Below, piece after piece: positions 1 to 47,149 of a DNA stretch of 47,149 nucleotides. The notes under the pieces were generated by a model. That model saw nothing but the letters and a program-made list of their open reading frames with translations. It was not told the origin of the DNA and ran no database searches. The stretch's first letter is position 1, and every line of letters begins with the position of its first letter. This DNA is from an uncultured Hyphomonadaceae bacterium (lineage in GTDB: Bacteria > Pseudomonadota > Alphaproteobacteria > Caulobacterales > Hyphomonadaceae): the NCBI GenBank assembly GCA_938011445.1, contig CALLUH010000216.1, positions 1-47,149 of the forward strand, read 5' to 3'. The position numbers were made by a program, and so were the translations under genes.

Positions 1-851
1 AGCACATTCATGGCGGGCTTGTCCTTCTTGTCGAGCAGCAATTGGCGGGCACCATGCCATGCGGCGGGCGGAAAATCTGGTGCAGACCGTATGGCATCTG
101 CGAGCGCTTTCTGGGCCTCAACGCGTTCGCCCTTGGGTAAGCTGACGGCATAAGCCGTATGCAGAACAGCGCGGCGGCGTTTTACGGCGTCCCCCTTGAT
201 CAGTTTTCGGCGCTCGCCAAGCTCCAATGTTTCAAGCGCCTGCTTCCAGTCCGCGCGGGCAACTTGCAAATCGAAAAGGGAGTTGAACGGCCAGTCGGCA
301 CCGGATTTCAGGTCAAGCGCCTGACGCGCGCTGGCTTCCGCCGTAGACGGATCACCGCGCTCCATCGCCGCCATGGCCGTGCCGCGCAATCCGGCAAGCT
401 GGCCGCCGGGCAAACGGGCAAGCTGGGCCCATGCCCGCTCGGCACCTGCCCAATCGCCAGCGCTTTCAGCGGCGCGCGCTTCGAGCAAAGTTTTCAGGCG
501 CTCATCATCAGCATGATCACCGGCTTTACGGGCAAGCTTTGTGGCAACGGCAACATCGCCCGCTTCGGCAGCGAGCAGACCATCAGTAAGCGCAAGATTG
601 GCCTTTTTGACGCGGGACATTTGCCGCGATTTGCCGATCTTTCCAGGCAAGCGCCAAAGCCCGATAAAGGCGCCCCAGAACAGGGCGACCGCGCCGCCAA
701 GAACAAGCAGCAGCAGGATGGACAAGACCAGCGGCAACTGGATTTGTGTGCCGAGCGCATCGAGGGTGACGCTGCCGGGGAGTTTGGCGAGCAGGAAAGT
801 CGCGACGCCGCCGACTGCGACAAGCAGGATGATGAAGAAAAGGCGGATCAT
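1..851 (-). CDS. hemY: HemY-like haem biosynthesis protein, N-terminal part (cut by window start)
   Basis: The gene runs off the left edge; about 283 codons are present. The protein opens with MIRLFFIILLVAVGG, a first membrane segment, and a second hydrophobic segment lies at about residues 39-62. After that comes an alanine-rich helical region (about 80-283) of the TPR-like type seen in HemY. In this family the two membrane segments anchor a soluble TPR domain; the role in late tetrapyrrole synthesis is poorly defined. Its ATG lies 3 bases after the stop of the mitofilin-like gene, and it ends the series hemC-hemD-mitofilin-hemY, an arrangement common in alphaproteobacteria. That context is the strongest support for the name. 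The C-terminus cannot be judged. This HemY is not the HemY-type protoporphyrinogen oxidase of Bacillus. Confidence 0.88.
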   Translation of the reverse strand, partial: MIRLFFIILLVAVGGVATFLLAKLPGSVTLDALGTQIQLPLVLSILLLLVLGGAVALFWGAFIGLWRLPGKIGKSRQMSRVKKANLALTDGLLAAEAGDVAVATKLARKAGDHADDERLKTLLEARAAESAGDWAGAERAWAQLARLPGGQLAGLRGTAMAAMERGDPSTAEASARQALDLKSGADWPFNSLFDLQVARADWKQALETLELGERRKLIKGDAVKRRRAVLHTAYAVSLPKGERVEAQKALADAIRSAPDFPPAAWHGARQLLLDKKDKPAMNV

Positions 852-854
852 GGC

Positions 855-2135
855 TTAGCGCCCCTGTTCGAGCATTGAGGCGCGTAAGGCAATCAAGGCT
901 GCATCCAGCCGAATGCGGCGGTCTGCGGCGGCGCGCCAGTCGGCAAAGGCGACCTGTTCGGCATTGTCGAGCTTGTCGATCTGGGCCATGGCGGCGCTGA
1001 TATTGCCATTGGCGAGTAAGGCGCGCGCATTTTTTGCTGTCTCTTCGAGCGTTTGGTCGGAACGGTTTGTGGTCGGAGCACCTGAACGGGTGATTTTCAC
1101 GCTGTCGCCAAAAGTGCGGCGGACCCAGCCCCAACCGTCATCGGTGGACGTTTCCCCTGCGCTGGTCCCCTCGCCTGTTTGTGGGCGCGCGGCGAGCAGG
1201 CCGCCATAGAGCATATCTTGAAGCTTTGCCCGCGTGGGTGCGCCGGTGGGAGCGATGGCACGCAGATCTATCAATCGGCCAGCATCGGCTCCGGCCGCTT
1301 CAAGGGCCGGGATGATGTCGGAGAAGGGGACGCCGCGCGCGCTTGCGGATTCAAGGACAAGGAGCGCAAGGGCCGCTTTGCCGCTTGATTGATTGTCTGC
1401 GCGGTTGGACTGGCTGGCCGCCTGGCGGGTCTCGAGCAGTTTGATGCGTTCGGTGCTGCCGGACACGGCTTCGGCAAGCTCGGTTCTGAGCGCAGAGATG
1501 TCTTCGTGCAGGCTGACAAGTTCGCTGGTATCAACGCTGCCGTCTTCGCTGGTAGCCGTTTCGAGGGCTGTCAGGCGTGTGGTGAGTGCAGCGAGGGCTT
1601 CTGCGCGTGTGCTCTGGCCAGAGCGGAGATTGGCAAGGCTTTGCTCAAATGAACGCAGGCGCGCTGACAAGGCGCTGGTTTCTTCCCCATCTGGGCCCGC
1701 CCCTTCTGGCAAAGCCGAAAGCAGATCAACACGGGCAGCGAGCGCGGCGAGATCGTCTGCAAATTTGGTGTTTGCATCCGCTGGAGGGGACGCTTCAGCA
1801 AAGTGGGCTTCGGCCTGTTCGAGGTCAGCGCCAAGGACTGCAAGGCGGGAGCCGAGTTTATTCTGGTCTGCTTCCAAAGCGGCAATCTGGGCTTCGTAAT
1901 CGTGCGCATCCGCTGGCGCTGTGGCGGATGTGCCGCTTGAACTGCCGCCTATCATAGACCCAAGGCCTGCGCCTAATATTGTCGCGATGACACCTGTGGC
2001 GACAAGGGCCGGCCAGCCCGGGCGGCGCGGGGTCTTTTCGGGCGTGACAACATGGTCTGCGCTCGGCGGGGCAGGCTCGAACTGGGCGTCAATCGGATCT
2101 GTGTCCGGCCCGTCAGCATCATCCATATCGGTCAT
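855..2135 (-). CDS. Mitofilin-like inner-membrane protein of the hem cluster
   Basis: A 426-residue protein. The start chosen is the ATG at 2135 (MTDMDDADGPD); the frame stays open further upstream but only inside hemD. It has an acidic N-terminus, one membrane segment at about residues 41-65 (ALVATGVIATILGAG), then a long Ala/Glu/Leu-rich coiled-coil stretch (about 80-250) with many heptad-like leucines, and a helical C-terminal domain. This layout matches the alphaproteobacterial homologues of mitochondrial Mic60/mitofilin, which are usually encoded between hemD and hemY and are linked to intracytoplasmic membrane shape. Here it sits exactly there, about 70 bases after hemD and 3 bases before hemY. 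The cristae-like role is inferred from the family, not visible in the sequence. Confidence 0.82.
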   Translation of the reverse strand: MTDMDDADGPDTDPIDAQFEPAPPSADHVVTPEKTPRRPGWPALVATGVIATILGAGLGSMIGGSSSGTSATAPADAHDYEAQIAALEADQNKLGSRLAVLGADLEQAEAHFAEASPPADANTKFADDLAALAARVDLLSALPEGAGPDGEETSALSARLRSFEQSLANLRSGQSTRAEALAALTTRLTALETATSEDGSVDTSELVSLHEDISALRTELAEAVSGSTERIKLLETRQAASQSNRADNQSSGKAALALLVLESASARGVPFSDIIPALEAAGADAGRLIDLRAIAPTGAPTRAKLQDMLYGGLLAARPQTGEGTSAGETSTDDGWGWVRRTFGDSVKITRSGAPTTNRSDQTLEETAKNARALLANGNISAAMAQIDKLDNAEQVAFADWRAAADRRIRLDAALIALRASMLEQGR

Positions 2136-2202
2136 ATCTGTTGTCTCTCTACTTCGCGGCGCGGAGCGCTGCTTGTCAGCATATAGAAACAGAAGATAGT
2201 AA

Positions 2203-2922
2203 TCAAAGCCTTGCGCAAGCGGCCAACAGTGCTGCCATGAGCGTCGTTTCATTCGGGCGCTCGGCAATGATCGTGCTGGCAAAGCCCGCGCCAGCCAGCG
2301 GGCGCGCCGCTTTCTCCGACACGGCAACAAGCATATGCGGGGTCTCGCGCGGCAATTCATAGAGCGCTTTGAACGCCTCGGCCGCCTTGGCCGAATGAAC
2401 CAGCACAAGGGCTGGGGCGCTTGCGGCAAGGGTTTCGCGCACGCTTTGGAGCGGTGTTCGGGCCGCATGAGCTGCATAGAGCGGGAGGAAATCAACTCCA
2501 AAACCGCGCGTGCGCAGGGTTTGGGCCATATGCCCGGCGGCGGCCTGATTGGCGATGTGTAGCAGTTTTCCGTGGGAGGGCGTGCGATGTTCGGCAATTA
2601 GAGCGGCAAGATCTTCAGCATCTCCATCGGCGTTTTGGCAATCTTCAAAGCCTGCATGCTTTGCCGCTTCGAGCGTGGCAGGGCCGACACAATAGGCGCC
2701 CAGGTCGCAAATGCCCGCAATATTGACCCGCTCGGCAAAAAACCGCACGCCATTTGCGCTGGTAAACAAGAGCGCGCCATACTCCGTAAAATCAGGTAAA
2801 GGCACGTCACGCGCAACCAGATCGAGCATTGGCGCAGACATGGCGGTCAACCCTAGCGCCCGGACATGTTCGAGCGTCTGGCTATGGCCCGGCTCAGCGC
2901 GCGTGATGATGACTTTAGGCAT
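2203..2922 (-). CDS. hemD: Uroporphyrinogen-III synthase
   Basis: A 239-residue cytoplasmic enzyme that closes and rearranges hydroxymethylbilane into uroporphyrinogen III, the branch point to haem, cobalamin and sirohaem. The sequence shows the typical loose HemD pattern: N-terminal VIITRAEPG, then LLFTSANGVRFF (the TSxNGV motif) at about residues 51-62, YCVGPATLEAA at about 77-87, and a second-lobe LVLVHSAKAAEAF. Length is normal for the family. Its start overlaps the hemC stop by 8 bases, so the two are probably translationally coupled and channel the unstable intermediate. HemD proteins are poorly conserved; the position next to hemC makes the call firm. Confidence 0.93.
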   Translation of the reverse strand: MPKVIITRAEPGHSQTLEHVRALGLTAMSAPMLDLVARDVPLPDFTEYGALLFTSANGVRFFAERVNIAGICDLGAYCVGPATLEAAKHAGFEDCQNADGDAEDLAALIAEHRTPSHGKLLHIANQAAAGHMAQTLRTRGFGVDFLPLYAAHAARTPLQSVRETLAASAPALVLVHSAKAAEAFKALYELPRETPHMLVAVSEKAARPLAGAGFASTIIAERPNETTLMAALLAACARL

Positions 2923-3874
2923 CAGGCAGCGGCGCGATCATGGGAAACGCGGCGCCCGCTTCTTCAAGCAGGCTTTCAGCGGCGGTCCGGCCAATGACGG
3001 CCAGTTCTTCCAAATCGGACTGGACCGAAGCGTAGACTGTCTTTTCCCATGACGCCGAACCATCGGGTTTGGTCACTTCGCCGACAAAACGGATCATGCC
3101 ATCTTCGACAAACATGTGAGCGGCAATCGGGGTGCGACAGGAGCCATCAAGCGCGGCGAGAAATCCGCGTTCGGCGGCAGCGGCGCGTTCACTTGTTCTG
3201 TTATTGATTTTGTCCAAGGCTGCGGCAAGGTCAGCGCTTAAGCGGTTTGCATCTGCGGCAATGGCGACAATGCCCTGACATGGCGCAGGCAACATATCGT
3301 CGAGCGGGATCGGGCGGGCAAGCTCTGTCATGCCAAGCCGCGAGAGGCCAGCCATGGCGAGATAAGTCGCGTCCGCCTCGCCCGCTTCAAGCTTTTTCAG
3401 CCGCGTCTGGACATTGCCGCGAAAGGTGACGATTTTCAAATCGGGGCGAACAAGCCGGCTCTGCGCCTCACGCCTGATGCTGGCAGTGCCGAGGGTTGCG
3501 CCCTCTTCCATGTCTTCGAACGTGTCATATTTGTGCGAGACGAAGCCTTCGCGCGGATCGTGGCGGGCCATATAGGCAACAAGCGACTGGCCAGGCGGCA
3601 ATTGCGTCGGCACATCCTTGAGCGAATGGACCGCCAGATCGATGCGTCCATCATCAAGCGCAACGTCCAGCTCCTTGGTAAACAGCCCCTTGCCGCCCGC
3701 TTCGGTGAGGCGCTCAGTGGTCAGCTGGTCGCCGGTTGTGGTCAGCGGGCTTATGGCAAAGTCGAGCGCACCATCGGTCGCCGCTTCCAGCAGGGCTTTG
3801 ACCTGTTCGGCCTGATGCAAGGCCAAAGGCGAGCTGCGCGTGCCAATTGCGATCGGTTTGCGGGTATCGGGCAT
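2915..3874 (-). CDS. hemC: Hydroxymethylbilane synthase (porphobilinogen deaminase)
   Basis: A 319-residue cytoplasmic enzyme that joins four porphobilinogen units into hydroxymethylbilane. Recognisable motifs are IGTRSSPLALHQ near the N-terminus, AVHSLKDVPT with the catalytic aspartate at residue 87, GTASIRREAQ, and DGSCRTP, whose Cys246 should carry the covalent dipyrromethane cofactor. Length and motif order are those of a complete family member. It is the first gene of the minus-strand hem operon and is divergent from tsaD, with 61 bases between the two start codons, so that short gap should hold both promoters. I see no clear operator in it. Confidence 0.97.
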   Translation of the reverse strand: MPDTRKPIAIGTRSSPLALHQAEQVKALLEAATDGALDFAISPLTTTGDQLTTERLTEAGGKGLFTKELDVALDDGRIDLAVHSLKDVPTQLPPGQSLVAYMARHDPREGFVSHKYDTFEDMEEGATLGTASIRREAQSRLVRPDLKIVTFRGNVQTRLKKLEAGEADATYLAMAGLSRLGMTELARPIPLDDMLPAPCQGIVAIAADANRLSADLAAALDKINNRTSERAAAAERGFLAALDGSCRTPIAAHMFVEDGMIRFVGEVTKPDGSASWEKTVYASVQSDLEELAVIGRTAAESLLEEAGAAFPMIAPLPDA

Positions 3875-3935
3875 TCTGACGTCCTGTCATATCTAGTGCT
3901 TCACGCGGGGACCATCCCCAGCTACAAGCCCTGCT

Positions 3936-5060
3936 ATGATCGAGCAAGCCCCCTCTTCGCCCCCGTCCGCGCCGACGCCAGACAGTGTAACGCTGCTTGG
4001 CATTGAGACAAGCTGCGACGAGACGGCCGCGGCAGTCATCCGGCGGACGGGCGAGAAGACAGAGATTCTGTCCGATGTGATCCTGACGCAATTTGACAAA
4101 CATGCGCCCTATGGCGGGATTGTGCCGGAGATTGCCGCGCGTGCGCATGTCGAACTGATTGATGCAGCCGTCGAACGGGCGCTCGGCGAGGCGAAGCTTG
4201 GGCTTTGCGATATGGACGCGATTGCAGCGACCTCGGGACCGGGACTTATTGGCGGGGTTCTGGTCGGGATGATGACGGGCAAGGCGCTGGCCATGGGCGC
4301 AGACCTACCCTTTCTGCCGATCAATCACCTGGAAGGACATGCGCTCTCGCCACGGATTTCGTCGGCCTGTCCGTTTCCTTATTTATTGCTGCTGGTGTCG
4401 GGCGGGCACTGCCAATTCATCAATGTTCATGGGCTTGGACACTATGAACGGCTCGGCTCGACAATTGATGATGCGGCGGGCGAAGCATTTGACAAAACGG
4501 CAAAACTCTTAGGGCTCGGCTTTCCGGGCGGGCCAGTGCTGGAGCAATTGGCCAAGACCGGACGGGCCGATGCGCTGGCTTTTCCGCGTCCACTTTTGCA
4601 GCGGGCGGGGCTTGATATGTCCTTTGCAGGGCTGAAGACAGCGGCCGCACGCGCGATTGAGGCCGAGCCGCTAAGCGAGACGCGCAAGGCGGATATTGCG
4701 GCGAGTTTCCAAGCGGCGGTGACGGATATTCTGGTCGAGAAGACGCGGCGGGCGCTGGCGGGTTTTACGCCAGATGCGGGTGAGAAAAGGCTGGTTGTGG
4801 CAGGCGGCGTGGCGGCAAACCAGACTATTCGGGCAGCTTTGCAGGCACTCGCCGAACGCGACGGGGCAAGGCTTATCACCCCGCCCTTGCGCCATTGCAC
4901 GGACAATGCGGTGATGATCGCCCAGGCGGGCGCGGAGCATTATCTTGCCGGCGCGCGCGGAGATCTGGCCGCAAATGCAAGGCCGCGCTGGCCTCTTGAT
5001 GAAGCCAGCGCGACGGTCAATCCGATCTATGGACGCGGCAAGCGCGGGGCCAAAGCCTGA
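3936..5060 (+). CDS. tsaD: tRNA N6-threonylcarbamoyladenosine synthase subunit TsaD
   Basis: A 374-residue member of the Kae1/TsaD/Gcp family, which transfers the threonylcarbamoyl group to A37 of ANN-decoding tRNAs together with TsaB, TsaC and TsaE. The ASKHA fold is clear: [15 protein letters not shown] at about residues 20-34, metal-binding histidines in NHLEGHAL (His131, His135), SGGHCQ, and a late [13 protein letters not shown] segment. The first 18 residues are proline/serine-rich and not part of the usual core, so the true start could lie a little further in, but no better ATG with a ribosome-binding site is visible. It is divergent from hemC, a gene order conserved in many alphaproteobacteria. 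Confidence 0.96.
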
Positions 5061-5082
5061 GGGTTTGAAGGCTCGGGAATGG

Positions 5083-5202
5083 TTAAGCGATAAAGTCGAG
5101 CATAAACACTGCACCGAGCATGAAAGCGGCGGTCAGCGGCACGATTGCGGCCACAACAGCGATGGCGTGGACGGATTTTTCTTTTGAATTAGAGAACAAC
5201 AT
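5083..5202 (-). CDS. Possible 39-residue single-pass membrane protein
   Basis: A short open frame on the minus strand between tsaD and the tetR gene. It begins MLFSNSKEKSVHAIAV, has a lysine-bearing N-terminus, then one unbroken hydrophobic stretch (about residues 12-38) and stops at once, the usual shape of small bacterial membrane proteins. A weak AAAGG lies 11 bases before the ATG. It is in the same direction as the TetR gene, starting 103 bases downstream of that gene's stop. I do not recognise the sequence. Support is compositional only; it could be a chance frame. Confidence 0.4.
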   Translation of the reverse strand: MLFSNSKEKSVHAIAVVAAIVPLTAAFMLGAVFMLDFIA

Positions 5203-5305
5203 GGGGGAGGAAACCTTTCATTTTGCCAACATGTTTGCTGGTCATGAAAGGCATATAAGTGCCTGAGAATAATATTCAATGAACGAAATCGTTTTTATTC
5301 AATAA

Positions 5306-5911
5306 TTAGAGTTCAAACTCTACTGCGCTTGCCGATAATCCGGCGAGAATCAAGGAGATAACCCCTGTTAGCTCATAGCGCAATTTGTCGAGTTTAAGCT
5401 GGGAATAGGCTTGCGGAAAGCGGAATTTCATCAAAGCGGCCTGAATCATCTCGGCTGTGGCGAGCGGTTCGGCAAGTTTACGAAACACGCCCGCTTCGGT
5501 CCCGTCATTGAGGATGGTTTCAAGAAAGACCCGCTCAGCAGCCAAATGGGCGTTAAAGAAGTCCGGACGCTCTTTGCGCAGGATTTCAGCGATTTCGAGG
5601 ATTTTTGCGTCGGCATCAATGGCTTCATAAGTCTGCTCGAGCGCATGGGAGAAAAACTCATAAAGCCGGTCGGGCGCAGACGTTTTCTTATTGGCTATTG
5701 CTTTGAATTTGGTATAATTTTCTGCATTAAACTTCGTGGCCATCGCCTCGGCAATGTCAAGTTTTGAGGCGAAAAAACGGTAAATATTCCCCGCCGACAT
5801 CTCGCAATCACGGGCCACTTCAGACATTGTGGTTTTCGAATAGCCATAATGGAGGAAACGCTCGCGTGCCGCTTCGAGTATTCTGGTGCGCGTGGCGGCA
5901 TTGTCAGACAT
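5306..5911 (-). CDS. TetR/AcrR-family transcriptional regulator
   Basis: A 201-residue regulator. The start chosen is MSDNAATRTRILEAA at 5911; a longer frame upstream reads through unlikely sequence. The N-terminal DNA-binding domain is typical: ARERFLHYGYSKTTMSEVARD, then the recognition helix region MSAGNIYRFFASK (about residues 38-50). The C-terminal part is an all-helical ligand domain ending ILAGLSASAVEFEL, of the kind that dimerises. The ligand is unknown. It is divergent from the YciI-like gene with about 160 bases between, and a perfect 13-base inverted repeat lies 19 bases upstream of its start, so autoregulation and control of the divergent gene are plausible inferences. Confidence 0.9.
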   Translation of the reverse strand: MSDNAATRTRILEAARERFLHYGYSKTTMSEVARDCEMSAGNIYRFFASKLDIAEAMATKFNAENYTKFKAIANKKTSAPDRLYEFFSHALEQTYEAIDADAKILEIAEILRKERPDFFNAHLAAERVFLETILNDGTEAGVFRKLAEPLATAEMIQAALMKFRFPQAYSQLKLDKLRYELTGVISLILAGLSASAVEFEL

Positions 5912-5929
5912 GGTGTATATTCCCCAACT

Positions 5930-5942
5930 CGCCTGATAGGCG
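5930..5942. promoter_or_regulatory. Candidate operator upstream of tetR
   Basis: The 13-mer CGCCT-GAT-AGGCG is a perfect inverted repeat with a 3-base centre, 19 bases before the TetR start codon. The octamer ACTCGCCT occurs at its left side and again about 22 bases further on (near 5950). Paired short repeats close to a TetR gene and a divergent gene are the usual form of a TetR operator. No binding data; assignment is inference. Confidence 0.35.
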
Positions 5943-6070
5943 TATGCGACTCGCCTCGTTCGGCAATTCATATTACATTAACATTTGAACAATCTATAAA
6001 TTCGTCACTAACCTTACGCAAGCTTTGCGCCACTGTCATCGCGCGATCGACATAACACACAAGGACATCC

Positions 6071-6364
6071 ATGCCGCTTTTTATCGTAAATGCCCGAGAC
6101 AAGGCCGATGCCCTGCCCGTCCGGATGGCCAATCGGCCCGAACATCTGGCATGGGCGGCGGGGTTTGCAGACAGAATAAGGATGGCTGGCCCGGTTTTTG
6201 CTGATGATGGAGAAACCTTTGCCGGATCCGTGTTCGTTATGGAAATGGACACGCTTCAGGATGTTCGCGATTGGGCGGCCCTTGATCCATATGCCAAGGC
6301 GGGCGTATTCGAAACCGTTGAGATTCGCCCGTTCACATGGGCAATCGGCGACGGAAAAGCGTAG
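6071..6364 (+). CDS. YciI-like (YCII-related) protein
   Basis: A 97-residue protein of the YciI fold (ferredoxin-like alpha/beta dimer). Visible family features are the early RPEHLAWAAGF segment, AGPVFADDG with the conserved aspartate region, a central SVFVMEMDTLQDVRDW strand-helix, and DPYAKAGVFETVEIRPF near the end. AAGGA stands just before the ATG. Members of this family have been given varied roles and many have no known function; no substrate can be read from the sequence. It is followed 46 bases later, on the same strand, by an esterase lipoprotein gene and could share its transcript. Confidence 0.88.
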   Translation: MPLFIVNARDKADALPVRMANRPEHLAWAAGFADRIRMAGPVFADDGETFAGSVFVMEMDTLQDVRDWAALDPYAKAGVFETVEIRPFTWAIGDGKA

Positions 6365-6410
6365 CGGAGCGTGTCATGGGCACGCTTGGCTTAATTATGA
6401 AGGATGGAAC

Positions 6411-7478
6411 ATGTCTTTGATCCGAAACACCGCTCTGGGCGCTGCATTTGCTGGCAGCATCTTGTCCGCTTGCGCGACAAACACAATAGAAGGTCCAGCC
6501 GAGGCGAGCAATTTCCGCACCATCGGCCCGATTGACGGCTCGGCCGGCGCGAGCAGGCAATTGTCCTGGCCAGCCAGCGCGGTGGCGACGCAATTTACCG
6601 GCAGCAGGCTTGATGTGGTCATCACCAATACCAATAATGCGCAGCTGGATGTCGAGATTAATGGGGTGACAACGCCAATTACGCTCCAGAAGGGCCGGTT
6701 TGCCTATCCGATCATTGATGATGTTCAAGGCAGCTATGATATCCGGATGGTGCTGCGCGGCGAACGGACGGCAACGCCGATCCTGTTTGCCGGATTTAAC
6801 CCCTATGATGGCGAAATTAGCGCAGGCACGCCGGCCGATATGCAAATGCTGGTGATCGGCGATTCCATTTCAACTGGATACGGCATCGAAGGCGAAAGTC
6901 AGGACTGTACGTTCAGTACCGAAACACAAAATGCCAACCGAACCTTTGCCGCGGTCGCCGGACGTATGCTCGGCGCGGATGTTTCGGTGATTGCCTCTTC
7001 GGGGCGTGGGCTGACACGGAACTGGGCCGATGATGACCGGCCAACCATGCGGGCGGTATATAATCGGCTGATGTTGTCAGAACCGCCAGCGATTTCTCCG
7101 GATATCGAGATGGATGTGGTTGTGGTTCATCTTGGGACAAATGATTTCTGGGATGGTGATCCGGGCGTCGGTTTTGACAATAATTATGAGGATTTTCTTG
7201 TTCGTCTGCGGTCCGACCATCCAGAAGCACTGCTTGTCGCCGGATGGGGTCCTATGGGCGGGGCGGATATTTATGACGAAGCGATTGGCTCGATCAAGGG
7301 TGCCGTCGAGGCGCGACAAGCGGCGGGGGACAAAAAAGTACGGTTCGTTCCGTTTTCTAATGCACCAGACGGGCAAACCTATGGATGCGACTATCACCCA
7401 AGCGCGGACACGCAGTTTTTCATGGGGCAGGTATTGGCCGCTGAGATCAGTGATGCGCTTGGGCTGGACACAGAATAG
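6411..7478 (+). CDS. SGNH/GDSL-type esterase lipoprotein (CE2-like)
   Basis: A 355-residue exported protein. The ATG at 6411 follows AAGGA and begins a lipoprotein signal ending ILSAC (Cys21 lipidated). An N-terminal beta-rich domain (about 40-140) precedes the SGNH hydrolase domain: block I GDSISTGYG with nucleophile Ser152, block III HLGTNDFW, and block V with the Asp-His pair in CDYHPS. The two-domain plan and the long loop after block I resemble carbohydrate esterase family 2, which removes acetyl groups from polysaccharides. It would act in the periplasm or at the outer membrane. The deacetylase role is inferred; other ester substrates are possible. Confidence 0.86.
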   Translation: MSLIRNTALGAAFAGSILSACATNTIEGPAEASNFRTIGPIDGSAGASRQLSWPASAVATQFTGSRLDVVITNTNNAQLDVEINGVTTPITLQKGRFAYPIIDDVQGSYDIRMVLRGERTATPILFAGFNPYDGEISAGTPADMQMLVIGDSISTGYGIEGESQDCTFSTETQNANRTFAAVAGRMLGADVSVIASSGRGLTRNWADDDRPTMRAVYNRLMLSEPPAISPDIEMDVVVVHLGTNDFWDGDPGVGFDNNYEDFLVRLRSDHPEALLVAGWGPMGGADIYDEAIGSIKGAVEARQAAGDKKVRFVPFSNAPDGQTYGCDYHPSADTQFFMGQVLAAEISDALGLDTE

Positions 7479-7540
7479 GGTTTAGATTCGCTCGCAACGC
7501 CACGTCTCATGGACGGCGAAGCCGGCCGGAGACAAACAAA

Positions 7541-8371
7541 CTAACCCTTCGGCACTGCCATCAGATCATAACCTAGATTGGCGCTGAACAGGGTTTTGAT
7601 ACGGTCGTCATAGATCTCCCTCGCCTCGCCCGAAAACAAAGTTTCGAGACTGTCCTGACGGTTTTGCAAGACATTCGGTTCGGCATCAGGGTCAATCTTC
7701 TGCGCCATGGCTTCCTTGGTGCCACCGCGCACCGCAGCATCGAGGGCTGCGGGACTGAAACGCAGCCCCCAATGGGCGGCAATGGCTTGCAGGGTTTCGC
7801 GCGGCGTTTGGCGGACATCTTCATAATGGACAAGGTGGATACGCGCCGGTTCGCGGGCAAGCCATTCACCCCACCGGTTCCAGAAGCGGGCAATCCAGTA
7901 CAGATCACAGCGAAACTGTTTGCCAGTTGGCTCGCCTTTCAGATAGGTCAGCCAATCGACCTGAATGTCCCATTCCCATTTGGCAAAATGGCTCGCCAAT
8001 ATGTTCATCGGGTGGCGCACGAGCAGAACATAGGGCGGCAGGCCCGCAAGCCTTCGCGCCCACCCCCAATCGGCAAGCTGGTGCGGGATGGTGTGGCTGA
8101 AGGCAAGCTTTGGCAGCTCGGCATGGACCGGCTTGTCCTTGGTCCAGCCAATATAGGGGCGCACGGATTTTTCCGAAAAATATTCCGGCGGCGGAATGTT
8201 GTAGGTCTGCGCCAGCGCAATGGCGAGCATATATTTGACCCAATGGGTGCCCGAGTTTTTAGACGTGCACAGCATGCCGTCAAATGCGCCATGGCGCAGC
8301 AAGGTAAAATTGCCCCAGCGGTCTTTTCGGGCTTTTATCTTGAATGATGGATCAATGCCGGAACCGCCCAT
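7541..8371 (-). CDS. Sulfotransferase family protein
   Basis: A 276-residue protein of the PAPS-dependent sulfotransferase fold. The 5'-phosphosulfate loop is TSKNSGTHW (about residues 36-44, Lys38), and the 3'-phosphate motif is LLVRHPMNILASH with Arg119 and Ser127. It has no signal or membrane segment, so it should act in the cytoplasm, possibly on lipid or sugar acceptors. Its ATG overlaps the stop of the upstream small membrane protein by one base (TAATG), which argues for translational coupling. The acceptor cannot be predicted from sequence. Confidence 0.88.
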   Translation of the reverse strand: MGGSGIDPSFKIKARKDRWGNFTLLRHGAFDGMLCTSKNSGTHWVKYMLAIALAQTYNIPPPEYFSEKSVRPYIGWTKDKPVHAELPKLAFSHTIPHQLADWGWARRLAGLPPYVLLVRHPMNILASHFAKWEWDIQVDWLTYLKGEPTGKQFRCDLYWIARFWNRWGEWLAREPARIHLVHYEDVRQTPRETLQAIAAHWGLRFSPAALDAAVRGGTKEAMAQKIDPDAEPNVLQNRQDSLETLFSGEAREIYDDRIKTLFSANLGYDLMAVPKG

Positions 8372-8913
8372 TAGACTGTCAGACCGACCTTATTGCGATA
8401 GAGATCGAGGATATGGGCCTGTTCCGCGTTCGGGGGGCCAGCGGCTTGACCAACCGCATCAAGCATTTCGTAAAGATCGACAAGTTCGGTCGGGCCGATG
8501 CCCGGGGTCTGTTTGATCATTTGCGTCATGCGCAGGACAACGCCTGAGACAAGCTCGACCTCGCGGGTCATCCAGACCGCATGGGTGATCAGGTCTTCGG
8601 CCTCATGCGGCTCAAGCTCGAACACTTTGGCCGCTTCAACCTGCATGACATGCTGGTATTCAGGCTCCATCGGTTTTTCGCCATAACCGCCCGCCATCAG
8701 CACCATCAAAATAGTGCTGGCCTCACGCGGATCGTCCACAGCGCGCAAGCCTGAACGCCCTGCCCTATGCATGAAGGCAAACTTTCTCGGGGCGTTTTGC
8801 ACACGTTTGGCGATTTTGTGAACATCCCGCGCGGCACCACCAAGGGCTTTGAGCCGCATATACCAGACGGCAGCCGTGGTCAGCCCAACAAGAATTAGTC
8901 CCAGAATATGCAT
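8371..8913 (-). CDS. Membrane-anchored helical protein, possibly TerB-like
   Basis: About 180 residues from the ATG at 8913 (MHILGLILVGLTTAAVWY); the frame extends another 10 codons to a TTG at 8943. One N-terminal membrane segment is followed by a basic stretch (RVQNAPRKF) and an all-helical acidic domain with AAKVFELEPHEAEDLITHAV and a C-terminal MLDAVGQAAGPPNAEQAHIL. That pattern, acidic helices with a late A-x-G-x-P-x-x-E-x-x-x-L motif, is reminiscent of TerB/DjlA-type domains. I am not certain of that family. It is coupled to the sulfotransferase by a one-base overlap, so the two may work on the same membrane substrate. Confidence 0.8.
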   Translation of the reverse strand: MHILGLILVGLTTAAVWYMRLKALGGAARDVHKIAKRVQNAPRKFAFMHRAGRSGLRAVDDPREASTILMVLMAGGYGEKPMEPEYQHVMQVEAAKVFELEPHEAEDLITHAVWMTREVELVSGVVLRMTQMIKQTPGIGPTELVDLYEMLDAVGQAAGPPNAEQAHILDLYRNKVGLTV

Positions 8914-8998
8914 GCGATCATCCAGCTTGGTGTTTGCAGCCAAACATTAAAGCCCAATCGCAAAAGTGGGAACCGGTTTTATGTCTAAAATGCGCTGA

Positions 8999-11221
8999 CT
9001 AATTTCCGCTCGCAGCCTCTGCCGCTTCATTGGCAAGGGTTTCATGCGCTCTCTTGGTGACATAGGCGCGCACCGCTTCGGCGTCCTCTGCGGAGAGATA
9101 TTCGGCGAACGACACCATGCCATTGCTGGCAAGGGTGCCTTCGATCAGAACGCTGTTCCAGGCCTCGGCATTTCCTGTGATCGCCGACCAGCGCAAATCG
9201 GGCAGAATGCCGGAACTGATCGCAAGCGAGCCATGACAGACCTGACAATTGCGATGATAGGCAATGCGGCCGGTTTCGAGCATGGCCGGCGTGCCAAAGA
9301 GCTCGGCGGCAGGTTTGCGCTCAATAGCCACCGCATCCGGCTCGGGGATAGTGCCTGTGCCGCCAAGTTTGAAGGTGACGACTTTGCCGAGCGTGGGCGC
9401 GGCATTGTCAAGGTCAAGCCCGACAACAAGCCCATAGGCCGAGCCCCATCCGGTTGTGATGGTGATATATTGCTCGCCATCAATCTCGTATGTGCCCGGG
9501 CCAGAGGCTGCGCCGGATTTTACATCATGCTGCCATTTCTGCTCGCCGGTGGCGGCGTCATAAGCGGTAAAGGTGCCATCAAGCTGGCCCTGAAAGACAA
9601 GCCCGCCTGCCGTAGACAAGACCCCGCCATTCCAGGCAGAGCGATGTTCGACGCTCCAGCGGGCTTCCTGCTTGATCGGATCCCATGCCAGAAGCCGCCC
9701 CTTCAGCGTGCCCCGAACGGCTTTGATGACGCCCGGCGGAATATCTGGCGGCGTGCCCGCGTCAAAGTCCGCGCCCGTGTTCCAGCGCACGGGGTCATCA
9801 AGAAAGCGCGGATCGCTGGCAAACGCCTGCGGAATTTCCTGAGCGGGGATATAGGCAAGGTTCAGATCGGGATTGAACGCCATCGGGTGCCAATTGTGCG
9901 CGCCCAGCGGCCCCGGGCTTTGCAGGATAATGTCTGCGCCATAGCGGGCACCTTCAACTTCGCGCGGGCGGCCATTTTCGTCGAGCCCCGTTGTCCATGT
10001 CTGGGGTACGAAATTATTGCCGGAGACAAATTCGCCGCTGGCCGCGTCGATGACATAGAAGAAACCGTTTTTCGGCGCTTGCATGGCGACACGGCGCAAG
10101 GCACCGTTTTCGCCCATCGGCAAATCGGCAAGGATGATGGTCTGGGTGGCAGTATAGTCCCAATTGTCGCCGGGCGTGGTCTGGAAGTGCCAGACATATT
10201 CACCGCTCTCGGGGCGCACCGCAACGATGGACGACAAGAACAGATTGTCCCCGCCCGCCGGATCGCGAATATCGCGGTTCCATGGCGAACCATTGCCGAC
10301 GCCGAAGAGGATCAGATCGTTTACTTCGTCATAGACAATCGAGTCCCAGACCGTGCCGCCGCCGCCATCTGTCGTCCATGCGCCCTCATCGCCCCAAGTG
10401 ACATTGCCAACGGTTTCGAACGCGCTGTCAGAGGCGGCGCCATCGGGTTGTTTGTTGGGGTTGGGCGCGGTGTAGAAGCGCCAGTCCATATCGCCCGTAT
10501 CGGCATTGTAAGCGGAGATATAGCCGCGCACGCCAAGTTCTGCGCCGCCATTGCCGATCAGGACGCGGCCCTTTACGACCCGCGGCGCGCCAGTGATGGT
10601 GTATGGCTTGGAAAGATCAACAGTGAGCGTGTCCCACAGCACAGCGCCCGAGCCGGAATCAAGCGCAACAAGACGGCCATCAATCGTGCCGACAAAGACT
10701 TTGCCTTCCCAGATTGCCACGCCGCGATTGACCACATCGCAGCAGGCATTAACGCCCCGCTCGCGCGGCACTTCAGGGTCATAGACCCAAAGCTCCTCGC
10801 CGGTTTTTGCATCAAGCGCGTGAACGACCGACCAAGCCGAGGTGACATACATCACGCCATCGACCACGATGGGCGTCGACTCCACGCCACGCGCGGTGGA
10901 CAGCTCATAGGTCCACGCAACACCAAGGTCGGCGACATTTTCAGTGGTGACGGCGCTGAGGCCGGAATGGCGCTGCTCGTCATAGGTGCCGCCATAGGAG
11001 AGCCAGTCTTCGGGCGTCGAACGGGCAGCGGAAATACGCGCGGCGTTGACATCTGCGCCCGGAGACGCGGCGGGCGTTTGGGTCGATGACGCGCTGGCAC
11101 CGGTTGCGTTTTCGGATGGAGCCGCATCAGCCCCGCCCCTCTCTTCGCTCCCTTGTCCGCCGCATGCCGCCAATGACAAAAGGGCCGCCGCCAATAGGCT
11201 ATTTCTCAACGATCCACGCAT
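8999..11221 (-). CDS. Quinohaemoprotein (PQQ and haem c) alcohol dehydrogenase, lipid-anchored
   Basis: A 740-residue periplasmic dehydrogenase. A lipoprotein signal ends LSLAAC (Cys20), followed by a low-complexity Ser/Ala/Glu linker to about residue 65. The eight-bladed propeller follows with repeated W-docking motifs (TGEELWVYD, SGAVLWDT, TGEQKWQHD), the vicinal disulfide Cys160-Cys161 and PGDNWDYTA, which carries the catalytic aspartate. The C-terminus is a cytochrome c domain with CQVCH (Cys659, Cys662, His663) and a candidate axial Met702. This is the type II quinohaemoprotein plan: alcohol oxidised at PQQ, electrons passed to the fused haem. Lipid anchoring is less usual for the type. 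No PQQ synthesis genes are in the window. Confidence 0.93.
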   Translation of the reverse strand: MRGSLRNSLLAAALLSLAACGGQGSEERGGADAAPSENATGASASSTQTPAASPGADVNAARISAARSTPEDWLSYGGTYDEQRHSGLSAVTTENVADLGVAWTYELSTARGVESTPIVVDGVMYVTSAWSVVHALDAKTGEELWVYDPEVPRERGVNACCDVVNRGVAIWEGKVFVGTIDGRLVALDSGSGAVLWDTLTVDLSKPYTITGAPRVVKGRVLIGNGGAELGVRGYISAYNADTGDMDWRFYTAPNPNKQPDGAASDSAFETVGNVTWGDEGAWTTDGGGGTVWDSIVYDEVNDLILFGVGNGSPWNRDIRDPAGGDNLFLSSIVAVRPESGEYVWHFQTTPGDNWDYTATQTIILADLPMGENGALRRVAMQAPKNGFFYVIDAASGEFVSGNNFVPQTWTTGLDENGRPREVEGARYGADIILQSPGPLGAHNWHPMAFNPDLNLAYIPAQEIPQAFASDPRFLDDPVRWNTGADFDAGTPPDIPPGVIKAVRGTLKGRLLAWDPIKQEARWSVEHRSAWNGGVLSTAGGLVFQGQLDGTFTAYDAATGEQKWQHDVKSGAASGPGTYEIDGEQYITITTGWGSAYGLVVGLDLDNAAPTLGKVVTFKLGGTGTIPEPDAVAIERKPAAELFGTPAMLETGRIAYHRNCQVCHGSLAISSGILPDLRWSAITGNAEAWNSVLIEGTLASNGMVSFAEYLSAEDAEAVRAYVTKRAHETLANEAAEAASGN

Positions 11222-11237
11222 TTTTCGCTCCCTGAAA

Positions 11238-11269
11238 CTTATATGGGCACGAGTGTACGCGCATATAAG
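11238..11269. promoter_or_regulatory. Inverted repeat in the promoter region of the PQQ dehydrogenase
   Basis: CTTATATG at 11238-11245 and CATATAAG at 11262-11269 are exact inverted copies separated by 16 bases, starting 17 bases upstream of the start codon. On the minus strand a possible promoter (TCGACA, 16 bases, TACACT) threads through the repeat. A dimeric regulator binding here would control the alcohol dehydrogenase. The repeat is seen directly; the function is inference. Confidence 0.4.
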
Positions 11270-11426
11270 CGCTTGTCGAGATGCCGTTGGGGGAGGTGCG
11301 GGCGTCCGCTTCTGTAATGTACGTCAGGCTCGGGACGGCTGGCGGCGCGCCTGAAAGCTTGCTGGGGTCTGCTATGGGTCATTCACCGCCAAGATACGAG
11401 GCGGATAAGCTGCGAACATAAGTCGC

Positions 11427-12068
11427 TCATGACGAGCTATCAAACATCATAACCCAGTTGTTGAACTCCTGCCTCCCATCTATGATCGGGGTGTCGTCAG
11501 CAACCTCAAATCCAAGCGCGCGATAGAAGCTTACATTCTCTGGTTTTTGTGTGGTCAGGGAAGCGCAATATCCCGACGGTCTCACCCAAGTTTCCAATTC
11601 TCGGCGAAGTGTTTCACCACCTAATCCGCGACCTCTTTGATCTTGCGAGACGACCATATTATTGAGATACCAACTTTTGCGCCCGCTCAACGCTCTTGCA
11701 CGCCGCAGCTCAATTTCGCGAACGGCATGAAGCATACGTTTGAACGCGGGTATGCCATGATGAAAGGGCATAGAGAAAAACCCGAGCTGGAACAATTGAA
11801 GCGTGTTTGCCTGAGGTGCGCCCGGCGGGTGCCAGAAACCCATTGCTGCAATTGATCCGTCAGCTGTCTTCTTTGCAAAGCTTTGACCCAATTTGAGCTG
11901 CGCGTTCAAATTAGTACGCATCAACCATTTCATCTGCTCAAGACGTCGCAAATCGTTTGGATAGATGTAGGTGTGTGCGGGGTTATCGTGAAATGCATCC
12001 GCGAGCAAAAGCGAAGCTGGCACAATATCCTTCTTGGTTATATCTGTGTCGGTGAGTTGGGTTTGCAT
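11427..12068 (-). CDS. GNAT-family N-acetyltransferase
   Basis: A 213-residue acetyltransferase. Motif A for acetyl-CoA pyrophosphate binding is VVSQDQRGRGLGGETL (R/Q-x-x-G-x-G/A), preceded by the strand KSWYLNNMVV and followed by SFYRALGFEV, the usual GNAT C-terminal signature. Residues 1-110 form the substrate half and contain a hydrophobic run (TLQLFQLGFFSMPF). The substrate is unknown. It is divergent from an Rrf2 regulator with 60 bases between starts. Two sampled 60-base lines of the neighbouring regulator are 45-48% G+C against 62% in a line of the dehydrogenase gene, suggesting the pair arrived together by transfer. Confidence 0.88.
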   Translation of the reverse strand: MQTQLTDTDITKKDIVPASLLLADAFHDNPAHTYIYPNDLRRLEQMKWLMRTNLNAQLKLGQSFAKKTADGSIAAMGFWHPPGAPQANTLQLFQLGFFSMPFHHGIPAFKRMLHAVREIELRRARALSGRKSWYLNNMVVSQDQRGRGLGGETLRRELETWVRPSGYCASLTTQKPENVSFYRALGFEVADDTPIIDGRQEFNNWVMMFDSSS

Positions 12069-12090
12069 TATTGCCCTTGATGATAATCTC

Positions 12091-12105
12091 GGATATTAAT
12101 TGTCC
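12091..12105. promoter_or_regulatory. Candidate Rrf2 operator in the GNAT/Rrf2 divergent gap
   Basis: GGATATTAATTGTCC is an imperfect dyad (5 of 7 arm positions pair) in the middle of the 60-base AT-rich gap between the two divergent start codons. Rrf2 proteins usually bind such AT-rich dyads over their own promoter. No consensus for this subgroup is known to me, so this is only a candidate. Confidence 0.3.
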
Positions 12106-12128
12106 TAAATTCGCTTAAAGGTCAAATC

Positions 12129-12629
12129 ATGAGAATCGGTAAGGGCGTGGAATGGGCAATGCATGCCTGCACAATGATGGCTCTTTTGCCAGTTGGGAAA
12201 GTATTGAAGGCAGATGCGATCGCACGCTATTACGATCTGCCGCCAAAATATATGGCAAAGCATCTGCAAGCTTTGAAGCGGGCCGGTTTGGCCATTTCAA
12301 CACCCGGACCACGCGGCGGCTATCGCCTGGCTAAACGCCCTGCGGACATATCGTTATGGTCAATAGCTGAGGCAATAGATGGAGCGATACCTCTCTTCAA
12401 ATGTGAAGAGATACGCCAAAACGGTCCGTGTGCGCACCCTAGAGATATCTGCAAGACTGCCTGTCCTATAGCTCAAGTCTTTTTGGAAGCAGAGGGACGC
12501 TATCGAAAAAATCTTGAAGCGGTGTCGATCATGGACATCAATTCAAGAGCAGCTAAAAACATGCCTGAGCAGCACGCCATATCAATTTTACAATGGATTA
12601 ACGCCGAGGCTACTGCTGTACGGGCGTAA
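12129..12629 (+). CDS. Rrf2-family regulator with four clustered cysteines
   Basis: A 166-residue regulator. The N-terminal winged helix is typical of Rrf2 (KGVEWAMHACTMMALLP, LPPKYMAKHLQALKRAGL, and the wing GPRGGYRLAK at about 61-70). The sensor region has cysteines at about 92, 101, 108 and 112 (C-x8-C-x6-C-x3-C). Fe-S members such as IscR and NsrR use three cysteines with a different spacing; this group may bind a cluster or act through thiols, which cannot be decided here. It is divergent from the GNAT gene, its likely target besides itself. Base composition is lower than that of the surroundings. Confidence 0.92.
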   Translation: MRIGKGVEWAMHACTMMALLPVGKVLKADAIARYYDLPPKYMAKHLQALKRAGLAISTPGPRGGYRLAKRPADISLWSIAEAIDGAIPLFKCEEIRQNGPCAHPRDICKTACPIAQVFLEAEGRYRKNLEAVSIMDINSRAAKNMPEQHAISILQWINAEATAVRA

Positions 12630-12737
12630 TGGTTCAGTCAGTTTCACCGGAGTTATCTATTCTGGGCTTTGTAAGCCACAAACGAACATCCCCTCTGACG
12701 CGGAGGCCGGATGTGAGCTATTCCCTTGACGCATTTT

Positions 12738-12817
12738 CCGTGTCCCCTGCGCAGGCAGGGGCGGCTTTCTGCTTTGCATACAGGGCGGAGCCAGCTCTGC
12801 CTTCGCAGGGCATACGG
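12738..12817. repeat. REP-like imperfect palindrome, about 80 bases
   Basis: The 22-base arms at 12745-12766 and 12789-12810 are inverted copies matching at 18 of 22 positions, around a 22-base loop; the match continues weakly outwards to 12738 and 12817. Each arm holds a smaller dyad built on CCTGC/GCAGG. The element is GC-rich, lies in the 252-base gap between the Rrf2 gene and a membrane protein gene, and has the two-headed structure of REPIN/MITE-like elements. No copy was noticed elsewhere in the window by eye. Apart from this element I see nothing in the gap. Confidence 0.6.
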
Positions 12818-12881
12818 ATACGGGAGTGCATTGTTCCAAGTTGCATTTGGATGCTATCCCTGACCAAACGGGGAGCGGCGC

Positions 12882-13310
12882 ATGGACAAGCAGGCGACAG
12901 CCATAAAAACACCTTGGCACCTCTGGGTGCTGGGCTTGGTGTTGCTGGTGTTTAACGGGTTTGCGGCATTTGATTATCTCGCCACGGTGTTCCGGTATCA
13001 GCCCTATCTGGGCCGGCTCCCCCAAGAGATACTCGACTATTATTTTGCCCTACCGGTCTGGATGTATGCCCTGCTCGGCGGGTCGATGCTGGGCGGATTT
13101 TTCAGCGCTGTGTTTTTGCTTTTGAGGCGGCGCATTGCCGTGGTGATCTTCGGGCTTTCGTGGCTGTGTTCGCTCGGTGTGGCCGTTTATGATTATATCA
13201 ATCCGTCCCCGATCAGCGGCGGGGTTCAGGTCTATGCCATCACGCTGGTCATAGCCTTGCTGATTGGTGTCTATATGGTCTGGCTGTCGCGGCGGGGCGT
13301 CTTGCAATAG
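12882..13310 (+). CDS. Four-helix membrane protein of unknown function
   Basis: A 142-residue protein with four hydrophobic segments at about residues 13-33, 58-80, 85-105 and 115-136, short loops, and an Arg-rich patch (LLLRRRIAVV) after the second segment. The loop between segments 1 and 2 is long and contains tyrosines and a proline (YQPYLGRLPQEILDYYF). No motif that I recognise. It stands alone on the plus strand; a hairpin with a T-run overlaps its stop, ending the transcript. The ATG at 12882 follows GGGGAGCGGC, an acceptable ribosome-binding site. Confidence 0.82.
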   Translation: MDKQATAIKTPWHLWVLGLVLLVFNGFAAFDYLATVFRYQPYLGRLPQEILDYYFALPVWMYALLGGSMLGGFFSAVFLLLRRRIAVVIFGLSWLCSLGVAVYDYINPSPISGGVQVYAITLVIALLIGVYMVWLSRRGVLQ

Positions 13311-13330
13311 CCGTCTGCCCCGCGCTTTTT
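13292..13330 (+). terminator. Rho-independent terminator after the four-helix membrane protein
   Basis: Arms GCGGGGC (13292-13298) and GCCCCGC (13317-13323) form a perfect 7-base-pair stem around an 18-base loop, followed by GC and five T residues (13326-13330). The left arm lies inside the last codons of the preceding gene. The T-run is on the plus strand only, so it should mainly stop plus-strand transcription before the convergent cupin gene. Confidence 0.6.
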
Positions 13331-13334
13331 CCAC

Positions 13335-13688
13335 CTAGCCAGGCGCTTTGAAGACGGAAACAAGCGTGCAGCCGGTCTCGGTACGGAACTCGGTATGGTC
13401 GGTACCGGAGACAACGGCATAGGATTGGCCGGTGGTCATCAGGACGCCGTTCGAGATGACAGAGCCTTCAAGAACATAAGTAAATTCGGGCTCGTCATGA
13501 TGGTGGCTGCCGCCGACATAGCCCGCCTCGAACTTGAACTGGGCGATGACTTTGCCGTCCGCAGCGCCCAGCATCTTCATGGCAATTTTGTCGCCCAAAG
13601 GCTGCCATTCCATTGTGCTGGCATCGGCAAAGCTCCAGCCTTCAAGGGCGGCGTCAGCAACGCGAACGGGGTTTTCAGTATGGCTCAT
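13335..13688 (-). CDS. Small cupin-domain protein
   Basis: A 117-residue single-domain cupin. Motif 1 is GYVGGSHHHDEPEFTYVLEG (about residues 56-75), with the metal-binding histidines and glutamate; motif 2, about residues 82-103, includes TTGQSYAVVSGTDHTEF with a late histidine. It likely binds one divalent metal. Many ChrR-type anti-sigma and auxin-like cupins share this form; nothing identifies a substrate. Its start overlaps the pyrF stop by 4 bases (ATGA), so it is the last gene of the DUF350-protease-pyrF-cupin operon. Confidence 0.88.
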   Translation of the reverse strand: MSHTENPVRVADAALEGWSFADASTMEWQPLGDKIAMKMLGAADGKVIAQFKFEAGYVGGSHHHDEPEFTYVLEGSVISNGVLMTTGQSYAVVSGTDHTEFRTETGCTLVSVFKAPG

Positions 13689-14569
13689 TTCATGGTCTCC
13701 ATTTGGGCCGCGCGCAGATCTGTCTGGGCGGCGGTGATCGCTTCGGTGATGGCGGTTTGCCAGTCGGCAAGACGGGTTGCAGTTTCGGCCGCTTTGGGAA
13801 ACGTAACCGAGCGGGACGCATTGACAAGCCCGCCCATAAGCCCGTCTGGCCCTTGGACAAAACCAGCCATAGCGTCCGCCGCCCCGGCCCCTTGCGCCCC
13901 ATAACCGGGCACAAGGAAAAGCGCGTCCGGCGCAAGCTTGCGCAAAGTGCGGGCCTCGTCTGGACCCGTGGCACCGGCGACAAGCATCAGGCCGGACCAG
14001 CCGCTTGCCCCTTTCAGGCGGGTGATCAACGGGCCGAGCGCTTCGACCACACGGGCATAAAGCGGTGCGCCTTCCAAATCGCGTGCCTGAAAATCAGCCG
14101 AGCCCGGATTGCTGGTGCGGGCGAGGACAATGACGCCTTTGCCATGCGTTTCTGCTTGGCGCATGAAGGGCTCCAGCGTGTCGAGGCCCATATAGGGATT
14201 GACCGTCACCGCGTCCGCTTCAAATGGCGCACCGGCGGCGAGATAGGCGCTGGCATACCCTTCTGCTGTGGAGCCAATATCGCCGCGCTTGGCGTCGGCC
14301 AGAACCAGAAGTCCGGCTTTGCGCGCGGTTTGGCAAACATGCTGGAGGGCTGTCATACCGTCTGGCCCAAGGCGTTCGAACAGGCCCACCTGCGGCTTGA
14401 TAGCGGCCACGCGTCCAGCGGCGAGCGCAATAATGGCTTCACCCCAATTGGTCAGCCCCTCGCCGGTGTCGCCGCCAAACAATGCAGGCACTCGGCCAGC
14501 ATGAGGGTCGATACCAACACATAGCGGGCCATATGTTTTGGCCGCTTCAACCAGACGGTCGGCAAACAT
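13685..14569 (-). CDS. pyrF: Orotidine 5'-phosphate decarboxylase (type 2)
   Basis: A 294-residue enzyme that turns OMP into UMP, the last step of de novo pyrimidine synthesis. The long form (about 270-300 residues) and the motif LADAKRGDIGSTAEGYA, with the Asp92-Lys94-Asp97 catalytic set, mark the type 2 family rather than the 230-residue type 1. CVGIDPHAG near the N-terminus binds the orotate end, and the C-terminal LVPGYGAQGAG is the phosphate loop. It starts on the last base of the protease stop (TGATG) and ends in a 4-base overlap with the cupin gene, so it is fully embedded in this operon. Confidence 0.96.
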   Translation of the reverse strand: MFADRLVEAAKTYGPLCVGIDPHAGRVPALFGGDTGEGLTNWGEAIIALAAGRVAAIKPQVGLFERLGPDGMTALQHVCQTARKAGLLVLADAKRGDIGSTAEGYASAYLAAGAPFEADAVTVNPYMGLDTLEPFMRQAETHGKGVIVLARTSNPGSADFQARDLEGAPLYARVVEALGPLITRLKGASGWSGLMLVAGATGPDEARTLRKLAPDALFLVPGYGAQGAGAADAMAGFVQGPDGLMGGLVNASRSVTFPKAAETATRLADWQTAITEAITAAQTDLRAAQMETMK

Positions 14570-15393
14570 CAGGGCTTCACCCGACAGGCCACTTTGACAA
14601 CTTGGCCAAGGCGGCGGGCGCGGTCTGCTTCATCGCCATAATTTTCGATGACGACCGGACGCGATGTGCCCCCAGAGGTATACTGGATCCCTTGGGAGAT
14701 CAGGAAAGCCTTGATGGCATTTGGCGCTGCAGAATAGACCCGCCCGCGCCGCGTGCTTTCAGCGAGGACCACACCGCGCACAGCCCCTTTTGAGTCGTAG
14801 ACCGGACCGCCAGACAAGCCACCCAGAGACCCGTCAAGACCGCGTGTACGGCCAAGTTCGGCCCATGTCAGAACCGGTTCACGGCCATGCCGGCCGCCGC
14901 CCGAGACGAGGCTGGAGCGCGAATGAAGTTGGGTGACGACTTCGCCCGGATCGCCTTGAGGGAAGCCGACATGGAAGCCCTTTGCGCCAACGCGCAGCAC
15001 ACTATCGAGGCTGAACCGGACAGGATTTCGGGCTGCGCTTGTCTTGATCAGAGCAAGATCCGAACTGGCATCAATGCGAATGTCCTTGGCCGGGATATAC
15101 ACGCCCGAGCGGGCAAAAAGGCCGACATCGCGGCACCCTTCCACAACATGTTTTGCGGTCAGCCAGTAGCCGTCTTCGTTTACGGCAAAAGCGGTTCCAA
15201 CACCATCCTGGGGGCGTTGGGTCTGAATGAGAACCTGTTCGTCAAACTGGGATGGCGGGGCAAGTTCGCGACCGACCTCGTGGGCTTTGGGCGGGGGCGG
15301 GGGCGCATCCGCATCGCGCGTGCCAGCAGAGAACACCACCAGCACGAACATGCCAAGGGCCATAATGTAGGCAACAAGATCAAGACTACGCAA
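14569..15393 (-). CDS. Membrane-anchored trypsin-like serine protease
   Basis: About 274 residues from a TTG start at 15393, chosen because GGAG precedes it and the previous gene stops 14 bases before; an ATG at 15363 is the alternative. One membrane segment (YIMALGMFVLVVFSAG) and a proline-rich linker lead to an S1/S6-type domain with the triad His82 (TAKHVV), Asp112 (SSDLALIK) and Ser194 (LGGLSGGPVYD). There is no PDZ domain, unlike DegP. The topology puts the protease in the periplasm. It is coupled to pyrF by a one-base overlap and follows the DUF350 gene. Target unknown. Confidence 0.87.
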   Translation of the reverse strand: MRSLDLVAYIMALGMFVLVVFSAGTRDADAPPPPPKAHEVGRELAPPSQFDEQVLIQTQRPQDGVGTAFAVNEDGYWLTAKHVVEGCRDVGLFARSGVYIPAKDIRIDASSDLALIKTSAARNPVRFSLDSVLRVGAKGFHVGFPQGDPGEVVTQLHSRSSLVSGGGRHGREPVLTWAELGRTRGLDGSLGGLSGGPVYDSKGAVRGVVLAESTRRGRVYSAAPNAIKAFLISQGIQYTSGGTSRPVVIENYGDEADRARRLGQVVKVACRVKP

Positions 15394-15406
15394 AGCTCTA
15401 CTCCAC

Positions 15407-15838
15407 TCAAAAACGGCCCAGATTGGGATCCCAAAGGCCTGCGGCCAGCAACATGGCGGCCGCCAATTTTGCCGCAATCAGGACAATGGCGGCACCGGCT
15501 TCGTCATTCTCGATCCGTGCGGGGATGCCAGAGAGCAGCAGGTCAACAATGCGATAGGTAATCAATTGCAAAAGCAGCGCGACAATTCCCCAAATGAGCA
15601 GATCGAAGAGATCAACGCTCGCAGCCAGGCAGGAAGCAAGCGGAATGGCAAGGCCGGCAATCGCCCCTGCAAGCGCAAGACCGGCCGCGCCATTGCCCCC
15701 GCGCACAAGCGCAAGTTCTTTCCATGGCGTCAGAAGGACATAGATGGTTGTGGCCATGATAAGCATGACCCCGGCTGCCGCCGTCATCAGGAGAAAATGA
15801 GGAAATCCAGATACAAAGCTTTCAATTGCTGTGTTCAT
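15407..15838 (-). CDS. DUF350 (YjfL-like) membrane protein
   Basis: A 143-residue membrane protein with four hydrophobic segments at about residues 15-36, 50-72, 76-98 and 118-137. The repeat-like pattern with small residues in the second segment (AAGLALAGAIAGLAIPLAS) and an acidic patch in the last loop (ARIENDEAGAAIVLIAAK) match the DUF350 family. Its biochemical role is unknown. It leads the operon protease-pyrF-cupin; 13 bases separate it from the protease start, so the two may act together in the membrane. Confidence 0.82.
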   Translation of the reverse strand: MNTAIESFVSGFPHFLLMTAAAGVMLIMATTIYVLLTPWKELALVRGGNGAAGLALAGAIAGLAIPLASCLAASVDLFDLLIWGIVALLLQLITYRIVDLLLSGIPARIENDEAGAAIVLIAAKLAAAMLLAAGLWDPNLGRF

Positions 15839-15932
15839 TTACGCCGGTCCATCCTATAACTCGCCCGTGTTTCATCAACACGCACACTGAACACGATATT
15901 CCAGTCTTGCGCTAGCCTTTAGGATGACAGAA

Positions 15933-16715
15933 ATGACAAAGAAACGAACCGCCCTTGTGACCGGGTCCACGAGCGGCATCGGAAAAGCCATTGCAGAACG
16001 CTTTGCCAAGGACGGAGCCGATGTCATCTTGTCTGGCTTTGGCGATGCAGGGGAAATTGAAGCAGATCGCGCAGCGCTTGAAAAGACCGCAGGTGTCAAG
16101 GTTGGCTATTCCGGCGCGGACTTAACGGATGCAGATGCAATTGCCGGCATGATGGATATGGCCAGGGCTGATTTTGGCGGCGTTGATATACTCGTGAACA
16201 ATGCCGGCATTCAGCATGTCTCCCCGATTGAAGATTTTCCAGTGGGCAAATGGGATCTGATTATCGCGCTTAACCTGACCGCCGCTTTCCATACGATCCG
16301 GCTCGCAATGCCGCATATGAAAGCGAAAGGCTGGGGCCGGATTATCAATACCGCTTCGGCACATGCGCTGGTCGCTTCGCCCTACAAGTCAGCCTATGTT
16401 GCTGCCAAGCACGGCATCGCTGGGCTCACAAAAACCGTCGGGCTTGAGGGGGCCGAACATGGTGTGCGGTGCAATGCGATCTGTCCGGGTTATGTCTTTA
16501 CCCCGCTTGTCGAGGGCCAGATTGCCGATACGGCAAAATCGCGCGGGATGACCGAGGAAGACGTGAAACGCGATGTCTTGCTGGCCGCCCAACCAACCAA
16601 GGAATTTGTCACGGCCGAGCAGGTGGCCGCGATGGCCGCCTTCCTGATCTCGCCTGATGGCGACCAGATTAATGGCACGATGATGCAGATTGATGGCGGC
16701 TGGGTGGCCCATTAG
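15933..16715 (+). CDS. bdhA: D-3-hydroxybutyrate dehydrogenase
   Basis: A 260-residue SDR enzyme that interconverts 3-hydroxybutyrate and acetoacetate, used in poly-hydroxybutyrate and ketone-body metabolism. The second of two close ATGs is chosen because AGGA stands at a proper distance before it; the first (15924) has no spacing. Motifs: TGSTSGIGKAIA for NAD, NNAGIQHVSPIEDF (the IQHV segment is typical of Bdh), Ser in TASAHALVAS, Tyr-x3-Lys in YVAAKHG, and the late ICPGYVFTPLVEGQI and QPTKEFV, also characteristic of BdhA. It stands alone, divergent from the DUF350 operon. Confidence 0.93.
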   Translation: MTKKRTALVTGSTSGIGKAIAERFAKDGADVILSGFGDAGEIEADRAALEKTAGVKVGYSGADLTDADAIAGMMDMARADFGGVDILVNNAGIQHVSPIEDFPVGKWDLIIALNLTAAFHTIRLAMPHMKAKGWGRIINTASAHALVASPYKSAYVAAKHGIAGLTKTVGLEGAEHGVRCNAICPGYVFTPLVEGQIADTAKSRGMTEEDVKRDVLLAAQPTKEFVTAEQVAAMAAFLISPDGDQINGTMMQIDGGWVAH

Positions 16716-16839
16716 CGCAGCATTGGGCGGACGACATGCTGATCAAGACGTAAAGATGATCGGGCAAATCTTCACGCTGGTACGGGCAGACAATTAAGAC
16801 ACCTATGCCATGGTATTGTCCAAGAGCGGAGTGAGGCCT

Positions 16840-17241
16840 ATGTTTTTACGCACGATTGCAAATCCATTCGCGAACGGGCGCGGCACACCTGCCGTTTTGT
16901 ATCGCCCTGCCAAGGGCCAGACTTTTGCCATTGATGCGGCTGAATTGCATCGGAACCCGAAGCTGCTGAACGCGTTTGGAACCTGGAGAGGGCCGCTGAT
17001 CCGGTCGCTTGACGGGTTGGCATTCTGTTTTCTGGCGCTTGGGATTTTCGTGGCCGTAAAGTTTGCCTGGTGGCTGTTTATCCCCTGCTTTGTTGCCAAT
17101 CTCGCCATGCTGATGGTCAATCGAAACACGGCTGGGCGGATGGCACGCGATGCCGTCCAGCGATCAAATCAGAATTTTCTTTATCTGCACCAACACGAAG
17201 CGATCTGGCTGGTGCCCGAAGAACAGAAGCAAGCTGCCTGA
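16840..17241 (+). CDS. Small two-helix membrane protein of unknown function
   Basis: A 133-residue protein. The start MFLRTIANPF at 16840 is preferred because GAGTGAGG lies just before it; the frame is open to 16810. Two adjacent hydrophobic segments (about residues 63-82 and 84-100, LAFCFLALGIFVAV and LFIPCFVANLAMLMV) separate a basic/polar N-terminal third from a C-terminal cytoplasmic tail (LYLHQHEAIWLVPEEQ). I do not recognise the family. It converges with the next gene, 52 bases away. Confidence 0.75.
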   Translation: MFLRTIANPFANGRGTPAVLYRPAKGQTFAIDAAELHRNPKLLNAFGTWRGPLIRSLDGLAFCFLALGIFVAVKFAWWLFIPCFVANLAMLMVNRNTAGRMARDAVQRSNQNFLYLHQHEAIWLVPEEQKQAA

Positions 17242-17293
17242 ACATAGGTGGGCCGCGCGCATTGAAAAGCTCAAAAGCCAATCGGCAGGCATT

Positions 17294-17719
17294 TTAGATG
17301 CCCAGCATGGCGAGTGCGCCGGCAATAATTGACGACAGCAGAAACATGAGCGAGAAACCGATCGCAACAAGGCGCTGGCTTTTGCGGCGACGACGGGCGC
17401 CGGGCGGTGTCTCGCCACGTTTGTGCGGCGCCAATGTCCAGCGATTGATAAAAAAACCAATGGCCGAGAGTAGCGACAGGACAGCAGCGCCAATCGCACC
17501 GCTCAGAAGGGCGCAAGCGGCCGCCGCCAGAAGAAGGCCCGCAATCGGGGTCGAGCCGCTCATCAGAAGCGCACGCACCTGCGTATTGGCACGTGAGCCG
17601 TCGAGCTTATCGTAGAAAACGTTCGGGCCAACCATTGTGCACACCCACGCGCCGCCAATGGCGATGCCGATGAGCATGACCGACATCGAGCCTGAAAATG
17701 TACGTAAAGTGTCGAGCAT
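17294..17719 (-). CDS. Four-helix membrane protein of unknown function
   Basis: A 141-residue protein with hydrophobic segments at about residues 11-32, 56-76, 77-92 and 118-140. The first contains GGAWVCTMVGPNVFYDKL, and the cytoplasmic loop before the last is very basic (ARRRRKSQR). GGAGG lies just before the ATG. The layout recalls small DUF4149-like membrane proteins, but I cannot confirm that. It is divergent from the DUF3179 gene, about 180 bases apart. Confidence 0.78.
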   Translation of the reverse strand: MLDTLRTFSGSMSVMLIGIAIGGAWVCTMVGPNVFYDKLDGSRANTQVRALLMSGSTPIAGLLLAAAACALLSGAIGAAVLSLLSAIGFFINRWTLAPHKRGETPPGARRRRKSQRLVAIGFSLMFLLSSIIAGALAMLGI

Positions 17720-17900
17720 ATGTCCCTCCGAAGATTTAGAATCGCTCTATTTGCCTTCGCAGGTCAAGCGCCCCTGTGCGCGTTGCACCCTCCCCTCAAT
17801 GTGATGATTTGTGAGGTGCCCGAAAAAGCGGACGGGCGCAAACTGCGCTTTCCGTAGGCCGGAGCTGTCCGGTATGCAACAAAACGTCAGTGGGTGTGAC

Positions 17901-19370
17901 ATGAAGGCTACTCTATCGCTTCAAAATCTGTCGGCGCTGTTTGGGGCTGGCGTTTTGGGACTCGCTGTTTTTGTTGGCGCATCGGCAAAGGCGGCGTCCG
18001 GAGACCAAGAGAGACAGAGTGCGCCAGAGGCCGAGCTAGAGCGCGCTGCGTCATCATCAAGCAGCAGCCAGACACAGCTTACCAAATATTCGCGGCGGCA
18101 TTTTGAGGCCCTGATGCGGGCGCGCGACGATGCAACGATCAAGCAATTATTGTCCGAGATCGAGAGTGACTGGAGCGCAGCCTATATTCCCGCGCTCCTG
18201 GAGACCGCGAGCTATGCCGCAGCCTTTGTGACGGAGCGGGAGATTTTTGCGCTGTTAAAACGCCAGACCGGACAGGACATCCGCGCAGACACAAATCTCT
18301 GGTATGAATGGTGGTGGAACCAGCCCGCTTTGCAGACCGCCGATTATGGCAATTTCAAAGCTGATCTTTACCGGCAGATTGACCAGCGTTTCGGGCCTTA
18401 TTTCAAGGATCGTCAGGAGACCGCGCTCATCCGGCTGGACGAAGTGCGCTGGGGTGGTGTGGTGCAGGACGGGATACCGCCGCTTCGGGGGCCAGACATG
18501 CTTGATGCGCAGGAGGCCGATTATCTTGATAAGGATGATATTGTCTTTGGTATCGAGATTAATGGCGATGCGCGGGCTTATCCAAAACGGATCCTGGCTT
18601 GGCACGAGATGTTCGTCGATACGGTCGGCGGGGTCGATATTGCGGGCGTTTATTGTACGCTGTGCGGAACGGTTATCCCCTATAAAACTGAATTTGAGGG
18701 AACGGATTTTACGCTGGGCACGTCCGGATTTCTCTATCGCTCGAATAAATTGATGTATGATGCGGACACGCAATCGCTGTGGAATACGCTCACAGGGGAA
18801 CCCGTTATCGGTCCCTTGGCGGGCAAAGGCATCGCGCTGGAACATTTGTCTGTTGTGACGACGAGTTGGGGCGAATGGAAGCGCCGTCATCCCGACACCC
18901 AGGTGCTCTCGCTCGAAACGGGGCATCGGCGCGACTATGGCGAGGGGGTTGCATATCAGGAGTATTTTGCGACCGATCGGCTGATGTTCAACACGCCATT
19001 TCGGGACACAAGGCTGAAGAACAAGCAAGAAGTGCTGGCGCTGAGATTTGCAGGCGCGCCCGGACAACAATTGGCGATTGATACCGATTTTCTCAACCAG
19101 AACCCGATTTATGCCGGAGCAATCGGCCCGCAGCGCTTTGTCGTTCTGACCGATCAGAGCGGCGCAAACCGGGTCTATGATCCGGTAGATATCGAATTTG
19201 TTGCCTATGATGGCGATCGCACTGTTACCGATCGCACCGGGGCGCTCTGGCAGCTTAGCGAAAGCGCATTAACCATGTCCGACGGCACCAGCATTGACCG
19301 TCTGCCCTATCATCGCGCCTTCTGGTTTGGCTGGAAGGCCGCATTTCCGGACACACAGCTTGTAAAATAA
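17901..19370 (+). CDS. Exported DUF3179 protein
   Basis: A 489-residue protein from the ATG at 17901. A signal peptide ends near GASAKAAS; a Ser-rich spacer and a helical region (about 60-190) precede the DUF3179 domain (about 200-460). The domain is recognised by YPKRILAWHEM, GVYCTLCGTVIPY with a close cysteine pair, LGTSGFLYRSNKLMYD, QSLWNTLTGEPVIGPLAG and WGEWKRRHPDTQVL. DUF3179 proteins are found in archaea and bacteria; their function is unknown, and the conserved Cys-x2-Cys with neighbouring histidine may bind a metal. No operon partner is visible. An alternative start upstream would lack a signal peptide. Confidence 0.88.
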   Translation: MKATLSLQNLSALFGAGVLGLAVFVGASAKAASGDQERQSAPEAELERAASSSSSSQTQLTKYSRRHFEALMRARDDATIKQLLSEIESDWSAAYIPALLETASYAAAFVTEREIFALLKRQTGQDIRADTNLWYEWWWNQPALQTADYGNFKADLYRQIDQRFGPYFKDRQETALIRLDEVRWGGVVQDGIPPLRGPDMLDAQEADYLDKDDIVFGIEINGDARAYPKRILAWHEMFVDTVGGVDIAGVYCTLCGTVIPYKTEFEGTDFTLGTSGFLYRSNKLMYDADTQSLWNTLTGEPVIGPLAGKGIALEHLSVVTTSWGEWKRRHPDTQVLSLETGHRRDYGEGVAYQEYFATDRLMFNTPFRDTRLKNKQEVLALRFAGAPGQQLAIDTDFLNQNPIYAGAIGPQRFVVLTDQSGANRVYDPVDIEFVAYDGDRTVTDRTGALWQLSESALTMSDGTSIDRLPYHRAFWFGWKAAFPDTQLVK

Positions 19371-19490
19371 GGCGAAATTGGGCAGTTTTTGCCGTTTTAT
19401 AAGCAGATTCGCGTGGCACAAGAGAGATATTGACGTTGCTTGTCGTGGGCATATACCGTTTCGGCAGCAGAACAAATTAAAGGAAAAATC

Positions 19491-20051
19491 ATGCGTATCA
19501 GAAAGATAGTTGCAGGCGTAGCATTGATGGGCGCCATGGCTGCCTGCCAATCCACACCAGATCTCACCGTCGCCGAATATTGCGCGATCCCCGACAATGC
19601 CCTTGAGCATGTCTGTCAGGTCGCCGTTGATGTGAACGGCACCAAGACGGCTCTGGCAGATACCGATCTGAGACTGTCCGATGCCCGTTCGATGGCCGAT
19701 TCAGCGATGAAAGCGGCCGAGCGCGCGCAAGGCACTGCGGATCATGCCATGGAAATGGCTGAGCAGGCTCAAGCTGCGGCATCTTCGATTGACGATCTCT
19801 ATTGCGAAACCAATACGATCCAGAAAACCAATATCGGGTCATGCCCCGCCAATTTCCGGCTTATGAGTTGCACCCAAACCCGTTACACGACACGGGCTGG
19901 AGGCTTGTCATTCCTGCGCGAAATTGACGATGAGCAATGCCGCTTCAATGCGCGTGTTCTGGAAATGAAGGTCCGCTGCTGCACGGTGGCTTCGGCCCGC
20001 CCTGCGACGACGGCCAATTTTTCTACGCCCCTGACACAAGCGTCGAACTAA
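19491..20051 (+). CDS. Coiled-coil, cysteine-rich lipoprotein
   Basis: A 186-residue lipoprotein with an AAAGGA ribosome-binding site. The signal ends GAMAACQS (Cys19). Residues 50-100 are an Ala-rich coiled coil with 11/7-residue periodicity, like Lpp. A C-terminal domain (about 104-164) holds Cys105, 118, 127, 150, 163 and 164; with Cys31 and Cys42 this gives eight cysteines besides the lipidated one, an even number consistent with disulfides in the periplasm. The segment CTQTRYTTRAGGLSF is distinctive but not known to me. The plan, lipid anchor-coiled coil-disulfide head, suggests a surface or cell-wall-spacing role, which is inference. A strong hairpin terminator follows about 90 bases on. 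Confidence 0.88.
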   Translation: MRIRKIVAGVALMGAMAACQSTPDLTVAEYCAIPDNALEHVCQVAVDVNGTKTALADTDLRLSDARSMADSAMKAAERAQGTADHAMEMAEQAQAAASSIDDLYCETNTIQKTNIGSCPANFRLMSCTQTRYTTRAGGLSFLREIDDEQCRFNARVLEMKVRCCTVASARPATTANFSTPLTQASN

Positions 20052-20141
20052 GCGCTTTTACAAAATCGGATAATGGGTGTTCTGCTCCGTTTCTGATTTT
20101 CTGTGGAACATGCTTTTGGCATACCTGTTCGTGAACTGATT

Positions 20142-20180
20142 AACGCCCTGCCGGTTTTGCCAGCAGGGCGTTTTCATTTT
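20142..20180. terminator. Strong bidirectional hairpin terminator
   Basis: Arms AACGCCCTGC (20142-20151) and GCAGGGCGTT (20163-20172) form a perfect 10-base-pair stem with an 11-base loop, followed by TTTTCATTTT including the stem end. It sits between the plus-strand lipoprotein and the minus-strand SDR gene. The T-run favours plus-strand termination; reading the other way the stem is followed by AATCAG, so it is weaker there. Confidence 0.8.
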
Positions 20181-20197
20181 CCAGAAGCTCGCACAAA

Positions 20198-20971
20198 CTA
20201 CATGGCTGAAATGCCGCCATCGACTTTTAGCTCGGCGCCGGTGACGAACTTGCTTTCATCGCTCGCCAGATAGAGCACAGCATAGGCAATGTCCTCTGGC
20301 TCGCCAACACGCCCAAGCGGCACTTGGCGAGCGAGCTTTGCCAGCCCCTCTTCTTCGCCGAACATTTGTTTGACGCCATCAAGGATGGGCGTATTGATGA
20401 AAGTGGGGTGGACGGAGTTACAGCGGATCTGGCCACCGGTTCTGGCCAAATGTAGCGCAATGGATTTGGACATATGGCGCACGGCCGCTTTGGCGGCATT
20501 ATAGGACACATAATTGTGCGACGCGATGATGCCGGCAATCGAAGAGATGTTGATGATAGATCCCATGCCGTGCGCGCGCATGAGCGGTATGGCATATTTG
20601 CAGCCGAGGAAGATGGAATCGACATCAACCGCCTGCACTTTGCGAAACGCGTCATAGGGTTCGTCTTCAACCGAGCCCATGGTGCCTATTCCGGCATTGT
20701 TGACGAGGACATTAAGGCCGCCCATTTCGTCATGGGCTGTTTGGAGAACGCTTTGCCAGCGCGCTTCATCGGTCACATCTTGTCCATATGAGAAGGCGGT
20801 GCCAGCCCCGAACTCGGTATTGATGCGAGCTGCCATCTCGGCTGCGCCAGCTTCATTAAGGTCGGTCAGGGTGACTTTGGCACCCTCCTCTGCGAGCTTG
20901 TGGGAAATTGCCGCCCCCAAGCCTTGTGCAGCCCCAGTTATCAACGCCATCTTACCTGCCATACGTGCCAT
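20198..20971 (-). CDS. Short-chain dehydrogenase/reductase
   Basis: A 257-residue classical SDR. Motifs: TGAAQGLGAAI for the nucleotide, with TDLN after strand 2 (Asp suggests NAD rather than NADP), NNAGIGTMG, Ser in NISSIAGIIAS, Tyr-x3-Lys in YNAAKAAV, and SVHPTFINTPI after strand 6. AGGAG is placed 8 bases before the ATG. Close relatives are hydroxysteroid, cyclopentanol or glucose dehydrogenases; the substrate cannot be chosen from sequence. The gene is single, with its 3' end at the hairpin terminator. Confidence 0.9.
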   Translation of the reverse strand: MARMAGKMALITGAAQGLGAAISHKLAEEGAKVTLTDLNEAGAAEMAARINTEFGAGTAFSYGQDVTDEARWQSVLQTAHDEMGGLNVLVNNAGIGTMGSVEDEPYDAFRKVQAVDVDSIFLGCKYAIPLMRAHGMGSIINISSIAGIIASHNYVSYNAAKAAVRHMSKSIALHLARTGGQIRCNSVHPTFINTPILDGVKQMFGEEEGLAKLARQVPLGRVGEPEDIAYAVLYLASDESKFVTGAELKVDGGISAM

Positions 20972-21168
20972 CGGTGTCTCCTGCTATCTTGTAAATTATT
21001 CCGACAGTGCTCACAGCTTGCCGCGCTCGCGTCAAGCTATGCCGCAGGGCGAAGGGGCTGGCAGGCTCACGTAAGCGTGAAGAAAAGCGATTGGTACTTC
21101 AGCATGGCATTTGCAATATATTCGAGGAATGTAGTTTTTGTAATGAAGATAGAACCGTCACTCCAATT

Positions 21169-21984
21169 ATGAGATTTTTCGTCCTCTTCCCGCTTCTTGC
21201 GATTTTTCTGGTGCCTTTTTTCCTGGCCCGTGCCGAGCCCGTGAAGGGACAGGAAATCAATAAGGAACATCCGGTATTGGTGGAGCTGTTCACATCGCAA
21301 AGCTGCTCGTCGTGTCCCCGGGCTGAAAAACTGTTTGCCGAATTTTCCGAGCGTGATGATCTAGTGGTCATTGAATGGCATGTCGATTACTGGAACAATC
21401 TGGTGCATGGACGGGCTGGACATTGGGTTGATCCGTTCTCGACGCGGTCAAACACGCAGCGCCAGCGTGATTATAATTCGGCTCTGCGCAATACGGGCAG
21501 CGTTTACACCCCGCAAGCGGTTATTGCCGGTTATGCAGAAACAACAGGTTCGCGCCAGAATGCGATTGAGACGCTGATCAGTCAGGCACCATCTCCCTAT
21601 GCGAAGGTGGACGTTACCTCAAACGGCCGGGAGCTTATGGTATCGGTCGCACCAATGAACAATGCTGGCTCGATGCAGGCAGAAGTCATGTTTGTGGAGA
21701 TGATCTCTTCCATGAAAAATAAAATCCATGGCGGCGAAAATAAGGGTCGCATGGCCGAGAGCCGCAATATCGCCATTGCATCGGATACGCTTGGTCCGTG
21801 GACGGGTGTGGCGGAGACATATCGGGCCAGCCTGCGTACCGTCAAAGCCAATCATTGCGCAGTTCTGGTTCAGGAGATCGGGTCGGGTCAAATCCTGGGC
21901 GCATCCTACTGTCCGCCAATGGAAACAGCGAGCGGAGCCAGTGCAAGCGCTGCAACTCCTGACTTTATTGACGCGCATCCATAA
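21169..21984 (+). CDS. Exported DUF1223 thioredoxin-like protein
   Basis: A 271-residue protein with a signal peptide ([18 protein letters not shown], cleavage near ARA-EP). The DUF1223 core follows: [20 protein letters not shown] with a Cys-Ser-Ser-Cys-Pro active-site-like motif at the first helix, [43 protein letters not shown], and a second beta-rich domain. The fold is thioredoxin-like but the redox role is unproven. The ribosome-binding site is poor. The last 20 bases overlap the convergent phhB gene. Confidence 0.88.
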
Positions 21985-22246
21985 ATTTGGCGAGATCGAG
22001 GTCTTTCTGCGTGACACCGCCTGCATCATGGGTGGTGAGGATGATTTGGACCTTATTGTAGACATTGAACCATTCAGGATGGTGGTCGGCCTGTTCGGCA
22101 GCAAGAGCGCATGCTGTCATAAAGGCGAAGGCAGCTTTGAAATCGGTAAAGATGAAAGTCTTCTCAATTGCATCACGCGCACCGATATGAGCGTGCCAGC
22201 CATCAAGTTGTCCGCAAGCGGTTTCTGCGCCAATCAGCTTTGTCAT
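21965..22246 (-). CDS. phhB: Pterin-4a-carbinolamine dehydratase
   Basis: A 93-residue enzyme that dehydrates 4a-hydroxytetrahydrobiopterin for recycling of pterin cofactor, or a moonlighting homologue. The signature is complete: [11 protein letters not shown], then [20 protein letters not shown] with the active-site His-His and Asp, and [15 protein letters not shown]. Length is normal. It overlaps the upstream lipoprotein gene by 4 bases (ATGA) and converges with the DUF1223 gene. No phenylalanine hydroxylase gene is in the window, so its pathway here is open. Confidence 0.95.
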
Positions 22247-22890
22247 TCGAAGGCATCCTTTTCACCTGTTTCATGCAGAAAATAGACCCAGCGGCCATCT
22301 GAACCAATTGCCGTCCGGAAACCGGGATAAGCTCCGCCTGCGCGCACTTTGGCAATCCCCGCCTCCCCAATCAAGGCTTCAAGCCGGGCGCGATCACGAA
22401 AATTCAAACGCTCGGGCAGGAGATCTTCAGGTGATTTGGCGGCAAGGTCGGGCCAGATATACCAGACCTGCTCGCCAACCGTTTTGGTGGCATAGGGTTC
22501 GGAAAAGAGGTTTTCAATCTCAGCCAATGGATCGACCCCGGAGCGGCGGATCAGCGACCAGTGCTCAAAATGTGAACTGCCCGCAAAATTCGATGCAAAG
22601 CCATCGGACTGATCGGCATAGCGGGCAAAGCCTCTGAGGCTATTGCGGGCGATAATCTCGCGGATCTGCGTCATGGTCTGGACGACAGGTTCGGCCAGAT
22701 CGGGCAGTGGCGCTATGGTGGGGGTTTCCAGCAAGGTTTCGTCACCCAGCAAGCGCGGCCCCTCTGCGGGAGGCGTTTCATTACAGGCCGATAAAAAGCA
22801 CAAGGCGCCAAGGGCCAGCAGAAGCAAAAATCGTCTAGGCAAAAGTGAAACCCGTAGCGGCCGCCAGATCATCAAGAATTTGCTGTTCAT
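22243..22890 (-). CDS. Lipoprotein of unknown function
   Basis: About 215 residues if it starts at the ATG at 22890, which has AAGG before it; this overlaps the HAD gene by 56 bases. Later starts (ATG 22872 or a TTG near 22842) would shorten the overlap. All give a lipoprotein signal ending ALCFLSAC. The mature part has an N-terminal helical region and [43 protein letters not shown]-like and [12 protein letters not shown] segments, tryptophan-rich and probably beta-structured. I do not recognise the family. It is coupled to phhB downstream. Confidence 0.8.
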
Positions 22891-23479
22891 CAAGTGCCTT
22901 GATCGTTGTCATTCCCATCGCACGGGCGGGTTTCAGATTTATTCCCAGATCATCAATATAGATGCAGGCTTTCGGGTCGATCTCAAGTGTCTTGCACATT
23001 TGGGCGTAAATTTGCGGATCAGGCTTTCTAAGGCCGATTTTAGAGCTTTCAATCACATGGTCAAACAGCGCCATCACATTGGCGACCGCTTCAGCCTTGG
23101 CGGCGTCAAAACTCATGCCTGCACCCTTGCCGGATTTAACATTATTGGTAATGCAACCCGTCTTGACATGGATCTTGCAGATTTTGAGCGCGGCGATGAT
23201 ACGCGGGCGCAAGTCTCCCGAGAGCAGCGAGAGTACGGTTTTCCCCGGGACATTATAACCCTTGGCACGGGCCTCCCGAGCGAAGGCTTTATCGAACCCC
23301 TCGGCGTCGATTTCCGAGCGTTCAAAGCGCGCCCAGGCATTGCTATCGCCATTAACGGCATTGATCGAGCGGATAAAATCCTTTGGTAATCCGTGTTCGG
23401 CCTCATAGCGGTTGAACGCGTCAAACGGCGAACTTGTCAGGACACCACCAAAATCCCATAGGACCGCTTGCAGATCCAT
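22835..23479 (-). CDS. HAD-superfamily hydrolase (haloacid dehalogenase-like phosphatase)
   Basis: A 214-residue HAD hydrolase. Motif I is LWDFGGVLT with nucleophile Asp9 (the second Asp is replaced by Gly-Val, as in the subclass IA epoxide-hydrolase-like group), motif II is GCITNN, motif III the lysine in GLRKPDPQIY, and motif IV YIDDLGIN. A helical cap lies at about residues 18-85. Likely a phosphatase of small molecules or a dehalogenase. It lies directly after bioB (3-base gap) and before the lipoprotein gene, all on the minus strand. Confidence 0.9.
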   Translation of the reverse strand: MDLQAVLWDFGGVLTSSPFDAFNRYEAEHGLPKDFIRSINAVNGDSNAWARFERSEIDAEGFDKAFAREARAKGYNVPGKTVLSLLSGDLRPRIIAALKICKIHVKTGCITNNVKSGKGAGMSFDAAKAEAVANVMALFDHVIESSKIGLRKPDPQIYAQMCKTLEIDPKACIYIDDLGINLKPARAMGMTTIKALDEQQILDDLAAATGFTFA

Positions 23480-23482
23480 CGC

Positions 23483-24490
23483 CTAGTGTCCAATCAAAGT
23501 TGTTTTGCCCGATGCCGGGCCGGCTTCCATTTCTGCGTGGCTGGCCGCTTCGAGGCCGATCGCATCCATCAGCGCTTCATCCTGGGCAATGGCGGGATTG
23601 TCTGTTGTTAAAAGACGATCGCCGACAAAGATGGAATTGGCACCAGCAAGCAGGCAGAGCGCTTGTCCTTCTTCGCTCATATCATCGCGGCCTGCGGACA
23701 ATCTGACCCAGCTTTTCGGAAAGACAATCCGGCACACGGCAATGGCGCGGGCCATCTCTATGACGCTGACCGGCGCGCTCTGGCCGAGCGGTGTGCCTTC
23801 GATCGGGACGAGCATGTTGATTGGTACGCTTTCGGGATGGGGTGACAAGCGGGACAATTCATGGATCAGCCCGATACGGTCTGCGCGGCTCTCTCCCATG
23901 CCGAGAATACCGCCAGTGCAAAGCTTGATGCCCGCACCGCGCGCCTTGGCCAGCGTGTCTAAACGGTCTTCATAAGTGCGGGTGGACACGACCTGATCAT
24001 AATATTCGCGAGAGGTGTCGAGATTGTGGTTGTAATAATCAAGTCCGGCATCTCTGAGCGCTTCGGCCTGGCCTTCTTCGAGCATGCCAGCGGTGACGCA
24101 AGTTTCAAGGCCAAGTGCTTTGACGGCACTTACCATGTTTGCAATTTTCGGCACATCACGGGGTTTCAGGCTGCGCCACGCTGCGCCCATGCAAAACCGG
24201 TCCGCACCATTATCCCTGGCGCGTTTGGCCGCTGCCACCACGTCTTCGAGCGGCATCAGTTTTTCAGCCTTCAGACCTGTATCAAAATGGGCTGATTGGG
24301 AACAATATCCGCAATTTTCAGCACATCCGCCCGTTTTAATAGACAATAATTGGGATTTTTGAACTTTGCCCTCCGGCCAGTTTACCTGCTTCACACGAAG
24401 GGCTTGCGAGATCAGCCCATCGAGCGTTTGCTCATAAAGTGCGGCAATCTCCTCGCGTGTCCAGTCAGTGCGCGGCTTCAGATCGGTCAT
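23483..24490 (-). CDS. bioB: Biotin synthase
   Basis: A 335-residue radical-SAM enzyme that inserts sulfur into dethiobiotin, last step of biotin synthesis. The [4Fe-4S]-SAM motif is CAENCGYC (Cys56, 60, 63), and the second cluster ligands lie downstream in ETCVTAGML and NHNLDTSREYY, with a conserved arginine in RLSAGRDDM. Length is normal. TGAGG stands before the ATG. A dyad CTGG-N6-CCAG is 19 bases upstream of the start; it does not match the BioR box. The other bio genes are not here, so bioB is unlinked in this genome region. Confidence 0.97.
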   Translation of the reverse strand: MTDLKPRTDWTREEIAALYEQTLDGLISQALRVKQVNWPEGKVQKSQLLSIKTGGCAENCGYCSQSAHFDTGLKAEKLMPLEDVVAAAKRARDNGADRFCMGAAWRSLKPRDVPKIANMVSAVKALGLETCVTAGMLEEGQAEALRDAGLDYYNHNLDTSREYYDQVVSTRTYEDRLDTLAKARGAGIKLCTGGILGMGESRADRIGLIHELSRLSPHPESVPINMLVPIEGTPLGQSAPVSVIEMARAIAVCRIVFPKSWVRLSAGRDDMSEEGQALCLLAGANSIFVGDRLLTTDNPAIAQDEALMDAIGLEAASHAEMEAGPASGKTTLIGH

Positions 24491-24738
24491 ATGTTTACCT
24501 CAAAACGCTGGTTAAACCCAGCCACGCACTCTTTGGCAAGTCAAAGCAATGGCAGATCGCAAACACGCTTGGCTGGCCCTTCATCTATGCGCTGTTCTGG
24601 GGCTGTTTTTTACATGTTTCACGCAATAGGCGAAGCGCTGATGGCGGTTTGTGGTCAGGCGCGAGTGCGCTCAAGACCCGTGAACATGCAAAGCCGCTTG
24701 CCGGTTCTCTACCTCGCGCCTTGGCCGATCTTCCAGCA

Positions 24739-27201
24739 TTAGGCGACCATGGGCTGATCCAGCAGAATGTCGGTTGTCTTGACATCGCCGCTCGCTTGCA
24801 AAGGCAGCATGCAATGGACTTGCGTGCCCTCTCCCAGGGTCGATTTGAGTTTCACCGTACCGCCATGCAATTCGACAAAGTGTTTGACGAGGGCAAGGCC
24901 GAGGCCTGCGCCGCGATGATCGCTTGAGCTAAAGCTGTCAAAGGTTGCCACTTGCTTGTCGGCTTCTATGCCGCGGCCATTGTCGCGCACGATGATGCAG
25001 GCTTGGGCGCCAACGCGCTGGGCGGAAACGACAATTTCGCCGCCCTCATCGGTAAAGCGCATGGCATTGGAGAACAGGTTGAACAGGACTTGCCGGATGC
25101 GACGTTCATCAGCTTTGACGATGCCCAGATCGCCGGACAGTTCGGCGCGCACCGTGATCTGGGTGTCTTCAGCCTTGGACACCACCATTTCGACGGAGTC
25201 TTCGATCACCGCTTCAAGGTCAAACTCGGACAGATCAAGATCAATACCGCCCGCCTCGATCATTGCGAGATCAAGGATATTCTCGATCAATTTTGACAAA
25301 TGGTCAGATGCCGACAAGATGGAGCGTACAAAATCAAGCTGGCGGTCTGACAGGGTGTCATTACGCTGGCTTTCGAGAAACTCCGCATAGCCGAGAATGG
25401 TCGTTAGCGGTGAGCGCAGCTGATAGGAGACGTTCTGGACAAATTCGGTCTTCAGGCGGTCCGCAGCGGCGTGGGCTTCAGCACGTTCGCGCAAGGCACG
25501 CTCGACACTGCGCGTCGCGGTGACATCGGCAAAGGCGATCAAAGTGTTGCCGTCAGGCAGAGGATGGGTGAGATAGGTCAGTGTGGTGATCTTCTCGTCA
25601 TCTTCAACCAGACGCATTTCGCCCTTCGTTTCGGTGCGCGCTTCGGGGCTGATGTCAGTGACATGCCCTTTGATGGCGCTCCAGACGGCGCGGTCATAGA
25701 AAAGCGGGATGCATTTGTCCACGATTGCGTCATAATCCGGACCGTCCCGGAGATCTTCCTCTTCAAGTTTCCAAAGTGTACGGAACGCCTTGTTGGACAA
25801 TCTCAAGCGACCATCGCCGCCAAACACGGCGCAGGCTTCATGCAGATTGTCGAGGGTCGCCGCCTGCGTATTGATCAAAGCATTATAACGGGTTTGCAGG
25901 CTCAGCTCGCCGGTAATGTCCCGGAACAGGAGCAATAGTCCGCCAAGCGGGTGGCGTTGGCGTGTGATTGACAGGGTTTTCCCATCAGTGAGCGACCAGG
26001 TGTCCTCTGCGATGCCGGAAATGTCGAGATAGTGTGCCAGCTCATCGGCGCGCCATGCGGGATAGTCCGTCCGCGATGGCAGTTTGCCGCGTTCGCGCAG
26101 CCGGTCCAGCAATTGGCCATGAGCCGGTTTTTCGAGCAGAAATCCTTCATCGAGATCCCAAATCTCGGCAAAAGCGCGATTGTGGAACATGAGCCGGCGA
26201 TCTGGGCCAAAAATAGCCACCGCATCGGTGACATGGTTCAGCGTCTCACCATGAGCCTGAACGTGGCGGTCAAGTTCTGCCCGGGCCGCTTCCTGTTCGG
26301 TGACATCAAAGGCCATGGCCCCGGCTCCGCCTGATAGCGGGAAGCTGAGCACGCGCATAGCGCGGCGCTCTTTATTGATCGCGATAGACCGGGTTTCATC
26401 TATATCGCGGCCCTGATTGATGGTGATCTTCATTTGCTCATTGGCTTTTTCATCGAGCATAAGTTGGCGCTCAAGGGCGGTGTCGAGCGTTGGCGCTTCG
26501 ACGGCATCGAGATAAGCCTGATTGGCCCATTGCAATTTACCCATGCCGGAGACACGCCAGGCGGGAAATGGTGACTTGCGCAGCATTTCAAGGAAAGCGG
26601 TGGGATCACTGGCGATGACCTGACGTGCTTCTTCAAGGCGACCACGGGCAGCGCTTTCTTCGATGCCGCGCGTTGTGGCGTCGGTAATCCAGACAACGGC
26701 GCGGGCGCCTGCCGTGCGGCCGTCCGCGTCCAGATGCGCTTCGCCGGGGCCAATAATTTTCAAGGAAAAAGCAGTTCCGTCCTGACGCAATTCTTTCAGC
26801 CGATGACGCAGAGTGGTGTCCTGCTTGACGCTGTCGCGCGCTTCGAGGTCGGCGAGCCCTTCAATGATGCGCACGGCTGGGTCGACCGAAATGGCCTCAT
26901 CGGTATATTTGAGCAGGCCTGCAAGCGCCGCGGGCGATCCATAAAGCCGGGGCGGGGTTATATCATCGCCGTCATTTTCAAGCGCATCGCCTTCCCAGAC
27001 CAGAATAACGCCCGGATGAGCCCCGAATACGCTGTCAGCGCGGGCCAATTGTTCATCAAGCTGGCTGGCGCGTTCGCGGAATTTCTTGGCCGCGCCGCGC
27101 GCACCATCGGAGATGCGTAAGGCCCATAACAAAGAAGCCAAGGACAAGGCCGCCGTGCCAAGTGCGAGGATAAACGGAACCTGATCGCCAGATAGGGTCA
27201 T
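24739..27201 (-). CDS. divL: DivL-type cell-cycle pseudo-histidine kinase
   Basis: An 820-residue protein: one N-terminal membrane segment (about 8-29), PAS-like regions at about 50-165, 200-300, 315-430 and 440-560, a dimerisation domain and an ATPase domain. The H-box reads VQNVSYQLRSPLTTILGY: Tyr593 replaces the phospho-accepting histidine. That substitution, with this domain plan, is the mark of DivL, which in Caulobacter binds DivK and controls the CckA-CtrA relay. The ATP site is kept: N box NLFSNAMRFT, G1 RDNGRGI, G2 GAGLGLALVK. GGGAG precedes the ATG. A CtrA-type box lies 78 bases upstream. The tyrosine codon (TAT) is at 25423-25425. Confidence 0.93.
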   Translation of the reverse strand: MTLSGDQVPFILALGTAALSLASLLWALRISDGARGAAKKFRERASQLDEQLARADSVFGAHPGVILVWEGDALENDGDDITPPRLYGSPAALAGLLKYTDEAISVDPAVRIIEGLADLEARDSVKQDTTLRHRLKELRQDGTAFSLKIIGPGEAHLDADGRTAGARAVVWITDATTRGIEESAARGRLEEARQVIASDPTAFLEMLRKSPFPAWRVSGMGKLQWANQAYLDAVEAPTLDTALERQLMLDEKANEQMKITINQGRDIDETRSIAINKERRAMRVLSFPLSGGAGAMAFDVTEQEAARAELDRHVQAHGETLNHVTDAVAIFGPDRRLMFHNRAFAEIWDLDEGFLLEKPAHGQLLDRLRERGKLPSRTDYPAWRADELAHYLDISGIAEDTWSLTDGKTLSITRQRHPLGGLLLLFRDITGELSLQTRYNALINTQAATLDNLHEACAVFGGDGRLRLSNKAFRTLWKLEEEDLRDGPDYDAIVDKCIPLFYDRAVWSAIKGHVTDISPEARTETKGEMRLVEDDEKITTLTYLTHPLPDGNTLIAFADVTATRSVERALRERAEAHAAADRLKTEFVQNVSYQLRSPLTTILGYAEFLESQRNDTLSDRQLDFVRSILSASDHLSKLIENILDLAMIEAGGIDLDLSEFDLEAVIEDSVEMVVSKAEDTQITVRAELSGDLGIVKADERRIRQVLFNLFSNAMRFTDEGGEIVVSAQRVGAQACIIVRDNGRGIEADKQVATFDSFSSSDHRGAGLGLALVKHFVELHGGTVKLKSTLGEGTQVHCMLPLQASGDVKTTDILLDQPMVA

Positions 27202-27278
27202 TTTCTACTACTCCCGGGTCGAGCACTTCGCTTGACCAATATACACTCCATAATGGTTAATGATTTGGGCTGATTGCG

Positions 27279-27293
27279 TTAATCCGAGGTTAA
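27279..27293. promoter_or_regulatory. CtrA-type box TTAA-N7-TTAA upstream of divL
   Basis: TTAATCCGAGGTTAA is an exact match to the CtrA full-site consensus TTAA-N7-TTAA. It lies 78 bases before the divL start, in the 98-base gap after the cytochrome gene. A further TTAA at 27300-27303 is spaced 6, not 7, bases from the second half-site, and TTAA also occurs at 27257-27260. Control of divL by CtrA would close a loop, since DivL acts on CtrA through CckA. Binding is inferred. Confidence 0.6.
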
Positions 27294-27299
27294 CGCGGC

Positions 27300-28355
27300 T
27301 TAATCATTTGGCAGTTGGCTGATCCATTGGTTGATGAGGGTGACTCCGTTTTCGTCAATGAGGCGGCGTCCAAGTTCCGGCATTGCGACGCCGGCTTCAG
27401 CCGAAGCCATGCGGAAAGACAGGATGGACCGGTCGGGCGCGCCCGGCGCTATTATGCGGTTTAGCTGACCTGCGCCCCGTCCGGCGGCGGTTGGGTGTTT
27501 GCCGATGCCAAGCTTTACAAGTTCGTCTTCATCCCAGCCGAGCCAGAGGCCGGAATTGGACGCGGCACCATCTGATTTATGGCAATGAGCGCAATTGATG
27601 TCGAGATAGGCGCGCGCTCTGGCGTCGAGGGATGCCTGACCGGCAGCGATAGACGGGATCTGAGCAAAGGCCTCCGGCGCGCCGGAAAGAAGACCCGCTT
27701 CGGTCCAGGCTGCGATCTGATCGGACCCCAGATTGCGAGCCTTGGGGCCAATCGGCGTAATGGCGTTGCCGGATTGATGGCATGTCTTACACTGGTTCTG
27801 GTTTGGCACAGCATATTGAAAAGCCAGAGCCTGCCCCGCCGGAGTGGTGATTTCAATGTCGCGTTTGGCACCGATCGGGGCATAACGGGCTTCGGTGTGA
27901 TCTTCGTTCCAGACATAGGGATAGCCGACCCAGCCTGCTGATTTGTGAATGAGCAGGCGTGTCTCGATGCGTCCTGTTTCGGCATATTCGAAGCTTTTGA
28001 CCAGAACCGAGCCGACCGGAAGCGATAGGACACCGGTTTGGGAATATTGCGCGCGGACGCCCTCTGGAACAAAAACGAGCCGTTTTTTGGAAGCGTGATC
28101 GGAGAATAGCGGATTGATAAGATCATAAGCGCGCACGCGGGCGGCCGGCTTTGTGGCGGCGATGTCGGTAAACAGCCCATAATCGGCGAGCATGGGTGCG
28201 GGGGCATCGGCCAGAATGACGGACAGGTCCGGTTTCGCCCCCTGTGCTGGCCCGGCACACGCGCCCAGGCCGAGCAAGCAGACCAGACCAAGCGCACTGA
28301 CCTGCCAGGGCAGGTCAGTCAGCCAAGCCAATATATGCCTAAGGTTTAACATCAT
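27300..28355 (-). CDS. Dihaem c-type cytochrome lipoprotein (HNE_0200/SO_2930 family)
   Basis: A 351-residue exported protein with a lipoprotein-like signal ending GLGACAG (Cys33). Two haem c motifs are present: CKTCH (Cys189, Cys192, His193) and CAHCH (Cys255, Cys258, His259). Segments PLFSDHASKKRLVFVPEG and RLLIHKSAGWVGYPYVWNED are typical of the family of uncharacterised dihaem proteins first named from Hyphomonas and Shewanella. It starts 17 bases inside the end of the beta-helix gene, the partner that this family is known to accompany. It is likely periplasmic or outer-membrane bound. The electron donor or acceptor is unknown. Confidence 0.88.
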   Translation of the reverse strand: MMLNLRHILAWLTDLPWQVSALGLVCLLGLGACAGPAQGAKPDLSVILADAPAPMLADYGLFTDIAATKPAARVRAYDLINPLFSDHASKKRLVFVPEGVRAQYSQTGVLSLPVGSVLVKSFEYAETGRIETRLLIHKSAGWVGYPYVWNEDHTEARYAPIGAKRDIEITTPAGQALAFQYAVPNQNQCKTCHQSGNAITPIGPKARNLGSDQIAAWTEAGLLSGAPEAFAQIPSIAAGQASLDARARAYLDINCAHCHKSDGAASNSGLWLGWDEDELVKLGIGKHPTAAGRGAGQLNRIIAPGAPDRSILSFRMASAEAGVAMPELGRRLIDENGVTLINQWISQLPND

Positions 28356-29637
28356 GAGCGATCAAGATAGGCCCCGGTTCTTTTACCGGCGTCGCTTGAG
28401 GCCGCGTGGTCGAGGGTGATATGGCCGCCGGATCAAGCGGATAGCTGCCAAGGCCCAGACTGACAAAACCAATCTCTTCAGGCTCGGCGATTACCAGATT
28501 GACCTCCTGAGCGACGGTATCCCCCCAGCCCTGAACACCATCCCAGACAATTTCGGGCAAGCGGCCACCGAGCGGCGTCGCCAAATCTGCAAGCACGCTT
28601 TGGGGGTCGTCACCGCCACCGGAATAGTCATTGTCGCGTATCACCACATTGCGCGGCAAGGGATTATAGCGCTCGTCTGCGAACGGATCCTGATAAGCCA
28701 CCAGAAGGATATTGGCGGTGCGATTGTCGGAGAAACTGTTTTCAAAGACGTGAACGTTCTCATTGGCCAGCACCATCACCCCGCTGCCCGATGGCACTGA
28801 GCCGACAATATTGCCCGGCGGTGCGAAATTGTCGGTATTGTTCTGATCAATAATATTGCGGAAGACACGCGTTGAATGTCCACCAATTTGCGGCAAATCG
28901 GGCAGATCAAAGACCAGAATACCGCCCGTATTGTGTCGCGCTGTATTGCCGAAAACGTCTGCGCCAATCGAATTTTCGATCTCGATACCTGCGACATTAT
29001 ATTCGACCAGCGAATTGCGCACAATAATATTGCTGGACTGGCCGACATAAATGCCAGCATCCGATGCCCCCTTGACCGTAACATATTCGATCAACACATC
29101 GGTGCTTTCAACAGGATAGACGCCATAGGCCCCATTGGTTGATAGCGGGCCACCTGTCCATTCGATTGTCAGGTCGCGATAGGTGATACGATCTGCCCCT
29201 TTGGATTTGATGCCGTCGCCCGCAGTGTCCTGCATGGTGAAATCGCCAAGAACCACATTGTCGGACGTGACCAGCAAGCCTTCACCCGACCCTTCCTGCC
29301 CTTTGAAGCTTAGCACCGTCCGGCCTTCACCCGAGCCCAGAAGTTTGACACCATCGACATCCAGTGACAGACCGTCGGTGAGGTTAAACAGCCCTTCGGG
29401 CATAATGATTGTGTCCCCCTCATCGGCTGTTATCAGGGCCGTTTGCAGGTTTTCAACGAACTTTTCGTCTGCAGCGAGGGAGATGATGCGGCTGCCATCG
29501 CGTTCGGAGACAATGATCTCCCCAATGGAGTCGGTTTCTTCCTGGGCAAGCTGCGGCGGTGCTTCGGTTTCTGTTCTGCTACAGGCTGCCAGCAAGACAC
29601 TTGCGCTCATGACGAAAAGCAATTTTTTGACTGTCAT
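28339..29637 (-). CDS. Parallel beta-helix repeat lipoprotein
   Basis: A 432-residue lipoprotein; start at the ATG 29637 with AGGGA before it, signal ending LLAACSR (Cys19). After a short lead the protein is a chain of about 20-25-residue beta-helix turns from about residue 60 to 330, with repeated patterns such as NVVLGDFTMQDTAGDGI, DAGIYVGQSSNIIVRNS, VAGIEIENS and NTGGILVFD. Such right-handed helices bind or cleave polysaccharides in other families, but no catalytic set is evident. It overlaps the dihaem cytochrome gene by 17 bases; the two families are known to occur as pairs. The chvG gene ends 89 bases upstream. Confidence 0.88.
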   Translation of the reverse strand: MTVKKLLFVMSASVLLAACSRTETEAPPQLAQEETDSIGEIIVSERDGSRIISLAADEKFVENLQTALITADEGDTIIMPEGLFNLTDGLSLDVDGVKLLGSGEGRTVLSFKGQEGSGEGLLVTSDNVVLGDFTMQDTAGDGIKSKGADRITYRDLTIEWTGGPLSTNGAYGVYPVESTDVLIEYVTVKGASDAGIYVGQSSNIIVRNSLVEYNVAGIEIENSIGADVFGNTARHNTGGILVFDLPDLPQIGGHSTRVFRNIIDQNNTDNFAPPGNIVGSVPSGSGVMVLANENVHVFENSFSDNRTANILLVAYQDPFADERYNPLPRNVVIRDNDYSGGGDDPQSVLADLATPLGGRLPEIVWDGVQGWGDTVAQEVNLVIAEPEEIGFVSLGLGSYPLDPAAISPSTTRPQATPVKEPGPILIAHDVKP

Positions 29638-29726
29638 AGCCGATCCCTCAAAGTCGTTTTCGGCAGTCTTATCTGCCCAATTTGTCTTGGCAAGGCTTGA
29701 GGTTGAACATCGTCCCGATCGTGCGG

Positions 29727-31331
29727 TCACTCAGCCGGCAAGTCGATAATGAAGCGGGCGCCGCCTTCGGGCCGCGTCTGGGCCTCGACCCTGCCCAGAT
29801 GAGTGTCGACAATCTGTTTAACAATAGAGAGGCCAAGGCCCGAATTATTGCCAAAATCGGAGCCTTTGGGCCGATCCGTGTAGAAGCGCTCGAAAATCGC
29901 GGTAAGCTTATCTTCGGGGATGCCCGGTCCGTCATCATCAACAATCAGGCGCGCTGTGGTCTGGGCACCAATTGCAACTTGATGCAGGCTAACCCGCACT
30001 TCGCCATCTGGGGGGGAAAACGAGCGGGCATTGTCGATCAGGTTGCGGATCACTTGACCAAGCGGGCCATCACGGCCACGCACCAGCAGGCCGCCGCCCA
30101 TGGTCTGATCGGAAAATACCACGCGGACACTGGGCGCTTCATGCCCGTCATAAGTGCTTACAATGCCGCCAGCAAAACGCGCAATATCGAGCATAGCGTT
30201 CGGGCTGCGGGTCATTTCAGCCTCAAGGCGGGATGCATTGGAAATATCGGTAATCAGCCGGTCGAGGCGCTGGACATCCTTGGCAATGACTTTGCGCAGT
30301 TTTTCGGTGGCTTTGGGGTCGTGCTTGACCATTTCAGAGGTTTCAACCGCCGACCGGATCGAGGTTAGCGGGTTTTTCAATTCATGGGCGACATCGGCGG
30401 CAAACTGCTCATTGGCTGTAATCCGGTCGAGCAGCGTACCTGTCATGGCATCAACAGACTGGGCGAGATAGCCAATTTCATCCTTGCGTTTGGTGATTTG
30501 GGGTAGATCGAGGCGTTCGGAGCGGCCTGTGCGCACGCGGTCGGCGGCGATTGCGAGCCGGCGCAGGGGACGGGCAATGCCAAGGGTCAGCAGAGCCGAG
30601 GTAACGAGCGCGACAAGCATAGCAACACCGACGAAGGGGATGAGCGCGGTGCGTTCGGCCCTGACGATTTCTTCAACATCGCTGGCCTCAAGGGTTAAGA
30701 CGCCCACCACAGCGGAGACGCGCTGGATCGGAACAGACACGGAGATAACCCGTTGGCCTCTATCGGAGAAGCGCTGGCTGGCTGCTTCGGCTCCGGTCAG
30801 CGCGGCTTGAAATTCTTCCTCAAAAGTTTGCGTGCGCACCGCGTCGCCGCCCCTATTCGGCACAAGCGCCGAGAAAACGCCCTCAGTGGTTCCCGAAAGC
30901 CCCGCCACCCAGCGCTGAACGGCGCTTGGTTCACGCAGAGGCGGCAAGGCAGAGACATCCACGCGCTCGGACAGAAATACGCTGTCGGCAATTACCTCAC
31001 CATCGCGCAAAGACACGCGGGCACGCACGGTAATCGGCAAAGCAAGCGAGCGGATCGTGTCTCGTGCCAGATCAATATCGAGTGCCGGTTCCGGCTGGCC
31101 TATTGTTGCCCCTTCGCCCAGCAGATTGGTGAAAATCTCGGCCTGACCGATCAGATCCTGCTTTTTCGAGACAACCAGGCCGGCGCGCATCTCGTTGAGC
31201 ACCATGGCGCCCGCGATCAAAACGGCCAATCCTGCCATATTCGACGCCAGAATCAGCCGCGCAATCCGCGAGCCGAACATGCCCGCAGCGCGGCGGCGTA
31301 ATTTTGCATTGGGACGGGGGAGACGGGCCAT
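29727..31331 (-). CDS. chvG: ChvG/ExoS-type sensor histidine kinase
   Basis: A 534-residue sensor. A membrane segment at about 25-45, a periplasmic sensor of the ChvG type (about 50-225, beginning NEMRAGLVVSKKQDLIGQAEI), a second membrane segment at about 229-252, HAMP, then the H-box FAADVAHELKNPLTSIRSAVE with His316 and the ATPase domain (NLIDNARSFSP, DDDGPGIPED, NSGLGLSIVKQI). ChvG senses envelope or acid stress in host-associated and free-living alphaproteobacteria and signals to ChvI. The usual neighbour chvI, and hprK, are absent; upstream is a cyclophilin gene 30 bases away on the same strand. Confidence 0.9.
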   Translation of the reverse strand: MARLPRPNAKLRRRAAGMFGSRIARLILASNMAGLAVLIAGAMVLNEMRAGLVVSKKQDLIGQAEIFTNLLGEGATIGQPEPALDIDLARDTIRSLALPITVRARVSLRDGEVIADSVFLSERVDVSALPPLREPSAVQRWVAGLSGTTEGVFSALVPNRGGDAVRTQTFEEEFQAALTGAEAASQRFSDRGQRVISVSVPIQRVSAVVGVLTLEASDVEEIVRAERTALIPFVGVAMLVALVTSALLTLGIARPLRRLAIAADRVRTGRSERLDLPQITKRKDEIGYLAQSVDAMTGTLLDRITANEQFAADVAHELKNPLTSIRSAVETSEMVKHDPKATEKLRKVIAKDVQRLDRLITDISNASRLEAEMTRSPNAMLDIARFAGGIVSTYDGHEAPSVRVVFSDQTMGGGLLVRGRDGPLGQVIRNLIDNARSFSPPDGEVRVSLHQVAIGAQTTARLIVDDDGPGIPEDKLTAIFERFYTDRPKGSDFGNNSGLGLSIVKQIVDTHLGRVEAQTRPEGGARFIIDLPAE

Positions 31332-31361
31332 AAGGAGAGCTTACCCCGCCTCACGCAAAGC

Positions 31362-31826
31362 TCAAATGTCCGCAGCGACTTTCATCGAGACAATGGAGTC
31401 CGGCTTGCGGACAGGCTCGCCGCGCTTGAGTTGGTCAATATTATCCATGCCTTCGATCACCTGGCCCCAAACCGTATATTGTTCATCCAGAAAGCCAGAC
31501 GGTTCAAAACAGATAAAAAACTGCGAATTGGCCGAATCCGGATTGTTCGTCCGCGCCATCGAACAGGTACCGCGCAGATGGGGCTCTTCGTTAAATTCCT
31601 GTTCCAGATCTGGCTTGTCGGAGCTGCCCATGCCTGTGCCATCAGGGCAACCGCATTGCGCCATAAAGCCATCAACCACGCGGTGGAACACGACGCCATC
31701 ATAAAAGCCTTCGCGCGCAAGCTCCTTGATACGGGCGACATGATTGGGCGCAAGGTCGGGCTTTAGCTCAATCTTCACCTCGCCTTTGGTGGTCTCAAGG
31801 ATCAGCGTGTTTTCAGGATCGGCCAT
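31362..31826 (-). CDS. Peptidyl-prolyl cis-trans isomerase, cyclophilin type
   Basis: A 154-residue cyclophilin without a signal peptide, so cytoplasmic (PpiB-like). Signature: YDGVVFHRVVDGFMAQCG with the catalytic arginine region, GTCSMARTNNPDSANSQFFI (the conserved M-A-R/N-S-Q-F-F-I core), and EQYTVWGQVIEGMDNID with the conserved tryptophan position. A cysteine-rich GCPDGTG loop replaces the commoner GDPTGTG. It is on the same strand as chvG, 30 bases upstream of it, and could share its promoter. Confidence 0.94.
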   Translation of the reverse strand: MADPENTLILETTKGEVKIELKPDLAPNHVARIKELAREGFYDGVVFHRVVDGFMAQCGCPDGTGMGSSDKPDLEQEFNEEPHLRGTCSMARTNNPDSANSQFFICFEPSGFLDEQYTVWGQVIEGMDNIDQLKRGEPVRKPDSIVSMKVAADI

Positions 31827-31919
31827 GAAAGTCTCTTTCCGTGTGGGGGACTATTACTGGCGCGGCCCTAGCCGATATTCACATCAGGAGCAAGACGCAG
31901 CCAGCGCTCCTTTACCCGA

Positions 31920-32810
31920 TCAGAGCCCGTCAATCCGGACCCCGCGCGCCTCCAGCACGCTGCGCATTTCCCAATAGGCAAGCGGGGTGCGCATCAGCGG
32001 AATACGCGGATAAAGATGGTGGACGACATGATATTGCATGCCCATGGTGAGGATATTGCCAAGCTTTGAGCGCCATGCGCGAGTGTCGTGATACCGCCCC
32101 TGCCGCTTGAACGGATGATGCGGCGCCCAGCTGAGATAGAACTGGATATAGGTCAGGCCGATATGCTGGGGCAGCCACCATAAAAGCGCCGCCTCAAGCG
32201 CAAACCCGCTCCACGCCATGCCAATCAGAAAGCCGTAAAATCCAATCTGATAGACAATGCCGATGACAAGGGCGCGCTCTGATTGGGGCGTCTTCATCTC
32301 CTGCATCAATTCTCCATAGCGGTTAAACCCTGCAGTCGCGCCCGGTTGGCGATTGAGAAAACTCTTCCAGATCGCCGCCCAAGCGCTCGGCGCATGATTG
32401 GAATAGTCAGGGTCTTTGTCAGGGTGATTGGCGTGCTTGTGATGCTCCATATGGGTCAGCTTTGCGACACCATAGGACAAGTTCAACGGAATGGTAGAGA
32501 CATGGCCAACAAGTTCATTAAGCCAGCGCCATTTTGTGCCGGGCCGCGCGATAATATCGTGCTGGGCTTCATGGCTTGGCAGATAGCAAAGCATGATATT
32601 GAGCGTTGCAATGACAAAACCGAGCCAGAGCGGAACCGGCCCGAAAATCACCAATGGCCAGAGCGCAAGCCAGCAGGCCAGATTGGCAAAACACCAGACC
32701 ACCGAGCCCCACGGAAAATGCCCCATATGGCGCGCAGCAATCTCGCGTTCACGCGCAAGCAGATCGGCCTCGGACAATTCGGCTTCTCGAAGGGCAGCTA
32801 TTTCTGCCAT
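31920..32810 (-). CDS. Membrane fatty-acid desaturase/carotene hydroxylase-like protein
   Basis: A 296-residue di-iron membrane enzyme from the ATG at 32810. Histidine boxes: HEAQH (His80, His84), HMEHHKHAN (His120, 123, 124) with DKDPDYSNHA following, and HVVHHLYPRIP (His261, 264, 265). Four hydrophobic segments separate them (about 33-60, 65-78, 195-215, 218-235). The DPDY and HHLYPxxP patterns are closer to carotenoid hydroxylase/ketolase-like members than to acyl-lipid desaturases, but no other carotenoid gene is present. Its start overlaps the end of a 68-residue membrane protein by 13 bases. Confidence 0.86.
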   Translation of the reverse strand: MAEIAALREAELSEADLLAREREIAARHMGHFPWGSVVWCFANLACWLALWPLVIFGPVPLWLGFVIATLNIMLCYLPSHEAQHDIIARPGTKWRWLNELVGHVSTIPLNLSYGVAKLTHMEHHKHANHPDKDPDYSNHAPSAWAAIWKSFLNRQPGATAGFNRYGELMQEMKTPQSERALVIGIVYQIGFYGFLIGMAWSGFALEAALLWWLPQHIGLTYIQFYLSWAPHHPFKRQGRYHDTRAWRSKLGNILTMGMQYHVVHHLYPRIPLMRTPLAYWEMRSVLEARGVRIDGL

Positions 32811-33004
32811 ATCCAGCTCCCCCTCACCTGCGCCATCAATCCAAGCCCGCCACCAATTGCAAATGCGACCAGCCACGCCGACAGGCCAAACGGCAAAGCC
32901 ATATCGAACCCCACGATCAGCTCATGGATCAGCGGCACCATAAAGCCAAACCCGAACACAAGCGGGCCGAATTTGAAAATAAGCTCAATCAGTTTGATCA
33001 GCAT
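32798..33004 (-). CDS. 68-residue membrane protein preceding the desaturase
   Basis: A short protein with two hydrophobic segments (about residues 10-29 and 36-56, LVFGFGFMVPLIHELIV and LSAWLVAFAIGGGLGLM), starting at MLIKLIELIF (33004) rather than the longer upstream frame. It has GGAG just before its ATG and ends GSWIWQK 13 bases inside the desaturase gene, so the pair is translationally coupled. Function unknown; a membrane helper of the di-iron enzyme is a guess. Confidence 0.7.
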   Translation of the reverse strand: MLIKLIELIFKFGPLVFGFGFMVPLIHELIVGFDMALPFGLSAWLVAFAIGGGLGLMAQVRGSWIWQK

Positions 33005-33087
33005 TGGGCGCTCCTGACCAAAACATGACACAGGCGTCACATTTTTTCAAGAGAAGAGGCTTTGGGCCAGATATGAGCGGCAAAGCC

Positions 33088-33519
33088 TTATGAGGCGGCG
33101 CGTTTGATGATCATCTGCTGGCACGTTGCGACACTGCGCACCCTTCCGTCTGGCGAAGACAGCGTTCCGTCGATTGTCATCAGGCGGCGGCTGCGCGAGA
33201 CAAGTCTGGCTTCAATGATCACATCCTCATTGCGCGACAGGCTGACAAAACTGACATTGAGGCTCAGCGTGCGGACGGCCTCATCATCGGCGAGGACACT
33301 CATCGCGACAAAAGCAAAAGTCTGGTCGAAAAGCGCTGCCATATAGCCGCCAAACATGCTGTCATCCGGGTGAAGCAATTCGGGCTGGAGCCGCCAGCGT
33401 TTTTTCACCCAGCCTTCGCGCCAATCGTCAAGCAGGCCGAGCTTTAATGTCTCGACAAGTGGCGGGGGCTGGTGAGTGCCCATCTTCATTTTCTCAAGCA
33501 GATCGGTTGCCCATGTCAT
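33088..33519 (-). CDS. PaaI-family acyl-CoA thioesterase
   Basis: A 143-residue hot-dog-fold protein. The central helix reads GGYMAALFDQTFAFVAM, where the PaaI group has G-G-x-x-A-x-x-x-D; strands with LSLNVSFVSLSRNEDVIIEARLV and RSVATCQQMI follow. The hot-dog members hydrolyse acyl-CoA thioesters; the acyl group is unknown. GGAGG lies before the ATG. It is divergent from a TetR gene 70 bases away, which probably regulates it. Confidence 0.87.
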   Translation of the reverse strand: MTWATDLLEKMKMGTHQPPPLVETLKLGLLDDWREGWVKKRWRLQPELLHPDDSMFGGYMAALFDQTFAFVAMSVLADDEAVRTLSLNVSFVSLSRNEDVIIEARLVSRSRRLMTIDGTLSSPDGRVRSVATCQQMIIKRAAS

Positions 33520-33589
33520 GTCTGTCCTCCAAAGTCTTGAGACTGGAAAATGAGACCCGATTTGGAAACTCGCATTTGAGGCATTTGGA

Positions 33590-34174
33590 ATGGTTGAGCC
33601 GTCGCCCTTGTTAAATCAGCGTAAAAACCCATCACAGGCGCGTTCAAGGGCGACATATTCGGCAATTCTGGAAGCGGCCGCTCAGCTTTTGGAGAGAGAC
33701 GGCAAAGCGGTGTTTACGGCCAATAAAGTGGCCGAGCGCGCGGGCGTCTCGATTGGAACGCTCTATCAATATTTCCCGAACAAACACGCCATCGTCCGCA
33801 CCATTGCCGAACGCGAAGAGGCAAAGCTGCCCGCGCGCGGCAAGCTCAACAGCAACGGCAAGACGAAACCAGGCGCCCTGCGGCTAGGCATCCGCGCCTA
33901 TATCAACATACTGCCCCATCATTCACAAACACGCAAAGCGGCGCTCGAACTCATGCTTGAAGCACGCGGACCGATCGAAATCGGCAAGCAAACGGACAGC
34001 CGGTTTGAAATGGCAGGCGCGTTTGACGGGCTGTCTGACGCCGAGCGTTTTGTCGTCTCGCGGGCCGTGGTGGGCGTTGTGCAAGCGGCGGTTCTCGAAG
34101 AGCGCGCCGATCTGATGAGCCAAGAATTTGAAGACTGCCTCGTGCGGCTTGCAGGCAGTCTGATCGCCGCCTAG
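33590..34174 (+). CDS. TetR/AcrR-family regulator
   Basis: A 194-residue regulator with a slightly long N-terminus (MVEPSPLLNQRKNPSQARS). The HTH is VFTANKVAERAGVSIGTLYQYFPNKHAIV, and the C-terminal domain ends VGVVQAAVLEERADLMSQ. The first residue after the proline-rich lead, RATYSAILEAAAQLL, begins helix 1. It is divergent from the thioesterase, its natural target. Other fatty-acid-type genes lie just beyond (desaturase), so a lipid ligand is an inference. Confidence 0.9.
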   Translation: MVEPSPLLNQRKNPSQARSRATYSAILEAAAQLLERDGKAVFTANKVAERAGVSIGTLYQYFPNKHAIVRTIAEREEAKLPARGKLNSNGKTKPGALRLGIRAYINILPHHSQTRKAALELMLEARGPIEIGKQTDSRFEMAGAFDGLSDAERFVVSRAVVGVVQAAVLEERADLMSQEFEDCLVRLAGSLIAA

Positions 34175-34233
34175 CTGCTAGAGTGAGTTGCTTCTAGCTG
34201 TATCACCCTCTTTGCCCTCACTCGGACTTCCCT

Positions 34234-34320
34234 CATCCTGAGCGAAGTCGAAGGATGTGATTCGAACATTGACCGGCCTCTCCAAGCCCGCCTCATGGTT
34301 CGACTTCGCTCACCATGAGG
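34234..34320. repeat. Pair of inverted REP-like repeats sharing a GAGCGAAGTCGAA core
   Basis: 34234-34257 is a hairpin (CATCCT...AGGATG) whose loop is the core GAGCGAAGTCGA; 34291-34320 is a hairpin with 9-base perfect arms (CCTCATGGT/ACCATGAGG) and the same core in the opposite orientation. The two units are thus inverted with respect to each other, 33 bases apart, the REPIN layout. Elements with this core are widespread in alphaproteobacterial intergenic DNA. They fill most of the 185-base gap between the TetR gene and aguB, where no gene is seen. Confidence 0.8.
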
Positions 34321-34359
34321 CGTCCAGTAATCTGCACAATTGGCAACCGAGCTAGCCGC

Positions 34360-35223
34360 TCAGCCCTCGGTCAAGCCTTTATAAAGCACAGGCCGCCGGT
34401 CGCGGAAGAAGCCCCATGCGGCGCGTTCTTTTGCGATATGACCCAAGTCGAAACGGGCGAGCGCGAAGCCCGTGTCCGTGCGGCCAAGCTCGCTGACAAT
34501 CTCGCCAGCCTCGTCGGCAATAAAGCTTGTGCCATAAAAGACCTGCCCACCCTCATCGCCGATCCGGTTGGCGGCGATGACAGGAACCGTGTTCGAGACC
34601 GCATGGCCAAGCATAGCGCGGCGCCAGCGCGCAGCGGTATCGAGCGAGGCGTCTTGGGGTTCGCTTCCGATGGCGGTCGGATAGAGCAAAAGCTCGGCCC
34701 CAGCCAGCATCATGGCGCGGGCAGCTTCTGGAAACCATTGATCCCAACAAATGCCCACACCGATTTTGCCAAAGCGCGTCTCCCAGACTTTGAAACCGGT
34801 ATTGCCCGGGCGGAAATAGAATTTCTCCTGATAGCCCGGCCCATCGGGAATATGGCTTTTGCGATAGACGCCAAGCGGGGTGCCGTCTGCGTCGATCATC
34901 ACCACAGAATTATAGTATTCCGGCCCATCTTTCTCGAAGATCGAAACGGGGATGACAACACCAAGCTCGGCCGCCAGCGGCGAGAGCGCCCGCACCGCCT
35001 CATGGGTTTGCCAGTCCTGCGCGCGGGCAAATTCGGCCTCGTCCTGATGGCGGCAAAAATACGCCCCGCAAAACAGTTCGGGCGGCAGAACAATATTTGC
35101 ACCCGCCCCGGCCGCGTCGCGGATCATGCTGCAAACAGTGGCGATATTTTCGGTGACGGTTGTCGCGGGCGCAAATTGCAGGGCGGCAATGCAAGGATTG
35201 CGGATGGATTTGTCATCAGTCAT
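34360..35223 (-). CDS. aguB: N-carbamoylputrescine amidase
   Basis: A 287-residue nitrilase-superfamily enzyme that hydrolyses N-carbamoylputrescine to putrescine, CO2 and ammonia. The start MTDDKSIRNP (35223) is chosen since AAGGA lies before it; it overlaps the aguA stop by 8 bases. The triad is Glu49 (LPPELF), Lys122 (YRKSHIP) and Cys159 (GICWDQW), with the family-typical EKFYFRPGNTGF and RRAMLGHAVSN. Length is normal. It is the second gene of aguA-aguB, giving a complete agmatine to putrescine route. Confidence 0.95.
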   Translation of the reverse strand: MTDDKSIRNPCIAALQFAPATTVTENIATVCSMIRDAAGAGANIVLPPELFCGAYFCRHQDEAEFARAQDWQTHEAVRALSPLAAELGVVIPVSIFEKDGPEYYNSVVMIDADGTPLGVYRKSHIPDGPGYQEKFYFRPGNTGFKVWETRFGKIGVGICWDQWFPEAARAMMLAGAELLLYPTAIGSEPQDASLDTAARWRRAMLGHAVSNTVPVIAANRIGDEGGQVFYGTSFIADEAGEIVSELGRTDTGFALARFDLGHIAKERAAWGFFRDRRPVLYKGLTEG

Positions 35224-36226
35224 CTGGCGCATCCTTATCGCTCACGAATTTTGGCACTTGCTGGCTTATACAGTGGAAGCTGCCTCCGCCAGTGAGAACA
35301 TGGTTGGCGTCAAGCGCGATCACCTCAAAATCGGGCAAGGCTTGGGCCAGTGCGCTGCGTGCCTGTTCGCTATAGACCGTTTCATAGCGCGGCATGATAA
35401 CAAGCCCGTTGGCAAAGACAAAATTGACATGACTGGCCGCCAGCAGCGCACCGTCAGAGCCGGTCATCCTGCCGGGCGACGGGATTACTGTAACCTTCAG
35501 GCCCGCCTTGCGCAAAGTGCGTTCAATCGCGTCCAAGCGCCCGGCATTCGGATCATCCGGCCCGCTGGCAGACTGGCACGCGACATGCCCCGCGCCGATA
35601 AAGCGGGCGACATTATCGACATGGCCGTCGGTATGGTCGGCCACCAGCCCGTCATCGAGCCAGATAATCTCGCCGACACCGAAGGCGGATTTGAGCGCGG
35701 CCTCGGCGTCCTGTTCGGTCCATATATTGCGGTTGGGATTGAGCAGGCAATCGCGTGTGGTCAGCACGCGGCCCTCCCCGTCAAAATCTATCGCGCCGCC
35801 TTCAAGGATAAAGTCGTAGCAGCGAGCTGGCATCCCGCTTGCCTTGACAATCGCCGCGCCAGTCGCCTCGTCACCCGGCATAATAAATTTCCCGCCCCAG
35901 CCATTAAACCCGAATTGCAAGCCGGTTGGCACGCCATCAATCGCAGCAAAGATCGGGCCCGTATCGCGGAACCAGATGTCCCCCATGGGCAGAACATGGA
36001 TGCTGCAATCAGGCCCGCAAATCCGACGGGCAAAGCCTGCATCCGCCTCGGTTCGAACACCAAGATGGACCTTGGTAAAAGGCGCCAAAGTGCGCACAAA
36101 ACTGGCTATTTCGTCACGCGCGCCGTCAAATGCTTCGCCCCAATAATCGGGCATGCAAGGCCAGCCGACCCAGAGGGCGATCTGCTCGGCCCATTCGGGA
36201 TAAAGTTTCATATTTTTCGGGGACAT
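35216..36226 (-). CDS. aguA: Agmatine deiminase
   Basis: A 336-residue guanidine-group-modifying enzyme that makes N-carbamoylputrescine and ammonia from agmatine. Motifs: WVGWPCMPDYWG near the start, DIWFRDTGP, EGGAIDFDGEGRVLTT, DGLVADHTDGHVDNVARF and GGSFHCISQQVP with catalytic Cys319. Length is slightly short of the usual 360-370 but all motifs are present. It overlaps aguB by 8 bases. No agmatine-producing arginine decarboxylase gene is in the window. A GC-rich hairpin with T residues lies in its leader. Confidence 0.95.
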   Translation of the reverse strand: MSPKNMKLYPEWAEQIALWVGWPCMPDYWGEAFDGARDEIASFVRTLAPFTKVHLGVRTEADAGFARRICGPDCSIHVLPMGDIWFRDTGPIFAAIDGVPTGLQFGFNGWGGKFIMPGDEATGAAIVKASGMPARCYDFILEGGAIDFDGEGRVLTTRDCLLNPNRNIWTEQDAEAALKSAFGVGEIIWLDDGLVADHTDGHVDNVARFIGAGHVACQSASGPDDPNAGRLDAIERTLRKAGLKVTVIPSPGRMTGSDGALLAASHVNFVFANGLVIMPRYETVYSEQARSALAQALPDFEVIALDANHVLTGGGSFHCISQQVPKFVSDKDAPDD

Positions 36227-36286
36227 AGATTTACTCTACAGTTTTCCGGCGCTGTAAGTCTCGCAACAGACATTAGCCCCATAGAA

Positions 36287-36311
36287 AAGGGCGACCAATC
36301 AGGCCGCCCTT
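36287..36311 (-). terminator. Hairpin with T-run in the aguA leader
   Basis: On the minus strand AAGGGCG and CGCCCTT form a 7-base-pair stem around an 11-base loop, followed by TTCTAT with the stem end giving TTTT. It lies 61-85 bases before the aguA start codon. A possible -10 (TATAGT) at about 36325-36330 would start the transcript just before it. It may be an attenuator, a 5' stabilising stem, or the end of an antisense RNA. The shape is seen; the role is not settled. Confidence 0.5.
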
Positions 36312-36392
36312 ACACTCTACATACGCAACTATACGCTACGCTTGAACATTGTGTAGCACAAAAAGATGCTCGAACAAAGGAGTTTCTGCACC

Positions 36393-36521
36393 ATGCAAAT
36401 GGGCGATGGCGAAGAGGGCCTTGCTCTGCTATCGAAAAGGCTGGAAACAGCGACACGAAGCGGAGCCAATTGTGACCCATATCGCGTCCGGCTCCAGCCT
36501 GACCAAATCGGTAGATTTTAG
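36393..36521 (+). CDS. Possible 42-residue leader ORF upstream of the glycosyltransferase
   Basis: AAAGGAG stands 10 bases before an ATG that opens MQMGDGEEGLALLSKRLE and ends at 36521, overlapping the glycosyltransferase start by 50 bases in another frame. The Shine-Dalgarno is stronger than that of the main gene. The composition is ordinary and no motif is seen. It may be a leader peptide coupling to the glycosyltransferase, or chance. Confidence 0.3.
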   Translation: MQMGDGEEGLALLSKRLETATRSGANCDPYRVRLQPDQIGRF

Positions 36522-38172
36522 TCGATATAGCCTGATTTTACTTGCCGCATTGCTGATATGCCGTGCCGCGGCAATTGTGATGTCTCCGCTCCATCTGGGG
36601 CCAGACGAGGCACAATATTGGCGTTGGGGGCAGAGTTTTGACTGGGGATATTATTCAAAGCCGCCATTCATTGCCTGGGTGATCGGAACCACAACCCGTA
36701 TTTTCGGCGATACGGCATGGGCGGTCAGACTGCCCGCGCCATTTCTGCACACAATGACAGGCTGGATCTTATTTCTGGTCGCGCGGCGTATGGAAGGCCC
36801 GCGCGTGGGGTTTTACGCCGTCCTGATCTATATCTTCATGCCCGGCGTCAGCTTTTCGTCGGGCCTTATGACGACTGACAGTGTTTTGTTCGTGTTCTGG
36901 GCCTTGGCGCTTTATCTGCTCTGGCGGATGCGGATGGGCGATGGCTCAAAACCTATGGCTTTCGGTCTGGGCCTTGCAATCGGGGCGGGGTTTCTGGCGA
37001 AATATGCGATGGTGTATTTCATCATCGGGCTGGGATTGGCGCTATTGACAGACCCACGGACCCGAACAGCCCTGACATTTGGGAGAGGGGGATTGGTGGC
37101 GCTTGGCGCATTACTGGCACTTGGCCCGCATATTGGCTGGAACCTCGCCAATGAGCTACAAACCCTGTCACATACGGCGGACAATGCGAATTGGGGGGCG
37201 ACGCTGTTTCATCCCGAACATGCCGTCAAATTCCTCGTCGATCAGATGGGCGTGTTCGGGCCGGTTAGTTTTTTGACGCTGCTTGGCGGCACTGGATTTG
37301 TGCTTTGGAGGCGCAAACAGGCCTCTGACACAATTGATCGCTGGCTATTGTGTTTTATCCTCCCTGCCCTTGTCATTATTCTGGGCCAGGCGATCACCGC
37401 GCGCGCGCACGCCAATTGGGCCGCAACGGCCTATCTGGCGGCAAGTATTTTGGTTGCGCGCTGGATGGCGTCAGAGCGCTGTTTGGCGCGTCCGGTCTGG
37501 CTGGCGGCGGCGGGGGTGATGATGATTGCCGCGCTCAACGTGCCTGATCTGACCGCACTGGCGGGCATCGGGCTTGGCAGCGGACTGGCACTGCTTGTGC
37601 TCGGTTCAGGGCTGGCAAGCAATTGGCGGCTAGGTGGCCTGCTCTGGGCGGGGGTGGGCGTGCATCTGGTGGCCGCTTTCGTGTTTACAGCGTTCGCAGC
37701 AGGGCCAACAAGTTTGGCTGATAAGGCCGGGCTTGCCAATGCGTTCAAACGGGTGCGCGGCTGGGATATGACCGTGGAGCGCCTGTCAGAGATCGCCGAC
37801 GAGCGCGGCGCAAAGGCCATTCTGGTCGATGAGCGCGAGAATTGGCACGGGCTTGATTTTTATGGCCGCAAGCGGCTCGCCCAACCGGTCTATGCATGGC
37901 CACGCTATGCCAGCGCAAAAAGCTTTGCGGACACCTATCAGCTTGAAAGCGGCTTTGAAGCTCCGGTCCTCGTCGTCAACACACGCGCCGATTTCGTGCC
38001 GCGTTTGCGAGCAGACTTTGCCCACTGGGAACCGGTCGCGCCTTTGGTGATTGATCTGGGCGGGGGCGCAGAACGCCGCTTACAGCTTTTTATGGCTTGG
38101 GGGTATAGACCGTTGGCACGCACGGATGAATGGGAAACGCGTTTCGCGCCCGCGCCAATCGTTCAGGACTGA
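36472..38172 (+). CDS. ArnT/PMT-like membrane glycosyltransferase (GT39/GT83 type)
   Basis: About 566 residues from a GTG start at 36472, chosen because GGAG lies 7 bases before it and the signal-like first helix follows (FSRYSLILLAALLICRAA). The first periplasmic loop has the catalytic acidic pair in GPDEAQYWRWGQSFDWGYYSKPP, as in ArnT and PMT_2 family enzymes, which use undecaprenyl-phosphate sugars. About ten to twelve hydrophobic segments follow to about residue 430, then a soluble periplasmic C-terminal domain (about 440-566). The acceptor, lipid A or protein, cannot be told. It is divergent from aguAB. Confidence 0.88.
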   Translation: MTHIASGSSLTKSVDFSRYSLILLAALLICRAAAIVMSPLHLGPDEAQYWRWGQSFDWGYYSKPPFIAWVIGTTTRIFGDTAWAVRLPAPFLHTMTGWILFLVARRMEGPRVGFYAVLIYIFMPGVSFSSGLMTTDSVLFVFWALALYLLWRMRMGDGSKPMAFGLGLAIGAGFLAKYAMVYFIIGLGLALLTDPRTRTALTFGRGGLVALGALLALGPHIGWNLANELQTLSHTADNANWGATLFHPEHAVKFLVDQMGVFGPVSFLTLLGGTGFVLWRRKQASDTIDRWLLCFILPALVIILGQAITARAHANWAATAYLAASILVARWMASERCLARPVWLAAAGVMMIAALNVPDLTALAGIGLGSGLALLVLGSGLASNWRLGGLLWAGVGVHLVAAFVFTAFAAGPTSLADKAGLANAFKRVRGWDMTVERLSEIADERGAKAILVDERENWHGLDFYGRKRLAQPVYAWPRYASAKSFADTYQLESGFEAPVLVVNTRADFVPRLRADFAHWEPVAPLVIDLGGGAERRLQLFMAWGYRPLARTDEWETRFAPAPIVQD

Positions 38173-38181
38173 TATTTACGA

Positions 38182-38212
38182 ACCCAGCGTCGGCATGTGG
38201 CCGATATTGGGT
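38182..38212. other. Imperfect hairpin between convergent genes
   Basis: A 31-base imperfect palindrome, arms ACCCA/TGGGT and TCGGC/GCCGA (10 of 13 paired positions) with an internal mismatch, between the convergent glycosyltransferase and msrA ends. It lacks a T-run on either strand, so it is a weak terminator at most. Confidence 0.4.
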
Positions 38213-38228
38213 AGCCTAATTTCGTTGA

Positions 38229-38945
38229 CTATGAGCCGTAAGCATTGGCTGATGCTTCAGCGGCAACCGCCTCACCGGCCCAGACATCGCGCACACGCGC
38301 ATCGCGTCCGCAGCCGCGACGATAGCGCGAATAATGGATCGGGTTCTTTTTGTAATAATCCTGATGATACTCTTCTGCCGGCCAGAACACAGTCAGCGGC
38401 TTGATGATGGTTTTAACTGGATTGTCGAGCACGCCAGAGGTTTCAAGCTTTTCAAGCGAGGCTTGAGCAATAGCGGCCTGCTCCTCGTCAGCGGGGAAGA
38501 TACCGGTCAGATAGCTGTGGCCGCGATCGCAGAACTGTCCGCCGCCATCGGTTGGATCAATGTGACGCCAGAAATATTCGACAAGATCGGAATAGTTTAC
38601 CGCCTGCGGATCATAAACGACTTTCAGGGCTTCGATATGTCCGGTCTGTTCATAGGTGACTTGTTTATAAGTCGGGTTCTCGATCGCGCCACCAGCATAG
38701 CCGGACGTGGTTTCAATAACGCCCGCAAGCTTGTCGAAATCGGCTTCGATGCACCAGAAACATCCTCCTGCGAACACGGCTTCGGCGCGGTCGCCGGAAT
38801 ATTCAATCTTGGCCGGATCTGTAGCCTCATCATCGGCCTCGGCGGTCATCACAAATGTGGCAATGGCTGCAAGGCTTGCCATGAGGAAGATTGCGATATT
38901 TGTTCCAGAAGTCCGCATTGGAAAGTTACTTTCGAAGTTTTTCAT
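38229..38945 (-). CDS. msrA: Peptide methionine sulfoxide reductase MsrA, exported
   Basis: A 238-residue MsrA with an N-terminal hydrophobic segment (about residues 16-34, NIAIFLMASLAAIATFVM) and AEA cleavage-like end, so it should act in the periplasm, unlike most MsrA. The catalytic motif is GGCFWC (Cys62, Cys65), followed by GVIETTSGYAGG, YEQTGHIEALKVVYDP, FWRHIDPTDGGGQFCDRGHSY and the late EYHQDYYKKNP. All family residues are present. The stretch RRGCGRDARVRDVWAG near the C-terminus may supply the resolving cysteine. It is convergent with the glycosyltransferase. Confidence 0.95.
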   Translation of the reverse strand: MKNFESNFPMRTSGTNIAIFLMASLAAIATFVMTAEADDEATDPAKIEYSGDRAEAVFAGGCFWCIEADFDKLAGVIETTSGYAGGAIENPTYKQVTYEQTGHIEALKVVYDPQAVNYSDLVEYFWRHIDPTDGGGQFCDRGHSYLTGIFPADEEQAAIAQASLEKLETSGVLDNPVKTIIKPLTVFWPAEEYHQDYYKKNPIHYSRYRRGCGRDARVRDVWAGEAVAAEASANAYGS

Positions 38946-39053
38946 GCTTTGCCACTGTTATATGGCATGCAAGGCCGTAATTGCGAGGGGCATTGGGCAC
39001 ATCTCACGCAAACTTGTTGTCTTGTGTTGTGCAGATGTCGCACTTAATCGCGG

Positions 39054-41114
39054 CTAGCCGATGACGCGCACTTCAAGGCGGGCGCTTTGGCCACCTTCAT
39101 CCACAAGGGTCAGCGTATAAAAGCCAGGCCCGTCAGGCGTCCAGAGCGGCAGCCCGCCAGCATCGACCGGACATGGCACACCATCAATGTACCATGTCAA
39201 AATCCCTTCCCCGCGTCCGGCCAGAACGAAGCCGCGCGCAGGCTGTCCATCAACCGACCCGCCCCAAAGCTCGGCATTTTTGGGGGGAAACAAAATTTCC
39301 GGCCCCGTGCGGTGCGGCGTGAAGCTGACAAGGGCGGCGGTTGGGCTATGGCGGGAGTCCGCGCGTATCCTGTCGGCATTGGCATCTTCGGCTGCGAGCC
39401 TTGCAGCGGCACGGTCGGCAATCTCGAACAGAATGGGCAAAGCGGCCGAGCGGCCGGTATGGCCCGGTCTCGGCGCGCCATCAGCCCGTCCGACCCAGAC
39501 AATTATGGCACTGTCACCGGATATGCCCGCAGCCCATGCATCGCGGAAGCCATAGGATGTGCCGGTTTTGAAAGCGATTTGCGGGGCGTTTCGGGTCAAC
39601 CGTCCGGGAATGCGGCCCGCCGGGCTTGGCGCCTCGCGGAGGATTTTGAGGATGGCGTCCGAGCTTACCGCGCTGAGAAAGCGCTGTCCGGATCGTGCCC
39701 CAGCGTCTGCCAATTGATCTTCATTCCAGATCAGAGGTTTAGCGACGCCACCATCACCAAGGGCGGCATAAAGGACGGCCAGTTCGCGCAGGCTCAGCCC
39801 TGCCCCGCCCAAAGCAAGCGCAAGGCCCGCCTCTCGCCCTGCTCCACCTTGTACGCTCGGCATTGTGCCCGCAACGCGCAATTGGGCGGCAAAGCGTTCC
39901 GGGCCAATCCGGTCGAGGGCGAGGACAGCGGGCACATTGAGCGAGTGTTGCAGGGCTTCGGCGATGGTTACATCGCCACGAAAGCTGCGGTCAAAATTTT
40001 CAGGCTGATAGGCGGCAAAGCGTTTGGGTAGATCGGAAATGACCGTGCCTGGCGCGGCAAATCCATCATCAAAACTCATCGCGTAGATAAATGGTTTAAG
40101 GGTCGAGCCCGGTGAACGTTTGGCGCGGGTCAGGTCAATCCAGCCGCCATCGCGTGCGCGGGACGCCGAGCCAATCATGGCCCGCACTGCACGGCTGGGA
40201 ATATCGACAAGCATGGCAGCGATTTGCACGCGATCGCCAGCAAGGTCAGCGTGTGCACGGATGAGCCCTTCAAGATCGGCTTGTAATCCGGCATCAAGGG
40301 TCGAGCGGGTGTCGCCGCCGCCAGCGGATAAACGGGCCTGAGCGGCGCCGTGCCAGCTTTGCGCGGGAAAGATCTGCCGTTCGGGCAGGCTTGCCATATT
40401 GATCTCGGTCTGCCGGCGGGGCGTTATGACACCAGCCTGCTCAAGCTTTGCAGCGATAAAGGCGCGAGCCTTGCGGGCCCGATCCGGGCGGCGGTCGGGG
40501 CGGCGCATTTCGGGCGATTGGGGCAGGGCGACCAGAAGCGCAATCTCGTCATCGGTCAGCGTCGTAGGCTCATGGCCAAACCAGCCAAGACTTGCCGCAC
40601 GGATGCCTTCAAGATTGCCACCATAGGGTGCCAGCGTGAGATAGAGTTCGAGAATTTCAGTTTTTGACAGACGCCGTTCGAGCTGTGTGGCACGGACCAT
40701 TTCGATCAGCTTGGCGGGGATGTTGCGCGGACGCGGCTCCAAAAGGCGGGCAGTCTGCATGCTGATGGTCGAGCCACCAGAGACAATATGACCGGCGCGC
40801 GCGGAGGTGGCTGCCGCACGGATCATGGCGAGCCAATCCACGCCGGCATGACGATAAAAGCGTTTGTCTTCAATCATGAGCAAGGCGTCAAGGAAAAGCG
40901 GATCAACCTCATCGAGCCGTGCCTGAAACCTCCAGCGACCATCGGGCAGAGCAAAAGCGCGCAAGGGTTTGCCCGTTCTGTCGGTCACCATGGCCGAGCG
41001 TGCGGCAGCTTTGGCAATTGGTGGCGGGAACGCCCAGTCGAGCCCAATAAGCACGATCAGCGCTGCAGCCGCTGCCAGCGCGCTGCGGCGCAGATTAAGC
41101 TGCTTGAGGCTCAT
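39054..41114 (-). CDS. pbpC: Penicillin-binding protein 1C
   Basis: A 686-residue bifunctional peptidoglycan synthase. A membrane anchor (about 10-28) is followed by a GT51 transglycosylase domain with catalytic Glu82 in MIEDKRFYRHAGVDW and GGSTISMQ, a transpeptidase domain with Ser337-x-x-Lys340 (GSTLKPF), and KTGTSYGFRDAWAAG. The last about 80 residues form the PBP1C-specific BiPBP_C domain. The start codon overlaps the end of the alpha-2-macroglobulin gene by 4 bases. PbpC next to an A2M gene is a conserved pair thought to repair the wall when envelope proteases are trapped. Confidence 0.96.
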   Translation of the reverse strand: MSLKQLNLRRSALAAAAALIVLIGLDWAFPPPIAKAAARSAMVTDRTGKPLRAFALPDGRWRFQARLDEVDPLFLDALLMIEDKRFYRHAGVDWLAMIRAAATSARAGHIVSGGSTISMQTARLLEPRPRNIPAKLIEMVRATQLERRLSKTEILELYLTLAPYGGNLEGIRAASLGWFGHEPTTLTDDEIALLVALPQSPEMRRPDRRPDRARKARAFIAAKLEQAGVITPRRQTEINMASLPERQIFPAQSWHGAAQARLSAGGGDTRSTLDAGLQADLEGLIRAHADLAGDRVQIAAMLVDIPSRAVRAMIGSASRARDGGWIDLTRAKRSPGSTLKPFIYAMSFDDGFAAPGTVISDLPKRFAAYQPENFDRSFRGDVTIAEALQHSLNVPAVLALDRIGPERFAAQLRVAGTMPSVQGGAGREAGLALALGGAGLSLRELAVLYAALGDGGVAKPLIWNEDQLADAGARSGQRFLSAVSSDAILKILREAPSPAGRIPGRLTRNAPQIAFKTGTSYGFRDAWAAGISGDSAIIVWVGRADGAPRPGHTGRSAALPILFEIADRAAARLAAEDANADRIRADSRHSPTAALVSFTPHRTGPEILFPPKNAELWGGSVDGQPARGFVLAGRGEGILTWYIDGVPCPVDAGGLPLWTPDGPGFYTLTLVDEGGQSARLEVRVIG

Positions 41115-44100
41115 GGCTTGCCGCCAAGCCCGCCCGTTGACGGCACGATCACCACGCGTCCGGCCGCCGAGCGGGCCGTGACATCGGGGCGGTACATGTC
41201 TTCGGCCGTCGCGCCGGGCAATGTGAACTCGCCGGGCGTCACTGCTCTGACCAGATAGGCGAGGGTGACATCTTTCTCACGCACATCAATCGCAGCGACG
41301 AAGCGGTCATCCTGAGCTTGGGTGGTCTTGGCGCTATCAATTGTGCCAATCCAGTTAAAGGCGCCACTATCGCCATTTTCTACGGCTCCGTCAGCAGGAC
41401 GCAGCACGGTTTCAATTTCAAAACCGGCGGGCAGCAGATCGGCGACAATGAGCGGATTGGTCCGGCGCTGTTGAGGTGAAATATTCAGAACCACCGCAAT
41501 CTGCTCACCCTGACGGATGCGGCCCAAATCTACCCGCCCGCCGGCGATGGTGTGGAAGGTTTTGCGGATCGACAAATCCTGCGAGACCGGCACCGGAGCG
41601 GCGGCAGGCACGCCACGCGCAATCACCGTGCGGAAGAGGGGTTTTTCGCCGCCAAGAGTGAAGCTTGTCTCCGGGCTGATTTGGGCTTCGTCCAAATGAT
41701 AGATCTCTTCATTGTCAAAGCCGCGTCCGAGTCCTTCTGTCTCCACCAGAACGCCATCATCGCCGCCGACAAGACTATTGGTCGCGAGCAGAAGGAAGGC
41801 TTTTTCCTGAGTGGTGAGCATTTCGGGGTCTGGTAATTCATCGCCAAGCTCATCGACGAGATCGGCTACGACATTGTAAAAATCCGTCTCGGCTGCCAGC
41901 GCGAAAACGCCGGCCAGATCGCGGCGCTCGGTTTGGTAATAGTCGCCATTATTTTTGTAGCCGAGCACGCTGATCGCAGAGGCAAAGGCGCTTTTGGCCC
42001 GCGCCCTGTCCCCCATATGACTGAGCGCAGCAGCGATATGGGCCCGCGCCAGAGGGCTTTCGATCTGGTCGAAGCTTCGGTCGTGCAGATAACGCAATCT
42101 CGAAATATCCGCTCGGCCCGCCTTGGCCAGTACATAAAGCGCATAGGCCGACGCGCGCAACATCATTTTCGGTTGCGTCTCACTGTGCGACCGGCTCTCC
42201 CAAACATTGGTGTCATAGCCATAGACCCGCCATGCATCGCCTTGGGAGATACGCAGCAACGATCCATAGGCACGCTCCAGCGCTTCATCGGGAACGGCAT
42301 AGCCCTCGGCTTTTGCGCGATAGAGGAAATCTACGGTATAGGCACCAAGCCAAGGCGATGCGCTGCGATCGCTTTCGCGCCAGAGGCCAAACGCACCGTC
42401 ACCGCTTTGGCGGTTAAGCACCGTATTGATAGCCTGCTGGATGCGGGTGCGCGCGCCTGCCTCAGCCGCTTCGGATTGCGCGCTGCCCAAGCCTGATTGA
42501 CCGACAAGTTGCTCGGCATAGAGCAAGGGCAAGGCGCGGCTGACGGCCTGTTCGGTGCAACCATAGGGGTAGCGGTCAAGTGAGCTGTAGAGGGCGCCTG
42601 CATTTATAGGTAAGCTCGAAAAGCTGACCAGCAGGCTCGCGGAACCTTCGACAAAGCCATTGGTCAGATCCCCGCTCAGCGCATAGGTCTGACCAGGCTC
42701 CATCAGGACACGGGTGACGCGCGAGACCGGCAGAAAAGCCGAGCGTGTTTCAATTGGATAGTCGCGCATGATGGCAAACCCGTCTGGTCCATCTATGCTG
42801 AGCGTCAGGTCGCTAATGCCAATACTGGCCGCTTCTATGCGCAAACGTTCATCGGCGCGCTGGCCCTGTTGCAGAATGCGCGAGACCTCTGTTGTGGACG
42901 CTTTGACAGGACCGTCGCTTGCGAGCTTTGCGCCATAGGCCCCCGCCTCGCCTTCAACATTGTCAATGCTCGCTGTGGCAAAGGCTTCGTCGCCGGGTGC
43001 CAGAAAGCGCGGCAGGATCAGCTCGGTCGGCACTTTGTCGCGCACTGTCATCGCCCGCTCAGCACCTCCAAGGCCGGTTTCCGACCAGACCACGGCGATG
43101 AGCCGCAATTGGCCGTTAAAATCCGGCAGATCGAACGGAATTCGGGCTTTGCCCGAGCGGCCAATATCAACAATGCCGGAAAACAAGGCGACTGTTCTGG
43201 TTGGCACAATGGAAAGACCTTCGCCGCCCAATTGGTCTCCGCCTGTGCGCACTTCGGCAGGCAGGCCCTGATTGGGGTCGAGCAAACGGCCATAATCATC
43301 ATACAGGGACACGCCAAGCGCTTTCTTGCCGAAGAAATGTCTGGCTGCGTCGGGGCTTTGATATTTGGTCAATTGCAGGATGCCTTCATCCACGGCCGCA
43401 AGGGTGAGATAGACGCGTTCGCGCGGCCCACCCTCAACATCAACTGTGACCACTTGCTCCTGACGCGGACGAACAATATCAGGCGCATTGATGGTCACGT
43501 CAAAGCGGCGCTCGGAAACGTCAACGGGAATGTGGGCAACCCCCAAAGCGCGGCGCGGCTTGGCCTGAAAGACCGGATCACGCGGCGAATAGACGGTGAC
43601 CATCACATAGGCCCCCTCGCCCCAGTCTTCAGAGACCGGCAGGCTGATCCGGCTGCCATCTTTGGAAACATCCCGGGTCTGAACGGACAGGACGCGATCG
43701 GTTGCGACCGTAATCTCGGCAATGCCATCATAGGGCGGAGTGATCGCGATTTGCACATCGCGGCCAGTTTGGGCGGGTTCTTCGGGGCCGATCACAGCCA
43801 CCCGGTCGGGCGCTTCGACGCCATCTTCGCCAGCACCTGCACCCCAGCCGACATGAAAGCGCTGACTGGCGGTGCGGCCCTTGCTGGTGATGATCAATTC
43901 ATGCGCGCCATAATCGAGCCCTTCGACCGTGAGCGTGCCGGTCGCGCCTGTCTGCGTGCGGACAAGACCTTCATTGACCGTGCTAACCGAACGCGAGCGA
44001 CGCCAGCGCCAATCGCCATCGCTGCGATACCAGTCATAGTGGTAATCAATACGGATAATCTTCCACTCGAGACCCGCGGCAATCGCTTGGCCATCGGGAT

Positions 44101-46063
44101 TGATGGCGGCAAGCTCGAATGTGTGCGGTTCACCTTTGGGGATGCGGCGTTCGGCGGATCTGATGCCGAGATAGACCTCTTCGGGGCGATATGGAATGCG
44201 CACGCTTTCGGTAACGGCGCGCCCGCCCGGCTCCAGCACGCTGACAATGGCGTTGACGCGCAAGGGGCGTCCTGAGCGGCGCCCTTGCTGACCGGGGTTG
44301 AGCCGGACTGTGGCCTTGCCAGCGCCATCGCTGGTCTGGTCTGGAAATTCGAGGACTTGTTCGGCGAATGCTTCCTCGTGCGTGCCGAACCGGAAGTCGG
44401 CATAGGCGTCGAACGGGCTGGGGTCAGGCTCAATTCGCGCTTGCGAGCGGACCGTCAACCCTGCGCCTGGCGCGCCATAGAGAAAGCGCGTGTCCGCTGT
44501 CAGAGCGCGGACCTCGCCGCCTTTGATCGGGGTCGTTTCGTCACCATCAAGGGCTATGGCAATACGCTGGGGCACAAAATCTTCGACCGAGAAAGCACGA
44601 TTGGCAACAGGGCCGATGCCATCGACATCAATGCTTGCAGTCCAGTTTCCGCGTGCGGCATTTGGTGACAAGGCATAGTCGTACGCCACAGCGCCGCCGT
44701 CGGCATTGTCAAACCGAACGCGATGGGCTTCGAGGCCGTTTGGACGCCGGACAATGATCACACCGGAGCGATCCGTAACCGCCCTGCCCGCCAGATCGCG
44801 GATCAGCCCGGTCAAATGCACCGTCTCGCCCGGACGATAAATGCCCCGCTCGGTATAGACAAAGCCATCTACATCCCCGCGCACAGAGCGCCCGCCTGTG
44901 TCTTCGCTTGCGAGATCGACAGGCGCACGTGTCAGGTCGAGCACGGCGGTGTCACCCTCTGCGCCGTAGGCAAGGATGAGCTTCGGACGCGCGCCACCTG
45001 TTCCTGCCAGAAGTGGCCCCGCAAAACTGAGCCGGCCTGCGGCACTGGTCTGGGCTTCGGCGAGCACATCATTATTGTGCCCGATCAGTTCAACGCGCCG
45101 ACCGCTGACCGGCTGACCCGTTTGCAGGCTGCGCAAAGTCACCTCCATGCCCGCATCGCTGACATAGGCTGACAGCGCCAGATCAGTCATGACAATCCAG
45201 CGCTCGGACGCAGCTGGCTGACCATCGGCCAGGGCGCGACCATCTTCAAGGCGAACAATGTAAGCGCCCGGTTTCAGCTCTCCGATAACATCTGACAGCG
45301 GGAAGACGGTGATAACGGGTGCGTTTTGAGCGCGCACCACCTGCATGCTTCCGGACCAAAGCTCGGTGGCCGTATCGCGGCGCACAAGACCGCCATAATT
45401 ATACTCGCCCTGCCCCGTGCTCGTGCCTGATGTCAAACGTTCAAAAGCCAGAGCGCGGTCATTGACGCGCGACACTTTGATGTTCACCTGATCGACATTG
45501 ACCGTTTCAATCGCCAACCCATCGGCGTCAAGCCGCGGCAGAATGATGCCTGCGCCTTTGAAACCGACATAAGCGGGCCTGTCATCAAAGCTGATCGGGA
45601 CTTCCTCGGTCGTTTTCAGGGCGCGACCATCGGCAGATTGCAGGCCGGATTTCAAAATGGCGGTGCGCTCTTCGCCAAAGCCAAGCCCGCCGACGCAGAG
45701 TTCACGCCCGTCAACACTGAGCGCAGGGCGAAAGGCCGGGCGGAACTCGATATAGTCGCTATAATCCTGTTCTGGCGACAAGGGTGCCGAGAAGACAAAA
45801 CAGGCGCGCGGGGCATCGCCCGTGACATCTATATTGTAGCGGAAATAGGTAAATGCCGCCTCGGCATCCTCGATGGCTTCTTGTCTTTGTCGTTCGCGGC
45901 GCTCGGCGGCGCGTTGATCGGCGCGATTGCGCGGAACGATTTCGCCTTCGGGATATAGGGCGATGTCCTCGGAGCTTGCGGGCTTGTCGTCACCGCCGCA
46001 TGCGGATATGGCCAGCACTGCAGCAATACAGATTAGTCTAAACCAGGTGCGCGAACGCGTCAT
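41111..46063 (-). CDS. yfhM: Bacterial alpha-2-macroglobulin lipoprotein
   Basis: A 1650-residue periplasmic lipoprotein with AGAGGGA before its ATG at 46063 and a signal ending ISACGGD (Cys22). It is the long YfhM-type: many macroglobulin beta-domains (about 60-1000), a bait region near the middle, and an alpha-helical complement-like domain carrying the thioester motif GCTEQ with Cys1169 and Gln1172. The intact Cys-Gln pair suggests that it forms the covalent thioester that traps attacking proteases. It is the first gene of an operon with pbpC (4-base overlap). Confidence 0.95.
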   Translation of the reverse strand: MTRSRTWFRLICIAAVLAISACGGDDKPASSEDIALYPEGEIVPRNRADQRAAERRERQRQEAIEDAEAAFTYFRYNIDVTGDAPRACFVFSAPLSPEQDYSDYIEFRPAFRPALSVDGRELCVGGLGFGEERTAILKSGLQSADGRALKTTEEVPISFDDRPAYVGFKGAGIILPRLDADGLAIETVNVDQVNIKVSRVNDRALAFERLTSGTSTGQGEYNYGGLVRRDTATELWSGSMQVVRAQNAPVITVFPLSDVIGELKPGAYIVRLEDGRALADGQPAASERWIVMTDLALSAYVSDAGMEVTLRSLQTGQPVSGRRVELIGHNNDVLAEAQTSAAGRLSFAGPLLAGTGGARPKLILAYGAEGDTAVLDLTRAPVDLASEDTGGRSVRGDVDGFVYTERGIYRPGETVHLTGLIRDLAGRAVTDRSGVIIVRRPNGLEAHRVRFDNADGGAVAYDYALSPNAARGNWTASIDVDGIGPVANRAFSVEDFVPQRIAIALDGDETTPIKGGEVRALTADTRFLYGAPGAGLTVRSQARIEPDPSPFDAYADFRFGTHEEAFAEQVLEFPDQTSDGAGKATVRLNPGQQGRRSGRPLRVNAIVSVLEPGGRAVTESVRIPYRPEEVYLGIRSAERRIPKGEPHTFELAAINPDGQAIAAGLEWKIIRIDYHYDWYRSDGDWRWRRSRSVSTVNEGLVRTQTGATGTLTVEGLDYGAHELIITSKGRTASQRFHVGWGAGAGEDGVEAPDRVAVIGPEEPAQTGRDVQIAITPPYDGIAEITVATDRVLSVQTRDVSKDGSRISLPVSEDWGEGAYVMVTVYSPRDPVFQAKPRRALGVAHIPVDVSERRFDVTINAPDIVRPRQEQVVTVDVEGGPRERVYLTLAAVDEGILQLTKYQSPDAARHFFGKKALGVSLYDDYGRLLDPNQGLPAEVRTGGDQLGGEGLSIVPTRTVALFSGIVDIGRSGKARIPFDLPDFNGQLRLIAVVWSETGLGGAERAMTVRDKVPTELILPRFLAPGDEAFATASIDNVEGEAGAYGAKLASDGPVKASTTEVSRILQQGQRADERLRIEAASIGISDLTLSIDGPDGFAIMRDYPIETRSAFLPVSRVTRVLMEPGQTYALSGDLTNGFVEGSASLLVSFSSLPINAGALYSSLDRYPYGCTEQAVSRALPLLYAEQLVGQSGLGSAQSEAAEAGARTRIQQAINTVLNRQSGDGAFGLWRESDRSASPWLGAYTVDFLYRAKAEGYAVPDEALERAYGSLLRISQGDAWRVYGYDTNVWESRSHSETQPKMMLRASAYALYVLAKAGRADISRLRYLHDRSFDQIESPLARAHIAAALSHMGDRARAKSAFASAISVLGYKNNGDYYQTERRDLAGVFALAAETDFYNVVADLVDELGDELPDPEMLTTQEKAFLLLATNSLVGGDDGVLVETEGLGRGFDNEEIYHLDEAQISPETSFTLGGEKPLFRTVIARGVPAAAPVPVSQDLSIRKTFHTIAGGRVDLGRIRQGEQIAVVLNISPQQRRTNPLIVADLLPAGFEIETVLRPADGAVENGDSGAFNWIGTIDSAKTTQAQDDRFVAAIDVREKDVTLAYLVRAVTPGEFTLPGATAEDMYRPDVTARSAAGRVVIVPSTGGLGGKP

Positions 46064-46103
46064 GGTGATCCCTCTCGGTTTTAGCATTTTTTATTAATAG
46101 CCT

Positions 46104-46133
46104 ACACTGGCACGATCCGAACAGGGCCAGTGT
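46104..46133. promoter_or_regulatory. Inverted repeat in the A2M/flavoprotein divergent gap
   Basis: ACACTGGC (46104-46111) and GCCAGTGT (46126-46133) are perfect inverted copies 14 bases apart, in the 95-base gap between two divergent start codons. A possible A2M -10 (TATTAA) and -35 (TTCGGA) on the minus strand flank the left arm. It may be an operator shared by the two genes; no known regulator matches. Confidence 0.35.
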
Positions 46134-46158
46134 GTGACTTTCTCGGGAATTTTCAGGC

Positions 46159-47149
46159 ATGGCTGACACATTCGACGTGATCATTCTGGGGGCGGGTGCT
46201 GCTGGCCTGTTCTGTGGCGGCGAGATTGCAGCTCAGGGGCGGTCGGTCTGCGTGATTGACCATGCCAAAAAACCCGCCGAGAAAGTGCGGATTTCGGGCG
46301 GTGGCCGGTGTAATTTCACGAACATTCACACCACAGCCAAAAACTTCATTTCGGAAAACCCGCATTTTGCGAAGTCGGCACTGGCCCGCTATACGCCAAC
46401 AGATTTTTGCGATCTGCTCGCCGCAGCATCCATTAGCTGGCATGAGAAGACACGCGGCCAATTGTTCTGTGATGGCAAATCCGGCGCAATCATCTCGCTT
46501 TTGCTGGATCGGCTCGCTGACCCAGGCGGCGCGCTAAAGCTCTCCACAGATATTCACGAGGTCGCAGCCAATAGAGGCGGGTTTTCCATAAAGACATCAG
46601 CGGGTGCACTCTCTTGCAAGCAATTGGTTATCGCAACAGGCGGCCTTTCTATCCCGAAAATGGGGGCAAGCGGGCTCGCCTATGACATTGCCCGCCAGTT
46701 CGGCCACGAGGTCATAAGCCCGCGCCCTGCCCTCGTACCGCTGACTTTTTCGGGCGCGCTTAAGGACCAGTTCGCCGAAATTTCCGGCGTAGCAACCGAT
46801 ACCGTTGCAAGCGCAGGAGCAGCAAGTTTTGAGGAGGCCATGCTGTTCACCCATCGCGGCCTCTCAGGCCCTGCCATTTTGCAAGCCTCATCCTATTGGA
46901 GCGAGGGGACGGATTTGAAGCTAAACCTGTTACCCGGCATGGATGCGCTCACAACGCTCAAAGCACTACGCGATGAAGGCGGCAAACGCACGCTCGGAGC
47001 CGCGCTCGCCAGCCTGTTTCCGCGCAGACTTGCCGATATGATCGCAAACCATCTGCCCCATTCCGCTGGCGCGCGCATGGCCGATTTGCCAAACAAGGCA
47101 CTCGCACAGATTGCCGACGCGCTGACAGGCTGGCGCCTGCGGCCAACAG
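46159..47149 (+). CDS. BaiN/HI0933-family flavoprotein (cut by window end)
   Basis: About 330 codons of an NAD(P)/FAD-dependent oxidoreductase, truncated at the right edge. The FAD-binding Rossmann motif is VIILGAGAAGLFCG at about residues 7-20, followed by the family signature EKVRISGGGRCNFTN. Later come LVIATGGLSIPKMGASGLAY and FTHRGLSGPAILQASSYW, all typical of the HI0933/YhiN flavoprotein family. Its physiological role is not well known; some members reduce steroid ring double bonds. The start is the ATG at 46159, and it is divergent from the A2M operon. Confidence 0.92.
   Translation, partial: MADTFDVIILGAGAAGLFCGGEIAAQGRSVCVIDHAKKPAEKVRISGGGRCNFTNIHTTAKNFISENPHFAKSALARYTPTDFCDLLAAASISWHEKTRGQLFCDGKSGAIISLLLDRLADPGGALKLSTDIHEVAANRGGFSIKTSAGALSCKQLVIATGGLSIPKMGASGLAYDIARQFGHEVISPRPALVPLTFSGALKDQFAEISGVATDTVASAGAASFEEAMLFTHRGLSGPAILQASSYWSEGTDLKLNLLPGMDALTTLKALRDEGGKRTLGAALASLFPRRLADMIANHLPHSAGARMADLPNKALAQIADALTGWRLRPT

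Follow-up and report, generated by a model that had tools for sequence, protein, structure and literature searches.

A beta-helix protein and a dihaem cytochrome c form a conserved two-gene module in several bacterial phyla

We found that right-handed beta-helix proteins of the family TIGR03805 were tied to haem c in all 53 genomes, among 398 Pseudomonadota genomes sampled, that carried one above the family cut-off, in 47 of them via the dihaem cytochrome family TIGR03806 and in the other six by different means. A pair of this kind lies in the window, by which we mean the whole stretch of 47,149 nucleotides from an uncultured Hyphomonadaceae bacterium that was analysed here, and the host genome holds one copy of each family. 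The module occurs in about 12% of the sampled Pseudomonadota genomes (47/398). The TIGRFAM entries for TIGR03805 and TIGR03806 already describe their members as the products of paired genes with no assigned function, and no study of the function of the pair was found in the literature that we searched. The rule that the helix, in any of three architectures, goes together with haem c is in our view a more interesting result than the pair itself, which was already known and uncharacterised. It turns a vague annotation into a statement that can be tested.

The two genes of the window lie on the same strand with the beta-helix gene first (Table 1). By hmmscan, the products matched TIGR03805 (412.4 bits against a cut-off of 141.5, E=1.1e-123) and TIGR03806, the SO2930 family (352.1 bits against a cut-off of 313.3, E=2.5e-105). 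The first-pass annotation had described two overlapping exported genes, one for a beta-helix and one for a protein with two haem c sites, and both frames and the 17-base overlap were confirmed. The beta-helix gene starts with ATG, a GAGGG motif lies 5′ of this start codon, and the N-terminus of the encoded lipoprotein-type protein reads MTVKKLLFVMSASVLLAAC. Pfam identified Beta_helix (61 bits) and NosD (39.6 bits) on the helix protein and only weak Cytochrom_C matches on the lipoprotein-type cytochrome, which contains exactly two CXXCH motifs; a glucose/sorbosone dehydrogenase (GSDH) domain was found by Pfam in neither protein. The closest named relatives belong to Hyphomonas and Henriciella, in keeping with a Hyphomonadaceae genome as the source of the window. 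Scanning for sigma-70 promoters and terminators gave no signal exceeding chance.

Table 1. Features of the beta-helix and cytochrome genes in the window (feature, coordinates, strand, basis)
Beta-helix lipoprotein (TIGR03805), 432 aa	28339..29637	-	hmmscan, match over residues 64-368; Pfam Beta_helix
Beta-helix protein, signal peptide with lipobox LAAC (Cys21, Ser in position +2)	29575..29637	-	sequence inspection
Rungs with invariant patch W160, N168, Y171, Y174, D193, Y197, Q200, E219, E221, N222	28972..29160	-	conservation
Overlap of the two frames, 17 bases	28339..28355	-	coordinates
Cytochrome c lipoprotein with two haems, 351 aa (TIGR03806, SO2930 family)	27300..28355	-	hmmscan; AlphaFold2 model, pLDDT 88.8
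Cytochrome, signal peptide with lipobox LGAC (Cys33, Ala in position +2)	28257..28355	-	sequence inspection
Haem 1 site CKTCH, residues 189-193 (C189, C192, H193)	27777..27791	-	invariant in 117/117 domains
Haem 2 site CAHCH, residues 255-259 (C255, H257, C258, H259)	27579..27593	-	C, C, H in 117/117; H257 in 115/117
Met325, predicted distal ligand of haem 2	27381..27383	-	invariant in 117/117; role by analogy with class I cytochrome c

The two families were searched separately in the 398 genomes, which comprised the window's own and others at least 90% complete. An ordinary TIGR03806 copy or a fusion was present in 47 of the 398, and TIGR03805 was found at the same locus in 47/47, giving a Fisher p of about 6e-55 for co-occurrence, a value taken over related, non-independent genomes with no phylogenetic correction. 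The other strong TIGR03806 matches in this set were C-terminal or internal segments of giant proteins (G204, G165 and G314). Among 80 named loci from several phyla, the helix adjoined or was fused to the cytochrome in 77, the exceptions being L125, L129 and L138. That the families are paired across bacteria, as the first-pass annotation held, is borne out by both counts; far from lying apart in most genomes, the cytochrome stood beside the helix or was fused to it in every one of the 47. The gene order was without exception beta-helix and then cytochrome, and it was identical in every natural fusion. Such fusions occur in several separate lineages (L134 from Candidatus Binatia; G184/G236/G276, G202, G078, G169 and G361). 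Orthologous pairs mostly overlap by 1-4 bases or are separated by less than about 60 bases, and the 17-base overlap in the window is typical, not special. The module is also present in Bacteroidota, SAR86, Neomarinimicrobiota and Binatia, and no relative of the cytochrome was found on viral contigs. Two loci (L155 and L156) carry a helix-cytochrome fusion with an adjoining second TIGR03806 copy, with transposase-like genes between them in L156. This context would be that of SO_2931/SO_2930, with SO_2931 as the fusion form.

Six genomes (G124, G196, G264, G266, G273 and G294) carry TIGR03805 above the cut-off and no TIGR03806, and in 6/6 the helix protein bears its own C-terminal CXXCH. The preceding gene in these genomes encodes a protein with two CXXCH motifs, with a CCP_MauG domain in both of those that were scanned, and a further dihaem cytochrome gene lies before the MauG-type gene in five of the six, L178 being the locus in which none was called. 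In L176 the MauG-type protein had its best NCBIfam match to MbnH, at 224 bits and below the cut-off of 363. The three architectures are accordingly the separate pair, the TIGR03806 fusion, and the monohaem-domain fusion accompanied by a MauG/MbnH-like enzyme; for the last of these no description was found in the literature searched. The operon that encodes it (L176-L181) is an undescribed redox locus of Gammaproteobacteria and one alphaproteobacterium, and TonB receptor-like and AraC-like genes lie near it in several cases.

Physical association of the two proteins was approached through the natural fusion from L134, which is 802 residues long and homologous to the pair. Its model, built from an alignment with only seven naturally paired rows, reached a pLDDT of 86.8 and a pTM of 0.87, with a disordered linker. 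Random placement of the two halves would be expected to give a pTM near 0.5, and the higher value suggests a defined domain arrangement with a predicted interface between helix and cytochrome. Judging from the fusions, the co-conservation and this model, the two proteins probably form a stable complex. The first-pass annotation had also pictured a redox protein joined to a polymer-binding helix. The joining is supported by the inseparability of the two genes in 47/47 genomes, by the fusions and by the predicted interface, and the helix is predicted to fold like polysaccharide lyases and epimerases; the chemistry that it suggested, an oxidative attack on a polymer, may apply.

The residues of the invariant patch (Table 1) are kept in 99-100 of about 101 paired helices, and most of them recur in the fusions (7/7) and the MauG-linked relatives (6/6). 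Y171, D193, Y197, E219, E221 and N222, together with several rung Asn residues, are common to the pairs, the fusions and the MauG-linked branch. W160 is present in 99/101 paired helices (one Tyr, one gap) and in 7/7 fusions, and its segment is missing from the MauG-linked branch; the Tyr171/Tyr174/Tyr197 cluster is invariant over the 108 paired and fused helices. We identified no invariant His, Cys or Met among the paired helices, and this speaks against both a NosD- or MopE-like copper site and catalysis as in alginate epimerases. The predicted fold is a right-handed beta-helix, and the nearest solved structures, compared via the homologous fusion, are uronate lyases and epimerases, namely the A-modules of AlgE4 and AlgE6 (TMt 0.60-0.61, rmsd 3.4-3.5), the polysaccharide lyase RbmB and PL6 lyases. 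No sequence relative of either protein was identified among solved structures, the helix profile giving only weak partial matches to a PL6 lyase and AlgE4. The catalytic Tyr-Asp-His motif of AlgE-type epimerases is YGFDPH, and a profile alignment set the helix segment SDAGIYVGQS over SGYGFDPHEQT at -0.8 bits, a weak placement. Because the helix family has no invariant His, the catalytic set of epimerases and lyases is not kept, and there is no evidence that the helix is itself a lyase or an epimerase.

On the cytochrome, both CXXCH motifs and Met325 are invariant in 117/117 domains and no further Met or His is, H257 inside the second motif being kept in 115/117. This pattern suggests that haem 2 is a His/Met electron-transfer haem. 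For haem 1, no Met or His outside the haem 2 motif is conserved over the same domains as a distal ligand, and K120, Y147 and H257 are candidates for this position. The AlphaFold2 model of the window cytochrome (pTM 0.83) contains an N-terminal beta domain and had no significant match among solved structures. Membership of the MauG/CCP and MbnH families was rejected for this protein, as it had no Pfam CCP_MauG match and its only NCBIfam match was TIGR03806.

The dihaem module also occurs next to dehydrogenases. A TIGR03806-like domain is fused to GSDH in the giant proteins L161, L174, L175 and L182, the cytochrome gene adjoins a GSDH gene in L129, and at a Chitinophaga-labelled locus it lies 12 bases before one. 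The GSDH fusions and the GSDH neighbour suggest a module that takes up the electrons released in oxidations. GSDH genes were found in 45/47 pair genomes and in 221/351 others (p 7e-7, with no phylogenetic correction), and the host genome has one; the link between the pair and GSDH is loose, such genes being common anyway. PqqE was found in 6/47 pair genomes versus 85/351 others, which is no enrichment, and it was not found in the host genome. Dependence on PQQ is unsupported by this distribution, and with PqqE in so few pair genomes the pair appears independent of home-made PQQ.

Our preferred, though tentative, reading is that the two proteins are the subunits of one exported redox complex of the cell envelope, the helix holding a ligand and the cytochrome removing electrons. 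Ligand binding and docking would fall to the helix, and the ligand is probably carbohydrate-like, a type suggested by the modelled fold only. The cytochrome docked on it would move electrons from the bound substrate to the cytochrome c pool and on to the respiratory chain. Electrons would leave through haem 2. Their entry point, or the reactive site, would be haem 1, which lacks a conserved Met and is preceded by an N-terminal beta domain with many invariant polar residues. The oxidative direction of the flow is suggested by analogy, from the use of the module with sugar-dehydrogenase-like domains.

The cytochrome may instead be a generic acceptor that takes electrons from diffusible periplasmic dehydrogenases of the GSDH or quinohaemoprotein type, with the helix tethering or stabilising it. 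The four large GSDH fusion proteins, the GSDH beside the L129 cytochrome, the single GSDH of the host genome and a PQQ-domain lipoprotein with one CXXCH encoded in the window (8999-11221) are in keeping with such a role. We nevertheless regard it as unlikely, since no dehydrogenase gene is a constant neighbour of the pair, few pair genomes (6/47) encode PQQ synthesis, and many of the invariant surface-type residues of the helix would be needless for a pure tether. It is also conceivable, if rather improbable, that the two genes are a maturation pair, in which a dihaem oxidase modifies a Trp or Tyr of its helix partner and the modified helix, for example as a metal site, is the functional product. 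MauG modifies methylamine dehydrogenase in this manner, and MbnH/SACCP has been proposed to act likewise on MbnP/MopE. Trp160 is kept in 106/108 paired and fused helices (one substitution, one gap) and Tyr171, Tyr174 and Tyr197 are invariant, yet the MauG-linked branch itself lacks the segment around Trp160. The operon of that branch includes a CCP_MauG gene, the product of which matches MbnH best (224 bits, cut-off 363), whereas TIGR03806 has no CCP_MauG match and the host genome has no CCP_MauG. Haem 1 without a conserved Met would suit an oxidase, but a copper site would find no conserved His, Cys or Met on the helix. The likeness to MbnP/MbnH extends to the layout, these being a similar exported two-gene pair (PMC3621798).

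Where the pair is located bears on a further reading. In a heuristic scan of 100 pairs, which missed the helix of the window and overcounted mixed pairs, 19 had a lipobox on each partner, 72 had none and 9 had a single one. Since the presence of a lipobox co-varies between the partners, both probably go to the same place. The first-pass annotation had called the two proteins lipid-anchored, which fits the lipobox on each of them in the window but only about a quarter of their relatives; to judge by these motifs, lipid anchoring, and hence a surface role, is not general. It had also offered surface electron transfer, and as a general role this is weakened by the 72/100 pairs with no lipobox on either protein, among them many loci of Sphingomonadales and Erythrobacteraceae, and by the presence of only two haems. 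That the beta-helix is a stalk on the cell surface and its cytochrome passes electrons on to minerals, electrodes or dissolved acceptors seems quite unlikely to us, even though the Ser and Ala at +2 in the window would fit sorting to the outer membrane and L155 and L156 carry the fusion with a second cytochrome. SO_2931 added back alone reportedly did not restore metal reduction. The host genome had no match to the MtrB/PioB porins, as had none of the control genomes. In published deletion strains SO2931 was removed together with other cytochrome genes, and no effect can be assigned to SO2931 alone (PMC5829830).

Returning to the complex that we favour, a wider form of it would make TIGR03805 a general class of haem-coupled beta-helix oxidoreductases in three architectures, with the invariant Asp/Tyr/Glu/Asn patch as a new redox-active or ligand site that, with no need of PQQ, flavin or copper, oxidises a glycan of the envelope or the environment. 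We hold this wider form to be doubtful. If it were true, envelope redox enzymes would gain a new class in the beta-helix oxidoreductases, and a role would be found for SO_2931, the unexplained one of five cytochromes in the outer membrane of a model electroactive bacterium.

A constant third gene of the module was looked for and rejected, as the neighbours vary by lineage: the immediate neighbours included TonB receptors in 10/119 and TetR regulators in 7/119 of those scanned. The neighbouring TonB receptors all resemble a broad TonB-siderophore model below its cut-off, and no ligand could be read from them. In the window, the pair is flanked by two sensor histidine kinase genes (29727-31331 and 24739-27201, both on the minus strand), one ChvG-like (588 bits, cut-off 740) and one with a PAS domain. 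A PAS kinase of 64% identity also follows the pair in Henriciella (L066) and is absent from this position in most other loci. Elsewhere the window carries, on the minus strand, a bacterial alpha-2-macroglobulin gene (1658 aa) with a penicillin-binding protein containing BiPBP_C, the usual A2M/PBP1C pair (39054-46087), and an agmatine-deiminase-type (PAD_porph) gene with a gene resembling a carbon-nitrogen hydrolase by sequence appearance, which probably form a polyamine pathway pair (34360-36226). The PQQ-type beta-propeller dehydrogenase lipoprotein at 8999-11221 (minus strand) is quinohaemoprotein-like with one C-terminal CXXCH, and the host has no PqqE match. A DUF3179 protein of 519 aa with a GTG start is encoded at 17811-19370 on the plus strand.

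Compared with known systems, the helix of the window resembles NosD, the periplasmic protein of nitrous oxide reductase maturation, in its right-handed beta-helix fold, and the NosD profiles match it weakly (31 bits; Pfam 39.6). Unlike NosD, it has no conserved His, Met or Cys, and its partner is a cytochrome; membership of NosD was rejected at 31.3 bits against a cut-off of 300. AlgE4/AlgE6, RbmB and the PL6 lyases are the closest solved folds, but AlgE shares only about 17% identity with the helix, and its catalytic set is not kept in a family that has no invariant His. MbnP/MbnH (MopE/SACCP, CorA/CorB) likewise combines, in an exported pair, a dihaem protein with a partner rich in beta structure, and an MbnH-like enzyme stands beside the distant helix branch. 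In contrast to that system, TIGR03806 is by profile no MauG/CCP homologue, the helix lacks conserved His ligands, and the haem motifs are spaced by about 66 residues. A conduit of the Mtr type has about ten haems on its surface cytochrome, whereas the window cytochrome has two CXXCH motifs. The GSDH proteins L161, L174, L175 and L182 share the dihaem module, the haem motifs and the Met with the pair cytochrome, but they have no beta-helix, do not keep K286 and part of K90, R92 and R133, and, in the case of L161, reach 234 bits against the TIGR03806 cut-off of 313. With the TIGR03805/TIGR03806 pair (beta_helix_1, chp_HNE_0200, SO2930 family) the two genes of the window share scores above the cut-offs, gene order, adjacency and export signals with no important difference, and they are an ordinary member of it.
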